In this document: positions 1 through 64,000 of the stretch, piece by piece
Numbering within the stretch: position 1 is the stretch's first letter
How the letters are laid out: every line of letters starts with the position of its first letter
The notes under the pieces: model-generated
Told to the model about the DNA's origin: nothing
The model's input: only the letters and a program-made list of their open reading frames with translations
The model's database searches: none
Position numbers and translations under genes: made by a program
Source: Micromonospora siamensis
GTDB taxonomy: Bacteria > Actinomycetota > Actinomycetes > Mycobacteriales > Micromonosporaceae
Assembly (NCBI RefSeq): GCF_900090305.1
Contig: NZ_LT607751.1
Coordinates: forward strand, 4,092,001-4,156,000
Length of the DNA stretch: 64,000 nucleotides
Reading direction: 5' to 3'

Positions 1-1
1 G

Positions 2-433
2 ACCGGCGACTACGTCGCCGAGACCAAGGTGACCCTGGACCTCGGCGAGGAGACGGTCCGCAACTTCCAGCAGGCCGGCATGGTCGCGTACGTCGACGAC
101 GACCGGTTCGCCCGGCTGTCCCAGGTGGCCATCTGGAACACCCGGCAGGTCGAGTACGGCTACGAGCTGCCCTTCGCCGGCCAGCCGGTGTACGGCGGCA
201 ACATCGTCGGCCCGCCGGCGACGACCACCTGGCTGCGGCTCGCGCACCACGTCGACCCGGCCACCGGGGAGCACGAGTTCCGGGCCGGCTCCAGCCGGGA
301 CGGGGTGACGTGGACCTGGGGCGGGGTGTGGACCTTCCCGGCCGGGACCACGCCGAGGATCGGCCTGGTGGCACACGGCGGGTCCGAGCCGCCGGTGACC
401 GCCGAGTTCGACTACCTGCGCTTCTACCGCTGA
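2..433 (+). CDS. C-terminal fragment, concanavalin-like (GH43-tail/DUF1349) protein
   Basis: The window opens inside this gene; the last 143 codons are present and the frame is open from base 2. The visible part reads as a beta-sandwich: aromatic-rich alternating strands, a MVAYVDDDRF segment, WLRLAHHVD, a GSSRDGVTWTW turn and the closing strand AEFDYLRFYR. Such modules form the C-terminal concanavalin A-like domain of GH43 beta-xylosidases and of DUF1349 proteins, where they shape or bind the carbohydrate site. Catalytic residues and any signal peptide would lie outside the window, so the enzyme itself cannot be named. It ends 20 bases before the convergent gene at 454. Confidence 0.6.
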   Translation, partial: TGDYVAETKVTLDLGEETVRNFQQAGMVAYVDDDRFARLSQVAIWNTRQVEYGYELPFAGQPVYGGNIVGPPATTTWLRLAHHVDPATGEHEFRAGSSRDGVTWTWGGVWTFPAGTTPRIGLVAHGGSEPPVTAEFDYLRFYR

Positions 434-453
434 CCCGACCGGCGCCGCCCACC

Positions 454-990
454 TCACCCGGTGGGCGGCACCGGCGTGTCGGCGTCCAGGGCGGTCACCG
501 TGCGGGACTCACCGTCGTAGCTGCGCGCCGCCACGAACTCCCCCGCCGGGCGGTCCACGCACACCACCGCCCGGGCCCGCCGCCGGTCGGCGTCCCGGAA
601 CCGCAGCGCCAGGCTCAGGTGCGGCACCCACCGTCCGGGACGGTGCCACGGATTCGCCCCCTCGGCATCGCCGAGCACGTCCCAGACCGCGGCGTGCAAC
701 GCCACCAGCTCCGGGGTCGGACGCACCAGCCACACCAGCGGCGCGCTGCCGTCGAGCACCTCCACCCGGTCGAGCCGGACCGGGACCGGCAGCGCCGCGG
801 CGCAGAGATCGACCAGGCGCTCCCGCGCCCCGGGCGGGAACGCGTCGACCGCGGCGAGGGTCAGGTGCGGCCGGTTGGTGGGGTGGACGTTGCGGGCCAG
901 GCTGGGCAGCCCGGCCTCGGCCAGCCGCGTCCAGGCCGCGCGTACCCCGTCCTCCAGCGGCGCCGAGCAGAGCAGTTCGACCGTACGCAC
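454..990 (-). CDS. 2H phosphoesterase (2'-5' RNA ligase-like)
   Basis: A 178-residue protein with the two H-x-T/S-x signatures that define the 2H phosphoesterase family: H-L-T-L at residues 42-45 and H-L-S-L at 124-127. Members (ThpR/LigT type) open or close 2'-5' or cyclic phosphate linkages in RNA or nucleotides. The GTG start at 990 is chosen because a TACCCT -10 box lies 6 bases upstream, which suggests a leaderless transcript, and because the residues upstream of it are low-complexity. It is divergent from the deaminase gene at 1048. The substrate is unknown. Confidence 0.75.
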   Translation of the reverse strand: MRTVELLCSAPLEDGVRAAWTRLAEAGLPSLARNVHPTNRPHLTLAAVDAFPPGARERLVDLCAAALPVPVRLDRVEVLDGSAPLVWLVRPTPELVALHAAVWDVLGDAEGANPWHRPGRWVPHLSLALRFRDADRRRARAVVCVDRPAGEFVAARSYDGESRTVTALDADTPVPPTG

Positions 991-996
991 GCCGTC

Positions 997-1002
997 AGGG
1001 TA
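997..1002 (-). promoter_or_regulatory. -10 box (TACCCT) of the 2H phosphoesterase gene
   Basis: TACCCT on the minus strand is followed by 6 bases and the GTG start at 990, the spacing expected for a leaderless transcript. Confidence 0.4.
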
Positions 1003-1047
1003 GACCGGCCCGGTGTGGCGGACGGTCCGACGGGGAACCGCAGCGGG

Positions 1048-1482
1048 ATGAGCATGCTGAACACCGACGACGAACGACACCTGCGCCGGGCGGTGGCGCT
1101 GGCCGGCGTGGCCAGGGCGGCCGGTGACGGGCCGTTCGGGTCGCTGCTGGTGGCCGCCGACGGGCGGGTGCTCGCCGAGGAGGTCAACACCGAACGGACC
1201 GACCGGGACGTCACCGCCCACCCGGAGCTGAAGCTGGCCCGCTGGGCGGCCCGCGAGCTGGACCGCAACGCAGCGGCCGCGACCACCATGTACACCAGCT
1301 GCCAGCCGTGCCCGATGTGTGCGTTCGCGATCGACCGCTCCGGCCTCGGCCGGGTGGTGTACGCGCTCAGCGCCGACCAGCTGGTGACCCTGCGCCCCTC
1401 GGCGGCTCCGGTGCCGCCCCGGGTGACCTACCTGGGGCCGGCGTTGCTCGACGAGGCGCGGGTGCCGGTCGAGGAGTTCTGA
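1048..1482 (+). CDS. Nucleoside/deoxycytidylate deaminase-family protein
   Basis: A 144-residue zinc deaminase of the cytidine/guanine/tRNA-adenosine deaminase fold. The second zinc motif is classical, P-C-P-M-C at residues 87-91. The first motif reads H-P-E (58-60) where most relatives have H-A-E or C-A-E; the zinc ligand H58 and the proton-shuttle E60 are retained. The likely role is hydrolytic deamination of a free base or nucleoside; guanine deaminase-like enzymes have a similar length. ATG at 1048 is used; ATG at 1054 is a possible alternative. It stops 3 bases before the end of the convergent response-regulator gene. Confidence 0.75.
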   Translation: MSMLNTDDERHLRRAVALAGVARAAGDGPFGSLLVAADGRVLAEEVNTERTDRDVTAHPELKLARWAARELDRNAAAATTMYTSCQPCPMCAFAIDRSGLGRVVYALSADQLVTLRPSAAPVPPRVTYLGPALLDEARVPVEEF

Positions 1483-1485
1483 CCC

Positions 1486-2091
1486 CTACAGCCAGCCCGC
1501 GTCGCGGGCGATCCGGACCGCCTCGGCCCGGTCGGCGGCGCCGAGCTTCTGCACCCCGGCGGTCAGGTAGTTGCGCACCGTCCCCGGCGACAGGTGGGTA
1601 CGCCGGGCGATCACCGCGACCGGGGTGCCGTACTCGGCCAGCCGCAGGGTCTCCAGCTCCCGCGGGGTCAGCGGGCACTCGGGCAGGGTCAGCGCGTCGG
1701 CGGCGAGCGCCGGGTCGACGTACCGGCCGCCGCCGTGCACCCGGCGGATCACGTCGGCGAGGGCCCCGCCGGGCGCACCCTTGGGCAGGAAGCCCCGGGC
1801 GCCGGCGGTGAGCGCCTGGCGCAGGTGCCCGGGGCGGCCGTGGCCGGTGAGGATCACCACCGCGCACGCCGGCAGCGCCCGGGCCAGCTCGGCGGCGAGC
1901 TCGATCCCGCCGGGCGGTGGCATCTCCAGGTCCACCACGGCCACGTCCGGCCGGTGGGCCAGCACGGCGTCGACCGCCTCCCGCCCGGTCGCGGCCTGGG
2001 CCACGACCGTCAGGTCCGGCTCCAGGTCGAGCAGGGCGCCGAGGGCGGTACGGATCAGCTCCTCGTCGTCGGCGAGCAGGACCCGGATCAC
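1486..2091 (-). CDS. NarL/LuxR-family response regulator
   Basis: A 201-residue response regulator. The receiver domain has the acidic pocket D8-D9, the phosphoacceptor D54 (VVDLEMP) and K104 (FLPKG). The C-terminal part, about residues 140-195, is a LuxR-type helix-turn-helix with LTPRELETLRL and THLSPGTVRNYLTAGVQKL. The GTG start at 2091 overlaps the TGA stop of the kinase gene as GTGA, which implies translational coupling. It forms a two-component pair with the kinase immediately upstream; the regulon is unknown. Confidence 0.9.
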   Translation of the reverse strand: MIRVLLADDEELIRTALGALLDLEPDLTVVAQAATGREAVDAVLAHRPDVAVVDLEMPPPGGIELAAELARALPACAVVILTGHGRPGHLRQALTAGARGFLPKGAPGGALADVIRRVHGGGRYVDPALAADALTLPECPLTPRELETLRLAEYGTPVAVIARRTHLSPGTVRNYLTAGVQKLGAADRAEAVRIARDAGWL

Positions 2092-3242
2092 GGCCGCACC
2101 GGCACGGTGGCCCGCAGGACGAACTCGTCGCCGTCCCGCCCGGTGTGCAGGGTGCCGCCGGCCACGGCGAGGCGTTCGGCCAGCCCGCGCAGCCCGTTGC
2201 TGTGCCCGTCCGGTCCGCCGGCCACGGCGCCGTCGTTGCGTACCGTCATGGTGGCCATCTCGTCCTCCCGGGTGACCTCGATCCGGCACCAGCCGGCCCG
2301 GCTGTGCCGCAGCACGTTGGTGCCCGCCTCGCGCAGCACCGCGGCCAGGTCACCGGCCGCGGGCGCCGGCAGCGCGCCGGACGGCGGTACGACGGTGCAG
2401 CGCACCCCGCAGGAGCGCAGCACGTCGGCGACCGCGGCGAGCTGCTCGGTCAGGTCGACGGTGCGGTACCCGTGCACCGCGGCGCGGACCCGGTGCAGCG
2501 CGGTCCCGGCGAGCCGGCGTACCTCGTCGGCCTCCCGGCCGGCGCGGCCGGCGTCGACGGGCGCCAGGCGGGCGGCGAGCTCGGCCTTCAGCGCGATCAC
2601 TGTCAGGTCGTGCCCGAGCAGGTCGTGCACGTCGCGGGCGAAGCGCAGCCGTTCCTCGGCGGCGGCCAGCCGGGCCTGAGCCCGCTGGCCCTGCCGGGCC
2701 TCGACGAGCAGGTCCCAGAACCAGACCTGCATCCGGTTGACCGCGGCGATGCCCGCCCCGATCCCGCCGGTGATGACCAGGTGGTCGAGGACCGAACCCC
2801 CGGTCCACCGGGCCACCGCCGCCGAGACCGCGACCACCACCGCCGACGCGCCGAGGGCGGCCGGGGTGGCCAGCAGCAGGGGCGCCATGCCGACCAGGGT
2901 GGCGCCCAGCCAGGCCCAGGTGGGCCAGGCGCCGGCGGCGACCGGACCGGCCAGCGGCACGCTGAGCACCGCGACGGCGAGCAGGCCGGCCTGGAATCGG
3001 CGCCGCCACGGAGACGCCAGCCACGGGGTGACCGCCGCGTAGAGCACGGCCGTCTGCGCGACGGTGAAGGCGAGCAGGGCCACCGCGCCGAGGGCGACCC
3101 GGGTCTGGTCCGGCTCGCGGGCCAGCCCGACGCCGGGCAGGGCGAGGCTGGCCCAGACGCCGGCGACCAGTGCGGCCAGGGTGACCTGCCGGGCCCGGCG
3201 CAGCCGGCGGTCCGCACCGGAGCGCACCGACTCGACCGCCAT
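2088..3242 (-). CDS. Sensor histidine kinase, NarL-partner type (HisKA_3)
   Basis: A 384-residue membrane kinase. Residues about 15-165 contain several hydrophobic helices and serve as the sensor. The dimerisation/phosphoacceptor helix carries H206 in DVHDLLGHDLTVIALKAEL, the HisKA_3 pattern. The ATPase domain has an N-box (REAGTNVLRHS) and a G-box (SNGLRGLAERL). It is the first gene of a two-gene operon with the response regulator, which it overlaps by 4 bases. A TAGGAT box 8 bases before the ATG suggests leaderless transcription. The layout resembles DesK-like kinases; the stimulus is unknown. Confidence 0.9.
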   Translation of the reverse strand: MAVESVRSGADRRLRRARQVTLAALVAGVWASLALPGVGLAREPDQTRVALGAVALLAFTVAQTAVLYAAVTPWLASPWRRRFQAGLLAVAVLSVPLAGPVAAGAWPTWAWLGATLVGMAPLLLATPAALGASAVVVAVSAAVARWTGGSVLDHLVITGGIGAGIAAVNRMQVWFWDLLVEARQGQRAQARLAAAEERLRFARDVHDLLGHDLTVIALKAELAARLAPVDAGRAGREADEVRRLAGTALHRVRAAVHGYRTVDLTEQLAAVADVLRSCGVRCTVVPPSGALPAPAAGDLAAVLREAGTNVLRHSRAGWCRIEVTREDEMATMTVRNDGAVAGGPDGHSNGLRGLAERLAVAGGTLHTGRDGDEFVLRATVPVRP

Positions 3243-3250
3243 GTCCGCCG

Positions 3251-3256
3251 ATCCTA
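3251..3256 (-). promoter_or_regulatory. -10 box (TAGGAT) of the two-component operon
   Basis: TAGGAT on the minus strand lies 8 bases before the kinase ATG at 3242, consistent with a leaderless start. Confidence 0.45.
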
Positions 3257-3376
3257 GGGGCAGGTCGCACCCGGTTCACCCGTGCGGGATGTCACGGGCG
3301 GACCGTGAATTCCACCCGGCGGTTCGCTGACGATCGGCATCTGGGCGGGCACCCCCGGGCGGGCGACGCTGAGGGC

Positions 3377-4276
3377 ATGTCACCTACCGCTCCGGTCCCC
3401 GCCCCCATCGAACCCGTCACCGGCCCCGACGCCCGCACAGCCGATCTCGCCCCGGGCGGCGCGTCTCCGCCGACCGGCGCCGGCACCCGCCGACGGCTGC
3501 TGCGGCATCTCGCCGAGATGACCGTGGCCATGATCGCCGGCATGGTCCTGCTCGGTCCGGTCCGTCAGCTGCTCGCCGGGGCCCTCGGCCTGGCGGCGAC
3601 GCTGGACCGGCCCGCCGTCACCCCGTTCGCCATGGCCACCGACATGGCGGTGGGCATGGCGGTGTGGATGTGGCACCGCGGCCACGGCGCCCGGGCCACC
3701 GCCGAGATGGTGGCGGCCATGTACGTGCCGTTCCTGCTCCTGCTGGTGCCGCTCGCCGCCGGCCTGCTCGACGCGGACGCGCTGATGCTCGGCGGGCACC
3801 TGCTGATGCTGCCGGCGATGGCGGTGGTGGCCGTCCGGCACCGGCACGAGCACCCGGCCCCGCCCCGCCGGCACCCGGCGGTCGCCGCCCTGGTCGCCCG
3901 CTGGCCGGCCGCGCTGGCGCTGCTGATCACCGCCGACCAGTGGTTCGCGCCGAGCGTCCTGCCGGCGGCCAGCCTGCTGGTGCTGCCGGCGGGCTACCTG
4001 ACCATCGGCACGGTACGCCGGCAGTGGCGGACGCCGGGGGCGCTGCGGACGCAGTTCCTCGGGCTGGTGGTCTGGTCCGGGCTCGCCGGGTTGGCGCTGG
4101 CCGTCGGCGGGGACACCGCCGGCTGGCTGGTCGCCGGGGGCTGGTTCGCCCACGCCGGCTGGGACCTGTGGCACCACCGCGCCGACCGGGTGGTGCCGCG
4201 CGGGTACAGCCAGTTCTGTGGCGTGCTGGACCTCGTGTTCGGGGTGACCATCGCGCTGGCCCTGCTCGCCGGGTGA
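3377..4276 (+). CDS. Integral membrane protein of unknown function
   Basis: A 299-residue protein with a proline/alanine-rich N-terminal tail of about 45 residues followed by seven or eight hydrophobic helices. The first half is unusually rich in methionine (AEMTVAMIAGMVLL, MAMDMAVGMAVWM-like stretches). Histidine clusters occur at VRHRHEH and in the C-terminal HAGWDLWHHR segment, which could bind metal or haem, but this is only inference. I do not recognise a named family with confidence. ATG at 3377 is preferred over an in-frame ATG at 3305 because the extra residues are not membrane-like and lie in the promoter region. A hairpin terminator follows. Confidence 0.7.
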   Translation: MSPTAPVPAPIEPVTGPDARTADLAPGGASPPTGAGTRRRLLRHLAEMTVAMIAGMVLLGPVRQLLAGALGLAATLDRPAVTPFAMATDMAVGMAVWMWHRGHGARATAEMVAAMYVPFLLLLVPLAAGLLDADALMLGGHLLMLPAMAVVAVRHRHEHPAPPRRHPAVAALVARWPAALALLITADQWFAPSVLPAASLLVLPAGYLTIGTVRRQWRTPGALRTQFLGLVVWSGLAGLALAVGGDTAGWLVAGGWFAHAGWDLWHHRADRVVPRGYSQFCGVLDLVFGVTIALALLAG

Positions 4277-4304
4277 GGCCCGGACGTGTCGCGCGCGACG
4301 GTTG

Positions 4305-4333
4305 TGCCGGTCGGCGGAACGCGCCGACCGGCA
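4305..4333 (+). terminator. Intergenic hairpin
   Basis: TGCCGGTCGGCG and CGCCGACCGGCA form a perfect 12-bp stem with a 5-base loop between the membrane-protein and helicase genes. No clear T-run follows, so it may act as a terminator or as part of the helicase leader. Confidence 0.5.
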
Positions 4334-4351
4334 TGATGAAAAGCTTTGCCC

Positions 4352-6121
4352 ATGAGTTCCGCACCCGTACCGACCGACCCCACCCCCGCCGACCCCGACG
4401 AGGCGACCGCCTTCGCGGACCTCGGCCTGCGGGCCGAGCTGCTCGGCGCGCTCAGCGCCCTGGGCTACGAGGAGCCGACCCCGATCCAGCGGGAGGCGAT
4501 TCCCACGCTGCTCAGCGGCCGGGACCTGCTCGGCCAGGCGGCGACCGGTACGGGCAAGACCGCCGCGTTCGCGTTGCCGCTGTTGCAGCGGATGCCCGAC
4601 GACCGGCCCGGCGGTGAGCCGCTGGCCCTGGTGCTGGTGCCCACCCGGGAGCTGGCGGTGCAGGTCTCCGAGGCCTTCCACCGGTACGGCAAGGACCTGG
4701 GCGCCCGGGTGCTGCCGATCTACGGCGGGCAGCCGATCGGCCGGCAGTTGCGCGCGCTGGACATGGGCGTGGACGTGGTGGTGGCCACGCCGGGCCGGGC
4801 CCTGGACCACATCGCCCGGGGCACCCTGCGGCTGGGCAACCTGGCCACGGTGGTGCTGGACGAGGCCGACGAGATGCTCGACATGGGCTTCGCCGAGGAC
4901 ATCGAGGCGATCCTGGAGCACGCGCCGGAGCAGCGGCAGACGGTGCTCTTCTCGGCCACCATGCCGGCCCGCATCGACGGGCTGGCCCGCAAGCACCTGA
5001 CCGATCCGGTGCGGATCCAGATCGGGCGGGAGCAGCCGGTCGCCGGGGAGGCGCCCCGGGTGCGGCAGAGCGCGTACATCGTCGCCCGAGCGCACAAGCC
5101 GGCGGCGCTGGGCCGGGTGCTCGACGTCGAGTCCCCCACCGCGGCGATCGTCTTCTGCCGCAGCCGGGAGGAGGTGGACCGGCTCACCGAGACGATGAAC
5201 GGCCGGGGTTACCGGGCCGAGGCGCTGCACGGCGGGATGAGCCAGGAGCAGCGCGACCGGGTGATGGGGCGGCTGCGGTCCGGCACGGCGGACCTGCTGG
5301 TGGCGACCGACGTGGCCGCCCGTGGCCTGGACGTGGAGCAGCTCACCCACGTGGTGAACTACGACGTGCCGTCGGCCCCCGAGTCGTACGTCCACCGGAT
5401 CGGCCGGGTCGGCCGGGCGGGTCGGGAGGGCGTGGCGATCACCCTCGCCGAGCCGCGCGAGCACCGGATGCTCAAGACCATCGAGCGGGTGACCGGCCAG
5501 CGGATCGCCATCGACAAGATCCCCACGGTTGCCGACCTGCGGACCCGCCGGCTGGAGCTGACCCAGGCGGCGCTGCGGGAGTCGCTGCTGGAGGACGACC
5601 TGGAGCCGTTCCGGGTGATCGTGGAGACGCTCAGCGACGAGTTCGACATGATGGAGGTCGCGCTCGCGGCGGTGCGGCTGGCCCACGAGGCGACTCTCCC
5701 CGGCTCCGCCGACGAGGAGGAGGAAGAGATCCCGCAGGTCGCGGTCCGTCCGCAGCGGGAGAGCCGCCCGGGGTACGAGGGGCGCGGCGGCGACCGTCGC
5801 GGTGGCGGCGCCCGGCCGCGTACCGGCGGCACCACCCAGGTCTTCATCGGCCTGGGCCGGCGGGCCGGAGTCCGGCCGCAGGATCTGGTCGGGGCGATCA
5901 CCGGCGAGACCGGGATCAACGGCCGGGACATCGGCTCGATCGAGATCGCCGACCGGTTCTCGCTGGTGGAGGTGCCGGTGGGGGTGGCCGACGAGGTGAT
6001 CCAGGGGTTGCGGGGCAGCACGATCAAGGGGCGTAAGGCGACCGTGCGTCGGGACCGGGACGGCGACGACGGGGGCGGCGAGCGCCGCTACGGCTCCCGG
6101 GAGCGGCGGGACCGCCGTTGA
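4352..6121 (+). CDS. deaD: DEAD-box ATP-dependent RNA helicase
   Basis: A 589-residue DEAD-box helicase. Visible motifs, in order, are: Q motif (YEEPTPIQREAIP), Walker A (ATGTGKT), PTRELA, TPGR, D-E-A-D (VVLDEADEMLDMGF), SAT (FSATMP), TDVAARGLDV and HRIGRVGRAG. After the two RecA lobes come an acidic linker and a C-terminal RNA-binding domain of the DbpA/CsdA type (VFIGLGRRAGVRPQDLVGAI...), then a basic, Gly/Arg-rich tail. DeaD/CsdA proteins unwind structured RNA during ribosome assembly and cold growth. ATG at 4352 is used; a TTG two codons upstream is possible. The gene appears monocistronic. Confidence 0.95.
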   Translation: MSSAPVPTDPTPADPDEATAFADLGLRAELLGALSALGYEEPTPIQREAIPTLLSGRDLLGQAATGTGKTAAFALPLLQRMPDDRPGGEPLALVLVPTRELAVQVSEAFHRYGKDLGARVLPIYGGQPIGRQLRALDMGVDVVVATPGRALDHIARGTLRLGNLATVVLDEADEMLDMGFAEDIEAILEHAPEQRQTVLFSATMPARIDGLARKHLTDPVRIQIGREQPVAGEAPRVRQSAYIVARAHKPAALGRVLDVESPTAAIVFCRSREEVDRLTETMNGRGYRAEALHGGMSQEQRDRVMGRLRSGTADLLVATDVAARGLDVEQLTHVVNYDVPSAPESYVHRIGRVGRAGREGVAITLAEPREHRMLKTIERVTGQRIAIDKIPTVADLRTRRLELTQAALRESLLEDDLEPFRVIVETLSDEFDMMEVALAAVRLAHEATLPGSADEEEEEIPQVAVRPQRESRPGYEGRGGDRRGGGARPRTGGTTQVFIGLGRRAGVRPQDLVGAITGETGINGRDIGSIEIADRFSLVEVPVGVADEVIQGLRGSTIKGRKATVRRDRDGDDGGGERRYGSRERRDRR

Positions 6122-6230
6122 CCGGGGCGGGTCGGAACCCGTTTCGGCGCCGGTCGGGACCGCCGCCTCCGCGCCCGGCCTGAGCGGCACGGCGGGGCCG
6201 ACCCAACCGGGCCGCCCCGCCGCGAAGCGA

Positions 6231-6776
6231 TCAGCAGTTACGGATGTACCAGACCGGGTCCCAGTTGTACGTCCCCCGACCGACGGTCGTGAACGACTTC
6301 AGGGTGCCGCCGCTCTGGTTGTAGAAGTACACCCGGACGCCGCCGTACTGGTTGTTGTAGTAGTAGCCCGTGCCCTGCCAGTAGGAAAGCGCGTAACGGT
6401 TGCAGTAGTAGAGGTCGAAGACCTTCCAGGTACCCCTTGTCGGGTCCCACACCGAGGCACAGAAGTTTCCGTACGCACAGGAGACGGTCTGCGGGTTCGA
6501 GGTGTACCGGACGTTGGTCGCCGGGCTGATCGTGGGCGAGTATGCGGCCAAAACGGCCCCCACCTGCGCGCCGCCGGAGGCGGCCTGTTGACGGGGTGCG
6601 GCTACGGCCGCGGCCACGACGTGGCTGGTGGCGGCGTGGGTCTCGGTCGGTTGGGCGGCGGCCGGGGCGGCCACCGCGAGCATGCCGGCCATGGTCACGC
6701 CACCGAGCAGCGCGAGCAGCCGAGCCGACCTCCGGAAGGCCCGACGCGGGGTCCCGCGCGACGATTCAGCGGACAT
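6231..6776 (-). CDS. Small secreted cysteine-rich protein, peptidase-inhibitor I36-like
   Basis: A 181-residue secreted protein with a twin-arginine-like basic head, a hydrophobic core (ALLGGVTMAGMLAVA) and an AAPAAA-AQP cleavage region. After an Ala-rich linker the mature C-terminal part carries C-A-Y-G-N-F-C, a Tyr/Asn-rich middle (YYYNNQYGG) and a final RNC. The spacing resembles the small beta/gamma-crystallin-like fold of Streptomyces protease inhibitors (family I36), but the likeness is weak and the function is inferred. A second protein with the same plan is encoded at 55960. No operon partner is evident. Confidence 0.6.
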   Translation of the reverse strand: MSAESSRGTPRRAFRRSARLLALLGGVTMAGMLAVAAPAAAQPTETHAATSHVVAAAVAAPRQQAASGGAQVGAVLAAYSPTISPATNVRYTSNPQTVSCAYGNFCASVWDPTRGTWKVFDLYYCNRYALSYWQGTGYYYNNQYGGVRVYFYNQSGGTLKSFTTVGRGTYNWDPVWYIRNC

Positions 6777-7093
6777 GTGACGCTCCTTTCACAAACGGTC
6801 GTCTGCCGGCCGGCTGCGAGCAGATGCGTCGGCGGAGCCGGCCAATCGGAGCCTAGAACTCCCGCCCGATCGGCAGCCAGGCCGACATCTGTCATTTCGC
6901 AACCGACGCAAAAGGATCGCCGCAATGCGAATGGAGCCTCAAATTGTCTCGGCCTTTTTGTGAAATGTGAATGGGGCATCGACATTCATGGTCAGCCTAC
7001 TGGTTCCACACGGCTGCCGGACCGGCCGTCGCCGGTCCGGCAGCAGGACGACATCGGGCGGCCGACCCGTCGGGGTCGGCCGCCCGGGCGCCG
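6777..7093. other. Intergenic region between I36-like gene and lon
   Basis: A 317-base, comparatively AT-rich interval holding the upstream region of the 6231-6776 gene (near 6780-7000) and the terminator of lon (7056-7085). A short inverted repeat TGAATG-N9-CATTCA sits at 6968-6988 and could be an operator. I see no coding signal. Confidence 0.4.
7056..7085 (-). terminator. Hairpin terminator after lon
   Basis: GGGCGGCCGACCC and GGGTCGGCCGCCC form a perfect 13-bp stem with a 4-base loop just beyond the lon stop codon. Confidence 0.7.
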
Positions 7094-9430
7094 TCAGGCC
7101 GCGGCGAGCGGCTGCCCGCCCAGCGTCCCGGCGTCCACCTCGGCCGGGCGCAGCGCGAGGGCGAGCACGTCGGCGACGTCGGCCAGGGTGTGGATGGTCA
7201 GCGCCTCGCGCACCTCGGTGGGCAGGTCGTCCAGGTCCGGCTCGTTGCGGGCCGGGATGATCACCTCGGTCAGGCCCGCCCGGTGCGCGGCCAGCAGCTT
7301 CTGCTTCACCCCGCCGATGGGCAGCACCCGGCCGGAGAGGGTCACCTCGCCGGTCATCCCGAACTCGGGCCGTACCGGCCGGCCGGTCACCAGGGAGGCC
7401 AACGCGGTGACCATGGTGATGCCGGCGCTGGGGCCGTCCTTGGGCACCGCGCCCGCCGGGAAGTGCACGTGGATCCGCCGCCCGGCGAGGGTGTTGGGGT
7501 CGATGCCGAGCCGCCGCCCGTTGGAGCGCAGGTACGACAGCGCGATCTGCGCCGACTCCTTCATCACGTCGCCGAGCTGCCCGGTCAGGGTCAGCCCCGG
7601 CTCACCCTCCATGCTGGTGGCCTCGATGAACAGCACGTCCCCACCGGCGCCGGTGACGGCCAGACCGGTGGCCACGCCGGGCACCGCGGTCCGCTCCGCC
7701 GACTCCGGGGTGAACTTCGGCCGGCCCAGGTAGCGGGCCAGGTTGCCGCGGTCCACGGTCACCCGCGTCGGGTCCGCCGCCAACGCCACGGTCACCTTGC
7801 GCAGGATCTTCGCCAGGGCCCGTTCGAGCTGCCGGACGCCGGCCTCCCGGGTGTACTCCCCGGCGATCAGCGCCAGCGCCTCGTCGGCGACGGTCACCTC
7901 GTCGGCGGTCAGTCCGGCCCGGTCGAGCTGTCGGGGCAGCAGGTGGTCGCGGGCGATGGCGACCTTCTCGTCCTCGGTGTAGCCGTCCAGCGTGACCAGT
8001 TCCATCCGGTCCAGCAGCGGGCCGGGGATCGACTCGACCACGTTGGCGGTGGCCAGGAAGAGCACGTCGGACAGGTCGAGGTCGACCTCCAGGTAGTGGT
8101 CGCGGAAGGTGTGGTTCTGCGCCGGGTCGAGCACCTCGAGCAGAGCCGCGGCCGGGTCGCCGGAGTAGCCGACGGCCAGCTTGTCGACCTCGTCGAGGAG
8201 CACCACCGGGTTCATCGAGCCGGCCTCGCGCAGGGCGCGGACGATCCGACCGGGCAGCGCGCCGACGTAGGTGCGCCGGTGACCGCGGATCTCCGCCTCG
8301 TCCCGGACGCCGCCCAGGGAGACCCGGACGAAGTTACGGCCCAGGGCCCGGGCGACGGACTCGCCGAGGCTGGTCTTGCCGACGCCGGGCGGGCCGGCGA
8401 GGGCGAGCACCGCGCCGGAGCCACGCCCGCCGACCACGCCGAGGTTGCGCTCGGCCCGGCGGTTGCGCACCGCGAGGTACTCCAGGATGCGGTCCTTCAC
8501 GTCGGCCAGGCCGGCGTGGTCGGCGTCGAGCACCGCCCGGGCCACGGCCAGGTCGGTGTTGTCCTCGGTACGCGTGTTCCACGGCATCTCGAGGACGGTG
8601 TCCAGCCAGGTACGGATCCAGCCCGTCTCCGGGGAGGCGTCACTGGCCCGCTCCAGCTTGCCGACCTCGCGCAGGGCGGCCTCGCGGACCTTTTCGGGCA
8701 GGTCGGCGGACTCCACCCGGGACCGGTAGTCGGCGGAGCCGTCCGGCTCGTCCTCGCCGAGTTCCTTGCGGATGGCGGCGAGCTGCTGGCGGAGCAGGAA
8801 CTCGCGCTGGGACTTTTCCAGCCCCTCCCGGACGTCGCTGTTGATCTGCTCGGTGACCTCCTGCTCGGCCAGGTGCTCCCTGACCCAGCCGACCAGCAGT
8901 TCGAGTCGGGCGGTGACGTCCGGCGCGACGAGCAGTTCGGTCTTCTGCCCGAGGCTGAGCCAGGGCGCGTAGCCGGCGGCGTCGGCCAGCTCGGAGAGGT
9001 CGGTCATCCGCTCCATGGCGTCGATGACCTGCCAGGCGCCGCGCTGCTGGAGGACCGAGGTCATCAGCGCGCGGTACTCACGGGCGAGTTCCCGGGCCTT
9101 GCCGGCCGGGGCGGGTTCGTCGAGCGGGGTGGCCTCGACCCAGAGGGCGGCGCCCGGTCCGGGCACGCCGGAGCCGATCCGGGCGCGGGCCAGGCCGCGG
9201 ACCACGGCGGCGGGTTCGCCGTCGGGCAGCCGGCCGACCTTCTCGATGGTGGCGATCACGCCGACGGGGCCGTACTCGCCGTCGAGGCGGGGCACGGCGA
9301 GCAGTTTCTTGTCGCCGGTGGCCCGGGCGGCGTCGACGGCGGCCTGGGTGGTCGGGTCGAGGGTCACCGGGATGACCATGCCGGGCAGCAGGACGGCGTC
9401 GGTGAGGGGCAGTACCGGAAGAGTAGCCAT
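7094..9430 (-). CDS. lon: ATP-dependent Lon protease
   Basis: A 778-residue LonA-type protease. It has an N-terminal substrate-binding domain beginning LPVLPLTDAVLLPGM, a coiled helical segment, and an AAA+ module with Walker A (GPPGVGKTSLG) and Walker B (VVLLDEVDKL). The C-terminal serine protease domain has the nucleophile in AVPKDGPSAG and the catalytic lysine downstream in the GGVKQKLLAA region. Lon degrades misfolded and regulatory proteins in the cytosol. ATG at 9430 matches the start of known Lon proteins; longer in-frame extensions lack family similarity. A HAIR-like operator upstream implies HspR heat-shock control. It is monocistronic with its own terminator. Confidence 0.96.
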   Translation of the reverse strand: MATLPVLPLTDAVLLPGMVIPVTLDPTTQAAVDAARATGDKKLLAVPRLDGEYGPVGVIATIEKVGRLPDGEPAAVVRGLARARIGSGVPGPGAALWVEATPLDEPAPAGKARELAREYRALMTSVLQQRGAWQVIDAMERMTDLSELADAAGYAPWLSLGQKTELLVAPDVTARLELLVGWVREHLAEQEVTEQINSDVREGLEKSQREFLLRQQLAAIRKELGEDEPDGSADYRSRVESADLPEKVREAALREVGKLERASDASPETGWIRTWLDTVLEMPWNTRTEDNTDLAVARAVLDADHAGLADVKDRILEYLAVRNRRAERNLGVVGGRGSGAVLALAGPPGVGKTSLGESVARALGRNFVRVSLGGVRDEAEIRGHRRTYVGALPGRIVRALREAGSMNPVVLLDEVDKLAVGYSGDPAAALLEVLDPAQNHTFRDHYLEVDLDLSDVLFLATANVVESIPGPLLDRMELVTLDGYTEDEKVAIARDHLLPRQLDRAGLTADEVTVADEALALIAGEYTREAGVRQLERALAKILRKVTVALAADPTRVTVDRGNLARYLGRPKFTPESAERTAVPGVATGLAVTGAGGDVLFIEATSMEGEPGLTLTGQLGDVMKESAQIALSYLRSNGRRLGIDPNTLAGRRIHVHFPAGAVPKDGPSAGITMVTALASLVTGRPVRPEFGMTGEVTLSGRVLPIGGVKQKLLAAHRAGLTEVIIPARNEPDLDDLPTEVREALTIHTLADVADVLALALRPAEVDAGTLGGQPLAAA

Positions 9431-9452
9431 CGAACACCTGCTATCGCGTTGA

Positions 9453-9473
9453 GTTGAGCGTGTCAGGCTCAAG
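9453..9473 (-). promoter_or_regulatory. HAIR element (probable HspR operator) upstream of lon
   Basis: GTTGAGC-N7-GCTCAAG lies 22 bases upstream of the lon start. It matches the HAIR consensus CTTGAGT-N7-ACTCAAG in 11 of 14 positions, and the two inner changes are complementary to each other, so dyad symmetry is kept. HspR represses dnaK, clpB and, in streptomycetes, lon through this element. Confidence 0.7.
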
Positions 9474-9712
9474 TCAGCGGGCGGGTCCGTTGTTCCGGGC
9501 TGTGACCCAGCACACGTCGCGGGTGCCGACCCCGCTGGACGTCCATCGGGGCCGAACCGGCTGAATGGCACACCTGCGGGATTGCCCCGGTCCGGATTTC
9601 CGCAGGATCGGGACGACGCGCCGAATAGAAATTGGTGGGTAATGTTGCGATTATGCCCGGCCATACGTCAAACTCTGGGGCAGAACCAGCCCGACACGAG
9701 GAGTAATTGGCG

Positions 9713-10060
9713 ATGGCAAGGAAGGTAATCACCGTTCTGACCGACGATCTCGACGGCGGAAAGGCCGATCGGACCGTCGAGTTCAGCCTGGACGGCGTGG
9801 CGTACACCATCGACGTCTCCGACGAGAACGCGGGGGTTCTGCGCAAGACCCTGGACCCGTACATCAGCGCCGGTCGGCGCATCGGTCGTGGTCCGGTCGA
9901 CGCCGGTCGCGCCACCCGCCGGCCCGGCCGGCCGGCGAGCGCCGGAATGGACCGGGAGCAGAACCGGGCCATCCGGGAATGGGCCACGAAGAACGGCTAC
10001 GAGATTTCCGAGCGGGGCCGCATCCCGGTGTCGGTCGTCGAGGCGTACAAGAACCGCTGA
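9713..10060 (+). CDS. lsr2: Lsr2 nucleoid-associated protein
   Basis: A 115-residue Lsr2, the actinobacterial H-NS analogue. The N-terminal dimerisation domain reads [16 protein letters not shown] and continues through the family-typical [21 protein letters not shown] basic linker (RRPGRPA) follows, then the DNA-binding domain with [23 protein letters not shown]; the RGR is the AT-hook-like minor-groove clamp. It silences AT-rich, often horizontally acquired DNA. ATG at 9713 follows an SD-like GAGGAG; a TTG two codons upstream is less likely. It is divergent from lon. Confidence 0.97.
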
Positions 10061-10191
10061 GACAACCGGCGCGGTCACCCGCGGGCACCTGAAGGTCACG
10101 CTGGGAAAGCAGCGGGCATCCGGTGGGCGTTTTCCACCGTTCACAATTATCCGCCGGCCGGTACCCGTCGGCCGGCAGGTTCCACCCGAGC

Positions 10192-10228
10192 ATCGGGCGG
10201 CCCGGGCACCTGGCCCGGACCGCCCGAT
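10192..10228 (-). terminator. Hairpin terminator after the Gly/Asn-rich gene
   Basis: ATCGGGCGG and CCGCCCGAT pair around an inner CCCGGGC/GGCCCGG stem, 5 bases past the stop codon at 10234. It may also stop lsr2 transcripts from the other strand. Confidence 0.6.
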
Positions 10229-10233
10229 TCTCG

Positions 10234-11544
10234 TCAGTTGACCTGGATGCGCACCACGTCGAACGCGGGGGTCTGGTTCGCCCGCTCCATCATCGGGATC
10301 CGGTGCGAGCCGTCACCGGCCCAGACCGCGCACTGCGCCGTGCCGGACTGCGGCAGGCCCGGGATCTGGATGAGGACGTCGTCCGGCTGGGCGCCACCGC
10401 GCCCGTCCTCGGTGGCCACGAAGAACGCCGGGACGTCCTGCGGAGCGGGCGGCTCACGGTCGCTCTGCAACATCCGGCAGGCGGTGTGGAAGTGGCCCCG
10501 CACCAGCCCCTGGTCGTTGAGGAGCGAGCTCTCCAGGTAGTAGCCGCCCTGGCCGGCGGCGAGGAACCGGTCGCGGACCAGGTTGCGGGTGGTCACCCGC
10601 AGCGTGAACGCCTGGTTGCGCTGCACCTGCCCGGGGAACTGCGTGATCAGCAGCGAGGGGTTGTTGGCCGCCGCGCCGACCTCGCCGAAGGCCGTGCTCA
10701 CGCACCGGTTTCCGTTCTGGAAACCGTCGTGCGGCTGCAAACGGCTGTTTCCGCAGTCCTTCGCCAGGACACCGAGCCCGTTGCCGTTGTTGTTGCCCCC
10801 GTTGTTCGCACCGCCGTTGCCGGCGCCGCCGTTGTTGTTTCCGCCCGTGGCGCCACCGTTGTTCGCGCCACCATTGGCGCCACCGTTGTCCGCACCGCCG
10901 TTCGCGCCACCGTTGGTCGCGCCACCGTTGTTGCCGCCGCCGGCCAGCGCGCACTCGGCCAGCCGGTCGAGGCCCTGCGGGCGCTGCGCGACCCGGCCGA
11001 TCGCGGTGGCGATCCGGTTCAGGGCGGCCCGCCGCTTGTCGGCGAGCGGTCGCAGGATCGCATTGTTGATGAAGTCCGGTCCGTTGGCGCCCTCGGCGGC
11101 GAGCCGGCGGTTCGCCTCCGCGATCTGCCGCTGCAGCAGGGCCAGGTTGCGGTCGACCTCGCTGCGGGCCGCCTCCGGCACCTGCTGGAGCTGGCCGGTG
11201 GCGTCCGGGCAGGCCACGGTGGCCGCGCCGGTGCCCGCGCCGCCCGCCGTGGTGTTCTGGCACTCGGCGACGGACATCTGCCCGTCACCCCAGTGGTTGC
11301 GCACCCAGCGACCGTTCTGCCAGGTCCGGGTGGTGCTGCCACGACCGCTCGGCGAGGTGGCGCCCGGGCTCGGCGCCACGCACGAGACCGCCCTGGTGCG
11401 GGTGCCCGTCGGCCGCTCATGGGCCGACGAGATCTGGGTGACGGCGACGATCCCGCCGAAGACCGCGAGCGTGCCGACCACGGCCAGTACCCGCTTGCTC
11501 CGCGCGTTACCGGATGACCGGCGCGCGGTTGTGGACCTGCGCAT
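10234..11544 (-). CDS. Exported Gly/Asn-rich protein of unknown function
   Basis: A 436-residue protein with a basic head and one hydrophobic segment (VLAVVGTLAVFGGIVAV) acting as a signal anchor. An N-terminal region carries WQNGRWVRNHWGDGQM and a cysteine. A helical region (about residues 100-190) precedes a low-complexity linker of repeated GGANNGG-like units, and then a beta-rich C-terminal domain with QRNQAFTLRVTTRNLVRDRF and GHFHTACRML. The C-terminal part looks like an extracellular recognition or binding domain; I do not recognise the family securely. ATG at 11544 has GGAGAG 9 bases upstream. Confidence 0.7.
   Translation of the reverse strand: MRRSTTARRSSGNARSKRVLAVVGTLAVFGGIVAVTQISSAHERPTGTRTRAVSCVAPSPGATSPSGRGSTTRTWQNGRWVRNHWGDGQMSVAECQNTTAGGAGTGAATVACPDATGQLQQVPEAARSEVDRNLALLQRQIAEANRRLAAEGANGPDFINNAILRPLADKRRAALNRIATAIGRVAQRPQGLDRLAECALAGGGNNGGATNGGANGGADNGGANGGANNGGATGGNNNGGAGNGGANNGGNNNGNGLGVLAKDCGNSRLQPHDGFQNGNRCVSTAFGEVGAAANNPSLLITQFPGQVQRNQAFTLRVTTRNLVRDRFLAAGQGGYYLESSLLNDQGLVRGHFHTACRMLQSDREPPAPQDVPAFFVATEDGRGGAQPDDVLIQIPGLPQSGTAQCAVWAGDGSHRIPMMERANQTPAFDVVRIQVN
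10783..10945 (-). repeat. In-frame GGANNGG-type codon repeat
   Basis: About 54 codons of Gly, Asn, Ala and occasional Thr/Asp in imperfect 4-8 residue units inside the exported protein at 10234-11544. Such tracts are flexible linkers and are prone to length change by slippage. Confidence 0.7.
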
Positions 11545-11823
11545 CGAATTGCTCTCCTTCTCGATCCGGTAGTTGACCCGCGACCTCGCCGGATCGACGA
11601 TTTCGGGGTCTGCCACCCCGGCGAGGAACACGGCGCCGTTCCGGCCGTGCGTCGATGACCGACGATGCCCTTTCCGCACCGTCCGCCGCGCCTGCCGGGC
11701 GCGGCCGGGAAGATCTGCGTCCGTTCGGGCAGGAGTACGGAGTGCGCGCCGCCACGGTTCAACCGGGCCTACGCGGATTTCCGGAAAAAGGAGAAGCAGG
11801 GTCGACGCCCCGTCGGGGTGCGC

Positions 11824-12705
11824 TCAGTCGGCGCAGAGATGCGCGAAGGCGAATCCGTCCACCAGCTCGTCGGAGCGGTCCCGCAGCTCGACCACCGACC
11901 GGCGCAGCTCCTCGGGAGTGACCAGCTGCGGCGGCACACCGGTCAGGTCGCGCAGCCGCTCCCCCACCGCCGCCGCGGCGAGGTCCTCGGCGAGCCGGGC
12001 GGCGTCCACCCCGCAGGAGACCCCGTGCTCCCAGATCCGCACCCGCTCCACCAGGCACCCGTCCGGGCGTACGGAGACCCAGCTCCAGCCCTCCGCCGGC
12101 CCGCCCTGCCACCGCACGTGCAGGCCGCGCACCAGCGGGTCGGCCAACCGCCGGTCAACGTACGCCTCGACGGCCGCCGCCCGGGCCAGCGCGCCGAGGT
12201 CGTTGACGTGGCCGCTACGCCCGTCGGGCAGCCGGCCGACGATGTCGCGGAACCCGACCGGCACCGGGTCCAGTTCACCGCCCGAGCCGTCGGCGGCTCC
12301 GGCGTACCGGTGGGCGTCCAGGACGTACCCGATGATCCGCCGCCCGTGCCCGGCGGCGGCCAGCGTGGCGTTCTCCACGGTGAGCACCGGAAGGCCGACC
12401 GCCGCGCAGACGGCGGTCGTCGCCCGCTCGACCCGGTGCCGGGGCGACCCGGGCGGCGCCGGCGGCGCGATCCGCAGCGCGAACGCCGGCAGCCCGGTAC
12501 GGGCGTCGCAGACCACCTGGTCGAAGCCCTCGCGCAGCGCCGAACTCCACTGGTGCCCGGTGATGCCCGGCGGGCGACCGGTGACCAGCTCGCCCAGGCG
12601 GCGATCGGGGTGCACGACCGGGCCGGCGCCGGACCGGTCCGGGTCGGCGGTGAGGGGACGCAGCCAGGCGCCGGTGCCGGTGCTCGTCATCGTGGTGGGA
12701 TCCAT
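11824..12705 (-). CDS. DUF2726-like protein
   Basis: A 293-residue cytosolic protein. The N-terminal half contains FDQVVCDARTGLPAFALRI followed by a basic helix and VGLPVLTVENATL. This follows the DUF2726 layout (a PD-(D/E)XK-like fold: FVLCD..TG.P..AIELD...R...AGLPLLRV), but the acidic residues normally after AIE are replaced (ALRIAPPAP), so a nuclease function is doubtful. The C-terminal half is unrecognised. It is divergent from the DICT-domain gene at 12827 with 121 bases between them. ATG at 12705 is used; ATG at 12690 is an alternative. Confidence 0.55.
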   Translation of the reverse strand: MDPTTMTSTGTGAWLRPLTADPDRSGAGPVVHPDRRLGELVTGRPPGITGHQWSSALREGFDQVVCDARTGLPAFALRIAPPAPPGSPRHRVERATTAVCAAVGLPVLTVENATLAAAGHGRRIIGYVLDAHRYAGAADGSGGELDPVPVGFRDIVGRLPDGRSGHVNDLGALARAAAVEAYVDRRLADPLVRGLHVRWQGGPAEGWSWVSVRPDGCLVERVRIWEHGVSCGVDAARLAEDLAAAAVGERLRDLTGVPPQLVTPEELRRSVVELRDRSDELVDGFAFAHLCAD

Positions 12706-12814
12706 CCGTGGGGCGGTCGACCGGCCCCGAGTCTAGGTCGCCGATCGTGGGCGACGGCTCGGCGGTGCGGCCGAGCCGCCCGACTCTGCGGGTGCGCCGG
12801 TCGGGCCGATTATC

Positions 12815-12820
12815 TAGGCT
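12815..12820 (+). promoter_or_regulatory. -10 box (TAGGCT) of the DICT-domain gene
   Basis: TAGGCT is followed by 6 bases and the GTG at 12827, an ideal leaderless arrangement. Confidence 0.5.
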
Positions 12821-12826
12821 CACCGG

Positions 12827-13924
12827 GTGCCACAGAGTGGAGCAGTCCCACAACGTTCGACCAAGCGCGCCCTCGTCGCCGTCTCGCACGCCATCGAACA
12901 GGCCGCGCTGGCCACCGCCGAGGACGGCCCGCTGCTGGTCGTCGCGCTGTTCCAGCGGCTGCCCTACTTCGAGCGGGAACGCGCCCGGTACGCGCGGATC
13001 GCGGGCACGGCCGCCGTGACCGTGATCGGCATGGTCGGCCAGCTCCCGGCGGACCTGCCGCCGAACGTGGTGGGGGTGCCGCTGGACGAGGCGGAGGAGC
13101 TGGGCCGTGAGTGGAGTGTGGTGGCGCTGACCCCACGCTTCGGCGCCGCCCTGGTGGCGTACGACCAGGGAGAGGTGGAGCCGGCGCCGACCCTGGAGGC
13201 CGGACGGCTCTTCGACGGCGGCTGGAGCTTCCGGCGCGACGTCGCGTTGCACGAGGCGCTGCGGCTGCGCGACCGCCTCGGTGACCGGGTGCCCGGCCCG
13301 GCCCGCGCGGCCTTCGACGCGGTCCTGGAACGGGTACGGGACCTGCCCGCCACGCCCGGGGAGAGCCGGGCGGAGGCGGCGCTGCGGCTGATGGCCGGGC
13401 GGGCCGACCGGGCCCACCGCGCCATGGCGGAGCCGGTCGAGGAGCGGCCGCCGCTGCTGGACGAGCCGGCGCTGCGACGGTGGACCCTGGCCGACGGGGT
13501 GACCGCCTCCGGCACCCTGCCGGTGGCGGTGATCGGCGTACGGGTGGCGGAGCCGGCCGGCACCCCGGAGCGCTTCGGTCGGCGCAGCATGGCCCGGGAG
13601 ACCCAGGCCGTGGTGGCCGCCCTCACCGCGGTACTGCGCCCGGTGGACCGGGCGGTACGCCTCACCGAGCAGGACTACCTGCTGGTCCTGCCGTCGCTCA
13701 CCGAGGAGCAGGCGGTGGCCGTGGCCGGCCGGGTGCACGAGTCGATCGGCGGGCTGGCCCGCTCGTACCCCTTCGTGGCCTACGCGGTGCACGCGGCGGT
13801 AGCCTTGACCGACCGGCGTCCGCTGCCGGTGGCCGAGGTGCGGCACGCCATGGAGTGGGCGGCCCGGGAGGGCGTGCCGGTGGCCACGGTGGCCCGGGAG
13901 GCGGTGGCCACCGGCCCGGGCTGA
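12827..13924 (+). CDS. DICT sensory domain protein with degenerate GGDEF-like C-terminus
   Basis: A 365-residue protein. Residues about 10-130 match the DICT domain (KRALVAVSHAIEQAA, LVVALFQRLPYFERER, SVVALTPRFGAALVAYD), found in diguanylate cyclases and two-component proteins, often with light- or stress-signalling partners. Residues about 215-355 have the alpha/beta pattern of a GGDEF domain, but the signature loop reads RLTEQDYLLVLP, so it is probably catalytically inactive. The GTG start follows a leaderless promoter. It converges on the nitroreductase gene with 13 bases between the stops. Confidence 0.65.
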   Translation: MPQSGAVPQRSTKRALVAVSHAIEQAALATAEDGPLLVVALFQRLPYFERERARYARIAGTAAVTVIGMVGQLPADLPPNVVGVPLDEAEELGREWSVVALTPRFGAALVAYDQGEVEPAPTLEAGRLFDGGWSFRRDVALHEALRLRDRLGDRVPGPARAAFDAVLERVRDLPATPGESRAEAALRLMAGRADRAHRAMAEPVEERPPLLDEPALRRWTLADGVTASGTLPVAVIGVRVAEPAGTPERFGRRSMARETQAVVAALTAVLRPVDRAVRLTEQDYLLVLPSLTEEQAVAVAGRVHESIGGLARSYPFVAYAVHAAVALTDRRPLPVAEVRHAMEWAAREGVPVATVAREAVATGPG

Positions 13925-13937
13925 CCGGCCGTCCGGC

Positions 13938-14603
13938 TCAGCGCCAGACCACCACCTCGGACAGCGGTTTGCGGGCCAGGTCTGGGACGCTCGCCCCGTC
14001 CGCCGGGTAGCCCACCGGGATGAGCAGGTATCCGCGCTCCTCGGCCGGCCGGTCGAGTAGTTCGTTGAGGAACCGCATCGGGCTCGGCGTGTGGGTCAGG
14101 GTGGCCAGGCCGGCGTGGTGCAGCGCGGCGAGCAGGAACCCGACGGCGATCCCGACCGACTCCTTGACGTAGTACGGCCGGGGCGTGCGGGGACCGCGGT
14201 GCAGCTCGAAGACCACGATCACGGCCGGGGCGGTCTCCAGGAACGGCTTGCTGGCGTCGGTGCCCAGCGGCGCCAGCGCGGCCAGCCACTCCTCCGGTGC
14301 CCGCCGCTCGTAGAAGACCCGCTCCTCCGCCTCGGCCGCCACCCGCAGCCGCCGCTTCAGCGCCGGATCGGTGACCACCACGAACCGCCACGGTTGCAGG
14401 TTGGCGCCGCTGGGCGCGGACGCCGCCGCCCGCAGCGCCTCGGCCAGCACGCCCTCGGGCACCGGCCGGTCGCTGAACTCGCGCACGGTGCGGCGGTCCA
14501 CCATGGTCCGGGCGAACGCGCGGGCCCGGGGCAGTGCCTGGTCGGCCGGGACACCGTAGTCGGGGACGGGCAGGGTGAACGCGGGGTCGGGGTTCGGCGT
14601 CAC
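13938..14603 (-). CDS. Nitroreductase-family flavoprotein, iodotyrosine deiodinase-like
   Basis: A 221-residue FMN enzyme. The FMN-binding head is [14 protein letters not shown], followed by [16 protein letters not shown]. The segment [20 protein letters not shown] and the C-terminal [20 protein letters not shown] with [11 protein letters not shown] are features of the iodotyrosine deiodinase (IYD) subgroup rather than of generic nitroreductases. IYD-like bacterial proteins reductively dehalogenate halophenols; the true substrate here is unknown. The GTG start at 14603 is chosen because CACAAT sits 6 bases upstream and similarity begins soon after it. Confidence 0.75.
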
Positions 14604-14609
14604 CAGAAC

Positions 14610-14615
14610 ATTGTG
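14610..14615 (-). promoter_or_regulatory. -10 box (CACAAT) of the nitroreductase gene
   Basis: CACAAT on the minus strand lies 6 bases before the GTG at 14603. Confidence 0.4.
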
Positions 14616-14720
14616 GGGGCACTCGCCGCTCCCGGCCACCGGACCGCCCCTCGGCGGGCGGCGCGGCGCGGGCCGGCATGATCGGTACGGGCGCCGCCGG
14701 CGCCGCAGAGAGGGGTTCCC

Positions 14721-15446
14721 GTGCGGGTCGTGTCGTTGGTGCCGTCGCTGACCGAGGCGGTCGCGGTGACCCTGCCCGGGGTGCTGGTCGGGGCGACGGA
14801 CTGGTGCACCCATCCGGCCGGGTTGGACGTCGCCCGGGTCGGTGGCAGTAAGTACCCGGACCTCGACCGGGTCCGCGCGCTGCGACCCGACCTGGTCCTG
14901 CTCAACGTGGAGGAGAACCGCCGCGAGGATGCGGATGCCCTGGCCGCCGCCGGGGTGCCGGTCCGGGTGACGTACCCGCGTACCGTGCCGGCGGCGCTGG
15001 ACGAGCTGGCCGGCCTGCTGACCGACCTCGGTGCCCCCGGCGAGCCGGAGTGGCTGGTCGCGGCCCGCCGGGCCTGGGCGGACCCGCCGGCCCTGCCGCG
15101 GGTACGCACGGCCGTGGTGCCGGTGTGGCGCCGGCCGTGGGTGGTGCTCGGCGCGGAGACCTTCGCCGGGGACGTGCTGCGCCGGCTGGGCGTGGTCAAC
15201 GCCTACGCCGGGCACCCGGAGCGGTATCCCCGGCCCGGCCTGGACGAGCTGCGGGCCCGCCGGCCCGATCTGGTGGTGCTGCCCGACGAGCCCTACCTGT
15301 TCACCGCCGACGATGGCCCGGAGGCCTTCCCCGGCGTGCCCTGCGCACTGGTCCCGGGCCGGCACCTCACCTGGTACGGCCCGAGCCTCGCCGACGCGCC
15401 CGCCGTGCTCGCCGCAGCGCTGTCCGCCCCGCTCCCCGCCGCCTGA
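14721..15446 (+). CDS. BtuF/helical-backbone metal receptor-like protein, cytosolic
   Basis: A 241-residue protein beginning [14 protein letters not shown], the start of the BtuF-like periplasmic binding fold without a signal peptide. [30 protein letters not shown] and [10 protein letters not shown] follow the family order, and the second lobe has [18 protein letters not shown]. Such cytosolic versions are common in actinobacteria and are usually annotated as cobalamin-binding; no transporter genes are adjacent, so transport is not supported. GTG at 14721 has a GAGAGG upstream. Confidence 0.75.
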
Positions 15447-15639
15447 CCGGGCCCTCCCCCACGCCCGGCGGCCCGGTGTTCGCCGGCCCCTTCCCCCGAT
15501 GCCGTGCGGACCGGTTCCGGGCGGCCCGGTCGGGCGCCGTGCGGGGCGAACGGCCCGGGCCCGCCGGGTCCTTCGCGCCTTCCCGGCCAGCCCCCGGCGG
15601 GATGGACTGCGGGAGGAGGAGAAGGAAGGAGCGGGAGCG

Positions 15640-16116
15640 ATGGAGAGCAACCGACTGATCGTGGTGGGCGTCGACGGCTCCGACGGTGGCCGGCGGGCGC
15701 TGGACTGGGCGGCCGACGAGGCGATCGCCCACGGCGGCGCCGTCCAGGTGGTGGTCGCCTGGCGGTGGGATCGGATCGAGGTGGGTCCGATGACGAACGC
15801 GACCGGCCCGGTCGACGAGCAGGCCCGGGCGGTGGCCCTGCTCGACGACGAGCTCCGTGGCCTGGCCCTCCGCAAGGGATCCGGGTGCGTGGTCTCCGGC
15901 GAGGTGGTCGAGGGACCACCCGCGGAGGTGCTGGCGTCGGCGGCCCACGGCGCCGACCTGCTGGTGCTGGGCAGTCACGGGCACAGCCGGCTGCGGCACA
16001 CGGTGCTCGGCTCGGTGAGCGAGGAGTGCGTCCGCCGGGCCACCTGCCCGGTGGTGGTGGTCCCGGTGCCCGCACCGACCACCCGGGTCTCCACCGAACC
16101 CGCCCTGCGCGCCTGA
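15640..16116 (+). CDS. Universal stress protein (UspA family)
   Basis: A 158-residue single-domain Usp. It starts [19 protein letters not shown] and carries the ATP-binding loop G-S-H-G-H-S-...-G-S-V-S near residues 125-140. Usp proteins bind nucleotide and help survival in hypoxia, stationary phase or redox stress. ATG at 15640 has a purine-rich GGAGCGGGAG ahead of it. It is followed by a strong hairpin and then by a convergent CBS-BON gene, another member of the stress/dormancy repertoire. Confidence 0.9.
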
Positions 16117-16129
16117 CGCCGACGGCAGC

Positions 16130-16155
16130 GGGCCCCACCGGTGACGGTGGGGCCC
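16130..16155 (+). terminator. Hairpin terminator after the Usp gene
   Basis: GGGCCCCACCG and CGGTGGGGCCC form a perfect 11-bp stem with a GTGA loop, 13 bases past the stop. It may work in both directions between convergent genes. Confidence 0.7.
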
Positions 16156-16189
16156 AGTTGGGTGGGCAGCGTCTCAGCAACAATCGTTC

Positions 16190-16240
16190 CGAGCGTGATA
16201 CCTCAGAGTTCATCATCATTCCTCCGAGGTATCACGCTCG
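16190..16240. repeat. 15-bp perfect inverted repeat with 21-base loop
   Basis: CGAGCGTGATACCTC and GAGGTATCACGCTCG are perfect arms around a 21-base loop. The loop on the minus strand contains GGAGG followed closely by three consecutive ATG codons. It lies between convergent genes, downstream of both, so it may end transcription of the CBS-BON gene. It differs in composition from the GC-rich terminators nearby. Confidence 0.7.
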
Positions 16241-16293
16241 CGGGGCCGTCCACGTCGCCGCCCACGGACCCGAGGGCGGCCCGGGACCGCGGC

Positions 16294-16992
16294 TCAGGCC
16301 ACCGGGGTGACCGGGCCGGACGGCAGCTCCACCAGGGTGGTGTCGTCCACGTCGTAGCCGACGGCGTTCACGACCTGCACCACGCCGCCGACCTGCGCGG
16401 CGAGCCGGCCGGCCAGATCCACCGCCGTGCGCCGGTCCAGGCGCCCGTCGAGGGTGACCACCCCGTCGCGGACCTGCACGGTGACCAGGCCGTCGCGCAC
16501 GGCCAGCACCCGGCGCAGCACCTCCTGCACCACGTCCTCGCGGATCTCCGCGTCGGTACGCAGGTGCACCCGGAGCAGGTCGCCACGGGTCACGATGCCG
16601 ACCAGCCGGCCGAGGTCGTCCAGCACCGGCAGCCGCTTGACCGCGTCGCGGTCCATCTGCCGGGCGGCCGCCGGCAGGGACGCCTGCGCGACGGTGGTGA
16701 CCGCGGGGGCGCTCATCAGGTCCCGGGCGACCAGCCCGTCGGCCTTCTCCCGCGCGGTACGCCGCCGGCGCCCCTCGAAGACCCGCCGTTCCTCCGGGTG
16801 GCCGGACCGCTCGACCTTGTGCAGCAGGTCCGTCTCGGACACCACCCCCAGCACCCGGCGGAACCCGTCCACCACCGGCACGCCGCTCACGCCCCGGCGG
16901 ATCAGCACGTCGACGATCTGCCGGTACGGCGTCTCCTCGCCGACCGTCGCGACGTCCCTGGTCATCACGTCGCCCACCTGCCACGTCCTCAT
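16294..16992 (-). CDS. CBS-pair protein with C-terminal BON domain
   Basis: A 232-residue protein. Two CBS motifs (VGDVMTRDVATVGEETPYRQ... and ARDLMSAPAVTTVAQ...) form a Bateman module, typically binding adenine nucleotides. The last 80 residues are a BON domain (RVLAVRDGLVTVQVRDGVVTLDGRLDRRT). Such proteins are frequent in actinobacterial stress and dormancy regulons. ATG at 16992 has a GGAGG spaced 5 bases upstream; longer in-frame starts extend through the intergenic region and are rejected. Confidence 0.88.
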   Translation of the reverse strand: MRTWQVGDVMTRDVATVGEETPYRQIVDVLIRRGVSGVPVVDGFRRVLGVVSETDLLHKVERSGHPEERRVFEGRRRRTAREKADGLVARDLMSAPAVTTVAQASLPAAARQMDRDAVKRLPVLDDLGRLVGIVTRGDLLRVHLRTDAEIREDVVQEVLRRVLAVRDGLVTVQVRDGVVTLDGRLDRRTAVDLAGRLAAQVGGVVQVVNAVGYDVDDTTLVELPSGPVTPVA

Positions 16993-17218
16993 GACGGCCT
17001 CCTCGCCGAGTCGTTCCACCCGCGACGCTACGAGCGCTTCGGCGACCCGGTCAGAGGCGGCGGACCGGCGTCGTACGGCCGACCGGACCGGTCGGATCGG
17101 GGTCCAAGGTCCCGGGTACGCGGGGCCCGGTCGGCCCTGCTGGCCGGGCATCGACCGGAGTGGAATGTAGATGCCACCGAGAAGCGCGGTGCGAGGCACA
17201 AGAAGGGACGTGGAGACC

Positions 17219-17767
17219 ATGACCGCGACAACTGAGCGGAACACCGCCAACACCATCGCTCCGGCGGCCGGGACCACCCGTGAGAAGGCCGTCCGGTACA
17301 TCTTCGCCGGGCTGCGGATCGCGCTGGGCTGGATCTTCCTCTGGGCGTTCGTCGACAAGCTGTTCGGGCTCGGACACGCCACCCCGGAGAAGGGTGCCTG
17401 GATCAACGGCGGCAGCCCCACCAAGGGCTTCCTCGCCTTCGGCGCCACCGGCCCGTTCAAGGGCTTCTACAACGGGATCGCCGGCGCCGCCTGGGCGGAC
17501 TGGCTGTTCATGCTCGGCCTGCTGGGCATCGGCGTCGCCCTGGTCCTCGGCATCGGAATGCGGATCGCCGCCATCGCCGGCACCCTCCTGCTGGTCATGA
17601 TGTGGACGGTCGTGCTGCCCCCCGAGAACAACCCGTTCATGGACGACCACCTGATCTACGCGGGTCTGCTGGCCGCCCTGGCCCTGGTCGGCGCCGGGAA
17701 CACCTTCGGCCTCGGCGGGACGTGGCAGAAGCTGCCGATCGTCCAGCGCTTCCCCTGGCTCCGCTGA
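17219..17767 (+). CDS. DoxX/DoxD-family membrane protein
   Basis: A 182-residue protein with four predicted membrane helices: IFAGLRIALGWIFLWAFVDK, WLFMLGLLGIGVALVLGIG, IAAIAGTLLLVMMWTVVLP and LIYAGLLAALALVGAG. The W-x-F-L-x-x-F-x-D-K signature of helix 1 and the loop with WINGGSPTKGFL match DoxX/DoxD relatives, linked to quinone or thiol redox metabolism. It sits beside stress genes (UspA, CBS-BON). The start is at 17219, with GGACGTGGAG upstream. A strong intrinsic terminator follows. Confidence 0.85.
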   Translation: MTATTERNTANTIAPAAGTTREKAVRYIFAGLRIALGWIFLWAFVDKLFGLGHATPEKGAWINGGSPTKGFLAFGATGPFKGFYNGIAGAAWADWLFMLGLLGIGVALVLGIGMRIAAIAGTLLLVMMWTVVLPPENNPFMDDHLIYAGLLAALALVGAGNTFGLGGTWQKLPIVQRFPWLR

Positions 17768-17778
17768 ACACCACCCCC

Positions 17779-17810
17779 GGCGGGCGTCACCGATGGTGAC
17801 GCCCGCCTTT
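17779..17810 (+). terminator. Intrinsic terminator after the DoxX gene
   Basis: GGCGGGCGTCACC and GGTGACGCCCGCC make a perfect 13-bp stem with a 3-base loop, followed by TTT. Confidence 0.85.
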
Positions 17811-17916
17811 CGCGTACGCCCACCCGCCCGCCTCGGGGACCGGCGGGGATCGGTGGGTCGCTATCCGGCAGGATCGATACCGACCGCAGAACCGTGACCG
17901 AGGTGGGAGAACGCGC

Positions 17917-18300
17917 ATGAACATGCCCCAGGCAGGCAAGCCCGAGGTCGGCCCGATCGAGGGCGCGCCGCCCGCCGACCTGGTCGTCGAGGACCTCACC
18001 GTCGGCGACGGCCCCGAGGCGCGGCCCGGCCAGCTGGCGACCGTGCACTACGTCGGCGTCTCGCACTCCACCGGGCAGCAGTTCGACGCCTCGTGGGACC
18101 GGGGCGACGCCTTCGAGTTCCCGCTCGGCGGCGGCCAGGTCATCTCCGGCTGGGACCAGGGCGTCGTCGGCATGAAGGTCGGCGGCCGTCGCAAGCTGAC
18201 CATCCCGCCGCACCTGGGCTACGGCGCGCGGGGCGCCGGCGGCGTGATCAAGCCGAACGAGACCCTGATCTTCGTGGTGGACCTGCTCGGCGTCCGCTGA
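17917..18300 (+). CDS. FKBP-type peptidyl-prolyl cis-trans isomerase
   Basis: A 127-residue single-domain FKBP. Visible family features are VHYVGVSHSTGQQFDASWDRG, the active-site stretch FPLGGGQVISGWDQGVVGMKVGGRRKLTIPPHLGYGARG and the final TLIFVVDLLGV. It catalyses proline isomerisation during folding. No signal peptide is present, so it is cytosolic. The start ATG at 17917 has a GAG-rich sequence upstream. It appears monocistronic and is followed by a repeat-rich intergenic segment. Confidence 0.95.
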   Translation: MNMPQAGKPEVGPIEGAPPADLVVEDLTVGDGPEARPGQLATVHYVGVSHSTGQQFDASWDRGDAFEFPLGGGQVISGWDQGVVGMKVGGRRKLTIPPHLGYGARGAGGVIKPNETLIFVVDLLGVR

Positions 18301-18387
18301 CCCGGCCACCGCCGGACCACGGCGGGGTCGTCGGCCGCACCGGTCGGCGGCCCCGCGCCAGGGGCCAACTGCGGGACGCGCCCGCAC

Positions 18388-18530
18388 GGTCAGGCCATCA
18401 GCGGGACGTGTCCACCTGGCCAGGCCACCGGCGGGTCGTGTCCACCCGGTCAGGCCACGGGCCGCCCGGTCAGGCCATCAGCGGGACGTGCCCACCCGGT
18501 CAGGCCACGGCCCGCTTGGTCAGGCGACCA
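18388..18530. repeat. Contiguous 30/20-bp direct-repeat array
   Basis: Six consecutive units each begin GGTCAGGC or GGCCAGGC. Units at 18388, 18418 and 18468 are 30 bp (GGTCAGGCCATCAGCGGGAC followed by GTGTCCACC or close variants). Units at 18448 and 18498 are 20 bp, and the sixth, at 18518, breaks off inside the STAS gene. The stop codon of that gene lies in the last unit, so the repeats form its 3' end and downstream region. Confidence 0.75.
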
Positions 18531-18930
18531 GCTCGACGGGCAGGTCGCCCGGCTGCCCCGGGCGCTGGCGGCCCGCGAACCCGCCGCCGGTGGCCTGCGT
18601 CGGATCACCACCGACGATCGGGACGACCCGGTGCAGGCCGGTCGCCCGCAGCACCCGCAGCACGGTCGGGGTGGGCTCGACCAGGACCAGCTCGCCGCCC
18701 TGCGCCCGGATCCGCAGGTGGGCGGCGACCACCGCCCGGACCCCGGCGGCGGAGAGCAGCCGCACGCCGGCCAGGTGCAGACGCAGCACCGGCCGAGCCG
18801 GAGCCGACCAGAGAGCGGCACGCAGCGTGCCCACGGTGGCGATGTCGACCTCGCCGACGGCCCGCACGTCGACCGCCCGGTCGCCCACGCTGACGGTGAC
18901 CGCGAAACGGTCGCTGCGCTGCTCTTCCAT
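18520..18930 (-). CDS. STAS-domain protein (anti-sigma factor antagonist-like)
   Basis: A 136-residue STAS protein. AVDVRAVGEVDIATVGTLRAAL and LHLAGVRLLSAAGVRAVVAAH follow the SpoIIAA/RsbV pattern; the serine in LLSAAG is at the site phosphorylated in canonical antagonists. It probably regulates a partner-switching sigma factor, but no kinase or sigma gene is adjacent. ATG at 18930 has a TAGGTT box 7 bases upstream, suggesting a leaderless transcript. Its stop lies inside the direct-repeat array at 18388-18530, so its extreme C-terminus may vary between strains. Confidence 0.8.
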   Translation of the reverse strand: MEEQRSDRFAVTVSVGDRAVDVRAVGEVDIATVGTLRAALWSAPARPVLRLHLAGVRLLSAAGVRAVVAAHLRIRAQGGELVLVEPTPTVLRVLRATGLHRVVPIVGGDPTQATGGGFAGRQRPGQPGDLPVELVA

Positions 18931-18937
18931 GCCCCCG

Positions 18938-18943
18938 AACCTA
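18938..18943 (-). promoter_or_regulatory. -10 box (TAGGTT) of the STAS gene
   Basis: TAGGTT on the minus strand is 7 bases before the ATG at 18930. Confidence 0.45.
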
Positions 18944-19304
18944 TCTCCTGCCACCGACATTTCCGGCCGGCTGAGACGCCCGTCTCCGGGTAGGTCCCGG
19001 GTCGTCCCCGAGGCGCCTCCGGGCTCCCCCGGTCGGCGCCCCGGATCCGAACTCCCGGCCCGGACGCGCGCTGCCCGGACCGGCCGTTCAAGGCGCTCCC
19101 TTCCGGCCCCGGCGAGCCCGGTGCCCGAAACGCCGCATCCTCGCCTGTCCCCCGCGACCACCGCCCGGAAAGCCGCAACCCGGCCCCCTGCGGCAACCCG
19201 GCCCGAGCACGGAGGGGGTCGGTCGCCGGCCGCCGCACTTCGGCCGGATCGTCGGGGCCGGCGATCCGGGCCGATCGCCGGATGGGCGGTCGGGCCGGCC
19301 GGAC

Positions 19305-19310
19305 CACAAT
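19305..19310 (+). promoter_or_regulatory. -10 box (CACAAT) of the beta-propeller gene
   Basis: CACAAT is followed by 6 bases and the ATG at 19317. Confidence 0.45.
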
Positions 19311-19316
19311 GAGCGG

Positions 19317-20351
19317 ATGGTCGTTCCTCATCCGCGTACCTCCCGCCCCCGGGCGCCCCGGCTGATCCGTCCGGTCCGGGAGCCGGCCACGGTGCCGCCG
19401 CCGCTGACCGGGCCGTGGGCGCCCGCCGACCGCCGGCTGGACGCCGCCGACATGTTCCCGCTGCCGGACGGCGCGCACGGGCCCGAGGACGTGCTGGTCG
19501 ACCCGGACGGGCGGGTGATCAGCGGGGACGAGGACGGGCGGCTGTGGTGGTGGCCGGTGGACGCGGTGGCCGGCACCCGGCCCCGGCTGCTCACCGAGAC
19601 CGGCGGCCGGCCGCTCGGCATCGAGCTGGACCCGACCGACGGCAGCCTGGTCATCTGCGACGCGTACCGGGGGTTGCTGCGGGTCACCCCCGACGGGGCG
19701 GTACGCCAGCTCAGTGACGCCGGAGAGCCGGTGCACCTGGCGGACAACGCCACGGTCGGCGCCGACGGGACGATCTACTTCACCGACAGCAGCGACCGGT
19801 TCCCGGTCGAGCACTGGCGGCGGGACATCCTGGAGCACCGGCCCAACGGCAAGGTGCTGGCCTACTCGCCCGGCACCGGCCGGACCGAGGTGGTGGCCGC
19901 CGGGCTGTACTTCCCCAACGGCATCGCGCTGGCCCCGGACTCCTCGGCCCTGCTGGTCGCCGAGACGGCCACCCACCGGCTGCTGCGGATCTCGCTGCCC
20001 GACGGGGCGGTGACCGTGCTGACCGACCTGCCGGCGTACCCGGACAACGTGGCGGCGGTGGGCGACGGCACGTACTGGGTGGCGCTGCCCAGCCCGCGCC
20101 GGGCGATCGTGGAACGGCTGCTGCCCCACCCCCGGGTCCGGCAGGTGGTGGCGCTGCTGCCGACCGTGGCACAGCCGCGGCCCGCCCGGTACGGGCTGGT
20201 CGCGCTGGTCGACGGCGACGGGCGGGTGCTGCGGACCCTGCACGGCCCGGCCGGGGCGTACCCGATGGTCACCGGCGTCCGCCAGCACGGCGACCAGCTC
20301 TGGCTGGGCAGCCTGACCGGCTCGGGGATCGCCCGGGTGCCGTTGGGTTGA
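19317..20351 (+). CDS. Strictosidine synthase/SMP-30-like beta-propeller protein
   Basis: A 344-residue six-bladed beta-propeller. It has HGPEDVLVDPDGRVISGDEDGRLW, ICDAYRGLLRVTPDGAV, ADNATVGADGTIYFTDSSDRFPVEHWRRDILEHRPNGK (shown here in parts: DNATVGADGTIYFTDSS, then NGKVLAYSPGTG) and YFPNGIALAPDSSALLVAET, the order seen in strictosidine-synthase-like and APMAP-type hydrolases. Bacterial members are putative lactonases or esterases with a bound metal. There is no signal peptide. ATG at 19317 follows a leaderless -10 box. A strong hairpin follows the stop. Confidence 0.85.
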   Translation: MVVPHPRTSRPRAPRLIRPVREPATVPPPLTGPWAPADRRLDAADMFPLPDGAHGPEDVLVDPDGRVISGDEDGRLWWWPVDAVAGTRPRLLTETGGRPLGIELDPTDGSLVICDAYRGLLRVTPDGAVRQLSDAGEPVHLADNATVGADGTIYFTDSSDRFPVEHWRRDILEHRPNGKVLAYSPGTGRTEVVAAGLYFPNGIALAPDSSALLVAETATHRLLRISLPDGAVTVLTDLPAYPDNVAAVGDGTYWVALPSPRRAIVERLLPHPRVRQVVALLPTVAQPRPARYGLVALVDGDGRVLRTLHGPAGAYPMVTGVRQHGDQLWLGSLTGSGIARVPLG

Positions 20352-20359
20352 GCCCACGC

Positions 20360-20394
20360 GGCCGGCCCGCCACCGTGACGGTGGCGGGCCGGCC
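20360..20394. terminator. Bidirectional hairpin terminator
   Basis: GGCCGGCCCGCCACCG and CGGTGGCGGGCCGGCC make a perfect 16-bp stem with a TGA loop between two convergent genes. Confidence 0.8.
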
Positions 20395-20425
20395 GATCCC
20401 GCGGTCGTTCCTCCCCCTGCTGCCG

Positions 20426-21694
20426 TCAGCCTCCGCTGGCCGACGGGGCCGGTGCGGGCGAGCTGCCGCCGGCCACCGCACCGGGGTGCGGGGCGGTGGT
20501 GGCCGGTGCGGGCTTCAGCCCGGCCGGCACCGGCAGGGCGCTGCCCCTGGCGAACTCGTCCCAGCTGACGTTCCACGCCGTCCAGCCGTTGCCGGGCCGC
20601 AGCGGAACCTCGGTGCCTCTGACGGTGACCAGGTCACCGACCTGGGTGACCCCCATCAGCCAGTCCGCGGCGGCGGAGGAGACGTTGGCGCAGCCGTGCG
20701 AGGTGTTGGTGTAGCCCTGCTCCCCCTCCGACCAGGGCGCGGCGTGGATGAACTCGCCGCCCCAGGTCAGACGCTGGGCGTCCTCGACGTCGACCACGTA
20801 TCCGCCGTCCGGCTCACCGCGGGTGTCGAACGTCGTCTGCTGGTGCTTCTCCATGATCACCATCTTGCCGCTGGAGCTGGGCGTGCTCGGCTTGCCGAGG
20901 CTCACCGGGATCTTGCGGATCAGCTTGCCGTCCCGGAAGACCGACATCTGCTTGGTGGCGTTGTCGATGTCGAGGTTCACCTGCTGGCCGATCTTCGAGG
21001 TGGCGGTGTGGTCGGCGTCGCCGACGTACTCCTTGCCGATCGGCAGTCCCGCAAGGCCGGTACGCACGCTGATCGTGGTCCCGGGACGCCAGAAGTCGGG
21101 GGCCCGGTAGTAGACCTGGCTGCCGTCCTCCAGCCACGACCAGGCGCCCGGCTGGGGCGGGTTCGTCTTCACGAACAACCGGCGCTGCACCGCCGCCCTG
21201 GCCTCTTTGGGAATTGCCGGCTCGAATGCGACGGTTACCGGCATCGCCGTTCCGTACGTCTGGTTCCCGGCGAAATAGAGAACGCTGTCGACGGCCTGTT
21301 TGTCGGATTTCTTCGCGGTGCTGAACGTGGTGCTGCGGGTGGTCGTGCGGCCCTTCGCCCCGGTCGCCGTCACCTCGGCGGTGTAGGTGCGCCCGTTCTC
21401 CAGCGGGGTGGCCGGCACCCAGCTCGACCCGTCCTCGCGGGGCTCGCCCCGGACCTGGCCGCCCTTGTCGTCGGTGAGCTTCACCGAGGTGACCTTCCCG
21501 CCCTGCACGGCGGTTCCCACCTCGGCGCTGATCGGAACGTCGCGGCTCCGGTCGGCCGGCGTGACACTGACCGCGACCGGCGGCTCCTTGGCCTGCGCCC
21601 GGTCGGCCGCCTTCCGCTGCGCGGTGCATCCGGCGCCCGCCGGCACCATGACGATGGCCACCGCGAGCAGTCCCACCCCTCGCCTCAATTTCAT
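20426..21694 (-). CDS. L,D-transpeptidase (YkuD), lipoprotein-like
   Basis: A 422-residue cell-wall enzyme. The N-terminus (MKLRRGVGLLAVAIVMVPAGAGC) is a signal peptide ending in a cysteine that may be lipidated, although the -3 residue is not ideal. Two Ig-like domains (about 40-260) precede the YkuD catalytic domain, which has FIHAAPWSEGEQGY and the active-site S-H-G-C-A-N. It forms 3-3 cross-links in peptidoglycan, as in mycobacterial Ldt enzymes. A Pro/Ala/Ser tail follows. ATG at 21694 is preceded by GGGAGCG. Confidence 0.92.
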   Translation of the reverse strand: MKLRRGVGLLAVAIVMVPAGAGCTAQRKAADRAQAKEPPVAVSVTPADRSRDVPISAEVGTAVQGGKVTSVKLTDDKGGQVRGEPREDGSSWVPATPLENGRTYTAEVTATGAKGRTTTRSTTFSTAKKSDKQAVDSVLYFAGNQTYGTAMPVTVAFEPAIPKEARAAVQRRLFVKTNPPQPGAWSWLEDGSQVYYRAPDFWRPGTTISVRTGLAGLPIGKEYVGDADHTATSKIGQQVNLDIDNATKQMSVFRDGKLIRKIPVSLGKPSTPSSSGKMVIMEKHQQTTFDTRGEPDGGYVVDVEDAQRLTWGGEFIHAAPWSEGEQGYTNTSHGCANVSSAAADWLMGVTQVGDLVTVRGTEVPLRPGNGWTAWNVSWDEFARGSALPVPAGLKPAPATTAPHPGAVAGGSSPAPAPSASGG

Positions 21695-21947
21695 GACGCG
21701 CTCCCCGTTCCGGCTGGATTCCCGCCCATTGTGTGCAGCCCGACAACTGCGGTTCGGCAATTCCAGAAAATTGCCGAACGGCTCGTGGCCGCTATTTCGT
21801 CAATTGCTCTCCAATGGGTGTCGAGCGGCCCGATCCGGCCCGGCCGCGCCGACCCTGCCGGTCCCGCCCGTCGCACACCGGTTCACCCGGCCCGCGTCGC
21901 TCCCACCCGGTTGGGCCACCGGAGTCGCCGCTGCCCGGTTCGGCGGT

Positions 21948-23627
21948 TCAGCTCCAGTCCTCGTCGCCGTGGTTGCGGTCCCACCGGCCGCCGATCGGCG
22001 GGGTGTCCAGCCGGGTGGGGCCGTCGGCATTGCCGGCGAGGTCGTTGTCCTCCACCCGGCAGGACACGCAACTGCCCCGCTCGGTGATCCAGATGCCGTG
22101 GCTCTGGGTACGCCGGTCCTGGTTGTCCCAGATCCGGTTGCCCTTGATCGTCGCCCCGTCCAGCGCCGCGTCCACGGTGATCCCGGCCCGCACCGCCGGT
22201 GCCGGCGACAGCTCGTACCGGGTGCCCGGCTCCGGCACGTCACCGCTCCACCCGGTGAGCGCGTCGGGGCGTACCGGGGCCAGGGTGAGCTGGTTGGCGT
22301 CGTTCGCCGCCACCACCGCCGTCCGCCTGCCGACCCGGACCACCTTGCCCCGGTGCCCGTCGGGCGGCCAGTTGGCCCGCCGGTCGACCACCAGCTTCGC
22401 GCCGTACCGCACCGAGTCGCCACCGCCGGTCGCCGCCTCGGGATGCTGCCGCCCGTTGGCCCGGATCCGGTTGCCGACCACCGTGGCGTCGTTCATCGGA
22501 CGGTCGATGCGGATCGCGTCGCAGCTGTTGCCGTAGAAGTCGTTGCTCTCGATGACGATCTCCTGGGCGGGCTCCGGCCCCTCGCCGCCGAAGGCCCGCT
22601 GGTGGTAGCCGTACCGGCCGTTGCCGCTGATCCGGTTGCCGCGCACCGTGTACGGGCCGGGGGTGTTGCCGATGCTCACCCCGTCGCGCAGGTTCCCGTC
22701 GATGACGCAGTCGGTGAGGATGCCGCCGCGCCCGGCGGTGCGCGTGGTGCCCTTCGCGGACACGCTGAAGCCGGCCTCCAGGTTCCCGGTCATCGTGCAG
22801 GCGGAGACGATCAGCCCGTTGGCCCCCCAGTCGGAGATGCCGAACCGGTTGCCCTGCGCGTGGCAGCCGATGATCCGGATGCCGCGGGGGCGCAGCCCAC
22901 CGGCGTACTGCAACTCCAGGAAGATGCCGTTGGTGGCGTTGCCGACCGCCGAGCAGTTGACGATGTTGAGCCGTTCGACGCTGCCCCAGCCGCCGATCCC
23001 GATGCCGATGCCGGCCCCACCCATCTCGGTGCCGTTGTCCAGCCGACCGCAGCCGGCCACCAGGACCCCGTCGATCAGGGTGTCCTGGAGGAAGTCGCAG
23101 CCCAGGCCGGTGGCCGCCGTGTGGTGGATGTACAGGTTGCGGAACACGCCTCGCACCACGTACTGCAGGCCGAGCCCCTTGGCCAGCGGGTTGTACTCGG
23201 CCAGCGACACCCCGGAGCCGTCGATCTCGAAGTCGGCGAAGGTGCAGTACGCCAGGTGCCGCTGCCGGTCCGCGCCGTGCTGCTGCGCGGTGTAGAACGC
23301 CAGCGGGGCCGGGTCGGCCCGGTTGCCGGAGTTGCTCAGCACGAAGCGGGTGGCGCCCGGCCCCGCGCCGACGAGGGACACGCCGGTCCGCCACACCGTG
23401 CCGGCGTCGCGCATCGAGTAGACCCCGGGCGGGCAGTAGATGACCCGGGCGCGGCCGTCGGCGGCGTACGCGTCGCCCAGCCGGTCCACCAGCGCGGCGA
23501 ACGCGGGCTGGTCGTTGGTCGTGCCGTCACCGGTCAACCCGTGCTCGCGCGCGTTGCACATCAGCGGCGCTCCGGCGACCGGGTGCAGCCGCACCCCACC
23601 GGCACCGGGCGTGCCGGGATACGCCAT
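21948..23627 (-). CDS. Right-handed parallel beta-helix protein
   Basis: A 559-residue protein. It opens with AREHGLTGDGTTNDQPAFAALVDRL, the pectate-lyase-superfamily head found in polysaccharide lyases and tail-spike proteins, then shows many rungs of the type N-x-I-x-x-N-x-x-x-G-I (for example RGNRISGNGRYG, ESNDFYGNS, KGNRIWDNQ). No signal peptide is visible, which is unusual for a polysaccharide-acting enzyme. An insertion near residues 400-470 resembles a beta-sandwich. Catalytic residues cannot be assigned. The ATG at 23627 follows GGAGGGCGGAG. Confidence 0.8.
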   Translation of the reverse strand: MAYPGTPGAGGVRLHPVAGAPLMCNAREHGLTGDGTTNDQPAFAALVDRLGDAYAADGRARVIYCPPGVYSMRDAGTVWRTGVSLVGAGPGATRFVLSNSGNRADPAPLAFYTAQQHGADRQRHLAYCTFADFEIDGSGVSLAEYNPLAKGLGLQYVVRGVFRNLYIHHTAATGLGCDFLQDTLIDGVLVAGCGRLDNGTEMGGAGIGIGIGGWGSVERLNIVNCSAVGNATNGIFLELQYAGGLRPRGIRIIGCHAQGNRFGISDWGANGLIVSACTMTGNLEAGFSVSAKGTTRTAGRGGILTDCVIDGNLRDGVSIGNTPGPYTVRGNRISGNGRYGYHQRAFGGEGPEPAQEIVIESNDFYGNSCDAIRIDRPMNDATVVGNRIRANGRQHPEAATGGGDSVRYGAKLVVDRRANWPPDGHRGKVVRVGRRTAVVAANDANQLTLAPVRPDALTGWSGDVPEPGTRYELSPAPAVRAGITVDAALDGATIKGNRIWDNQDRRTQSHGIWITERGSCVSCRVEDNDLAGNADGPTRLDTPPIGGRWDRNHGDEDWS

Positions 23628-23750
23628 CTCCGCCCTCCCCTCGACGACCGGCGAGGCATTCCCGGTGCGCGGGCGAGGAAACCGCGGCGCCTACCGCGCC
23701 GGCCCCGGCACCGAAGGGTGGTCGGTGCCGGGGCCGGGGTCGTCGCGGGT

Positions 23751-25289
23751 TCAGACGTTGGCCACCAGCAGCGCCGGCTGCTCGACGCAGTCCGCCACGT
23801 GCCGCAGGAAGCCGCCGGCCACCCCGCCGTCGCAGACCCGGTGGTCGAAGGTGAGGCTGAGCTGGGTCACCTTGCGCACCGCGAGCTGCCCGTCGACCAC
23901 CCACGGCTTGTCGACGATCCGGCCCACCCCGAGCAGCGCCGCCTCCGGGTGGTTGATGATCGGGGTCGAGCCGTCCACCCCGAACACCCCGTAGTTGTTC
24001 AGGGTGAAGGTGCCACCGGTGAGCCGGGCCGGCGGCAGGGTGCCGGCCCGCGTGGCGGCGGTGGTCTCCGCCAGCGCCGCGGCGATCTCCCGCGTGGTCA
24101 GTCGGTGCGCGTCGCGCAGCACCGGCACCACCAGGCCCCGGTCGGTCTGCGCGGCGATGCCCAGGTGCACGGCGGCCGACTGGACGATCCGCTCACCCTC
24201 GCCGTCCACCCTGGAGTTGAGCTGCGGGAACTTCCGCAGGCCGCTGAGGCAGATCCGGGCCAGCAGGGCCAGGACGCTCACCGGCTGGTCGGGGGTGGCC
24301 GCGTTGATGGCGGCCCGCGTCTCCAGCAGACCGGTGGCGTCCACGTCCACCCAGACGGTGACCTCGGGGATCTCCCGTCGGCTGCGGGAGAGCTTGTCGG
24401 CGATGGCCCGGCGGATGCCGGTGAGCGGGATGATCGTGTCGCCCTCGCCGGCGGGGGCGAGTCCGACATGCGCCGCCGGGGCGTCCGGCACCGCGGCGAG
24501 CCGGGCGGCCGGCGCGCTCAGCGTCGCCTCCACGTCGGCCCGGCGGATGACGCCGCCCGGGCCGGTCCCGGTCAGCGACGCCAGGTCGACGCCGCGCTCC
24601 CTGGCGAGGCGTCGGACGATCGGCGAGATGACCAGCGGCGCCGATCCCGTCGTACGATCCGGGACCGGCTCGCCCGCGGCGGCGTCCGGCGCCGGGACTG
24701 CGGGTTCCGTCCGGCCGGTCTCCGCGTCCACCGGCCTTGCGGCGGTACGGTCGTCGGTCGCCGTCGCAGCGGGCTCCGGGGCCACGGCGAGCCGGGGCCG
24801 ACGGCGGCGCCGGCCGGAGCCGCCGTGGCCGGTGCCGTACCCGATCAGGACGTTGCCGGAGCCGGCCCGCTCCTCCTCGCGGTAGGTCGCGTGGCCCGGC
24901 GGCTCGTCGCCGCCGGCGTCCAGCGGCGCGATGGTGACCAGTGGCTGGCCCACCGGACGTACCTCACCGGCCGCGCCGTGCAGGGCGACGACCCGGCCGG
25001 CGTACGGGCAGGGCACGTCGACGACGGCCTTGGCGGTCTCCACCTCGACCACGCTCTGGTCCACCGTGACCAGGTCACCGACGGCGACCCGCCACTCGAC
25101 GATCTCCGCCTCGCTGAGCCCCTCACCCAGGTCGGGCAGGAGGAAGTCGAGGGTCCGCTCGGTGCGTTCGGTCATGCCGTGCCTGCCGGGCATGCCCTCA
25201 CGGCCCTCGCTACGCTCGGTGCGTTCGGTCATGCCGTGCCTGCCGGGCATGCCCTCACGGCCCTCGCTACGCTCGGTGCGTTCGGTCAT
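23751..25289 (-). CDS. bkdC: Branched-chain 2-oxoacid dehydrogenase E2 (lipoyl acyltransferase)
   Basis: A 512-residue E2. The lipoyl domain begins DFLLPDLGEGLSEAEIVEW and has the lipoylated lysine in VETAKAVVDV (K87 from the first Met). An Ala/Pro linker, a peripheral subunit-binding domain (SPIVRRLARERGVDLASL) and the catalytic domain with the D-H-R-x-x-D-G motif follow. It transfers branched acyl groups to CoA, feeding iso/anteiso fatty acids. The first ATG overlaps the E1beta stop (ATGA). Because of a 57-bp tandem duplication, ATGs at 25289, 25232 and 25175 all begin the peptide MTERTER; the shortest form has 474 residues. Confidence 0.93.
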   Translation of the reverse strand: MTERTERSEGREGMPGRHGMTERTERSEGREGMPGRHGMTERTERTLDFLLPDLGEGLSEAEIVEWRVAVGDLVTVDQSVVEVETAKAVVDVPCPYAGRVVALHGAAGEVRPVGQPLVTIAPLDAGGDEPPGHATYREEERAGSGNVLIGYGTGHGGSGRRRRRPRLAVAPEPAATATDDRTAARPVDAETGRTEPAVPAPDAAAGEPVPDRTTGSAPLVISPIVRRLARERGVDLASLTGTGPGGVIRRADVEATLSAPAARLAAVPDAPAAHVGLAPAGEGDTIIPLTGIRRAIADKLSRSRREIPEVTVWVDVDATGLLETRAAINAATPDQPVSVLALLARICLSGLRKFPQLNSRVDGEGERIVQSAAVHLGIAAQTDRGLVVPVLRDAHRLTTREIAAALAETTAATRAGTLPPARLTGGTFTLNNYGVFGVDGSTPIINHPEAALLGVGRIVDKPWVVDGQLAVRKVTQLSLTFDHRVCDGGVAGGFLRHVADCVEQPALLVANV

Positions 25290-25292
25290 GCC
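25157..25292. repeat. 57-bp tandem duplication at the 5' end of the E2 gene
   Basis: Two identical 57-bp units (25157-25213 and 25214-25270) are followed by the first 22 bp of a third (25271-25292). The unit is 19 codons long, keeps the frame, and carries the ATG each time. It adds two copies of a 19-residue peptide ahead of the lipoyl domain. Confidence 0.95.
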
Positions 25293-26290
25293 GCGGCCCA
25301 CCGGGAGTCGGGCTGGTCGTCCCACTGCAGCCGGGCCACGGTGTCGAGCACCCGGTCCACCGAGGGCAGGTGGGTGTGCTCCAGCATCGGCGCCGGGTAC
25401 GGGATGTCCAGGCCGGACACCCGCAGCACCGGGGCGTGCAGGGCGTGGAAGCAGCGCTCCTGCACCCGGGCGGCGATCTCCGCGCCGACCCCGGCGAAAC
25501 CCTGCGCCTCCTGGATGACCACGCAGCGGCCGGTCCTGCGCACCGAGGCGGTGACGGTGGCGTCGTCGAACGGCACGATGCTGCGTACGTCGACGACCTC
25601 CAGGTCCCAGCCCTCTTCGCGGGCGGCCTCGGCGGCCTCCATCGCGACCGGCACGGCCGGGCCGTACGCGACCAGGGTGGCGTCGGTGCCGGCGCGGCGC
25701 ACCACGGCCTTGCCGAACGGCGCGGTACGGGCCGGCAGCTCGGCCTCGCCGCTGGAGAAGTAGAGCTTCTTCGGCTCCATGAACACGACCGGGTCCGGGT
25801 CGTCGATCGCCTCGCGCAGCAGCGAGTACGCGTCCTCCACGGTGGCCGGCGTGACCACCTTCAGCCCGGGGGTGTGCGCGTAGTACGCCTCGGAGGAGTC
25901 GCAGTGGTGCTCGACGCCACCGATGCCGCCCGCGTAGGGAACCCGGATCACCATCGGCACGCTGAGCGCGCCGCGGGTGCGGTTGCGCAGCTTCGCCACG
26001 TGCGAGGCGATCTGCTCGAAGGCCGGGTAGCCGAACGCGTCGAACTGCATCTCGACCACCGGCTTGAGGCCGGACATGGCCAGGCCGACGGCGAAGCCGA
26101 CGATGCCGGCCTCCGCGAGGGGGGTGTCGAAGCACCGCTTGTCGCCGAACCGGGCCTGGAGGCCGTCGGTGATCCGGAAGACGCCGCCGAGCTGGCCGAC
26201 GTCCTCACCGAAGACGAGCACCCGCTCGTCGTCGAGCATCGCGTCGGCGAGCGCGGCGTTGAGCGCCTTCGCCATGGTGGTGGTGGCCAT
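25286..26290 (-). CDS. bkdB: Branched-chain 2-oxoacid dehydrogenase E1 beta subunit
   Basis: A 334-residue E1beta. Markers are DERVLVFGEDVGQLGGVFR, FDTPLAEAGIVGFAVGLA, VVEMQFDAFGYPAFEQI and the HHCDSSEAYYAHTPGLKVV segment; the C-terminal part has the transketolase-like SIVPFDDATVTASVRRTGR. With E1alpha it forms the thiamine-diphosphate heterotetramer that decarboxylates branched 2-oxoacids. Its ATG overlaps the E1alpha stop by one base (TGATG), and its stop overlaps the E2 start, so the three genes are translationally coupled. Confidence 0.95.
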   Translation of the reverse strand: MATTTMAKALNAALADAMLDDERVLVFGEDVGQLGGVFRITDGLQARFGDKRCFDTPLAEAGIVGFAVGLAMSGLKPVVEMQFDAFGYPAFEQIASHVAKLRNRTRGALSVPMVIRVPYAGGIGGVEHHCDSSEAYYAHTPGLKVVTPATVEDAYSLLREAIDDPDPVVFMEPKKLYFSSGEAELPARTAPFGKAVVRRAGTDATLVAYGPAVPVAMEAAEAAREEGWDLEVVDVRSIVPFDDATVTASVRRTGRCVVIQEAQGFAGVGAEIAARVQERCFHALHAPVLRVSGLDIPYPAPMLEHTHLPSVDRVLDTVARLQWDDQPDSRWAAA

Positions 26291-27483
26291 CAGCGCTCAC
26301 CCTCGGAGTCGGAGTCGGCGGCCAGCTCGGCCCGGACCTGTTCCCGCTGCTCGACCAGCTGCGGGGTGGGTTCGGCGTACACGTGGTCGAAGAGGCTCAG
26401 CGGGTCCACGGCCGGCTTGTCGTGCATCCGCTCGCGCAGGTCGGCCGCGTACGCCTCGGCCTCCTCGGCGATCGCCGCGACGGCGGCGTCGTCGAGCACG
26501 CCCCGGGCGCGCAGGTAGGTCTCCAGCCGGGCCACCGGGTCCCGGTCGCGCCACTGCTCGACCTCGTCGGCGTCCCGGTAGCGGGTGGCGTCGTCGGCGT
26601 TGGTGTGCGCCTCCATCCGGTAGGTGTGCGCCTCCACCAGGAACGGGCCGTGTCCGGCGCGGGCGTGCTCCACCGCGCGGCCCAGCACGGCGAGCACGGC
26701 CACCGGGTCGTTGCCGTCGACCTGCTCGCTGGGCACCCCGTAGCCGACGCCCTTGTACGCCAGGCTCGGCGCGGCGGTCTGCCGGGACAGCGGCACGCTG
26801 ATCGCGTACTTGTTGTTCTGCACGAAGTAGACGACCGGGGCCTTGAACACGGCCGCGAAGTTGACCCCCTCGTGGAAGTCGCCCTCGCTGGTGGCGCCGT
26901 CGCCGATGAAGGCCAACGCCACGGTGTCCCGCCCCTGGTACGCCTCGCCGTAGGCCAGGCCCGCAGCGTGCACGCACTGGGTGGCCAGCGGGGTGCACTG
27001 CGGCGCGGTGTGCACCCGCGTCGGGTCGTACCCGCAGTGCCAGTCGCCGCGCAGCAGGGTGAGCACCTCGACCGGGTCGATGCCGCGGGCGGTCAGCGCC
27101 ATCGACTCGCGGTAGGTGGGGAAGACCCAGTCGTCGTCGCGCACGGCGAGGACCGCGCCGACCTGGCAGGCCTCCTGGCCGCGGGAGGACGGGTAGACGG
27201 CGAGCTTGCCCTGCTTGGTCAGGGCGGTGGCCTGGATGTCGAAGCGGCGACCGATCACCATCCGGCGGTACAGCTCGCGCAGCGCCTCGACGGGCGGCTC
27301 GGGGTAGTCCTCGCGGGCCGGCAGCGGGGTGCCGTCGGGGTCGAGCAGGCGGACCGGCTCGGCGGCGGGGAGCAGCCCGGCGGACCGGTCGGCGGGGGCG
27401 GGCGCGGTGCGCGCGGACGGCTCGTCGGCCGGCGGGCGGGGGCGCGGGGATGCCCTGCGGACCGCCTGGGGTGTGGTCGTCAC
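26290..27483 (-). CDS. bkdA: Branched-chain 2-oxoacid dehydrogenase E1 alpha subunit
   Basis: A 397-residue E1alpha. A Pro/Ala-rich N-terminal extension of about 60 residues precedes the conserved YRRMVIGRRFDIQATALTKQG core. The thiamine-diphosphate motif is GDGATSEGDFHEGVNFAAVF...NN, and the phosphorylation-loop region EAHTYRMEAHTNADD follows. GTG at 27483 is chosen for its AGGAGG 8 bases upstream. It is the first gene of the bkd operon. No E3 gene is present here, so the complex must use a lipoamide dehydrogenase encoded elsewhere. An Lrp-type regulator is encoded divergently. Confidence 0.94.
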   Translation of the reverse strand: MTTTPQAVRRASPRPRPPADEPSARTAPAPADRSAGLLPAAEPVRLLDPDGTPLPAREDYPEPPVEALRELYRRMVIGRRFDIQATALTKQGKLAVYPSSRGQEACQVGAVLAVRDDDWVFPTYRESMALTARGIDPVEVLTLLRGDWHCGYDPTRVHTAPQCTPLATQCVHAAGLAYGEAYQGRDTVALAFIGDGATSEGDFHEGVNFAAVFKAPVVYFVQNNKYAISVPLSRQTAAPSLAYKGVGYGVPSEQVDGNDPVAVLAVLGRAVEHARAGHGPFLVEAHTYRMEAHTNADDATRYRDADEVEQWRDRDPVARLETYLRARGVLDDAAVAAIAEEAEAYAADLRERMHDKPAVDPLSLFDHVYAEPTPQLVEQREQVRAELAADSDSEGER

Positions 27484-27526
27484 GGCAAGGACCTCCTGGA
27501 CGTGTGGTGGCCCTATGCTCCTGCTG

Positions 27527-27543
27527 TTGGATGATTGACTCAA
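27527..27543. promoter_or_regulatory. Candidate Lrp-type operator between bkdA and its regulator
   Basis: TTGGATGATTGACTCAA is the most AT-rich patch in the 105-base divergent intergenic region and is loosely palindromic at its ends (TTG/CAA). The position fits autoregulation and bkd control, but the symmetry is weak. Confidence 0.3.
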
Positions 27544-27588
27544 GATCCCGGATGAACGCGGGACGAATGACCTTCCAGGGGAGCGGAT

Positions 27589-28098
27589 GTGAGCCAGGAG
27601 ACCGGCCCGGAGGCGGGCACGCCGGTCGGATCGGGACGTTCGGTCGGACCACTGGACGAGGTCGACCGGCGGATCCTCGATGAGCTGGTCGGTGACGGGC
27701 GGATGTCCATCCGGACCCTCGCCGAGCGGGTGCACGTCTCGCGTACCAACGCGTACGCACGGGTGGAGCGGCTGCTGCGCGACGGGGTGGTCACCGGGTT
27801 CCGCGCCCGGGTGGCGCCGGAGCCGGCGGGACTGGGCACGTCGGCGTACATCGCCCTGACCATCGAGCAGAACACCTGGCGGGAGGTGTCGGCCGAGCTG
27901 GCCCGGGTGCGCTACGTCGAGCACGTGGCGCTGCTCAGCGGCGAGCACGACGTGCTGGCCCTGGTCCGCGCGCCGGACAACGCCACCCTGCGGGACGTGG
28001 TGCTGGACCGGGTGCAGCACATCGGCGGGGTGCTGTCGACGCGTACCTGGCTGGTCTTCGAGGAGTTCGACGGCGAGCGGAGCCCGTGGCAGGGCTGA
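27589..28098 (+). CDS. bkdR: Lrp/AsnC-family regulator of the bkd operon
   Basis: A 169-residue regulator. The winged helix has LDEVDRRILDELVGDGRMSIRTLAERVHVSRTNAYARVERL, and the C-terminal RAM/AsnC ligand domain includes AYIALTIEQNTWREVSAEL and VALLSGEHDVLALVRAPD. Divergent placement from bkdABC, as for BkdR in pseudomonads and Pdh/Bkd regulators in actinobacteria, indicates control by branched-chain amino acids or oxoacids. GTG at 27589 follows GGGGAG. Confidence 0.88.
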   Translation: MSQETGPEAGTPVGSGRSVGPLDEVDRRILDELVGDGRMSIRTLAERVHVSRTNAYARVERLLRDGVVTGFRARVAPEPAGLGTSAYIALTIEQNTWREVSAELARVRYVEHVALLSGEHDVLALVRAPDNATLRDVVLDRVQHIGGVLSTRTWLVFEEFDGERSPWQG

Positions 28099-28143
28099 TC
28101 GCCCACGAACGTGATAACCGCTCAAAGCAGGACAGAACGCCCC

Positions 28144-28149
28144 TAGCAT
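28144..28149 (+). promoter_or_regulatory. -10 box (TAGCAT) of the acyltransferase gene
   Basis: TAGCAT is followed by 7 bases and the GTG at 28157. Confidence 0.45.
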
Positions 28150-28156
28150 TTGTGCT

Positions 28157-30301
28157 GTGCTGACAACGACCGAGTCGCGGTCCGACGCGAGCCTGCCGGC
28201 GCGGGCGTCCGGACCGGTGTCCCACCGGCCGGGGTCGTTCCGCGGCGACATCGAGGGCCTGCGGGCGGTGGCGGTGCTGCTGGTGCTCCTCGGCCACGCC
28301 GGGGTGCCCCGCCTGCCCGGCGGCTTCGTCGGCGTGGACGTCTTCTTCGTGATCTCGGGCTTCCTCATCACCGGGCTGCTGCTGCAGGAGCACGACCGGC
28401 GGGGACGGATCTCGCTCACCGGCTTCTACGCCCGGCGGGCGAAGCGGCTGCTGCCCGCCGCCGCGACGGTGCTGCTCGCGACCCTCGCGCTGACCTGGTT
28501 CTTCCTGCCCCGTACCCGATGGTCCGCGACGGCCTGGGACGTGGTCGCCAGCGCCGGGTACGCGATGAACTGGCGGATGGCCGCCGAGTCCCTCGACTAC
28601 GCCACCGTGGGCCAGGCGCCGAGCATCCTCCAGCACTTCTGGTCCCTGGCCGTGGAGGAGCAGTTCTATCTGGTCTGGCCGTTGGTGATGATCCTGCTCG
28701 GGTGGGTCGCCCGACGCCTGCGGCGGGGGCGCGACGGCCTGCTCCTGCTCGGGCTCGGATCGATCGCGCTGCCGTCGTTCGGCTGGGCGCTGGCCACGTC
28801 GCCGACGGACCCGTCCGCCTACTACGTCACCACCACCCGGCTGTGGGAGCTGGCCGTGGGCGCCGCCGTCGCCGTCGCGGCGGCCCGGCCACGCGGCGTC
28901 CCACGAGCCGTCGCGGCGACGCTGGCCTGGGCGGGACTCGTCGCCATCGGCGCCTCGGCCGCGCTCATCGACACCCCCTCCGGGTTCCCCGGGTACGCCG
29001 CGCTCGGTCCCACCCTGGGTGCGGCGGCGGTGGTCGGCCTCGGCTCCGTGGCCGGCCGGGCGGGGCCGGCGCTGCTGCTCGGACTGCCACCCCTGCGGGC
29101 CGTCGGGACCATCTCCTACTCGTTGTACCTCTGGCACTGGCCGCTGCTGATCGCCGCCCGGGCGTACCTCGGCGACCTGGACGTCGGCCCCGCGCTGGCG
29201 GTCGTCGGCGCCTCGTTCCTGCCGGCCGTCCTCACCTACCGCTACGTCGAGAACCCGCTGCGCCGGTCCGCGGCCCTGAGCCGACGGCCGTTCGCCGCCC
29301 TGCGGCTCGGTGTCGCCTGCACCGTGGGCGCGGTACTGTCCGGGCTGCTGTTCCAGCTGCTCGTCGTGCCCGGCACGCCGGCCACCGTCGGATCCGCGGT
29401 CCCGCTCCGGGCGCCCGCCGACCCGGCGGCGCCGGCGCCGTCGTCCTCGTGGGGCGCCGCGGCGCTGGGGTCCTCCCCCCGCGACAGCCCGGCCGGCGTA
29501 CCCGTCGACCGGGTCGACTCGATCACCCCCGACCCGTTGCGGGTGGGGTCCGACGTTCCCGCGGCCTACCAGCGCTGCATCGTCGACCAGGCCACGGCGA
29601 CCGCGAAGCGCTGCGTCTTCGGTGATCCGTCCGGGCGGACCACCGTGGCGCTCGTCGGCGACTCGCACGCCTACCACTGGCTTCCCGCCCTCGACCCGGC
29701 CGCGAAGCGGAACCACTGGCGGATCGTCCTCTACGCCAAGGCCACCTGCCCCTTCGTCGAGGCGACGGTGATCTTCGCCGGCCGGCCGTACGAGACCTGC
29801 ACCCGGTGGAACGCGTCGGTGCGCGCCGCGCTGCGCGGCCCGGACCGGCCCGACCTGCTGCTGACGAGCAACGCCGGCTATCTCGTGGTGGAGAACGGCA
29901 GACCCGCCACGACCACCATGGGGCTGAGTCCGAAGCTGCGGCAGACGTGGCGCGGGATGGTGGACGCGGGGGTGCCGGTCGTGGTGCTGCGCGACGGGCC
30001 CCACCACGAACGGAACATCGCCGAGTGCGTCGCCGAGAACCGGAAGCGGCTGACCCGGTGCGCCTCGCCCCGGGCCCGCCTGGCCAGCGGTGGGGGCCCC
30101 GCCCAGGAACAGGCGGCCGAGGGACTCGCCGGGGTGCACCTGATCGACCTGACCGACGCGATCTGCCCCGCCGACCGGTGCGCCCCGGTCATCGGAGGTG
30201 TCCTGGTCTACAGCGACGACAACCACGTGAGCGCGACGTACATGGCGACGATGGAGCCCCGCCTCGAGGCGGCCCTGCGACCACTGGTCCCGGCCCGTTG
30301 A
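28157..30301 (+). CDS. Acyltransferase-3/SGNH fusion membrane protein (OafA-like)
   Basis: A 714-residue protein. Residues about 25-385 are an acyltransferase-3 domain of about ten helices, starting DIEGLRAVAVLLVLLGHAG and FVGVDVFFVISGFLITGLLL, with the conserved H of LLGHAG and the R/Y-rich YARRAKRLLPAA loop. A Pro/Ala linker leads to an extracytoplasmic SGNH domain (about 470-714) with the nucleophile in VALVGDSHAYHW and the C-terminal D-x-N-H of YSDDNHVSATYM. Such fusions O-acetylate cell-surface glycans. It ends one base from the end of the convergent LigD-type gene. Confidence 0.92.
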   Translation: MLTTTESRSDASLPARASGPVSHRPGSFRGDIEGLRAVAVLLVLLGHAGVPRLPGGFVGVDVFFVISGFLITGLLLQEHDRRGRISLTGFYARRAKRLLPAAATVLLATLALTWFFLPRTRWSATAWDVVASAGYAMNWRMAAESLDYATVGQAPSILQHFWSLAVEEQFYLVWPLVMILLGWVARRLRRGRDGLLLLGLGSIALPSFGWALATSPTDPSAYYVTTTRLWELAVGAAVAVAAARPRGVPRAVAATLAWAGLVAIGASAALIDTPSGFPGYAALGPTLGAAAVVGLGSVAGRAGPALLLGLPPLRAVGTISYSLYLWHWPLLIAARAYLGDLDVGPALAVVGASFLPAVLTYRYVENPLRRSAALSRRPFAALRLGVACTVGAVLSGLLFQLLVVPGTPATVGSAVPLRAPADPAAPAPSSSWGAAALGSSPRDSPAGVPVDRVDSITPDPLRVGSDVPAAYQRCIVDQATATAKRCVFGDPSGRTTVALVGDSHAYHWLPALDPAAKRNHWRIVLYAKATCPFVEATVIFAGRPYETCTRWNASVRAALRGPDRPDLLLTSNAGYLVVENGRPATTTMGLSPKLRQTWRGMVDAGVPVVVLRDGPHHERNIAECVAENRKRLTRCASPRARLASGGGPAQEQAAEGLAGVHLIDLTDAICPADRCAPVIGGVLVYSDDNHVSATYMATMEPRLEAALRPLVPAR

Positions 30302-30302
30302 G

Positions 30303-31277
30303 TCACCCCCGTTCGGGGGGCGCCTCCAACCCCTCCCGGTCGGCCAGCTCCAGCAGCGGTTCCAGCGAGTAGCGGCGGTCGTCGAGGCCGGCGTGCGGGT
30401 CGCCCCGCTCGGCGAAGCGGGCCGGCATCGTGGTCACGTCGAAGTCCTCCGGGCGTACGTCGGAAAGCTCCGACCAGTCCAGCGGCGCCGAGACGAGCGC
30501 CGCCGGTGTCGGCCGGATCGAGTACGCCGACGTGACGGTGTGGTCGCGGGCCATCTGGTTGTAGTCCACGAAGACCGGCCGGTCCCGTTGCTCCCGCCAC
30601 CACGTGGTGGTGACCAGGTCGGGCAGCCGGCGCTGCATCTCGCGGCCCAGCGCCAGCACCGCCCGCCGGCACTCGCCGAAGCTCCACCGGGGCTCGATGG
30701 AGAGGTAGACGTGCAGGCCCCGCCCTCCGGTGGTCTTCGGATAGCCGGCCAGCCCCAGCTCGTCGAGGAACGCGCGCACCTCGTGGGCCACCGGCACCAC
30801 CTGCGCGAAGTCCACCCCCGGCATGGGGTCGAGGTCGATGCGCAGCTGGTCGGGGTGTTCCACGTCGCCGGCCGAGACCGGCCACGGGTGGAAGCGCAGG
30901 GTGCCCAGGTTGGCCGCCCAGATCACCACGGCCAGCTCGCTCGGGGCCACCTCGTCGGCGGTGCGGCCGCTGGGGAAGGTGATGTGCGCCGTCCGCACCC
31001 AGTCGGGCGCCCCCGCGGGCAGCCGCTTCTGGTAGAACGCGTCGCCCTTGTTGGTCTGCCGGGTGGCGACCTTGGCGCCCTCGAACACCCCGCGCGGCCA
31101 GCGTTCCAGCATGGTGGGCCGGTCGCGCAGGGCGCGCAGGATGCCGTCGCCGACCGCCAGGAAGTAGCGGACCACGTCCAGCTTGGTCAGTCCCCGCTCC
31201 GGGAAGTAGGGCTTGTCCGGGCTGGAGACGCGGACCAGCCGCTCCCCCACCCGGATCTCCTCGGCCGCTGTCGCCAT
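30303..31277 (-). CDS. LigD-type polymerase-domain protein (archaeo-eukaryotic primase fold)
   Basis: A 324-residue stand-alone polymerase module of the NHEJ ligase D family. It shows SSPDKPYFPERGLTKLDVVRYF, KVATRQTNKGDAFYQKRLP, the catalytic D-x-D in LRIDLDPMPGVDF, and GYPKTTGGRGLHVYL. Such proteins fill gaps and add ribonucleotides at broken ends with Ku and a ligase. Neither Ku nor a ligase domain is encoded nearby. ATG at 31277 is used because longer frames run into unrelated sequence. Only one base separates its stop from that of the convergent acyltransferase gene. Confidence 0.92.
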   Translation of the reverse strand: MATAAEEIRVGERLVRVSSPDKPYFPERGLTKLDVVRYFLAVGDGILRALRDRPTMLERWPRGVFEGAKVATRQTNKGDAFYQKRLPAGAPDWVRTAHITFPSGRTADEVAPSELAVVIWAANLGTLRFHPWPVSAGDVEHPDQLRIDLDPMPGVDFAQVVPVAHEVRAFLDELGLAGYPKTTGGRGLHVYLSIEPRWSFGECRRAVLALGREMQRRLPDLVTTTWWREQRDRPVFVDYNQMARDHTVTSAYSIRPTPAALVSAPLDWSELSDVRPEDFDVTTMPARFAERGDPHAGLDDRRYSLEPLLELADREGLEAPPERG

Positions 31278-31327
31278 GCCTGACACCGTAACGGCCACCG
31301 ACGCCCGACCGGGCCCGTCGCGGCCGG

Positions 31328-31654
31328 TCAGCCGGCGATCCACACCCCCAGCACCAGCAGAGGAAGCGAGACGAACAGGAAGATGCCCACCCCGGTGAGC
31401 ACCCGCCCGCCGCCGGCGTCCTCCCGCTCGGGCGGCAGGCCGAAGGTCGACCGGGCGGCCAGCATCCCGACCCGGCTCAGTGTCAGGTCGCCGGTGACCG
31501 AGAGCAGCAGCGCCACCACCACCAGGGCGACGCCGAACCGGTGGACGAAGTCGCCGCCGGAGGTGGCCACCCAGATCCCGACGCCGACCGCGGCGACCAG
31601 CGCCGCCACGACCATCAACAGCAGGGCCTCCCGCAGCCCCTTGAGCACGGTCAT
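31328..31654 (-). CDS. Small membrane protein
   Basis: A 108-residue protein with three hydrophobic helices: LLLMVVAALVAAVGVGIWVA, FGVALVVVALLLSVTG and GVGIFLFVSLPLLVLGVWI. A hydrophilic loop of about 25 residues separates helices 2 and 3. I recognise no family. ATG at 31654 has GGGGAGGTGA 8 bases upstream, a strong ribosome-binding site. It is likely co-transcribed with nothing else; the LigD-type gene is 50 bases downstream on the same strand and could share its message. Confidence 0.7.
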   Translation of the reverse strand: MTVLKGLREALLLMVVAALVAAVGVGIWVATSGGDFVHRFGVALVVVALLLSVTGDLTLSRVGMLAARSTFGLPPEREDAGGGRVLTGVGIFLFVSLPLLVLGVWIAG

Positions 31655-31732
31655 CGACCGTCACCTCCCCCGTGGACACGACCGGAGCCGGTCGTACCCG
31701 ACATGGTGCCCCGAGGAGGTCGTCGCCGCTGT

Positions 31733-31791
31733 CCCGTCACCGACAGTGACGGGCACGGCGGCCGGGCGGATCGCGGACGATCCGCCCGGCC
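31733..31791 (-). terminator. Tandem hairpin terminator
   Basis: Two stems lie just beyond the stop at 31804: GGCCGGGCGGATCG with CGATCCGCCCGGCC (31760-31791, perfect 14 bp) and CCCGTCAC with GTGACGGG (31733-31753, 8 bp). Confidence 0.7.
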
Positions 31792-31803
31792 GTCCGGTAC
31801 GGC

Positions 31804-32040
31804 TCAGCCGTCGCGCTGCATCCGGGCCAGCAGCATCTGCTTGCCCTGCTCGCCGGCCTTGCGGTTGTTCTCCTGCATCTTGCGGAACCAGGTGGCCAGC
31901 TCCTGGTCGCCCCGGTTCTCCGCGTCGGCGATGTACGTCTCCAACCGCCAGATGTGCTCCAGCGACAGCTGCAGTGCGTGGATCAGGTCGTAGTTCTGGT
32001 CCTTGACCGGACTGGCCGGTTCCCTGACCATGGTCGCCAC
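31804..32040 (-). CDS. Small conserved-looking soluble protein
   Basis: A 78-residue, mostly alpha-helical charged protein. The core reads NYDLIHALQLSLEHIWRLETYIADAENRGDQELATWFRKMQENNRKAGEQGKQML, suggesting two amphipathic helices of a four-helix or ferritin-like type; no metal ligand pattern is convincing. The GTG at 32040 is chosen because GGGAGG lies 6 bases upstream; an ATG three codons later is possible. Function unknown. A double hairpin follows. Confidence 0.7.
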   Translation of the reverse strand: MATMVREPASPVKDQNYDLIHALQLSLEHIWRLETYIADAENRGDQELATWFRKMQENNRKAGEQGKQMLLARMQRDG

Positions 32041-32162
32041 GGTGTACCTCCCGATGGTTTCGGTTCTGGCGAGCGCCACGCTTACCCGCTGGGTCCGGCT
32101 TCACGCGAGGGCCACCGACCGGGCGCGGTTACCGGGCGCGACGCCCGGGTAGGGGTTGGCCC

Positions 32163-32894
32163 ATGGCGGAACTGGCAGCCCTCTGGATCGTCCGGCACGG
32201 CGAGAGCACGGCCAACGTGGCCGCGACCGCGGCGGAGAGCTCCGGCGCGGAGCTGATCGACCTGACCCACCGTGACGCCGACGTGCCGCTGTCGGCCACC
32301 GGCGAGGACCAGGCCCGGGCCACCGGCCGCTGGCTGGCCGGGCTGCCGGAGCACCGCCGGCCCGACGTGGCGGTGGTGTCGCCGTACCTGCGCGCGGTGA
32401 GCACCGCCGAGCTGGCGCTGGCCGGCACGGGGATCCCGGTGAGCCGCGACGAGCGGCTGCGCGACCGGGAGTTGGGCATCCTGGACGGGCTGACCGGGCA
32501 CGGGGTGCGCCGGCGGTACCCGGACGAGGCGGACCGCCGGGACCGGCTGGGCAAGTTCTACTACCGGCCGCCGGGCGGCGAGTCCTGGACCGACGTGGCG
32601 TTGCGGCTGCGCGGGCTCCTCGGCGACCTGCGCCGCGACCACGAGGGCCGACGGGTGCTGCTGTTCGGCCACGACGCGCTGGTCTTCCTGCTCCGCTACC
32701 TGATCGAGGGGCTGACCGAGTCGGAGCTGATGGCCCTGACCCGGGAACACGTGATCGCCAACTGCTCGGTCACCGGCTGGTCGGCCGGCGCCGACGGCCG
32801 GCTGACCGCGGACACCTTCAACGACGTCGGCCACCTGCACCAGCAGGGCGCCCGGCCGACCAGAGAGGACGAGGTGCATGCCGAACCGGTCTGA
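32163..32894 (+). CDS. Histidine phosphatase (phosphoglycerate mutase-like)
   Basis: A 243-residue enzyme of the branch-1 histidine phosphatase superfamily. The phosphohistidine motif is WIVRHGESTAN, the basic pocket residue is in SPYLRAVSTAEL, and the second histidine is in LFGHDALVFLLRYL. Substrate unknown; the family covers sugar phosphates, cobalamin intermediates and proteins. A TAGGGG box 7 bases before the ATG may be a leaderless promoter. Its 3' end overlaps the next gene by 17 bases, so the two are probably co-expressed. Confidence 0.88.
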   Translation: MAELAALWIVRHGESTANVAATAAESSGAELIDLTHRDADVPLSATGEDQARATGRWLAGLPEHRRPDVAVVSPYLRAVSTAELALAGTGIPVSRDERLRDRELGILDGLTGHGVRRRYPDEADRRDRLGKFYYRPPGGESWTDVALRLRGLLGDLRRDHEGRRVLLFGHDALVFLLRYLIEGLTESELMALTREHVIANCSVTGWSAGADGRLTADTFNDVGHLHQQGARPTREDEVHAEPV

Positions 32895-33747
32895 CACCCT
32901 GGTCATCACCCCGGCGCTGCTGCGCCGGTGGGCACTGCCCGTGCCGTCCGGCGGCAAGGACGCCCGGGGCACCGTGCTGGTGGTCGGCGGCTCCCGGTTC
33001 ACCCCCGGCGCGGTGCTGCTGGCCGGGGTGGCCGCGCTGCGCGCCGGCGCGGGCGTGCTCCAGCTCGCCGCCGCCGAGTCCACCGCCGCCGCGCTGAGCA
33101 TCCAGGTGCCCGAGGCGCTGGTGGTCGGCCTGCCGGAGACCCGGGCCGGGGCGGTCGCCGGGAGCGCCGGCGACCAGCTGCGCGAGCTGGCCGGCGAGGC
33201 CACGGTGGTGGCCCTGGGCCCCGGACTCAACGACATCGACGAGACGCGGAAGCTGCTGGAGCTGGTCCTGGAGGCGACCGGTCCGGAGACGTCGCTGGTG
33301 CTCGACGCGTACGCCCTGGGGGCGCTGAGCCACTCCCCCGACCTGCTGGTCGGCTCGGGACGTCCGGTGGTGCTCACCCCCAACCTGACCGAGGCCCGGC
33401 ACCTGCTCGACCGCGATCCCGGCGACGACCTGGACGCCGAGGCGGCCGAACTGGCCCGCCGGTACGACACGGTGGTGTCGCTGTACGGCCACATCGCCAC
33501 CCCGCAGGGACAGGGGTGGCGGGAGGAGAGCGGCGACGCCGGACTGGGCACCTCCGGCAGCGGCGACGTGCGGGCGGGGCTGCTGGCCGGGCTGCTGTCC
33601 CGGGGCGCCGAGCCGGCGCAGGCGGCCTGCTGGGCGGCGTTCGCGCACGCCGTGAGCGGTCAGCGGCTGGTCCCCCGGTACGGCCGGATCGGCTTTTTGG
33701 CCCGCGAGCTGCTCGACGAGATCCCACACACCCTGGCCACCGTATGA
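32878..33747 (+). CDS. nnrD: ADP-dependent (S)-NAD(P)H-hydrate dehydratase
   Basis: A 289-residue ribokinase-fold enzyme, the C-terminal half of YjeF proteins. It shows GTVLVVGGSRFTPGAVLLAGVAALRAGAG, NLTEARHLL and GTSGSGDVRAGLLAGLLSRG, where the usual G-T-G-D-V-L-A-G appears as G-S-G-D-V-R-A-G with the catalytic Asp kept. It repairs hydrated NAD(P)H using ADP. The epimerase half (NnrE) is not fused or adjacent. It overlaps the phosphatase gene by 17 bases. Confidence 0.88.
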   Translation: MPNRSDTLVITPALLRRWALPVPSGGKDARGTVLVVGGSRFTPGAVLLAGVAALRAGAGVLQLAAAESTAAALSIQVPEALVVGLPETRAGAVAGSAGDQLRELAGEATVVALGPGLNDIDETRKLLELVLEATGPETSLVLDAYALGALSHSPDLLVGSGRPVVLTPNLTEARHLLDRDPGDDLDAEAAELARRYDTVVSLYGHIATPQGQGWREESGDAGLGTSGSGDVRAGLLAGLLSRGAEPAQAACWAAFAHAVSGQRLVPRYGRIGFLARELLDEIPHTLATV

Positions 33748-33895
33748 CGGAGGCGGGTCGTCCGAACGGGTGTGTGTAACACCACAGTCGTTGCCTACGC
33801 TGTCCCTTCAGGAAGTGGAGCACCCCGCCCGCTTCCCGCCGGCCGCTTCCCGCCACGAAGCGTCACCCGGCTGGATACAGCCCCTGGGAGTCTGT

Positions 33896-35389
<1,494 letters not shown>

Positions 35390-35406
35390 CCTTTCGCACC
35401 ACCTGT

Positions 35407-35444
35407 GACGGGCCCGGCGCCATTGCGCCGGGCCCGTCCGTTTT
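35407..35444 (+). terminator. Intrinsic terminator after the S8 protease gene
   Basis: GACGGGCCCGGCGC and GCGCCGGGCCCGTC form a perfect 14-bp stem with a CATT loop, followed by TTTT at 35441-35444. Confidence 0.88.
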
Positions 35445-35503
35445 CGCAGCTCGGGACCGGGGTACCGGAGGGATCACCAGCTGAGATCCCTAGGAGGTCC
35501 CCG

Positions 35504-36004
35504 GTGTCCACCGATGCCATCGTCCTGCTCAAAGAGGACCACAAGGAGATGCGGCGTCTCTTCAAGGAGTTCGGCAAGGCCGAGGACGCTCCGGCGGCGC
35601 AGCGGCGGAAGCTGGTCGGCCAGATCATCGAGGCCCTGACGGTGCACACCTACCTGGAGAACGAGGTGATGTACCCCGAGGTCCGCAAGCTGCTGCCGGA
35701 CCTGGAGGACGACATCCTCGAGTCGTACGAGGAGCACCACGTCGCCGACCTGCTCTGCGCGGAACTGTTCGCCATGGACGCCTCCCACGAGCACTACAAC
35801 GCCAAGACCACGGTGCTGATCGAGAACGTGCTGCACCACGTCGAGGAGGAGGAGCAGGAGTGGTTCCCGAAGGTGCGCGACGCGCTCGGGCGCAGCCAGC
35901 TCCAGGAGATCGGTGAGCGGATGATCGCCCGGCGCCCCGACGCGCCGCGGACCCCCACCGACCCGAAGGCGATCAAGTCGGCGAAGGACGCGGTCACCGC
36001 CTGA
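35504..36004 (+). CDS. Hemerythrin-like (HHE) domain protein
   Basis: A 166-residue four-helix protein. Iron ligands fit the HHE pattern: H in LLKEDHKEM, H and E in LTVHTYLENEVMYPEV, H in YEEHHVADLL and H in LHHVEEEEQEWFPKV. Such proteins bind a diiron centre and respond to oxygen or nitric oxide. A basic C-terminal tail rich in Pro and Lys follows. GTG at 35504 is fixed by AGGAGG at 35492-35497; no upstream start fits as well. It stands alone. Confidence 0.88.
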   Translation: MSTDAIVLLKEDHKEMRRLFKEFGKAEDAPAAQRRKLVGQIIEALTVHTYLENEVMYPEVRKLLPDLEDDILESYEEHHVADLLCAELFAMDASHEHYNAKTTVLIENVLHHVEEEEQEWFPKVRDALGRSQLQEIGERMIARRPDAPRTPTDPKAIKSAKDAVTA

Positions 36005-36074
36005 GGCGACGCACGCGTCGTGGGGACCCGGCCCGGGCCGGGTCCCCGCCGCGTACGGGCCGTCCGTCGGCTGG

Positions 36075-36959
36075 TCAGAACCGGAAGACGCCCTTGGGCC
36101 CGGCGGGCGGTTCCTCGGGTACGGGCAGGATCTGCCGCAGCCGGCCGGGCGGGTTGGGACGGCGGCGCCACTCCCGCGGGTAGCCCACCGACACCTCCTC
36201 GAAGCGCACCCCGTCGTGCCAGGTGGTGCGCGGGATGTGCAGGTGGCCGTAGACCATCACCGTCGCGTCGAACCGCAGGTGCCACTCGGCGGTGGCGTCG
36301 GTGCCGCACCACTGGGCGAAGATCGGATAGCGCAGGATCGCGGTCGGCTCGCGGACCAGCGGGAAGTGGTTTACCAGCACCGTCGGCAGGGCCGGATCCC
36401 GCTGGTCGAGGCGGCGGGCGGTCTCCTCCACCCGGGCCGCGCACCACTGCGCCCGGTCGGCGTACGGCTCGGGGTGCAGCATGAACTCGTCGGTGCAGAC
36501 CACCCCGGTGCGGTACGCCTCCGCCAGCGCCGCCTCCCGGCTGTCCAGCCCGGCCGGCCGCCAGCTGTAGTCGTAGAGCAGGAACAGTGGCGCGACCAGT
36601 GCCGGCCCGCCTGCTCCCCGCCACACCGGATACGGGTCCTCCGGGGTGAGCACCCCGAGTCGCCGGCACAGCGCCACCAGGTGCTGGTAACGCGCCACCC
36701 CACGCAGGGGCACCGGGTCGCTCGGCGGGGTCCACAGCTCGTGGTTGCCGGGTGCCCAGACCACCCGGGCGAACCGTCGGGCGAGCAGGCCCATCGTCCA
36801 CTCGACGTCGGCCACCGTGTCGCCGACGTCCCCGGCGACGAGCAGCCAGTCCCGGGGCGACCGGGGCCGCAGGGACTCCACCACGGCCCGGTTCTCGGCG
36901 TACCGGACGTGCAGGTCGCTGATCGCCCACAGCGTGCCGTCGTCCGCCTCGGCCGTCAT
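36075..36959 (-). CDS. Calcineurin-like metallophosphoesterase
   Basis: A 294-residue phosphoesterase. The five metal motifs are visible: SDLH, GDVGD, GNHE (WAPGNHELW), NHFP (VLVNHFPLV) and GHLH (MVYGHLHIP). Members hydrolyse phosphomonoesters or diesters with a dinuclear metal site; the substrate is unknown. ATG at 36959 is preceded at 8 bases by TAGGAT, giving a leaderless start, and the family-typical strand begins right after it (LWAISDLHV). It appears monocistronic. Confidence 0.9.
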   Translation of the reverse strand: MTAEADDGTLWAISDLHVRYAENRAVVESLRPRSPRDWLLVAGDVGDTVADVEWTMGLLARRFARVVWAPGNHELWTPPSDPVPLRGVARYQHLVALCRRLGVLTPEDPYPVWRGAGGPALVAPLFLLYDYSWRPAGLDSREAALAEAYRTGVVCTDEFMLHPEPYADRAQWCAARVEETARRLDQRDPALPTVLVNHFPLVREPTAILRYPIFAQWCGTDATAEWHLRFDATVMVYGHLHIPRTTWHDGVRFEEVSVGYPREWRRRPNPPGRLRQILPVPEEPPAGPKGVFRF

Positions 36960-36967
36960 GGCTGTCG

Positions 36968-36973
36968 ATCCTA
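36968..36973 (-). promoter_or_regulatory. -10 box (TAGGAT) of the metallophosphoesterase gene
   Basis: TAGGAT on the minus strand, 8 bases before the ATG at 36959. Confidence 0.45.
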
Positions 36974-36985
36974 GGGGAAGGATCT

Positions 36986-37017
36986 CCCGGCCCGCCGCCC
37001 GAGGGCGGCGGGCCGGG
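36986..37017. terminator. Strong hairpin upstream of the phosphoesterase promoter
   Basis: CCCGGCCCGCCGCC and GGCGGCGGGCCGGG make a perfect 14-bp stem with a CGAG loop. No gene is known to end here, so its role is unclear; it may insulate the promoter at 36968-36973. Confidence 0.5.
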
Positions 37018-37176
37018 TGCCTCACTTCGCCGGGCCGGGCCCGGCCCACCTGCGGCGGTGTTCCGCCTCCAGCCGGTCCGGGACGGTCCTGCCGGTGGCC
37101 AGCGCCCCACCCGGTGCCGTCCAACCGTCGGGCGCCGGTCGCGGAGGTGCGCCGGGGCGGCCCGGGGCCGACCCGC

Positions 37177-37182
37177 TAGGAT
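37177..37182 (+). promoter_or_regulatory. -10 box (TAGGAT) of glyA
   Basis: TAGGAT is followed 6-7 bases later by the first paired base of the ZTP riboswitch, so the transcript would begin at the aptamer. Confidence 0.5.
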
Positions 37183-37187
37183 CGGCT

Positions 37188-37268
37188 GCGGGCCGTGACT
37201 GGCGCGTGGGGATGGAGCACCATCGGGAAGCGGTCCCGTCACGAGGACGCACGCCGAGCGCCTGGGCC
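37188..37268 (+). promoter_or_regulatory. ZTP (pfl motif) riboswitch upstream of glyA
   Basis: The leader contains the conserved core elements of the ZTP aptamer in order: CGGGCCG (37189-37195), the invariant GTGACTGGCG (37195-37204), a hairpin GATGG/CCATC (37211-37224), GGGAAGC, the P1 3' strand CGGTCCCG (37231-37238) and the distal GCGCCTGGGC (37258-37267). CGCC of the last element can pair with GGCG as the pseudoknot. ZTP/ZMP signals low 10-formyl-tetrahydrofolate and induces one-carbon genes; glyA is a standard target. The ribosome-binding GGAGG lies at 37284-37288. Confidence 0.88.
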
Positions 37269-37292
37269 TTCCGCACGTAACCTGGAGGTCGC

Positions 37293-38711
37293 ATGTCGCC
37301 GAACGCCGAGTCCACCGCCTTCCGCAGCGCGCTGGAGGTCATCCGCGCCGTCGAGCCGCGGGTGGCCGACGCCATCGGGGCGGAGCTGGCCGACCAGCGC
37401 GAGTCGCTCAAGCTCATCGCCAGCGAGAACTACGCCTCCCCGGCCACCCTGCTGGCCATGGGGAACTGGTTCAGCGACAAGTACGCCGAGGGCACCGTCG
37501 GGCGCCGCTTCTACGCCGGCTGCCAGAACGTCGACACCGTCGAGGCGCTCGCCGCCGAGCACGCCCGCGAGCTCTTCGGCGCCAGCCACGCGTACGTGCA
37601 GCCGCACTCCGGCATCGACGCCAACCTGGTCGCCTTCTGGGCGATCCTGGCCGACCGGGTCGAGTCCCCCGCCCTGAAGAAGGCCCAGGTACGCCAGGTC
37701 AACGACCTGACCGAGGCGGACTGGTTCGCGCTGCGCCGGGAACTGGGCAACCAGCGGATGCTGGGCATGTCGCTGGACGCGGGCGGCCACCTCACCCACG
37801 GCTTCCGGCCGAACATCTCCGGCAAGATGTTCGACCAGCGCAGCTACGGCACCGACCCGGCGACCGGCCTGATCGACTACGACCGGGTGGCCGAGGCGGC
37901 CCGCGAGTTCAAGCCGCTGATCCTGGTCGCCGGTTACTCCGCGTACCCGCGGAAGGTGAACTTCCGGATCATGCGGGAGATCGCCGACTCGGTCGGCGCG
38001 ACCTTCATGGTGGACATGGCGCACTTCGCCGGCCTGGTCGCGGGCAAGGTCTTCACCGGCGACTTCGACCCGGTGCCGCACGCGCACATCGTCACCACCA
38101 CCACGCACAAGTCGCTGCGCGGCCCGCGCGGTGGCATGGTGCTCTGCGGCCCGGAGCTGGCCGACCAGGTCGACCGGGGTTGCCCGATGGTGCTCGGCGG
38201 CCCGCTGCCGCACGTGATGGCCGCCAAGGCCGTCGCGCTGGCCGAGGCCCGCCGCCCCGACTTCGCCGACTACGCCCAGCGGATCGTCGACAACGCGCAG
38301 GCGCTCGCCGACGGGCTGACCCGGCGCGGTGCGAAGCTGGTCACCGGCGGCACCGACAACCACCTGGTGCTGATCGACGTCTCCGGCTACGGCCTGACCG
38401 GCCGGCAGGCCGAGCAGGCGCTGCTGGACTCGGGCATCGTGACCAACCGCAACGCGGTCCCGCAGGACCCGAACGGCGCCTGGTACACCTCCGGCATCCG
38501 GATCGGCACCCCCGCGCTGACCACCCGGGGTCTCGGGACCGCCGAGATGGACGCGACCGCCGAGCTGATCCACACCGTGCTCAGCCAGACCACCTCCGGC
38601 GAGTCCAAGGCCAAGTACGTCCTCGACCCGGCCCTGGCCGACAAGGTGAGCAAGCAGGCCACCGACCTGCTCGGCAACTTCCCCCTCTACCCGAGCGTCG
38701 ACCTCGGCTGA
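37293..38711 (+). CDS. glyA: Serine hydroxymethyltransferase, long form
   Basis: A 472-residue PLP enzyme converting serine and tetrahydrofolate to glycine and 5,10-methylene-THF. The PLP lysine is in [14 protein letters not shown] (about K272); [15 protein letters not shown] and the GQTTSG-like C-terminal region are present. It is about 50 residues longer than standard GlyA because of an insertion near residues 125-165 ([15 protein letters not shown] to [13 protein letters not shown]). The ATG at 37293 has GGAGG 4 bases upstream. A ZTP riboswitch in its leader ties expression to folate status. Confidence 0.96.
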
Positions 38712-38740
38712 CCCGCCCGGCGCGCTCTCGCGCCCTCACG

Positions 38741-38801
38741 GTTGATCATGAAGTTAGCGGCGATGTGGATCTCCTCCACTGCCGCTAACTTCATGATCAA
38801 C
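38741..38801. terminator. 21-bp inverted repeat, GTTGATCA-type intergenic hairpin
   Basis: GTTGATCATGAAGTTAGCGGC (21 bases in all, 38741-38761) pairs perfectly with 38781-38801 around a 19-base loop. It lies between the convergent ends of glyA and the DUF4177-like gene. A hairpin with closely related arms and the same loop length lies at 58953-59013. Confidence 0.85.
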
Positions 38802-38815
38802 GCGGTGAGGCGGGA

Positions 38816-39067
38816 TCAGGTGAGCGGGCGCTTGAGGTGGTAGCGGTGGACCTCGGTGCTGCCCTGGACGTTGTTGACGTCCTCGGCGGCGGAGACCAGC
38901 TCCCAGCCCTCCCGGCCGGCCCGGTTGAGGTGGGCGATCGCGGTGTCGGCGTACGCGGTGATGTCGGTGCGGGACCCGTCCGGGCCGTACCAGACGAACG
39001 AGACGTGGAAATTGCGGCCCTGCCCCTGGTAGCGGCGGACCAACAGGGCGTACTCCCAAGCGACCAT
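38816..39067 (-). CDS. DUF4177-like small protein
   Basis: An 83-residue protein. MVAWEYALLVRRYQ, a variable loop with FVWYGPDGSRTDI, and AHLNRAGREGWELVSAAEDV followed by a final strand VHRYHLKRPL match the DUF4177 pattern (W-E-Y...L-N..G..GWELV). Function unknown. The ATG at 39067 is chosen over an upstream in-frame start because CATAAT lies exactly 6 bases before it, and because family similarity begins at this Met. Confidence 0.75.
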   Translation of the reverse strand: MVAWEYALLVRRYQGQGRNFHVSFVWYGPDGSRTDITAYADTAIAHLNRAGREGWELVSAAEDVNNVQGSTEVHRYHLKRPLT

Positions 39068-39073
39068 CCGTCC

Positions 39074-39079
39074 ATTATG
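39074..39079 (-). promoter_or_regulatory. -10 box (CATAAT) of the DUF4177-like gene
   Basis: CATAAT on the minus strand, 6 bases before the ATG at 39067. Confidence 0.5.
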
Positions 39080-39112
39080 GTGGCCGGACGTGCCCCCTCG
39101 GAACACCAGGGG

Positions 39113-40450
39113 TCACCGCGGCCAGTCGGCACCCCCGCCGACCAGGGCGGCCACCTCGTCGGCAACCAGCTTCGCCAGCCGGTCCAGCCCGAGGTCGATC
39201 TGGGCGGGGGTTACCGCGCTGATCGACAGGCGCAGGGCGTTCACCACGGCCCCGTCGTCGTAGAAGTGCGCCATCGGGGTCCAGAGCACGCCGTACTCCT
39301 GCGCGGACCGGTGCAGCAGCGCGTCGTCCACCCCGAACGGCACGGTCACCACCACGAAGAAACCGCCCGCCGGCGCCGTCCAGCTCACCCCCGGGAAACG
39401 GTCCGGCGGGAAGCGCCGGGCCAGGCCGTCGAGCAGGTGCCGCAGGTTCCGGGCGTACGCGGCCCGCTCCCGGGTGTTCGCCCCGGCCAGCGAGCAGCCG
39501 TGTTCCAGCAGCCGGCCGCCGATCACCGCCTGGGCGATCGGCGAGGTGTTCACCGTGACCATGCTCTTGATCTTGGCTAGCTGGTCGGCGAGCAGCCCCA
39601 CCGAGCCGTCCGGCGCGGCCACCCGCTGGTCGGCCAGCACATAACCGACCCGCGCCCCCGGCAGCACCGACTTGGCGAACGAGCCCAGATAGACCACCCG
39701 GCGCTCGGTGTCCAGGGCCTTGAGCGTCGGCGGCCGGTCGGCGTCCCCGACCGGGAAGAGGCCGTACGGGTTGTCCTCGACCAGCAGCAGCTCCGCCTCG
39801 GCGGCCGACTCCAGCAGCCGGCGCCGGTGCGCGGTGTCCATGCTGATCCCGGACGGGTTGGCGAAGTCGGGCATCACGTAGCAGGCGCGCGGGCGCAGCC
39901 CCTCGGCCCGGGCCCGGCGGACCTGCTCGGCCAGGTCGGCCAGGTCGACCCCGGCCGGACCGCCCGCCACCGGACGAACCGGCAGATCGACCAGTCGGGC
40001 CGCCCCGGTCAGCCCCACATAGGTCGGTGCCACGGCCAGCAGGACGTCGCGCGGGCCGGTGCGCAACGCCCGCAACACCAGGAACATCCCCTCCTGGCAG
40101 CCGACGGTCACCACCACCGCCTCCGGGTCGGCGGTGATCCCCTCGTCCACGGCCAGGTTACGGGCGACCAGGTGGTGGACGATGCCCTTGGTCCGGCCGT
40201 ACTGGAGCAGCGTCCGGCGTACCTGCTCCGGGCCGAGCCCCTGGTCCTCGACCAGGTGCCGGTGGAACCGGTCCAGCCAGCGGTGCAGCGCGGCGACGTC
40301 GAAGTACTCCTCGTAGGGCCGGCCGGCCGCCAGCGACACCGCGTCCGGGTAGTGCTGGGCCACCTCGTTGAGGAAGTTCATCGAGTTCAGCGCCGGGTCG
40401 TCGACCGAGGCGTGCAGGTCACCGACCGTCAGGTCCACCGGCGTCTCCAC
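39113..40450 (-). CDS. PLP aminotransferase, hydroxyphenylglycine-type (HpgT-like)
   Basis: A 445-residue fold-type I aminotransferase. It starts with NSMNFLNEVAQHYPDAVSLAAGRPYEEYF and has LQYGRTKGIVHHLVARNL, VTVGCQEGMFLVLRAL, VMPDFANPSGISM, the PLP lysine in GSFAKSVLPGARVGYVLADQ and AKIKSMVTVNTSPIAQAV. These segments are those I associate with HpgT of glycopeptide pathways, which aminates 4-hydroxyphenylglyoxylate. Last gene of the four-gene operon 43778-39113; GTG at 40450 has AGGAGG upstream and lies 3 bases after the oxidase stop. The substrate is inferred from family and neighbour. Confidence 0.78.
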   Translation of the reverse strand: METPVDLTVGDLHASVDDPALNSMNFLNEVAQHYPDAVSLAAGRPYEEYFDVAALHRWLDRFHRHLVEDQGLGPEQVRRTLLQYGRTKGIVHHLVARNLAVDEGITADPEAVVVTVGCQEGMFLVLRALRTGPRDVLLAVAPTYVGLTGAARLVDLPVRPVAGGPAGVDLADLAEQVRRARAEGLRPRACYVMPDFANPSGISMDTAHRRRLLESAAEAELLLVEDNPYGLFPVGDADRPPTLKALDTERRVVYLGSFAKSVLPGARVGYVLADQRVAAPDGSVGLLADQLAKIKSMVTVNTSPIAQAVIGGRLLEHGCSLAGANTRERAAYARNLRHLLDGLARRFPPDRFPGVSWTAPAGGFFVVVTVPFGVDDALLHRSAQEYGVLWTPMAHFYDDGAVVNALRLSISAVTPAQIDLGLDRLAKLVADEVAALVGGGADWPR

Positions 40451-40453
40451 CGC

Positions 40454-41542
40454 TCAGCCTCCTGTCATCGTACGCAGCGCCCGGGCCGCCGCCGGGTCGG
40501 CGCAGCCGGCCAGGGTCAGCGCGTCGCGCAGCTCCGCGGCGAGCACGTCCAGCGCGGCCCGCGCCCCGGCCCGCCCGCCGGCGGCCAGCGCCCAGAGCAT
40601 CGGCCGGCCCACCAGCACCCCGTCGGCGCCCAGGGCCAGCGCCCGCAGCACGTCGGTGCCGCCGCGTACGCCGCTGTCCATCAGCACCTGACAGCGGCCG
40701 TCGACCGCCGTCACCACCTCCGGCAGCACCCGGGCGGTCGCCGGCGCGCCGTCGAGCTGCCGGCCACCGTGGTTGGAGACCACCACGGCGTCCACCCCGG
40801 CCTGCGCCGCCCGGGCCGCGTCACGCGGGTCGAGGATCCCCTTCACCAGCAGCGCAGACGTGGTCCGGGCCCGCAGCCAGTCCAGGTCTGCCCAGCTCAG
40901 GGCGGGTGCGAAGACCGCGCCGGTGTGCGCGGCGACCGCCGACACCCCGGGGACGCCGGCGTGCGCCAGGTCGTCGCGGTCGCCGGGCAGGTTCGCCGCG
41001 GCCACGTGCGGCGGCAGGGCGAAGGAGTTGCGTACGTCGCGCAGCCGCCGGCCCAGCACCGGGACGTCCACGGTCACCATCACGGCGGTGGCCCCGGCCG
41101 CCTGAGCCCGGTCCAGCAGGTCGCAGACCAGCTGCCGGTCCCGCAGCCAGTAGAGCTGGAACCAGACCGGGCCACCGGCCGCGGTGATCTCCTCGATCGG
41201 CACGCTGCTCAACGTGCTGGCCACGTACGGCACCCCGGCCTCGGCCGCCGCGGCGGCCAGCCCCGCCTCGCCGTCGGGGTGCATCAGTTGCTGGTACGCC
41301 ATCGGCGCCACCGCCACCGGCAGGGCCTGCTCCCGGCCGAGCAGCCGGGCCGTGGTGGCGGGGGTGTCGACGCCGGTGAGCACCCGGGGCAGCACCGCCA
41401 CCGCGTCCAGGGCCGCCCGGTTGGCGGCGAGCGTGGTCTCGGTGCCGCTGCCCCCGTCGATGAAGTCCCACACCGACGCCGGCAGCACGGCGCGGGCCGC
41501 CTCGGCGAAGTCGGCCAGGCTCACCGGTGCCGTGTCAGCCAT
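40454..41542 (-). CDS. FMN alpha-hydroxyacid oxidase, 4-hydroxymandelate oxidase-like (Hmo)
   Basis: A 362-residue (S)-2-hydroxyacid oxidase. It has ASVWDFIDGGSGTETTLAANR, VAPMAYQQLMHPDGE, STLSSVPIEEI, WFQLYWLRD, the catalytic H in VVSNHGGRQLDGAPA and MDSGVRGGTDVLRALALGA. The F-I/L-x-G-G-S-G-T-E start and the QLYWLRD loop resemble Hmo of the hydroxyphenylglycine pathway more than glycolate or lactate oxidase. It would oxidise an aryl-2-hydroxyacid to the 2-oxoacid for the downstream aminotransferase. Its ATG overlaps the hydrolase stop by 8 bases. Confidence 0.8.
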   Translation of the reverse strand: MADTAPVSLADFAEAARAVLPASVWDFIDGGSGTETTLAANRAALDAVAVLPRVLTGVDTPATTARLLGREQALPVAVAPMAYQQLMHPDGEAGLAAAAAEAGVPYVASTLSSVPIEEITAAGGPVWFQLYWLRDRQLVCDLLDRAQAAGATAVMVTVDVPVLGRRLRDVRNSFALPPHVAAANLPGDRDDLAHAGVPGVSAVAAHTGAVFAPALSWADLDWLRARTTSALLVKGILDPRDAARAAQAGVDAVVVSNHGGRQLDGAPATARVLPEVVTAVDGRCQVLMDSGVRGGTDVLRALALGADGVLVGRPMLWALAAGGRAGARAALDVLAAELRDALTLAGCADPAAARALRTMTGG

Positions 41543-42545
41543 CGGTGTCCGACCCGGGCCGCCCGGGGCCGGCCGGCGGCGGGTCACCCTGCCCCGCCTT
41601 GTCCACCGGGTCGGCGGCGCGCAGCCGGTAGCGGAGGAAGTCGGCGGCCTGGTCGAGGGCGCGTCCGGCCGCGTCGAAGGCGCCGGGCATGGCGAAGAAG
41701 CCGTGGATCATGCCCGGGTAGCGGGTCAGGTCGGTGAGCACGCCGGCCTCGCGCAGCCGGTCGGCGTACCGCTCGCCCTCCTCGCGCAGCGGGTCGTGCT
41801 CGGCGGTGATCACCAACGCCGGGGGCAGGCCGGCGAGGTCCTCGGCGAGCAGTGGCGAGGCCAACGGGTCGGCGGCATCCGCCGGGTCGGCCAGGTAGTG
41901 CCCGCGGTACCAGTCGACCGAGTGCCGGTTGAACAGCAACGGATCCTCCGGTCCCCCGGTGGGCGCCGGCCGCGGTCGCTGGTCGGTGTTGGGATAGACC
42001 AGCAGTTGCGCGGCGAGCTGGGGGCCGGCGTCGCGGGCGAGCAGGGTGACCGCCGCCGCGAGGTTGCCGCCGGCGCTGTCCCCGCCCACGGCCAGCCGCC
42101 GCGGGTCGGCGCCGAACTCCTCGGCGTGCCCGGCGATCCAGCTGGTCGCCGCGTGGCAGTCGTGCACGGCGGCCGGGAAGCGGTGCTCGGGGGCGAGCCG
42201 GTAGCCGACGGTGACCACCTGGCAGCCGGTGGCGTTGGCGAGCCGGCGGCAGATCCCGTCGGAGGTCTCCACGCTGCCCAGCGTCCAGCCACCGCCGAAG
42301 AACCAGACCAGGGTGGGCAGCGGGCCGTCGCCGGCCGGCCGGTACACCCGTACCGGCAGGTCGCCGCCGGGCCCGGGGACGTGGGTGTCGCGTACCTCGT
42401 GCACCGGCTCGACGGCACCGCCGCCGGCGCGGATCGCGGCCAGGTCGGCGGCGCGGGCCTCGGCCAGCGTCCGGGTGTACAGCGGTGGGACGTTGTCGGC
42501 GGCGCGGGCCGCCCGGTACGCCACCACCTGCGGGTCGAGGGACAT
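41535..42545 (-). CDS. Alpha/beta hydrolase, hormone-sensitive-lipase family
   Basis: A 336-residue esterase. The oxyanion motif is FFGGGW (the HGGG equivalent), the nucleophile elbow is GGDSAGGNLAAA, the acid is in TAEHDPLREEGERYA and the histidine in GMIHGFFAMPGAFD. An N-terminal cap is present. It lies 12 bases after the P450 stop and overlaps the oxidase start by 8 bases, so it belongs to the same operon. A role in releasing an ester or thioester intermediate is inference only. Confidence 0.88.
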   Translation of the reverse strand: MSLDPQVVAYRAARAADNVPPLYTRTLAEARAADLAAIRAGGGAVEPVHEVRDTHVPGPGGDLPVRVYRPAGDGPLPTLVWFFGGGWTLGSVETSDGICRRLANATGCQVVTVGYRLAPEHRFPAAVHDCHAATSWIAGHAEEFGADPRRLAVGGDSAGGNLAAAVTLLARDAGPQLAAQLLVYPNTDQRPRPAPTGGPEDPLLFNRHSVDWYRGHYLADPADAADPLASPLLAEDLAGLPPALVITAEHDPLREEGERYADRLREAGVLTDLTRYPGMIHGFFAMPGAFDAAGRALDQAADFLRYRLRAADPVDKAGQGDPPPAGPGRPGSDTDG

Positions 42546-42557
42546 GGGTGGGTCCTC

Positions 42558-43778
42558 CTACCGGGTGCCGGTGGTGACGAAGAGCTTGTCGATGCCGCGC
42601 AGGAAGAGGCTCCCGCTGTAGTCGGGGGTACGGGTGACCGCCAGCCGGGGGAAGCGCTGGAAGAGCCGGGGCAGCGCGAGCCGGCCCTCCAGCTTGGACA
42701 CCGCCGAGCCGAGGCAGAAGTGCAGCCCGATGCCGAAGGCCAGCGACGGTGGGCCGGTGCGGTGCGGGTCGAACCGGTCGGGGTCGGGGAACCGGGACGG
42801 GTCGCGGTTGGCCCCGGCGATCAGCAGCAGCACGTTCTCGTCCCGGCCGACCGGCACGCCGGCCAGCTCGGTGTCGGCGGGCGCGGCCCGGGCCAGGAAG
42901 TGCACCGGGCTCTCCATCCGCAGCACCTCGTCCACGCAGCCCCGGGCCAGCGCGTCGTCGCCGGGCAGCGCGGCGACCACGTCCGGGTGCTCCAGCAGCA
43001 GCGGCAGTCCGTTGCTGAACATGTAGACGGTGGTGACGAAGCTGGCGTTGAAGAGCACGATCAGGTTGCTGATCAACTCCTCGTCGGTCAGCTCCATCCC
43101 GCCGGCGTCCAGCGCCTCGACCAGGCCGCTGATCAGGTCCTCGCCAGGCCGGCGGCGGCGGTGGGCGATCAGGTCCCGGTAGTAGCCGCGCAGCTCGTCG
43201 GCGGCCTGGTTGGCCAGGGCGAGGCGCTGCGGGGTCTTGCCGGCGACGTCCATGAACTCGTCGATCCAGTCGACCCGCTGCCGGTACCAGGCCAGGTCCG
43301 CCTCGGGCAGGCCGATGAACTCGGCCATCACCAGCGCCGGTACGGGGTAGGCGAAGTCGGCCACGAAGTCGACCTCCGCGCCGCCGGCGCCGGCCTCGGC
43401 CATCGCGTCCAGCCGCTCGCCGACCACCCGCTCGATCACCGGCTCCAGCGCGCCCAGCCGGCGGGGGGTGAACGTCCTGGCGAACACCGCCCGCATCCGG
43501 GTGTGGTCAGGCGGGTTGACGAACATCATCGACGAGTTGAAGGTCCGCAGGATCTCCTGCTCCTGCCAGCCGGGCGGGGCCTGCTTGTACCACTGCGGGT
43601 CGCGCAGCACCCGGTCGACCACGTCGTAGCCGGCGGCGACGGCGACGACGCTGCTGTGCTCCGACCGGCGCGGGATCGCCCCGATCGGGCCGTGCTCGTG
43701 CAGGGCCGCGTACCACGGGTAGGGGTTCTGCCGCCCCTGCTCGCTGTACAGGCCGGTCAGGACCTCATCGAACTCCAC
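42558..43778 (-). CDS. Cytochrome P450 with atypical I-helix
   Basis: A 406-residue soluble class I P450. The ExxR motif is in DEVLRMESPV and the haem loop is FGIGLHFCLGSAVSKLEGR with Cys near residue 354. The I-helix reads NASFVTTVYM where most P450s have A-G-x-E/D-T-T, so the acidic residue of the proton-delivery pair is a valine. First gene of the operon with hydrolase, Hmo-like oxidase and HpgT-like aminotransferase; GTG at 43778 follows GGAGGACGAG. No ferredoxin is adjacent. Substrate unknown. Confidence 0.9.
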   Translation of the reverse strand: MEFDEVLTGLYSEQGRQNPYPWYAALHEHGPIGAIPRRSEHSSVVAVAAGYDVVDRVLRDPQWYKQAPPGWQEQEILRTFNSSMMFVNPPDHTRMRAVFARTFTPRRLGALEPVIERVVGERLDAMAEAGAGGAEVDFVADFAYPVPALVMAEFIGLPEADLAWYRQRVDWIDEFMDVAGKTPQRLALANQAADELRGYYRDLIAHRRRRPGEDLISGLVEALDAGGMELTDEELISNLIVLFNASFVTTVYMFSNGLPLLLEHPDVVAALPGDDALARGCVDEVLRMESPVHFLARAAPADTELAGVPVGRDENVLLLIAGANRDPSRFPDPDRFDPHRTGPPSLAFGIGLHFCLGSAVSKLEGRLALPRLFQRFPRLAVTRTPDYSGSLFLRGIDKLFVTTGTR

Positions 43779-43801
43779 GCCTCGTCCTCCCCAGGATCGG
43801 T

Positions 43802-43835
43802 GGTGGGGCGGCGCGCCTGCGCACGCCGCCCCACC
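43802..43835 (-). terminator. Hairpin between SGNH hydrolase and P450 genes
   Basis: GGTGGGGCGGCG and CGCCGCCCCACC form a perfect 12-bp stem with a 10-base loop directly after the SGNH stop, separating it from the P450 operon. Confidence 0.65.
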
Positions 43836-43839
43836 GGTG

Positions 43840-45150
43840 TCACAGACCGAGCAGTCGCAGCGGCACGGCGTCCGCCATCGCCTGTGCGCCGGCGTCGTTC
43901 GGGTGGATGTGGTCCCCCGCGTCGTACGCGGGCAGCAGCCGGCTGGGCCGCTCCGGGTCGCGCAGCACGGCGTCGAAGTCGATCACCCCGTCGAACTCGG
44001 CCGCTCCCGCCCCGCGCAGCCACGCGTTGACGGCCTGCCGGGTGGCGTCCTTCTCCGGCGTCCACACCCCCGGGCCACCGTTGCCCTCGTAGGGGGTGAT
44101 GGTGCCAACCAGGCTGGTCAGGCCGCGGGCCTTGACCTGCTGGTTGAGCTGCCGCAGGGTGGCGATGATCGCCTCGGACGAGTCGTCGGACATCCAGATG
44201 TCGTTGATGCCCAGGTGGGTGACGACGGTCCGCACGCCGGTCTGCGGGAAGACGTCCTCGTTGAGCCGGGCCAGGGCGTTCGGGCCGAGTTCGTAGTAGC
44301 CCGGGAAGCCGCCGGCCCCGGGCTCGGTGCCCTCGTGGTTGAGCCGGTTGCCGGAGAGGCTGAGGTTGAGCACGCCGGGGGTGCGTACGTCCGGCCGCTT
44401 GTCGATCAGCCGGGCGGCGAGCAGGTCGGGCCAGCGCCGGTCGGCGTTGACGGTGCTGCCGTTGCCGTCACCGATCGAGTCGCCGAGCACCACCACCGAG
44501 CCGGGGCTCATCCGGCGTTCCACGTCGATGCCGGACAGGAACATCCAGCAGCAGTCGATCTTGCGGGTGAACTCGGTGCTGGTGGCGACCGTGGTGAGGT
44601 CGGTCTGGCCGATGAAGTTGGTGGCCCGGGCCTGGCCGTGGAAGGTGACCGGGCCGGTGAGCACCGGGAAGAACAGGGTGACGACCAGGTCCTCCTGCTC
44701 GCCGACCGGGAAGTCCAGCGGGTCGCTGACCAGCTCGGCGCCCTTGTTCATGGTGGCCGAGGTGGCCCCGTTGAAGGTCAGCTCGTGCACGGTGGTCGTG
44801 TCGATGTCGGAGCGGTCGTCCGGCGTCGTGGTGTCCGGGCGGGCCACGGTGGCGTGGCCGACCTTGACGGCCTGCTCGCCGTAGAGGTTGGACAGCCGGA
44901 TGCGGACCCGGTCGCCGCCGACGGTGGTCTGCACGTTCATCCGGATGCTCTGGTTGTTCAGGCCGGTGTTGGTCAGCCCGACGGTGTTGCCCCGGGTGAC
45001 CGCGGCGGCCCAGCTGCCCGCCCACTCGGTGCGCCCGTGCCGGGCGGCGTCCAGGTCGGCGGGGCCGGCGCTGGCGGTGACCGCGGGGGTGACCGCCACC
45101 AGCAGGGTGGCCGCGGAAGCTATGAGTTGCCATCTCTTCGGGGTCGACAT
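43840..45150 (-). CDS. Secreted SGNH/GDSL esterase
   Basis: A 436-residue secreted hydrolase. The signal peptide is LIASAATLLVAVTPAVTASA. After a beta-sandwich N-terminal domain (about 45-200) comes the SGNH core with the nucleophile in VVLGDSIGDGNGS, Gly in SLSGNRL, Asn in THLGINDIW and the final D-x-x-H in DHIHPNDAGAQAMA. ATG at 45150 has GGAGG 5 bases upstream. A TAGGTT box on the minus strand (45217-45222) could be its promoter. It is separated from the P450 operon by a hairpin. Confidence 0.9.
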   Translation of the reverse strand: MSTPKRWQLIASAATLLVAVTPAVTASAGPADLDAARHGRTEWAGSWAAAVTRGNTVGLTNTGLNNQSIRMNVQTTVGGDRVRIRLSNLYGEQAVKVGHATVARPDTTTPDDRSDIDTTTVHELTFNGATSATMNKGAELVSDPLDFPVGEQEDLVVTLFFPVLTGPVTFHGQARATNFIGQTDLTTVATSTEFTRKIDCCWMFLSGIDVERRMSPGSVVVLGDSIGDGNGSTVNADRRWPDLLAARLIDKRPDVRTPGVLNLSLSGNRLNHEGTEPGAGGFPGYYELGPNALARLNEDVFPQTGVRTVVTHLGINDIWMSDDSSEAIIATLRQLNQQVKARGLTSLVGTITPYEGNGGPGVWTPEKDATRQAVNAWLRGAGAAEFDGVIDFDAVLRDPERPSRLLPAYDAGDHIHPNDAGAQAMADAVPLRLLGL

Positions 45151-45481
45151 TGAACCTCCATCGTGGGCAGCCCGGGGCGCCACCCATTGACGGCGCCGTC
45201 CGGACGATGGGTCAGAAACCTAGCCGCCGGTCGTGACGAGCGTCAATCGACCTGATCGACGTGATCAAATGTCCTGGGGGCGGGGTGGCACACCGTTCGG
45301 ACCCTGTGCCCGGTCGGCGCGGCCCGCCTAGGCTCGCAACCGGCGGCGGTGCGGTCGCCGTTCGGCGCACCCTTCGTCGCGCCCGGCTCCGGCCTGCCCG
45401 CCGCGTTCCCGGCGGTCGGCCGTAGGGCCCTGACCAGGGCGTACGCCGGTTCCGGTGGCACGTCGACGAAAGGGGCGCGCG
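45151..45481. other. Divergent intergenic region
   Basis: A 331-base interval between the SGNH and CoA-ligase genes. It contains a TAGGTT -10-like box for the SGNH gene (45217-45222, minus) and a TAGGCT box (45329-45334, plus) that would give the ligase a leader of about 140 bases. No gene is seen in it. Confidence 0.4.
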
Positions 45482-47080
45482 ATGACCGACCGACCGAGCT
45501 CGTACGTACACCGGGCGTTGGAGCTGTTCGCCGGGTTCGGCGACCGGGAGGCGCTGGTGGGCGACGGCCGCCGGCTGACCTACGCCGACGTGGCCGCGGA
45601 GGTCCGGGCGACCGCCGCGGCCCTGCACGGGCTGGGGGTCCGGCCGGGCGGCGCGGTGCTGGTGATGCTCGGCAACGCCGTCGAGGGGCCCCTGGTGCAG
45701 CTCGCCCTGCACCTGCTCGGGTGCCGGACGATGTGGATCGCGCCGGTGACCTCCCGCCGGGAGATCGACGAGTTCGTCCGGTTGGCCGCCCCGGAGTCGT
45801 TCCTCTACGACGCGCGCACCGGGGACGGGCTGGGCGCGGAGCTGGCCGCCGGGCTGGCCGGCACGCCGGTGTTCCGGCTCGGCGGCGACGGACCGGGCGT
45901 GGACCTGGTCGCCGAGGTGGCCGCGCGGCTGGCGGCCGGTCCCGTCGCGGACCCGGCGGAGGGCCCGGCGCCGGAGTCGTTCCTGCAGACCAGCGGGACC
46001 ACCGGCACGCCGAAGCTGGTGCACCACCGGCAGAGCTTCTACGACCAGATCCTGGTGCTGGCCGCCGAGTTCCGGGCGGCCGGCTTCCCGCTGCTGCGGC
46101 ACCTGTCCCACTCCCCGATGTGGCTGGCCAGCGGCCAGATCACCACCCTGTTCAACCTCTTCACCGGCGGCGTGCTCTTCCTGCGCCAGCGGTGGGATCC
46201 GGCGGCGTTCGTCGCCACGGTGCCGGCCGAGCGGATCAACTCGACCTTCGTCACCCCGCCGATGCTCTACGAGGTGCTCGACCATCCGACGCTGGACGGC
46301 GCCGACTTCTCGACCATGTTCATGTTCAACGTGGGCGCGGGGCCCGCGGCGCCGGCCCGGCTGCGCCAGGCGATCGCCCGCTTCGGCCCGTGCCTGCGCA
46401 TCGTGTACGGGCTCAGCGAGGCCGTGGTGATCTGCGCGCTGCCCGGCCTGACCGACGACCCGGAGCACCCGGAGCGGCTGCGCGCCTGTGGCCGGCCGTA
46501 CGGGGACGTGGCGGTGGAGATCCGCGACGCCGACGGCTCGGTGCTGCCGACGGGGGTCGACGGCGAGGTGTGGGTGCGGACCAAACTGAGCTTCGCCGGC
46601 TACCACGGCCAGCCGGAGCTGACCGCCGAGACCCTGGTCGACGGCTGGGTACGCACCCGCGACGTCGGCCACCTGGACGCCGACGGCTACCTGTACCTGG
46701 TGGACCGGCTGGCCGACCGGATCCTGACCCGGCAGCGCAGCTGGCCGATCTACTCCCGCCCGGTCGAGGACGTGCTGGCGGGGCATCCGCAGGTGCGGGC
46801 GGCCGCGGTGATCGGGGTGCCGGACCCGGTGGCCGGTGAGCTGCCGTACGCGTACGTGGTGCCGGCTCCCGGCGCCACGGTCGACGGGGACGAGCTGATC
46901 GCGCTGGTGACCGCCGAACTGAGCGAGACCTGGGCGCCCGGTGCGGTGGAGTTCGTCGACGAGCTGCCGTTGAACCGGTCGGCCAAGGTGGACAAGCTCG
47001 CCCTGCGGGCCCGGTACGCGGCCACCCACGGCGAGGACGGCCGGCCGCTGACCGGGGCGGCGATCGGCAGCCCGGCGTGA
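45482..47080 (+). CDS. AMP-forming acyl/aryl-CoA ligase
   Basis: A 532-residue ANL-superfamily ligase. A3 is QTSGTTGTPKLVHH, A5 is IVYGLSEAVV, A7 is RTRDVGHLDADGYLYLVDR and the A10 lysine is in NRSAKVDKLALRAR. The A8 hinge reads RILTRQRSWPIYSRPVED, lacking the usual GG/GE-x-I-x-P-x-E form, though the ligase fold is otherwise complete. It activates a carboxylate as acyl-AMP then CoA thioester, or loads a carrier. It overlaps the MFS gene by GTGA, linking activation to export. Confidence 0.88.
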   Translation: MTDRPSSYVHRALELFAGFGDREALVGDGRRLTYADVAAEVRATAAALHGLGVRPGGAVLVMLGNAVEGPLVQLALHLLGCRTMWIAPVTSRREIDEFVRLAAPESFLYDARTGDGLGAELAAGLAGTPVFRLGGDGPGVDLVAEVAARLAAGPVADPAEGPAPESFLQTSGTTGTPKLVHHRQSFYDQILVLAAEFRAAGFPLLRHLSHSPMWLASGQITTLFNLFTGGVLFLRQRWDPAAFVATVPAERINSTFVTPPMLYEVLDHPTLDGADFSTMFMFNVGAGPAAPARLRQAIARFGPCLRIVYGLSEAVVICALPGLTDDPEHPERLRACGRPYGDVAVEIRDADGSVLPTGVDGEVWVRTKLSFAGYHGQPELTAETLVDGWVRTRDVGHLDADGYLYLVDRLADRILTRQRSWPIYSRPVEDVLAGHPQVRAAAVIGVPDPVAGELPYAYVVPAPGATVDGDELIALVTAELSETWAPGAVEFVDELPLNRSAKVDKLALRARYAATHGEDGRPLTGAAIGSPA

Positions 47081-48303
47081 CGCCGCGCCGCCAGCTCTAC
47101 ACCCTGGTCGGCGCGGACCTGATCACCAACCTGGGCACCCGCATCTCGATCGTGGCCATCCCCTGGCTGGTGCTGGAGACCACCGGCAGTCCGACGAGGA
47201 TGGGGCTGGTGGCCGCCGCGGAGGCCCTGCCGTACATGCTCTCCAGCGCGCTGGCGACCCCGTGGGCCGACCGGTTCGGGGTGCGCCGTACCTCGATCGT
47301 GGTGGACGCGGCGAGCGCGGCGGTGGTGGCGGTGGTGGCGCTCGCCCCGTGGTTGGGGTTCGGCGCGCTGGTGGCCCTGGTGGCGGTGGCCGGCGCGCTG
47401 CGTGGCATCGGCGACCGGGTGAAGCACGTGATGTTCCGGCCGGCCGCCCAGCGGGCGGGGGTGCCGCTGATCCGGTTGACCTCCGCCTACGACGGGCTCA
47501 GCCGGGGCATCACCCTGTTCGGGGCGGTGCTCGGGGGCCTGCTCATCGACTGGGTGGGGGTGACCCGGGCGATCTGGATCGACGCCGGCACCTTCGCGGT
47601 CTGCGCGCTGATCGTCGCGCTGCTGGTGCGCCCGGCGACGGTGGCGGCGGAGCCGGCGCCCCGGGAGCCGTACCTGGCGGCGCTGCGCGGCGGCTTCGCT
47701 CACCTGCGCACCGACCGGTCGCTGCTGACCATGCTGCTGGTGGTGTCGGCGTTGAACCTGTTCGCCAACGCCAGCATCGCGGTCTACATCCCGCTCTGGG
47801 TGGCCGAGGTGCTGGCCGACCCGGCGGGGATCGGGCTGCTGCTGGGGGTCTTCGCCGGCGGGGCCCTGCTGGGGAACCTGTTGTTCACCGTGGTCGGTCC
47901 GCGGCTGCCGCGCCGGCTGCTGTTCGCCCTCGGGGTGGCGTTGAGCGGCACGCCGCGGCTGCTGGCGCTGGCGCTCTCCGACCGGCTGGCGGTGGTGGTG
48001 ACGGTGACGTTCCTGTCCGGGGTGGCGATCGCCGCGGTGAACCCGCTGCTGGGGGCGGCGCTCTACGAGCGGGTGCCGGAGGCGCTGCAGACTCGGGTGC
48101 TGGGGATCGCCGGTTCGGTGGCCTTCCTGGGCCTGCCGGTGGGCGCGCTGCTCGGCGGCGCGTCGGTGGACCTGTTCGGGTTCACCCCGGCGCTGCTGGG
48201 GATGTCGGTGGCCTGCGTGCTGCTGACCGTCGTGCCGCTGGCCGCCGTCGGGGACACCGAGCGCCGCCCGGCGGCGCAGCCGGCGGAGCCCTCGCGGGTA
48301 TGA
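47077..48303 (+). CDS. MFS transporter
   Basis: A 408-residue major-facilitator protein with about twelve helices. The first is LVGADLITNLGTRISIVAIPWLVL, and the loop 2-3 region reads ATPWADRFGVRRTSI, a form of the G-x-x-x-D-R-x-G-R-R motif. The tail is Pro/Ala-rich. Its GTG start overlaps the ligase stop (GTGA), so the two form a coupled pair. It probably exports a small molecule, perhaps the product of the neighbouring ligase or P450 operon. Confidence 0.88.
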   Translation: MTPRRQLYTLVGADLITNLGTRISIVAIPWLVLETTGSPTRMGLVAAAEALPYMLSSALATPWADRFGVRRTSIVVDAASAAVVAVVALAPWLGFGALVALVAVAGALRGIGDRVKHVMFRPAAQRAGVPLIRLTSAYDGLSRGITLFGAVLGGLLIDWVGVTRAIWIDAGTFAVCALIVALLVRPATVAAEPAPREPYLAALRGGFAHLRTDRSLLTMLLVVSALNLFANASIAVYIPLWVAEVLADPAGIGLLLGVFAGGALLGNLLFTVVGPRLPRRLLFALGVALSGTPRLLALALSDRLAVVVTVTFLSGVAIAAVNPLLGAALYERVPEALQTRVLGIAGSVAFLGLPVGALLGGASVDLFGFTPALLGMSVACVLLTVVPLAAVGDTERRPAAQPAEPSRV

Positions 48304-48381
48304 CCGCCGTGCCCGCCCCCCGAAGCGACGGGCTCGTCCGCCGGTGGGACGTCGCGGCCACGCCGCCGGGGTTCCGGTCCG

Positions 48382-48753
48382 TCAGGAGGAGGCCTGCGCC
48401 GACCCACCCTGCCGTTCCTCGCCGGTGTCGAAGAAGCGGGTGAGGTACTCCTCGGGCGGCAGGTCGCTGTCACGCATCAGCGAGTACACCTCGGTCCCGT
48501 GGCCCGGCGGCTCGACGAGGCGGTAGGCCTGGGCGAGCCCGGCGTATTGGAAGGAGATGTCCTCGGTGTACTCGGCGGCCTCGGCCTCGGCCTCGGCCAG
48601 AGCGATCGCCTCGTCGAAGCTGCCCGCCCGCCAGAGGGTGAGGCGCTCCTCGTAGACGAACGGGGCCTCGTCGCCGCCGCGGAAGACGCAGCGGACGGCG
48701 TACCACTCCGCGCCCGCGTCACCGGTTGGGCCGGAATCGTCCTCGGGGTCCAC
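48382..48753 (-). CDS. DUF4288-like protein
   Basis: A 123-residue acidic protein. AEWYAVRCVFR, FVYEERLTLWRAGSFDEAIALAEAEA and TEVYSLMRDSDLPPEEYLTRFF follow the DUF4288 layout. Function unknown. The GTG at 48753 is chosen because TAGATT stands 7 bases upstream; longer frames run through the promoter. It converges with the MFS gene. The acidic composition resembles small immunity-like proteins, but no toxin gene is adjacent. Confidence 0.7.
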   Translation of the reverse strand: MDPEDDSGPTGDAGAEWYAVRCVFRGGDEAPFVYEERLTLWRAGSFDEAIALAEAEAEAAEYTEDISFQYAGLAQAYRLVEPPGHGTEVYSLMRDSDLPPEEYLTRFFDTGEERQGGSAQASS

Positions 48754-48760
48754 GGCCGGC

Positions 48761-48766
48761 AATCTA
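48761..48766 (-). promoter_or_regulatory. -10 box (TAGATT) of the DUF4288-like gene
   Basis: TAGATT on the minus strand, 7 bases before the GTG at 48753. Confidence 0.45.
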
Positions 48767-48945
48767 CCGGAGCGAATTTCCGCAGGTCGCCGCGCCGACG
48801 CCCCCTTGCACACGACATCGATCTGTGACGATACTCATGGGCAACGTCGTCAGCGGTGACACATCGCCGGCACGGACGAACGCGCCCGCCGACGGCCTCA
48901 CCCGGGACCTCTCCCCCGGTCCCGTGACTCCCTGAGGAGGAGACA

Positions 48946-49806
48946 GTGAGGATCACCCGTACGCCCCGCCGGATCCAGCTGCTGGCCGCCGCCGTCGGCC
49001 TCGCCGCAGTCGGCACCTTCACCCAACCCGCCGCCGCGGCCCCGCAGGTCACCTACAGCGCCACCGCTCTGGCCGCGGTCGCCGACGCCGTCCAGCAGTC
49101 CGGCGTCGACGGCATCGCCTGGCACGTCGACGCCACGTCCCGACGGGTCGTGGTCACCGCCGACAGCACCGTCTCCGCGGCCGACGTCGCCGCCCTCAAG
49201 CGGCAGGCCGGCACGAAGGCCGGCGCGCTGCGCATCGACCGGGCTTCCGGAGTGTTCCGGCCGCTGCTGTCGGCCGGCAACGCCATCTACGGCGGCGGCT
49301 ACCGCTGCTCGCTCGGCTTCAACGTGGTCAGCGGCAGCACCTACTACTTCCTCACCGCCGGGCACTGCGGCGACGTGGCAAACACCTGGTACACCGACTC
49401 CGGGCAGAAGACCCTGATCGGCCCGACCGTCGGCTCCAGCTTCCCGGGCAACGACTACGCCCTGGTCCGCTACGACAACACGTCGCTGAGCCACCCCGGC
49501 GGCTACACCGCCGCCGACCCGTACGTCGGGGAGTCGGTGAAGCGCACCGGCTCGACCACCGGCACGCACAGCGGCACCGTCACCGCCCTCAACGTCACCG
49601 TCCGCTACACCGGCAGCGGCACCGTCAAGGGCATGATCCAGACCACCGTCTGCGCCGAGCCGGGCGACTCCGGCGGCCCGCTCTACGACGGGACCAAGGC
49701 GCTGGGCATCACCTCCGGCGGCAGCGGTGACTGCCGCACCGGCGGCACCACCTTCTACCAGCCGGTCAAGGAGGCCGCGAGCGCGTACCGGGTGACCGTC
49801 TACTGA
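48946..49806 (+). CDS. Secreted chymotrypsin-like protease (S1, streptogrisin/alpha-lytic type)
   Basis: A 286-residue protease. The signal peptide is [22 protein letters not shown], followed by a short propeptide of about 65 residues. The triad is His in FLTAGHCGD, Asp in [10 protein letters not shown] and Ser in [12 protein letters not shown]. Two cysteine pairs (RCSLGF/GHC and VCAEPG/DCRTGG) match streptogrisin disulfides. GTG at 48946 has GAGGAGGAGA upstream. A long hairpin terminator follows the stop. Confidence 0.93.
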
Positions 49807-49812
49807 TCGACC

Positions 49813-49852
49813 CGACGGGGCCGGTCCGGGGTGACCCGGGCCGGCCCCGTCG
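49813..49852 (+). terminator. Hairpin terminator after the S1 protease gene
   Basis: An 18-bp stem with one G-U pair (49813-49830 with 49835-49852) and a GTGA loop, 7 bases past the stop. Confidence 0.8.
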
Positions 49853-50108
49853 ACGACTCGACCGGGCACCACTTCGACCGGGTCGCCCCAGCTCATCGAC
49901 CCTGCCGAGCCCGTTGGCGAGAACTGCTGCGATAGCTTCGGCCAGGCCCACCCACCTCGCGCCTGCAAGAAGCGGCCACGTCGCCGCGATCGGGTCCCCG
50001 CACCTAGATCGTTGACCGGTAGTTCTGGGCAGGTCGTCAATGGTCGTAGGTGTCCTCCGTCGGCTGATCTACGCCTCGGCGGGGCGACCGCAGGCGGTCG
50101 TCACCGGG

Positions 50109-50114
50109 TAGGCT
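50109..50114 (+). promoter_or_regulatory. -10 box (TAGGCT) of the P-loop kinase gene
   Basis: TAGGCT lies 17 bases before the ATG at 50132, giving a short leader of about 10 bases. Confidence 0.4.
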
Positions 50115-50131
50115 CTCGACACCTCGGCCCC

Positions 50132-50737
50132 ATGATCCGTTCGGAGGTTCCAGTTGTGGCCGACGACCACCTGCCGGCAGATATGACCAGCAATGGGATC
50201 GTCGTTTTCTCAGGCCCTCCGTGCTCGGGTAAAAGCACGGTCGTCAAGGCGATGGCCTCTCGGCCCGGACGGAGGCACCTGGAGGTCGACGCTCTTTTCG
50301 ACCTCCTCTTTCCTGCGTCCGACAGGAACCGCGACGACCGCATGGGGGCCTACGACGGCGCGCATCTCCTGGCTCGGATGCTCGTCGATCGGGGACAGAC
50401 TGTGGTCCTTGAATGCACCTATGCGCGTCGGGATCAGCGTCGCAGCCTGCTGAGAGCGTTAGCCGGCTCCCCTGCGCCGCTATGGATCGTTGAGTTCTTC
50501 GTGGCTTCTGACGAGGCAGTGACCAGGTTCCGGGCGCGGCGTCAGGCCACGGATCTCGACGAGGATCTCGTCCGCGAACGCGCCGACGCCTTCCCTTACT
50601 CCGACCAAGCTCTCCGCGTGGAGTCGTCCTTCGGGACACCGCAGGAACAGGCTGGGCGCATCCTCACATGGCTGGAGCAGGGCCCTCAGCCAGTAGACCG
50701 GAAGGCGTGGGCGCAAGCCGGACGAGATTGGACCTGA
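50132..50737 (+). CDS. P-loop ATPase/kinase of unknown substrate
   Basis: A 201-residue AAA_33-type kinase. Walker A is VVFSGPPCSGKSTVVKAM; a Walker-B-like strand is TVVLECTYARRDQR, and a basic lid segment FRARRQATDLDEDLVRERAD follows. Size and layout match polynucleotide-kinase or zeta-toxin-like nucleotide kinases. ATG at 50132 fits the promoter; GTG at 50156 and ATG at 50186 are alternatives. Codon use is less GC-biased than in neighbours, hinting at acquisition. No antitoxin is seen. Confidence 0.75.
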   Translation: MIRSEVPVVADDHLPADMTSNGIVVFSGPPCSGKSTVVKAMASRPGRRHLEVDALFDLLFPASDRNRDDRMGAYDGAHLLARMLVDRGQTVVLECTYARRDQRRSLLRALAGSPAPLWIVEFFVASDEAVTRFRARRQATDLDEDLVRERADAFPYSDQALRVESSFGTPQEQAGRILTWLEQGPQPVDRKAWAQAGRDWT

Positions 50738-50834
50738 CAGAACCCCGGCATCTACGGAGCTACGTGCCTCCCTGAGGTGGGCGGCCCGGTCCCGACCGGC
50801 GCGGCTGGTGGGCGGGGGTGAACCTCCCGGAGTA

Positions 50835-51452
50835 TCACGCAAACTCCTGTTCCAGGATGGCCAGGTCGCGGTCGGCGAACTGCACGTGCGCCCACTGGTC
50901 GCTGAAGATGACTTGCAGGCACTTGACCGCCGTACGTTCGGCGGCGGCAGACTCGTCGATGCCGAACTCGGTGCCGTTGGTGGTGAACGATGCGGGCACG
51001 CCGATCGGATGGAACGGGTTCGGGCGAAGGGCCGCCGCGTGGCCATACCAGGCGTCCACGACGAAGATCGTGTGGCGCAGGGTTTGGGCGAGCGACCATT
51101 CGTCGTTCACTGATCTGTGGACGGCTTCCTCTGGCAGCACGCTTGCGCGTCGCAGCGTCGCTTGCCACAGCTCCTCGATGACATCCACCGCATCGCGCAT
51201 CGTCTCGGGTGTGGTTGGCTGCAGTCGAAGCCGTTCGGGGTGCAGGCGATCCAGCTCGGCCTCGATCAATGGCATGACCTCCACGCCGTTGACGCGCAGG
51301 CCATCGATCGCCCCGTCGATGTCGGCGTCCAACAGCAGCACGCCACGCATCCGGGCGCCGCTGAGATCCACCTCGCGGAAGGTTGCGCTGGCCATTGACA
51401 GGTCGATGAACTCCGCACCCTCGTAGTCGGGCTGCTGCACGAATCGCGCCAT
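50835..51452 (-). CDS. Pentapeptide-like/DinB-fold fusion protein
   Basis: A 205-residue protein. The N-terminal 60 residues have pentapeptide-like repeats (GAEFIDLSMASATFREVDLSGARMRG in outline: A-x-F, A-T-F, D-L-S, A-R-M). The rest is a DinB_2-type four-helix bundle with WSLAQTLRHTIFVVDAWYG. DinB-like enzymes often bind a divalent metal and use bacillithiol or mycothiol. The ATG at 51452 lies 6 bases after TACGAT; a GTG two codons upstream is the alternative. Confidence 0.75.
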   Translation of the reverse strand: MARFVQQPDYEGAEFIDLSMASATFREVDLSGARMRGVLLLDADIDGAIDGLRVNGVEVMPLIEAELDRLHPERLRLQPTTPETMRDAVDVIEELWQATLRRASVLPEEAVHRSVNDEWSLAQTLRHTIFVVDAWYGHAAALRPNPFHPIGVPASFTTNGTEFGIDESAAAERTAVKCLQVIFSDQWAHVQFADRDLAILEQEFA

Positions 51453-51458
51453 CGGCAC

Positions 51459-51464
51459 ATCGTA
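51459..51464 (-). promoter_or_regulatory. -10 box (TACGAT) of the DinB-fold gene
   Basis: TACGAT on the minus strand, 6 bases before the ATG at 51452. Confidence 0.45.
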
Positions 51465-51612
51465 GGGGCCCGGTACGGCAAGACCAGCAAATCAAGATCC
51501 CAGCATTGGGCTGCCTGGAGGTTTCCGGACAGGGGTTCCATTCGGGACCATTGGCCGGGAGCGGAGGAGATAGTAGTGGCACGAGTGAAGAGGAGAAATA
51601 CCGGTCAACGAT

Positions 51613-51792
51613 CTAGTCGAACCGCCGAGACTCGCTGTCGGTCGACCCACTCAGCTCTGGAGCGAGCAGCAGCAGACGAGCGGGCGGGGGCACAGTAGGG
51701 TCAGCCGCCGCTGCCAGCCGTGCAGCCTGCTCCCACTTCATCTTGCTGCGTGCAGGTAGAAAAGCCTTGATCGCACGGACGAGTCCTCGCAT
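51613..51792 (-). CDS. Small hypothetical protein (59 residues)
   Basis: A short frame with protein-like composition: a basic amphipathic N-terminus (MRGLVRAIKAFLPARSKMKW), then EQAARLAAAADPTVPPPARL, and a polar tail ending SESRRFD. The frame is closed by a stop a few codons upstream of the ATG, so this start is the only one. No good ribosome-binding site is seen and the GC content is lower than average. I recognise no family; it could be real or a remnant. Confidence 0.4.
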   Translation of the reverse strand: MRGLVRAIKAFLPARSKMKWEQAARLAAAADPTVPPPARLLLLAPELSGSTDSESRRFD

Positions 51793-51924
51793 GACGCTGA
51801 GACTGGTAGCTCAACCATGCTTGAGGTCAAGTTCGCGTGGTCAGGATGCCTGGCCGATGACGCGCAGCTACCGGGGCCGTCGACTTGTCGGGGCCACCAG
51901 GACAACGGGGACGAGTAAAGGGAG

Positions 51925-52353
51925 TCAGGAAAGGTTGCTCTCCTGTCCGGCCTCCATTCGGTCGGCCCGACGCTGCATTTCCGCGGCTATGTCGTCCCAG
52001 TCGGGACCGAAGGCGTGCAGGTCGGTGGCCGCGATCCGCAGCAGCTCGACATCGGACGGGCGCTGCAGACAGGCCAGCCGGAACGCGAGGTTTCGCGCCC
52101 AGGGCGGCAGGCCCATCCAGTCCTCCTCCAGCATCACCTTCAGCATCGCCACGATCTCGTCGGCCGACGCGAAGGTGACCACCTCGACATACGCACTGGC
52201 CACGCGCTCGCTGTAGCGCCGGCCAGCAACGAGCCGGGCCAGTTCGAGCAGCGACATCAGCTCGGGGGCGTACGGTTCGGCGTCCGCGGGCCCCTCGGGG
52301 CGGTTCCTTCTGCCCATGGTCAGCAACGACCGAAGCCAACCCGTCGTCTTCAC
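51925..52353 (-). CDS. Hypothetical helical protein
   Basis: A 142-residue, mostly helical acidic protein. ELMSLLELARLVAGRRYSERVASAYVEVV and DEIVAMLKVMLEEDWMGLPPWARNLAFRLACLQ suggest a small helical repeat. No family is recognised. GTG at 52353 follows the stop of the upstream gene by 3 bases, with GCAGGTGA as ribosome-binding site, so the two are co-transcribed. The pairing of two small orphan proteins resembles immunity or contact-dependent islands, but no toxin is seen. Confidence 0.65.
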   Translation of the reverse strand: MKTTGWLRSLLTMGRRNRPEGPADAEPYAPELMSLLELARLVAGRRYSERVASAYVEVVTFASADEIVAMLKVMLEEDWMGLPPWARNLAFRLACLQRPSDVELLRIAATDLHAFGPDWDDIAAEMQRRADRMEAGQESNLS

Positions 52354-52356
52354 AAC

Positions 52357-52680
52357 TCACCTGCTACCCGTCTGCGGCTGCCTGAAGAACTCGCGGAGGA
52401 GTCGGCAGAGGTTCGAGATGGCCCGCCCGTGGCTGCAATCGGTGGTAAGGCGGCCCGCCGTGGCACCGTCACCGAACGTCTCCACGAGCGCCAGAGACGA
52501 GAAGGCGAGGCTGCTGCCACCGTGGCGAGCGGACATCCACTCCTGGAAGGCCGCCAACTCGCCCCGGCCCCGCGCGAGGTCAAATCCCACCAGTAGTGAA
52601 AAAGCTTGGTCGTACGTCGGCCGCCCGACGTACAGACCCAACCTGTGCTCCACGTTCCAAAGGATTTCCTCCCGGCCCAC
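52357..52680 (-). CDS. Hypothetical protein
   Basis: A 107-residue protein: EEILWNVEHRLGLYVGRPTYDQAFSLLVGFDLARG, then AFQEWMSARHGGSSLAFSSLALVETFGD and a C-terminal helix SNLCRLLREFF. No known family recognised; layout resembles small polymorphic-toxin immunity proteins, which is a guess. The GTG at 52680 is chosen because CACAAT lies 6 bases upstream; the longer frame upstream loses protein-like composition. First gene of a two-gene unit with 51925-52353. Confidence 0.6.
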   Translation of the reverse strand: MGREEILWNVEHRLGLYVGRPTYDQAFSLLVGFDLARGRGELAAFQEWMSARHGGSSLAFSSLALVETFGDGATAGRLTTDCSHGRAISNLCRLLREFFRQPQTGSR

Positions 52681-53038
52681 CGAGTCATTGTGTCCGACCG
52701 TGACCGCACCGGTGTGCAGGGATGAACGGCCACGACCGGCGGCAGATCGGCGTCGAGCGACGCGACGATGTCGGCCCCGTCGGCACACCGCCATGATCCT
52801 CCTGACCGGACCCGCATCGCGCGGCCCGGTGCGCGTCACGTGGGGGCACCGTCGTCGGCGACCTCCGTCGTCCAGGCATCGGAGAGCTTGATCGACCAAC
52901 CATCGCCCATGGACATCCACACAGCACCCGTGTCACCGGTTCTTCCTTCGACACGGGGCGGGTGCCCTGTCGGCACCGGGCCGCCACGCAAGCCAGCGAT
53001 CGGATCATGACGTGGCGGCAATGCCTGATGCGGACCGC
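52681..53038. other. Gene-poor stretch with possible coding remnants
   Basis: 358 bases without an intact gene. On the minus strand two short in-frame pieces look protein-like: TGDTGAVWMSMGDGWSIKL near 52870-52940 and ADIVASLDADLPPVVAVHP near 52720-52775, in different frames. They could be remnants of a decayed gene; the evidence is weak. Confidence 0.3.
52687..52692 (-). promoter_or_regulatory. -10 box (CACAAT) of the 52357-52680 gene
   Basis: CACAAT on the minus strand, 6 bases before the GTG at 52680. Confidence 0.4.
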
Positions 53039-53587
53039 TCACCTGGATCGAGCAGAGGGCGGGATCGGGGGCCGCTGACCGAGCCATTGCTCGGCGCCCC
53101 AGGCCTGGAACCGCTCCACCTCGGCGAACCCCAGCTTCGCCGCGAGGCGCATCGAGCCGACGTTGGCGGTCTGCGTGGTCAGGACCACCGGCTCACCGGG
53201 GAGGACACCGTCGAACCAGGCGAGTGCCCCCGAGCATGCCTCGGCGGCGTACCCGGATCCCCAGGCTCTCGGCAAAAACAGGTAGCCGAGATCGGCCTTG
53301 CCGACGGCAGCCGGGCGACGGTGCCCCGTCGCCCTCCGGAGCAGGATCTGGCCGATCATCGCCCCCTCGAGATCGACGACGAAGCTCCCGGGCCACCGCT
53401 CGGGCACCTCGGGCAGCTCGCGCTCAAGCTCCGCTCGCTGTCGGGGCCCGCCGAGGTACGTGTGCACCTCCGGCGATGCCAGCAGCTCGACGAACGTTGC
53501 ACGGTCCCGGGCCTCGGACGCGCGCAGCACGAGCCGTTCCGTCCGGATCGGGGCGGGCGGCCAGCCGACGGGTCCGAGATCAGTCAT
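53039..53587 (-). CDS. GNAT acetyltransferase (RimJ/RimL-like)
   Basis: A 182-residue N-acetyltransferase. PIRTERLVLRASEARDRATFVELL is the RimJ/RimL opening; LGYLFLPRAWGSGYAAEACSGAL carries the acetyl-CoA pyrophosphate loop (R-A-W-G-S-G-Y), and TANVGSMRLAAKLGFAEVER is the C-terminal signature. It acetylates an amine, perhaps a protein N-terminus or a drug. ATG at 53587 begins just before the domain. It stands alone on the minus strand beyond a gene-poor stretch. Confidence 0.88.
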   Translation of the reverse strand: MTDLGPVGWPPAPIRTERLVLRASEARDRATFVELLASPEVHTYLGGPRQRAELERELPEVPERWPGSFVVDLEGAMIGQILLRRATGHRRPAAVGKADLGYLFLPRAWGSGYAAEACSGALAWFDGVLPGEPVVLTTQTANVGSMRLAAKLGFAEVERFQAWGAEQWLGQRPPIPPSARSR

Positions 53588-53681
53588 GTCGGCCAGCCAA
53601 TCAGCAGCCTCGGCAGCAATCAAGACCCTGCACCGCCCTGTCCGTCGACCCGGAACCGACGTCACGGATGCCGGGTGGTCG

Positions 53682-54341
53682 CTACCCGAACTTCTTCCAC
53701 TGTCCCTCGGAGACCACCTCCACCGAGCCGTCGACCACCTTGATGGCCGTCTGTTCGTCGATGGCGTAGGCCGGACCACCGATCTCGGCGGCCCACCGCG
53801 CCGCGTGGGTCAGGGTGTTCGTCGGGAAGAGGTCCAGGTGCGGGAAGATCGAGAAGTCGACGACTCCCAGCGTGCGGTCGTCCGGCGCGGCCGGCCACTC
53901 GACGAAGTACGTCCCGATCCGAGACGTCATCACCATGCTTCCGGCACTCACCCCCACCCAGACCGTGTCGGGCAGCGTCGGCAGCAGGTCGGCCAGCCCG
54001 GACTCCCGCATCCAGTGGCAGAGGTACGTCGCGTCGCCGCCGTCGACCAGGAGGACGTCGGCCTCCCGAACCCAGGCAACCCAGCGCTCCGCACCGATGG
54101 TGGGCAGGGCGGTGAGTTCGAGGACACCGAGTGACGCCCAGCCCAGGCCGGACAGGTGCCGGAACCTGGGCTCGGCGGCCACGAAGCCCCGTACCGACGT
54201 CGGGCCGCACATCGGGTGGCCCCACTGCGCTGTCGGGATGCAGAGGGCGTGGCACTCGGCGACCGGCTTGCCGAGGAGTTGCACGAGCGCCGAGTGGATG
54301 CTGGGGTTCGTGACGCCGCCGGACGTCAGCAAGAGCTTCAC
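53682..54341 (-). CDS. Peptidase E-like (S51) protein
   Basis: A 219-residue enzyme of the class I glutamine-amidotransferase-like fold. The nucleophile elbow is GVSAGSMVM with Ser, preceded by VLLVDGGDATYLCHWM; the order matches peptidase E (Asp-X dipeptidase) and cyanophycinase relatives. The N-terminus KLLLTSGGVTNPSIHSALVQLL is typical. GTG at 54341 has CATACT 6 bases upstream, a leaderless arrangement. Divergent from the MmcQ/YjbR gene at 54414. Confidence 0.85.
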   Translation of the reverse strand: MKLLLTSGGVTNPSIHSALVQLLGKPVAECHALCIPTAQWGHPMCGPTSVRGFVAAEPRFRHLSGLGWASLGVLELTALPTIGAERWVAWVREADVLLVDGGDATYLCHWMRESGLADLLPTLPDTVWVGVSAGSMVMTSRIGTYFVEWPAAPDDRTLGVVDFSIFPHLDLFPTNTLTHAARWAAEIGGPAYAIDEQTAIKVVDGSVEVVSEGQWKKFG

Positions 54342-54347
54342 CAGAGC

Positions 54348-54353
54348 AGTATG
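54348..54353 (-). promoter_or_regulatory. -10 box (CATACT) of the S51 peptidase gene
   Basis: CATACT on the minus strand, 6 bases before the GTG at 54341. Confidence 0.45.
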
Positions 54354-54400
54354 GAACCTCGGCGGGCACCGGACGTGCCCGAAACGTCGGTGGCGCGGCG

Positions 54401-54406
54401 TAGGGT
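54401..54406 (+). promoter_or_regulatory. -10 box (TAGGGT) of the MmcQ/YjbR gene
   Basis: TAGGGT is followed by 7 bases and the ATG at 54414. Confidence 0.45.
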
Positions 54407-54413
54407 CCGGCCC

Positions 54414-54821
54414 ATGGCAACCTGGGACGACGTACGCCGGATCGCGCTCGCCCTGCCCGAGACCACCGAGCGGGGGACGTACGACGACCTGCCGGCCTGG
54501 CGGGTGCGGGACAAGCCCTTCGTCTGGGAGCGGCCGCTGCGCCGCCCCGACCTCGACGCGCTCGGCGACGCCGCGCCCACCGGTCCGATCCTCGGCGTCC
54601 GGGTGCCCGACCTGGGCGCGAAGGAGGCGCTGCTCGCCGACGACCCGGAGGTCTTCTTCACCACGCCGCACTTCGACGGCTACCCGGCGGTGCTGGTCCG
54701 GCTCGACCGGATCAGCGTCGACGAGCTGACCGAGCTGGTCACCGAGGCCTGGTACGCGCGGGCCCCGAAGCGGCTCGCAGCCGAGCTACGGGCGCAAGGG
54801 GCCGAGCGCCCACGCCGGTAA
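54414..54821 (+). CDS. MmcQ/YjbR-family protein
   Basis: A 135-residue protein starting ATWDDVRRIALALPETTERGTYDD, the MmcQ/YjbR head; HFDGYPAVLVRLDRISVDELTELVTEAWYARAPKRL is the usual C-terminal part. The fold is CyaY-like and often called DNA-binding, but function is not established. The ATG follows a leaderless -10 box. It is monocistronic, and the HAD gene downstream has its own promoter. Confidence 0.85.
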   Translation: MATWDDVRRIALALPETTERGTYDDLPAWRVRDKPFVWERPLRRPDLDALGDAAPTGPILGVRVPDLGAKEALLADDPEVFFTTPHFDGYPAVLVRLDRISVDELTELVTEAWYARAPKRLAAELRAQGAERPRR

Positions 54822-54873
54822 CCCTAGTTTCCGACCCTCGATCCCCGCCCCCGAGGATCCGTCGGACAGGACC

Positions 54874-54879
54874 TAGCCT
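54874..54879 (+). promoter_or_regulatory. -10 box (TAGCCT) of the HAD hydrolase gene
   Basis: TAGCCT is followed by 7 bases and the ATG at 54887. Confidence 0.45.
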
Positions 54880-54886
54880 CGACGCC

Positions 54887-55528
54887 ATGGCAGAGACACG
54901 GCAACCGGTGGCCGGCATCGTCTTCGACATGGACGGCACCCTGATCGAGTCGCACCGGGTGGTACCCGCGGCGTACCGCGCGGCCGTGCTGGACGGGGGC
55001 GGTCCGCCGCGCTCCGACGCCGAGGTGATCGCGGGCTACCGGCTGGGCGCGCCGGTCGACCTGCTCACCCACCTGCTCGGGCGGCCGGCCACCGAGGCGG
55101 ACCTGGCCTGCTACCACGAGCACCTGGCCGCCCGCGCCGAGCTGGTCACCGTCTATCCCGGGGTGGCGGAGCTGCTCGCCGAGGTGGCCGGCCGGGTCCC
55201 CGTGGGCCTCTTCACGGGTGCGAGCCACCGCTCGGCCGAGATCCTGCTCGGCAGCGCCGGGCTGCTCGGCCACTTCCGGGTCGTCCTGGGCGGGGACCAG
55301 GTCGCCCGCCCCAAGCCCGCACCGGACGGGGTCGAGCTGGCCTGCCGACGGCTGGGCGTGGCGCCGGCCCGCACAGCGTACGTGGGTGACTCACCACTGG
55401 ACCTGCGGGCCGCCGAGGCCAGTGGCGCCCTCGCGGTGGCCGCCGCCTGGGGGCACATGCACGATCCGATGGCGCCCGCCGACGTCACCGCCGACCATCC
55501 CGCCGACCTGCTGGCCCTGACCGCCTGA
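54887..55528 (+). CDS. HAD-superfamily hydrolase (phosphoglycolate phosphatase-like)
   Basis: A 213-residue HAD phosphatase. Motif I is IVFDMDGTLIES, motif II the Thr of VGLFTGASHRS, motif III the Lys of VARPKPAPDGVEL and motif IV YVGDSPLDLRAAEAS. A helical cap (about 20-90) places it with phosphoglycolate or beta-phosphoglucomutase relatives. Substrate unknown. Leaderless promoter; monocistronic. Confidence 0.92.
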   Translation: MAETRQPVAGIVFDMDGTLIESHRVVPAAYRAAVLDGGGPPRSDAEVIAGYRLGAPVDLLTHLLGRPATEADLACYHEHLAARAELVTVYPGVAELLAEVAGRVPVGLFTGASHRSAEILLGSAGLLGHFRVVLGGDQVARPKPAPDGVELACRRLGVAPARTAYVGDSPLDLRAAEASGALAVAAAWGHMHDPMAPADVTADHPADLLALTA

Positions 55529-55959
55529 CTCCCGAGTCCCTCCACAGTCGCGCTGAGGGACCGGCCTACCCGCCCACCGGCCGCCCACACAACGCGGAGA
55601 CGGGCCTCCGGGCTGCGCGAATTCGCGGGCGGGATCGAGCCGACCGACGCCCTGCCAACCACACGGGCGGCGCTGCGTCGCGCCCTGATGATCCGTGCCG
55701 TCCATATCGCAGATCGGCGGGTCCGTCGCAAGGGTTCGGCAAGGACGCCGCAAGGAATCGGCAGGGCGCGGTCGCCAGGATCAGACCTGTGCCTCTCGAC
55801 GGGGCCGAATCGATGGGGGCCCTGGGGCTCCGCGGGCAGGCCCGCGGATCGGAGTGCCGGGGCCGGCCGAGGAGGGAGAGGGAAATGGGCGGGAAATGGC
55901 TGTCGGCCATGGGGCTCAACTCAGGGATGGTCCCTGGAACCACAAAGCGAGGAGGAAGC
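55529..55959. other. Intergenic region upstream of the I36-like gene
   Basis: 431 bases. It contains a palindrome CCGCGGGC-AG-GCCCGCGG at 55830-55847 and the ribosome-binding site of the next gene. I see no convincing gene, although several frames are open. Confidence 0.35.
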
Positions 55960-56370
55960 GTGAAGCGCATGCGTGTGATGGCCGCCGTTGCCATCTCCGT
56001 TCTGGGGGTCACCGCGGCAACGCCTGCGGCCGCGAGTGCCGCGCCCACCGGTCCGGGCAGTTCTCAGCCGGAGGTCGCGTCGAGCAGCGACGAGATGGGG
56101 ACGCAGAGCTACTCCGACTGCCCGTACGGCCGCGCGTGCCTGTTCTACTGGGAGAATGGCGGAACTCCCCTGTGGTACGCCCCGAGCTGCGGCTGGCACA
56201 CTCTTTCCGACTACGGAGTCCAGAACTGGGCGCGCTCGATCCGCACCCAGGGCAACCCGGTCGACGTGTACTTCTGGGGGAAGACGAATTCGCCTCAGCG
56301 CGTACCCGCCTGGACTCAGGGTGGGCTCAACTACTGGGATGAGGCGGACGAGATCTACGTCCGCTGCTAG
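55960..56370 (+). CDS. Small secreted cysteine-containing protein, peptidase-inhibitor I36-like
   Basis: A 136-residue secreted protein. Signal peptide MRVMAAVAISVLGVTAATPAAASA; the mature part has C-P-Y-G-R-A-C-L-F-Y, a third Cys in APSCGWHTL and a final Cys in YVRC. The C-x-x-G-x-x-C start, SIRTQGNPVDVYFW and the final cysteine recall I36-family protease inhibitors and the protein at 6231-6776, though identity between the two is low. GTG at 55960 has GGAGG 5 bases upstream. A hairpin terminator follows. Confidence 0.75.
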   Translation: MKRMRVMAAVAISVLGVTAATPAAASAAPTGPGSSQPEVASSSDEMGTQSYSDCPYGRACLFYWENGGTPLWYAPSCGWHTLSDYGVQNWARSIRTQGNPVDVYFWGKTNSPQRVPAWTQGGLNYWDEADEIYVRC

Positions 56371-56732
56371 ATGAGTCATCCCGACGCTCCGATGGATGCC
56401 GAGCTCCGCCAGCCCTGTCGGTGGCGGAGCTCGGCCCCCTTTCGGCCGGAGCACCCGCCGGGGCGGCGGTGAGCCGTACTGGACGAGCCAGCTCTCGGCC
56501 AATCCGATCGGTGGTGTGGTCCGACAGCTGATGTGCGACGCACGTCAAGTCCGGCCGCTGCCGAGCGGCTTCCGCCCGTGTCCACACCTTCTGAACCGTG
56601 CGGCTGTCCAGCCACCCGGTACAGCCGAGCCGGCTGACGAACACCAGTAGCGAGCGGCAGCCGACAGGCCGAGCGGGTCACGGCGGCCACCAACGCCGGC
56701 CGACAGCGGTCTTGATCTTTGCAGGGCAGGGG
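56371..56732. other. Stretch without an assigned gene
   Basis: 362 bases, including the terminator at 56398-56435. A minus-strand frame from a GTG at 56644 (SRLGCTGWLDSRTVQKVW, then RPDLTCVAHQLSDHTTDRI) has some protein-like character but runs into the terminator without family similarity. Confidence 0.3.
56398..56435 (+). terminator. Hairpin terminator after the I36-like gene
   Basis: GCCGAGCTCCGCCA and TGGCGGAGCTCGGC form a perfect 14-bp stem with a 10-base loop, followed by CCCCTTT. Confidence 0.75.
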
Positions 56733-57290
56733 CTAGAGCTTTCCGGATGGTTGGACGGTCCGGTGGCCCAACCGGTTGGACACGGCGGCGACGAAGCCAG
56801 GGTCGAGCATGGGCCAGTTCCAGAACTCGAACCCCAGGTACCCGAAGCCCCAGGGCGGGCTCCATCGCCACTCGTTGATGCCGACAGGCTCGCCGCAGTG
56901 TCCGCATGCGCGCACGCCGGTCCCACCCATGCACCACTCGTCGACGACCGGTGAGAAGTCGCTCCAGGAGTCTCGATCCTGATCGTCCACCACGACCGCC
57001 TCGCAGCGGGGGCAGACGACCTGGTCGACGCCCATCGAGTAGAACACCGACTGCCCCGTCACCACGCGGAACCCGTTGGTGGCAAGTCCGGGCAGGTCGT
57101 CACAGGGTTCGACGGTCGCAGCGGCGTAGTCGGGTCCGGGCCGGTGCCCATGGTCGCCGAGGATGCAGAGCGTCGGTTCGGCCGCGACGATGCCCTGCTC
57201 GACCAGCCACGACAGCACCTCGGCCCCCAGCTGGTCAGCCTCTTCAGGGGTCGCTTCGATGTCGGCGATGGTTTCGAACCATTCGCTCAC
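56733..57290 (-). CDS. Zinc-ribbon hypothetical protein
   Basis: A 185-residue acidic protein. Two CxxC knuckles (QVVCPRCEAVV and VRACGHCGEPVG) suggest one zinc ribbon; aromatic-rich WRWSPPWGFGYLGFEFWNWP follows. The N-terminal half, WFETIADIEATPEEADQL, is helical. Similar proteins occur in actinobacteria without known role. GTG at 57290 has GGAG upstream. Confidence 0.7.
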   Translation of the reverse strand: MSEWFETIADIEATPEEADQLGAEVLSWLVEQGIVAAEPTLCILGDHGHRPGPDYAAATVEPCDDLPGLATNGFRVVTGQSVFYSMGVDQVVCPRCEAVVVDDQDRDSWSDFSPVVDEWCMGGTGVRACGHCGEPVGINEWRWSPPWGFGYLGFEFWNWPMLDPGFVAAVSNRLGHRTVQPSGKL

Positions 57291-57578
57291 CGCTCACTCC
57301 CTCCGCGCACCGTCAGGGGGACATCCTGACAGCAACGACGGACACCAACGGACTCGACAGGACCGAGCGGGACGCCGACCGGCATGCGACAAGCGCAGAG
57401 GCCGTCGGCCCCCTCGCCGAGGCGACGGACCAGAGGGTCTGACCTGGCAACCACGCGGGGAAGCCACCCGCGCGAACGGAACCGGACGACCCCGGACCGG
57501 TCCAGGTGTCGAGAGCGTGGCGGCCAGGCCGAGGCGGACTTTGCCGAACGGCTGCGGAGTGGTCTCGGGGATCCCCCG

Positions 57579-58061
57579 TCAACCGGTCGGATGCAGGGCC
57601 ACCCGGACGGCTTCCTCGGGACTGCCGACGTGCTGTGGACCGGGCACCGGTCCACCGTCGACGTCGAGGACGCGCCAGCCGCCGAGGACCACCACCGGGA
57701 TGCCACCGCGCCGCACCGCGAGGGCCACCTCGCTGAGGGTGCCCCACGAGCCGCCGACGGCGATCACCGCGTCGGCGCTCCACACCAGCACCGCGTTGCG
57801 CGCCTGCCCCATGTTCGTCACCACGCTCGCCGAGACGTCGGCGGGACCGGGGTCGGAGCCGTCGTCGGGGCGTACCCCGATCACCAGGCCGTCACGGGAC
57901 CGGGCGCCGGCGGCGACCGCGGCCATCACCCCGCCACCATCTCCGCACAGGACGGTGACACCCCGCTCGGCGAGCAACTCCCCCACCCGCCGGGCGTACG
58001 CTACCTCGGTCGCCGTCGCGTCCGCCGGCCCGCAGACCGCCACCTGCACACTGGCCTCCAT
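57579..58061 (-). CDS. SLOG/LOG-like Rossmann protein (TIGR00725 type)
   Basis: A 160-residue nucleotide-binding protein. VAVCGPADATATEVAYARRVGELLAERG, LCGDGGGVMAAVAAGARSRDG and VGGSWGTLSEVALAVRRGGIP match the SLOG family, whose members include cytokinin-activating LOG enzymes and DprA-like sensors. The catalytic Lys-Arg/PGGxGTxxE form of true LOGs is replaced by GGSWGTLSE. ATG at 58061 has GACAAT 7 bases upstream. Confidence 0.82.
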   Translation of the reverse strand: MEASVQVAVCGPADATATEVAYARRVGELLAERGVTVLCGDGGGVMAAVAAGARSRDGLVIGVRPDDGSDPGPADVSASVVTNMGQARNAVLVWSADAVIAVGGSWGTLSEVALAVRRGGIPVVVLGGWRVLDVDGGPVPGPQHVGSPEEAVRVALHPTG

Positions 58062-58068
58062 TCTCGGC

Positions 58069-58074
58069 ATTGTC
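58069..58074 (-). promoter_or_regulatory. -10 box (GACAAT) of the SLOG gene
   Basis: GACAAT on the minus strand, 7 bases before the ATG at 58061. Confidence 0.4.
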
Positions 58075-58241
58075 CCCCGCGCCCGGGCAGATGGTCGGCA
58101 GGTGGTCGCGTCCCTGGGAGATGCCGGCGCCCGGATGGCCACGCATCGTCGGCCGCCCGCCGCCGGGAAGGGTCGGGCGGGTCGCACCGCAGGCCGTCCG
58201 CTCGCCCCGTCCGGACGCTGCCGGGCGGGCCGCCCATCGGC

Positions 58242-58247
58242 TACCGT
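58242..58247 (+). promoter_or_regulatory. -10 box (TACCGT) of the cytosolic SGNH gene
   Basis: TACCGT is followed by 7 bases and the ATG at 58255. Confidence 0.4.
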
Positions 58248-58254
58248 GCCGGAC

Positions 58255-58938
58255 ATGGCATCGACGCTTACCGAATCGACGGACCCCTTCTGCCTGCGCT
58301 GCGGGGAGAGCGCCGAGCTGCTGCGCGGGCATCCGTGGCGGCGGTTCGTGGTGCTGGGCGACAGCGTGGCCGAGGGGCTGTGCGAGCCGGTCGACGGCTA
58401 CCCGGACCTCCAGTGGGCGGACCGGATCGCCGCCGAGCTGACCGCCGCCCGCCCCGGCCTGGCGTACCTGAACCTGGGCCGGCGCGGGCTGCGGGCGCAC
58501 GAGGTCCGCGCGGCGCAACTGGCCCCGGCGCTGGCCTTCGGCCCCGACCTGGCGTTGGTGGTCTGCGGCGGCAACGACGCGTTCAGCCGGGCGTACGACC
58601 CGGACGCGGTCGACGCGGAGCTGGCCGCGATGATCGGCGAGCTGCGGGCGGCCGGCGCCGAGGTGATCACGGTCGGCATGTTCGACGTCTCGCACAGCCC
58701 GGCCGTGCCGCCCGCCCTGCGCGCCGGCCTGGGCGAGCGGATGCGCCTGCTGGCCGACCGCACGGCCGCGCTGGCCGACCGGCACGGCGCCCTGCACGTG
58801 CACCTCACCGACCATCCGCTGGTCGCCGACCCGTCGCTCTACAGCAGCGACGGCCGGCACGGCAGCGCCCGCAGCGACGCCATCGCCGCGGCGGAGACCG
58901 TCCGCCGCCTCGGCGCCCGCCTCACCGCGGGCCGCTGA
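58255..58938 (+). CDS. Cytosolic SGNH/GDSL hydrolase
   Basis: A 227-residue esterase without signal peptide. A C-x-x-C pair (FCLRCGESAEL) precedes the domain. The nucleophile is in FVVLGDSVAEGL, Gly in LNLGRRGL, Asn in VVCGGNDAFS and the closing D-x-x-H in SSDGRHGSARSD. Substrate unknown. The ATG at 58255 follows a leaderless -10 box. Convergent with the ATP-grasp gene across a GTTGA-type hairpin. Confidence 0.88.
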   Translation: MASTLTESTDPFCLRCGESAELLRGHPWRRFVVLGDSVAEGLCEPVDGYPDLQWADRIAAELTAARPGLAYLNLGRRGLRAHEVRAAQLAPALAFGPDLALVVCGGNDAFSRAYDPDAVDAELAAMIGELRAAGAEVITVGMFDVSHSPAVPPALRAGLGERMRLLADRTAALADRHGALHVHLTDHPLVADPSLYSSDGRHGSARSDAIAAAETVRRLGARLTAGR

Positions 58939-58952
58939 CCCCCTCTACCAGA

Positions 58953-59013
58953 GTTGACCAAGGAGTTTGCGTCGCCGTGCAAGCCGATTCCTGACGCAAA
59001 CTCCTTGATCAAC
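58953..59013. terminator. 21-bp inverted repeat, GTTGATCA-type intergenic hairpin
   Basis: The arms 58953-58973 and 58993-59013 pair at 20 of 21 positions around a 19-base loop. Arm sequence and loop length parallel the hairpin at 38741-38801 (17 of 21 arm bases identical). It lies between convergent genes. Confidence 0.85.
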
Positions 59014-59023
59014 GAGGCCCGGG

Positions 59024-60376
59024 TCAGTCGGTGAGGAGGATGCCGGAAAGGAGGACACCTCGGGCGAGGTTGAGGACCTCGTCGCAGCCGGGGTAGCCGA
59101 CCCGGGCCAGGGCGCCCGAACCGGTGCGGCCGAACAGGTACGGGGCCAGGCTGTACGGGACCTCGGCGGTGACGGTCTCCCCGGTCTCGATCTGCACGAA
59201 GTCCATCGGCACCCGGTCGGCGTGGTGGTAGCGCTGCAGGATGTTCCCGCCCGCCTCGATGGCGGCGCGTACGCCGTCCTCCCAGGCGATCGGGCTCAGC
59301 TCCCGGCCGATGAGCACGCCGTGCCCGGCGGAGCCACCGGCCGGCTTGGCCACCAGGTCGTGCTGTTCGGCGAGGGCCCGGTCGAGCTGGTCGGCGGTGA
59401 GCACCACGGTGTGCGGGACGTACCGGCGGACCAGGGTGCGGTCCGCCTCGGCCAGCTGGTCGAGGTCCGCCCAGAGCCAGGCGAAGTTCACCTTGTTGCC
59501 GAGCAGCCAGGCGGCGGCGCTGACGAACATCGGCAGGGTGCCCGCGGCGAGCGCCCCGGCGACGGCGTCCAGGCCGGCGCTGGGGGTGACCCGGTTGGGC
59601 ACGAAGAGCCGGAACAGCGCGTCCACCGGCGCGCCGTCGACCACCAGCCGCCGCCGGTCGTCGAGGGCGGCCGCGGAGACCGGCCCGATGACCAGGTCGA
59701 TGCCGAAGTTCCGGGCCTGGTCGGCCAGCGGGGAGAGGATCCGGACGAACGTCTCCGGGTCGTCCAGGCCGGGATAGTCGGCGTCGAAGTCCATCAGCAG
59801 CGCCACCCGCGCGCCGTCGGGCAGGTCGAGGGTCTGCCGGATGGCGACGAACCGCTGGTCGAGCAGGGAGGGCGCGGGGTGCGCGCCGTCGAGCAGGCCG
59901 CGGTCGGCGTAGAGCTGCGCGTACCGCTGGATGACCGTGTCGGCGTCGAAGCCGCCGCCGAGGCTACTGTCGATGTTGTACTCGACGATGCACGGCGCCC
60001 CGCCGGAGAAGAGCACATCCGGCCGGTACGCGGCGAGCAGCCCCTCGTGCAGCGGCTCGTCCTCGTCGAGCAGCTTCGTCTCCCCCTGCGGCACGTCCAG
60101 CAGCCGGCGCAGCTCCCCGGCGGTGCCGGCCCGCCGCTGGCACGCCTCCAGGATGAGCTGGGCGATCCGGTCGCAGACCTCGTTGAGCTCACGGAACGCG
60201 TCGGCGGTGAACACCGGCGGCCGGGCCAGCCGCCACTGCTTGTTGTAGGTGGCCCGACCGTGGAAGACCTGCTCCCAGGCGGCGGCGCCGGCCGCCACCA
60301 TGCCGGTACGGGTCGCCTCGGGCAGCTGCGCCCACGCCTGGCCGAGGGGCGGCCACGAGTACTCCGGATCGATCAT
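59024..60376 (-). CDS. ATP-grasp-like protein
   Basis: A 450-residue protein. CIVEYNIDSSLGGGF (about 129-143) and HDLVAKPAGGSAGHGVLIGREL (about 342-363) resemble the E-x-N-x-D-S and the K-P-x-x-G-x-x-G-x-G segments of circularly permuted ATP-grasp ligases (glutathionylspermidine-synthase type). It would couple a carboxylate to an amine or thiol through acyl phosphate. Last gene of the five-gene operon ending here; its ATG overlaps the E1beta stop (ATGA). Assignment rests on motifs only. Confidence 0.6.
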   Translation of the reverse strand: MIDPEYSWPPLGQAWAQLPEATRTGMVAAGAAAWEQVFHGRATYNKQWRLARPPVFTADAFRELNEVCDRIAQLILEACQRRAGTAGELRRLLDVPQGETKLLDEDEPLHEGLLAAYRPDVLFSGGAPCIVEYNIDSSLGGGFDADTVIQRYAQLYADRGLLDGAHPAPSLLDQRFVAIRQTLDLPDGARVALLMDFDADYPGLDDPETFVRILSPLADQARNFGIDLVIGPVSAAALDDRRRLVVDGAPVDALFRLFVPNRVTPSAGLDAVAGALAAGTLPMFVSAAAWLLGNKVNFAWLWADLDQLAEADRTLVRRYVPHTVVLTADQLDRALAEQHDLVAKPAGGSAGHGVLIGRELSPIAWEDGVRAAIEAGGNILQRYHHADRVPMDFVQIETGETVTAEVPYSLAPYLFGRTGSGALARVGYPGCDEVLNLARGVLLSGILLTD

Positions 60377-61347
60377 GATGCGTCCTTCATGCTCAGTTGG
60401 ATGGCGGCGGTGAGCTGGTCCCGCCCCGGCTGCACGGCCCGGTCCAGGGCCGGTGCGAAGGGCAGCACCGCGCCGTCGGGGCGGGTGACCCGCCGGGGCG
60501 GGGCGGCCAGCCGCACCCGTTCCAGCACGCTGGTGATGATCTCGGCGGCGATGCCACAGGACCGGTTGGAGTCGTCCACGACCACCAGCCGCCCGGTGCG
60601 CGACACCGAGTCGACCAGCCCGTCGACGTCGAACGGGTAGAGGGTGCGCGGGTCGAAGACCTCCACCGACACCTGGCCGGCAAGCTCCTCGGCCACTGCC
60701 AGCGCGTCGTGCACCAGGTGCCCGACCGCGACCACGGTGACGTCGTCACCGGCCCGGCGCACGACACCGAGGCCCAGCGGAACCGGGGCCAACCCGGCCA
60801 GGTCCACGTCGTCCCGGACGTCCAGCGCACCGGCCGGGGCGAAGACCACCACCGGGTCGTCGCAGCGAATCGCCGACACCAGCAGCCCGTACGCGTCGGC
60901 CGGGGTGGCCGGCACCACCGTGGTCACCCCGACGTGGGCGAAGAGGCTGTACGGGTGGTCGGAGTGCTGCCCCGCCCAGCCGGTCCGCGACCCGGAACCG
61001 GGCACCAGGTAGGTGACCGGCACCGCGCACTGCCCGCCGGTCATCAGCGGGAACTTGTGCGCGTGGTTGACGATCTGCTCGAAGACCAGGAACAGCAGCG
61101 ACGGGATCTGGAACTCGATCACCGGCCGCAGCCCGGCCAGGGCCGCCCCGGTGGCGAAGCTGGTGAACGCCTGCTCCGACAGCGGGGTGTCGATCACCCG
61201 CTCCGGCCCGAACCGCTTGAGCAGCCCGGCGGTGACGTTCGAGGCGGCCACCCGGATGTCCTCGCCGAGCAGGAAGACGTCGGAGTCGCGGGCCAGCTCG
61301 TCGGCGAGCGCCCGGGTGAGCGCCTTGCGGTACGACAACCTGGGCAT
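60373..61347 (-). CDS. TPP-dependent dehydrogenase-type E1 beta subunit (biosynthetic context)
   Basis: A 324-residue E1beta. SYRKALTRALADELARDSDVFLLGEDI, RVIDTPLSEQAFTSFATGAALAGLRPVIEF, QHSDHPYSLFAHVGVTTVVPATPADAYGLL and DPRTLYPFDVDGLVDSVSRTGRL are canonical. It pairs with E1alpha immediately upstream (TGATG overlap). Unlike the bkd genes at 25-27 kb, no E2 follows; the next gene is ATP-grasp-like. It may therefore act as a stand-alone carboligase or decarboxylase. Confidence 0.9.
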   Translation of the reverse strand: MPRLSYRKALTRALADELARDSDVFLLGEDIRVAASNVTAGLLKRFGPERVIDTPLSEQAFTSFATGAALAGLRPVIEFQIPSLLFLVFEQIVNHAHKFPLMTGGQCAVPVTYLVPGSGSRTGWAGQHSDHPYSLFAHVGVTTVVPATPADAYGLLVSAIRCDDPVVVFAPAGALDVRDDVDLAGLAPVPLGLGVVRRAGDDVTVVAVGHLVHDALAVAEELAGQVSVEVFDPRTLYPFDVDGLVDSVSRTGRLVVVDDSNRSCGIAAEIITSVLERVRLAAPPRRVTRPDGAVLPFAPALDRAVQPGRDQLTAAIQLSMKDAS

Positions 61348-62315
61348 CAGCCACCTCCGGTTCGGGCGACCAGCCCGCTGGCGTACAGGTGGTCCAGGGC
61401 GCCGGCCGGGTCCGGGTGCGGGCCGGCGAGGGCGAACTCCACCGCCGCCGCCAGCGTCGCCTCGACCTCGGCGTCGACCTTGGCGCGCCGGTCGGCGGGG
61501 AGCCGGGCGCCCTGGATCACCACCGGATCCCGCTCCCGACCGGCCGCCACCTCCTGCGGCGGGCGGTAGTCGAGGCGTACCGAATGTTCGAAGGTGTGGT
61601 GGGCGTCGAAGCGGTAGGTGCGGGCCTCGACCAGCTCGGGGCCGCCGCCGGCGCGCATCCGCGCGACGGCCGCGGCGGTGACGTCGCGTACCGCCTCGGG
61701 GTCCTGGCCGTCGACGACGGCGGCCGGCATGCCGAACGCCTCGGCCCGGCCGGTGATGGTGCCGGCCACCGCGCCCCGCACGGGCATGGTGGTGGCGTAG
61801 CCGTTGTTCTCGCAGACGAACAGCACCGGCACCCGCCAGAGCGCGGCCAGGTTGAACGCCTCCAGCAGCATCCCCTCGTTGACCGCGCCGTCGCCGAAGA
61901 AGGTAGCCCCGACCACGTCGTCGTCGCGCCGCCGGCGCGCCCACACCGCCCCGGTGAGGATCGCGCCGGCGGCCCCGACGATCGCGTTGGCGCCGAGCAC
62001 CCCGACCGAGAAGTCGGCGGCGTGCATCGACCCGCCCCGGCCCCGGTTCGACCCGGTCTCCCGACCGCACAGCTCGGCCATCGTCCGGGCCGGGTCGGCG
62101 CCCTTGGCGAGCACGTGGCCGTGCCCGCGGTGGGTGCCGGTGACCAGGTCCGTCGGCCGCAGCGCCGCGCACACCCCGGCGGCGATCCCCTCCTGCCCGA
62201 GGTACGGGTGGATGCCGCCGACGATGTGCCCGGAGCGGACCAGCTCGATCGCCCGCTCCTCGAACCGGCGGATCAGCCGGACCGTCCGGTAGAGCCGGAC
62301 CGGGTCGTCGGTCAC
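61347..62315 (-). CDS. TPP-dependent dehydrogenase-type E1 alpha subunit (biosynthetic context)
   Basis: A 322-residue E1alpha of the acetoin/pyruvate type. [60 protein letters not shown], and the TPP motif [22 protein letters not shown]...ENN are present. GTG at 62315 overlaps the DUF3050 stop as GTGA. The absence of E2 and E3 in the operon argues against an ordinary dehydrogenase complex; E1 pairs in some antibiotic pathways transfer a two-carbon unit instead. Confidence 0.9.
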
Positions 62316-63109
62316 CGGTCGCGCCCCTCCTTGACGGCCGCCAGGATGTCGTCCCAGAGCCGGGCCCGGGCGGTGAGCGCCAGGTTGACCGTGTCGGCGC
62401 ACTCCTGCCACTTGACGTCGTCGTCGCCGCACAGGTCGGCGAGCATCTGCATGGCCATCGGGGTGTGCTGCTCCCCGTCGACCTCGATGTGCCGCTCCAG
62501 GTAGTCGACGAAGGTGTGCAGCCGGCGGCTGCGTTCGTTGACCGCGACGACCTGGGTGAACATGTCGGGGATCAGGTCCTCGCGGCCGAAGGCGAACGCG
62601 GCGGCCTGGCAGTGCACCGGGGTCGACTCGATGATCTGCCAGGTGGTGGCGGCGAACCGGGCCGACGGTGCGGGCACGCCGGCCGCGGCCAGCGCCTCGG
62701 TGACGCCGGTGCCGGCGCGCAGCAGCTCGATCAGCGCGTCCACGGCGGTGGTGTCGGCGCCGGCCTCCCGCATGCCCCGCACGTAGAGCTCGAAGTGGCT
62801 GATGTAGCCCTCGCCGAGCTCGTCGCTCTCCTCCACCATCACGATGTCGTTGATCAGCCGGCGGCTGCCGGTCGGGCCGGTGGGGATCCACGGCACGGTC
62901 ACGCAGGTCAGCTGCCGCTGCAACGACTTCAGCAGGGACATGAAGTCCCAGACCGCGAAGACGTGGTGCTCCATGAAGGTGACCAGCGACTCGTGGGTGT
63001 CCAGGTTGGCGTAGAGCGGGTGCTGCACGACCGCTTCGCGGCGGTCGGTCACCGCCTGCTCCAGCCGCTCGATGCCCGGGTGGGTCCTTCCCCAGTCGTA
63101 CCGTGACAT
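62312..63109 (-). CDS. DUF3050 haem-oxygenase-like (probable diiron) protein
   Basis: A 265-residue helical protein matching DUF3050: [30 protein letters not shown] (47-61), [34 protein letters not shown] and [17 protein letters not shown] (about 204-220). Histidines and acids at E47/H48, E93-D96, H105, E205, H207, D211 and H215 could build a non-haem diiron site of the HDO superfamily. Such enzymes cleave C-C bonds or oxidise amines using O2. It lies 2 bases after the PhyH stop and overlaps the E1alpha start. Confidence 0.8.
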
Positions 63110-63111
63110 GT

Positions 63112-64000
63112 TCAGCCTCCCTGCGCGGCGCGGTGGCGCCAGATGACCGGGCAGTATTCGGGGTCCGCGTAGTCCGGCCGCCCGTCGTGGGTGCGGCGGA
63201 CCAACGCGTCGTGGTTGTAGCCGGCGAGGGTGCCGTCGGAGAGCGGGTACTCCCGCCAGGCGTTGTCGCCGTCCTGCAGGTGCAGCGAGATCGCCCGGCG
63301 GGGGCGGCCGCTGACGTTCGCGCCGCTGCCGTGGTAGGTGCGGCAGTGGTGGAAGGACATGTGGCCCTTCGGGATCACCATCGGGACCTTGCGGATCTGC
63401 GCGCCGTTGTGGGCCGCGTTCTCGGCCAGCATCTCCTCCAGCTGGTCGCGGTCGCGGTCGGCGAAGTGCCGCACCACGGTGTCGTCCGCGCCGATCTCGG
63501 ACCACCGGTGCGAGCCGTCGACCATGGTGATGGTGCCCATCTCCTCCCCGCAGTCGTGGAACGGGATGAAGGCGGTGAGCATCTTCTCCGACGACGAGGA
63601 CGCCCAGTAGTGCTTGTCGAAGTGCCAGGGCACGATGTTCGACGGCTCGCCGGAGATCGGCGGTTTCCAGATCAGCGTGGACTGGAAGACCCGGATCTCG
63701 TCGGCCCGGGCCAGCCGGGCGGCGACCGCCCCGATCAGCGGCTTGCGCAGGATCGCGCCGATCGCGTCGTGCTCGTGGTGCACGTAGTCGTTGTGCCGCT
63801 GCACGTCGCCCTTGGACGGGTCCCAGTACGCCAGCTTCGGCGGGCGTACCGGCAGCCGCCGGTCGCGGTCCCCGGCGTAGTAGCGGTCGGTGGCGGCGAC
63901 CAGGGCGTCCACCTCGTCGTCGGTGAGCAGCTTCTTCGACAGGTACCAGCCGTGCTCGGCGTAGTGCCGCACGTCGGTGTCGGAGGGAAGCAGCTCCTGC
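63112..64000 (-). CDS. PhyH-type Fe(II)/2-oxoglutarate dioxygenase (5' end outside window)
   Basis: The visible 296 codons run to the right edge with the frame still open, so the start is beyond it; a GTG at 63972 is internal in my view because in-frame coding continues upstream ([20 protein letters not shown] in outline). Iron ligands are H and D in [10 protein letters not shown] and the distal H in [17 protein letters not shown], with Arg for 2-oxoglutarate. [26 protein letters not shown] is the PhyH core. It hydroxylates or halogen-free oxidises a small molecule; substrate unknown. First visible gene of the operon. Confidence 0.85.

Follow-up and report, generated by a model that had tools for sequence, protein, structure and literature searches.

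HamA and its homologue PvfA are members of diazeniumdiolate-type clusters, and MgoB, which contains DUF3050, is located in the mgo operon. The mgoB mutant still makes mangotoxin, at a slightly lower level, so an essential role of MgoB in the mgo system is disfavoured; hamA is not listed among the genes dispensable for the valdiazen signal. In the ava and cma pathways (avenalumic acid and p-coumaric acid), the residues reported for CmaA3 are Trp38 and His41. The window analysed here (a stretch of 64,000 nucleotides from Micromonospora siamensis) ends in a five-gene operon with a DUF3050 gene (Table 1), and genes of the ava/cma type follow beyond its right edge. We consider that the whole is probably an orphan cluster for an aryl polyketide with an N-N bond (a diazo or diazonium-derived group), joined through amides to 4-hydroxyphenylglycine or a relative. 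In it a predicted hydroxyphenylglycine pathway and polyketide enzymes are paired with two enzymes linked to N-N bond chemistry; the cluster may point to an unrecognised source of the nitrite-like nitrogen required by N-N pathways.

The operon and its continuation beyond the window

All five open reading frames lie on the minus strand where the sequence-only reading had placed them, and the tight junctions it described follow from the ORF coordinates (two were additionally read as letters). The operon also crosses the right edge, as had been claimed, the PhyH start lying 44 bases outside the window. When the genome is read rightward past the window, the five genes turn out to be the 3′ end of a longer operon or cluster: PhyH overlaps the next upstream gene by 4 bases, and eight further genes stand head-to-tail upstream of it, with overlaps at six of the eight junctions and gaps of ~61 and ~90 bases at the other two (the upstream gene starts are our choice). 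Ketosynthases, ACPs and adenylating enzymes lie directly to the right of the five genes, and an aromatic type II PKS comes next. The operon itself also encodes a dioxygenase resembling hydroxymandelate synthase (HmaS-like), a type II PKS set of the avenalumate/coumarate type and a homologue of ATP-dependent diazotases (AMP1). Because these PKS genes adjoin the five genes, the earlier proposal that the product is small and made without NRPS or PKS is not supported, and a PKS-free product is ruled out by the genome sequence right of the window. No NRPS is found among the annotated cluster genes, nor a ketoreductase or dehydratase, whose lack counts against our preferred explanation. The two oxygenases named earlier, PhyH and DUF3050, are both there; the diazotase homologue had been missed, as had the HmaS-like dioxygenase outside the window. 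The description as an uncharacterised oxidative biosynthetic operon is upheld.

Table 1. Features of the five-gene operon and of the left-hand module, with positions in the window.
Feature	Position	Strand	Evidence
PhyH-type Fe/2-oxoglutarate dioxygenase	63112..64000	-	E=3e-24; HxD, distal H, R present
DUF3050 haem-oxygenase-like di-iron protein	62312..63109	-	E=2e-97; HamA homologue
E1 alpha subunit	61347..62315	-	E1_dh E=6e-62; GDG...NN ThDP motif
E1 beta subunit (ThDP-dependent 2-oxo-acid dehydrogenase type)	60373..61347	-	Transket_pyr + Transketolase_C
ATP-grasp-like ligase (tentative), predicted amide former	59024..60376	-	YheC/D ATP-grasp match, sub-threshold
Class I/II aminotransferase, HpgT-like by context	39113..40450	-	beside Hmo homologue
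FMN-dependent 4-hydroxymandelate-oxidase homologue (Hmo)	40454..41587	-	
Alpha/beta hydrolase, LipP1 family esterase	41535..42545	-	
Cytochrome P450	42558..43778	-	
GDSL-type acylhydrolase	43840..45183	-	
Adenylating enzyme	45455..47080	+	nearest amide bond synthetases (8pyy, McbA 6sq8/6h1b)
MFS exporter	47077..48303	+	

The gene order proved to be kept in relatives: HPPD-PhyH-DUF3050-E1 alpha-E1 beta recurs in 70 of the 80 DUF3050 loci, the same-order set including the ATP-grasp gene in 58, and twelve genes, from the acyl-ACP ligase to E1 beta, in 59. These orders were scored among the query genes only, intervening genes being possible, and some misses are contig ends. An O-methyltransferase is one such intervening gene, in nine loci. 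Conservation of this order across DUF3050 loci excludes a chance arrangement; locus L103, which has the block through PhyH and lacks both DUF3050 and E1, counts against our preferred explanation. By family and residue match, a KS-CLF, an acyl-ACP ligase and a starter ACP are present as in ava/cma-type clusters, CmaA6 being the sole ava-type sequence compared directly; the starter ACP has Ser33 and Trp38 in all 59 rows and His41 in 58.

The hydroxyphenylglycine-type enzymes, the E1 pair and the ATP-grasp-like protein

The suggestion of amino-acid-derived chemistry is supported by hydroxyphenylglycine-type enzymes beside and within the operon. The HmaS-like protein has its best match in PCZA361.1 (308 bits), which we take to be the HmaS of A. 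orientalis; it also passes the 4HPPD model (343 vs 277 bits), and its second PDB match, 7yvv (283 bits), is labelled HPPD. The other two enzymes lie in a left-hand module inside the window (39.1–48.3 kb): the Hmo homologue scores 381 bits against 4-hydroxymandelate oxidase, tied with a chain labelled L-lactate oxidase, and the aminotransferase gave no HpgT-specific match. By homology, the three would form a complete hydroxyphenylglycine route.

In Micromonospora and Salinispora the aromatic type II PKS adjoins the block, and the KSalpha-KS2 distance, measured by hand, is 8–13 kb in 18 of 19 genomes. Outside these genera, a KSalpha of at least 57% identity near the block on its contig is absent among the matches listed for the block-bearing genomes (G020–G034 and G036; by hand), which would fit a region of two or three unrelated clusters (the hydroxyphenylglycine genes, the ava-like block and the aromatic PKS) that are neighbours by chance. 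We consider this unlikely: the Hmo and aminotransferase genes are adjacent in 8 of 8 genomes checked, ~3–18 kb from the block (distances by hand, from locus ranges); HmaS within the block would complete their pathway; and the MFS, amide synthetase and GDSL genes lie within a few kb of the ATP-grasp gene in Salinispora, Kribbella and Micromonospora loci.

The E1 pair, a candidate carboligase, falls outside pyruvate dehydrogenase E1: both subunits score below the curated models (272 vs 394 bits and 232 vs 321), and neither E2 nor E3 partners are found among the annotated cluster genes. For the ATP-grasp gene, the ORF stands as first described and the family label is tentative, the YheC/D match (22.1 bits) lying below the cut-off of 26.8; a 14-row profile reaches just a putative glutathionylspermidine synthase (E=0.0013). 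The gene is single here, whereas five loci of the Kribbella type (L050, L056, L059, L060 and L066) carry two to three copies in tandem; it was not found in 21 of the 80 loci, some of which end at contig edges.

The diazotase homologue, DUF3050 and a possible source of the second nitrogen

AMP1 shares 42% identity with the CmaA6 structure and 36% with Tri17 (other listed rows, 19–25%), and its block clade (13 rows, support 100/100) is sister to CmaA6 and Tri17 at 99/100. It scores 504 bits against the NCBIfam AvaA6 diazotase model, far below the equivalog cut-off of 975, the next model reaching 143; among its close PDB relatives, the fourth (9xb8/9xbs, 280 bits) carries the label of a fatty-acid-CoA ligase, FadD. 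This AMP-binding membership, sub-cut-off score and FadD-labelled relative would suit an AMP1 that has come to activate ordinary acyl or aryl acids, giving a plain aryl-polyketide amide of hydroxyphenylglycine, with DUF3050 acting in C-oxidation as do UndA and BesC, which are among its fold neighbours. The placement of AMP1 beside CmaA6 and Tri17, the CreE/CreD-like pairs that flank its family at 7 of the 16 places read, and the recurrence of DUF3050 near other N-N machinery make such a drift quite unlikely.

The sister position is also compatible with a diazotase that removes an aryl amine via a diazonium, as in ava/cma, to leave a product lacking an N-N bond, since CmaA6 belongs to a pathway with this kind of deamination; PhyH and the E1 pair would then build a 4-hydroxybenzoyl-type starter from hydroxyphenylglyoxylate, which would come from the HmaS and Hmo homologues. 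However, a hydroxyphenyl group is on hand without deamination, an AvaA7-like enzyme was not recognised in the annotations of the cluster genes, and PF01959, presumably the family of the 3,4-AHBA enzyme AvaH and searched for as such, is absent from the genome; we judge deamination unlikely. The absence of PF01959 also speaks against a 3,4-AHBA starter, and no amine for diazotisation was identified, which counts against our preferred explanation. Genome G237 has homologues of the KS, the ACP and the ligase in the neighbourhood of PF01959, and was rejected as an ava-like reference because its AMP1 matches reach just 27–31%.

The DUF3050 protein (PF11251) has HamA as its closest solved structure (38% to PDB 9vwb) and all six predicted di-iron ligands (E93, H105, E177, H207, D211 and H215), in agreement with the haem-oxygenase-like di-iron fold assigned to it earlier. 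Hydrazone oxidation of the Dob3 type was discarded as its role, Dob3 being a ferritin-like AurF relative and not a DUF3050 protein. We use CreE-like and CreD-like as our own labels for paired PF13454 and Lyase_1 genes that neighbour a diazotase homologue, assigned without reference CreE or CreD sequences. Two CreE-like queries gave no match in the window's genome at E<=1e-15, so a nitrite source is not evident there, which counts against our preferred explanation, and supply by a CreE/CreD pair elsewhere in the genome is disfavoured. It is conceivable, if improbable, that DUF3050/HamA di-iron enzymes take the place of the CreE/CreD pair and provide nitrous acid or an N-O donor by a route not recognised before, in which case the E1 pair could acylate the activated nitrogen.

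DUF3050 occurs with N-N machinery in four settings: the present block, with its diazotase homologue; locus L068, where it directly follows an AMP1-like gene, the related L105 having CreE/CreD-like genes at that position; the kinamycin/lomaiviticin-type cassettes of L077, L122 and L123 (a likeness of three enzyme types judged by eye and by mutual similarity), in genomes with no CreE-like match; and the ham/mgo/pvf clusters. A KSalpha lies near the cassette in L077 and, for genome G472, in L126. Among AMP1-family places (16 of 17 read, with ~10 kb around each; G179 was left out), seven have CreE-like genes, three DUF3050, none both and six neither (L101, L103, L104, L108, L109 and L110). Mutual exclusion was rejected as proof: zero overlap is expected by chance in ~15% of cases (84/560, hand arithmetic), the block counts share ancestry, diazotase loci of neither type exist, and the two genes co-occur within genomes. 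A CreE-like gene is absent from 103 of the 121 genomes of the window's genus, the usual state, and 11 of the 18 that carry it also carry DUF3050; in a second set, mostly of DUF3050 genomes, a CreE-like match occurs in 15 of 32, all but one of which (14) carry a block-type DUF3050. On the block's own contig, a CreE-like gene is never nearer than ~90 kb (by hand). The absence of a shared locus is suggestive only of DUF3050 standing in for CreE/CreD, the exclusion not being statistically strong.

Proposed pathway and comparison with known systems

In the N-N-bonded aryl polyketide pathway that we favour, HmaS, Hmo and aminotransferase homologues would convert 4-hydroxyphenylpyruvate to 4-hydroxyphenylglyoxylate and hydroxyphenylglycine (from homology and synteny), and by homology the starter ACP would be loaded with an aryl or acyl acid for extension by the ava/cma-type KS-CLF. 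Family and tree suggest that the DUF3050 di-iron enzyme may perform an N-oxidation that helps to supply the second nitrogen, and that the CmaA6/Tri17-type ligase may form the N-N bond after ATP-dependent activation of nitrite or its equivalent. PhyH and the E1 pair might, at a guess, modify the acid or consume the glyoxylate; candidates for amide closure are the ATP-grasp-like protein and the McbA-like synthetase, and, from synteny, the aromatic type II PKS would add a further polyketide part in Micromonospora/Salinispora. Akazaoxime was rejected as the product, belonging to a different PKS/NRPS cluster; a spore pigment was considered as an alternative role for the aromatic PKS.

Block-type DUF3050 is rare across the whole phylum (2 of 396 sampled genomes). 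In the window's genus it is present in 66 of the 121 genomes (67 with any DUF3050 match), and therefore a cryptic metabolite, perhaps a reactive one, may be widespread in this much-mined group. Being conserved and recurring in N-N clusters, DUF3050 is a direct, testable candidate for the supply of nitrite-like nitrogen.

Of the known systems, the orphan Micromonospora t2pks-2 likewise has an ACP-cyclase fusion ahead of KSalpha, and its product is termed unpredictable; diazotase, DUF3050 and hydroxyphenylglycine genes are unmentioned in the sections of that account consulted (PMC9967187). The hydrazine cassette of kinamycin, lomaiviticin and fosfazinomycin is matched by L077, L122 and L123, where DUF3050 lies inside a glutamine synthetase-amidase-lyase cassette, whereas none was recognised in the present cluster. 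With the ham/mgo/pvf clusters (fragin, valdiazen and relatives) the locus shares the DUF3050 family of HamA and MgoB, PvfA being a HamA homologue, and CreE/CreD go unnamed in the consulted parts of the published accounts; those clusters combine an NRPS with an AurF-type N-oxygenase, in contrast to the diazotase homologue and type II PKS found here. The HmaS, Hmo and aminotransferase homologues resemble the hydroxyphenylglycine module of glycopeptide clusters, but here accompany a type II PKS and amide-forming enzymes that are free-standing. The ava/cma clusters share the acyl-ACP ligase, two ACPs, KS, CLF-like KS, diazotase homologue and starter-ACP Trp38/His41; the present cluster differs from them in a genome that lacks PF01959 and a CreE-like gene, in a KS placed after the diazotase, and in the addition of the HmaS-like, PhyH, DUF3050, E1, ATP-grasp-like and hydroxyphenylglycine-module genes.

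The operon beyond the window and its neighbours

The five genes (PhyH, DUF3050, E1a, E1b and an ATP-grasp-like gene) lie where a sequence-only reading had placed them, as the located ORFs and two junctions read as sequence confirm; its family labels held at curated thresholds for four of the five, but not for the ATP-grasp, a weak match. Its view that no PKS was visible fell when the genome (one contig, 6.25 Mb) was followed past the window edge: the operon starts further upstream, and KS and ACP genes, KSbeta and KSalpha lie right of the edge; therefore, a type II PKS is present. Six of the eight junctions from AMP2 through PhyH are overlaps of 1-8 bases. KS2 has the Cys-His-His set, and KS3 has Asn at the expected first-His position. 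According to the available text of PMC9967187, an orphan type II PKS of Micromonospora likewise has an ACP-cyclase fusion before KSalpha, and its product "could not be predicted".

The small multidrug-resistance and phosphotransferase-like genes are both present at L004, the locus of Micromonospora mirobrigensis, and at L002; at loci L102 and L114 they are missing, and KSbeta lies ~0.5-0.8 kb from AMP2. M. mirobrigensis is the closest named relative among the best 80 of 508 (DUF3050 98% identical). The E1 pair scores below the curated pyruvate dehydrogenase cut-offs, and no E2 or E3 was seen beside it.

Coordinates of features in the source genome, the window and related loci (L numbers)
Feature	Coordinates	Remark
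AMP2, acyl-ACP ligase	genome 4162282-4163682	most upstream operon gene given
ACPa, then ACPb		between AMP2 and KS3
KS3, CLF-like	genome 4160572-4161675	
KSn, KS-like	genome 4160063-4160575	
AMP1	genome 4158450-4160066	
KS2	genome 4157200-4158453	
HmaS-like dioxygenase	genome 4156041-4157138	then PhyH
Small multidrug-resistance and phosphotransferase-like genes, KSbeta, KSalpha, cupin, ACP-cyclase fusion, carboxylase subunits		beyond AMP2, rightward
BTAD regulator, cyclase		right of carboxylase subunits, divergent
GDSL-type hydrolase	window 58230-58938	adjoins and faces ATP-grasp gene
Trypsin-like protease, HAD-like, SLOG protein, others	window 48382-58200	~10 kb between MFS and ATP-grasp
FMN oxidase homologue	window 40454-41587	
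Aminotransferase homologue	window 39113-40450	
Esterase, P450, GDSL hydrolase, adenylating enzyme, MFS exporter		beside oxidase/aminotransferase pair
Small multidrug-resistance and phosphotransferase-like genes	L002:15944-17563	between AMP2 and KSbeta
BTAD regulator, AMP-ligase, FAD amine oxidase, AMP1-like, DUF3050, ATP-grasp-like	L068:3263-11874	compact cluster
Lyase, amidase, glutamine synthetase, DUF3050, 630/666 aa protein	L077:5533-13148; L122:7822-15359; L123:7287-14785	cassette
O-methyltransferase, diazotase homologue, CreD-like, CreE-like	L087:419-6988	cremeomycin-like set
Second AMP1 homologue, glycosyltransferase, ABC transporter, FAD monooxygenase	L101:9179-18788	genome G133
DUF3050 homologue	L117:9856-10647	
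Distant DUF3050, weak cupin-like and AMP-binding matches	L118:7982-12005; L121:8095-13034	

Conservation of the block and the hydroxyphenylglycine-type module

We compared 80 DUF3050 loci from named genomes (the best 80 of 508 relatives; several end at contig ends). The HPPD-like gene and PhyH are each found in 76 of the 80, E1a in 74, E1b in 73, AMP1 in 69 and ATP-grasp in 59. The co-occurrence search that the earlier reading had proposed thus bears out a conserved order, the 12-gene order being unbroken in 59/80 loci (several meet contig ends). Among the matches listed, sorted by hand, KSalpha and KS2 are 8-13 kb apart in 18 of 19 Micromonospora/Salinispora genomes (in genome G008 they are on separate contigs), and a close KSalpha was not found near the block in block-bearing genomes outside these genera; the block therefore appears to be a separate module that was linked to an aromatic PKS within a single lineage. 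The GDSL-type hydrolase beside the ATP-grasp gene may be part of the cluster, since a homologue occurs in 32/80 loci.

Left of the operon, the window oxidase matches the solved 4-hydroxymandelate oxidase at 381 bits, and a 736-residue chain annotated as L-lactate oxidase scores equally well; natural families ranked after these two reach at most 272 bits. A Phytohabitans FMN dehydrogenase has homologues in 7 of the 80+ loci and an aminotransferase of the same source in 9; with both proteins as queries, the two adjoin in 8/8 genomes, ~3-18 kb from the block. The adenylating enzyme has amide bond synthetases as its nearest relatives. In several loci of Salinispora, Kribbella and Micromonospora, the genes for MFS, amide synthetase and GDSL are a few kb away from ATP-grasp; in the source strain, a stretch of ~10.7 kb separates this group from it. 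Relatives of the intervening genes occur near the block in just 4-8 of 80 loci.

Five Kribbella-type loci carry tandem ATP-grasps. The hydroxyphenylglycine-type module, two amide formers and these tandem ATP-grasps point to an acyl-(hydroxyphenylglycine) amide whose length varies; our guesses for the E1 pair are that it uses hydroxyphenylglyoxylate or passes an acyl anion on to a nitrogen that has been activated. A literature search, with subscription literature mostly outside its coverage, recognised the cluster in no paper, and the main text of PMC8154892 contains no DUF3050.

DUF3050 proteins and the source of nitrite

HamA is the best structural match of the DUF3050 model (mean pLDDT 80; below 50 for residues 69-100, ligand E93 included), and the six ligands named in the accessible part of PMC4520260 are invariant in 25 aligned DUF3050 rows. 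Three di-iron ligands (E93, E177, H207) are lost in one of 11 further homologues compared, that of locus L117. Diazeniumdiolate-type clusters contain HamA-family genes; in the portions available, putative N-N formers include HamA and/or HamE (PMC11705231), and hydroxylamine intermediates require neither HamA (PvfA) nor HamE, both non-essential (PMC11659414). The gene groups at loci L118 and L121 are reminiscent of ham clusters.

Is DUF3050 a nitrite source? In favour, a CreE-like gene was found in none of 84 loci with a DUF3050 match (pieces of the source genome among them) and in none of nine further DUF3050 loci; against this, most genomes lack one anyway (present in 18/121), DUF3050 also occurs in 11 of those 18, and 14 of 31 DUF3050-bearing genomes have a CreE-like match elsewhere, mostly sequence-distant. 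Also in favour, at locus L068 DUF3050 directly follows the AMP1-like gene, where the related L105 has CreE- and CreD-like genes; L104, the nearest AMP1 relative of L068, has neither DUF3050 nor CreE/CreD-like genes within 10 kb. Loci L077, L122 and L123 carry DUF3050 in a kinamycin/lomaiviticin-type (hydrazine) cassette, which resembles that of kinamycin and fosfazinomycin. According to the sections available, one nitrogen of both compounds comes from nitrous acid (PMC6133997), and kinamycin uses CreE/CreD homologues (PMC10477347); no CreE-like match was found in the genomes of these three loci (G035, G472, G488) or of L068 (G1136). Against a nitrite-forming DUF3050, 6 of 16 AMP1-family places have neither a CreE-like gene nor DUF3050, and mangotoxin is still produced by an mgoB mutant. 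Moreover, the medium or the reduction of nitrate can provide nitrite, and the acceptor nitrogen might be what DUF3050 oxidises instead.

AMP1 and the ava/cma genes

Compared with solved structures, AMP1 (model mean pLDDT 83) is 42% identical to CmaA6 and 36% to Tri17, the remaining rows listed being at 19-25%; 9xb8, labelled FadD, is a further close sequence relative (280 bits). Adenylation-based nitrite activation is proposed for Tri17 (8TF7/9BQ0) in the consulted part of PMC11705231. In a tree of 29 rows (root for drawing only), the block clade is sister to CmaA6 and Tri17. The second AMP1 homologue, at locus L101, is 58-59% identical. By family and rough order, CmaA6 alone being compared by sequence, the ava/cma genes described in the available text of PMC10777205 correspond as follows: AMP2 to A1, the ACPs to A2/A3, KS2 to A4, KS3 to A5 and AMP1 to A6, with KSn, at a guess, the AvaB counterpart. 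The Trp38 and His41 positions of CmaA3 are kept in ACPb, in 59/59 and 58/59 rows, respectively.
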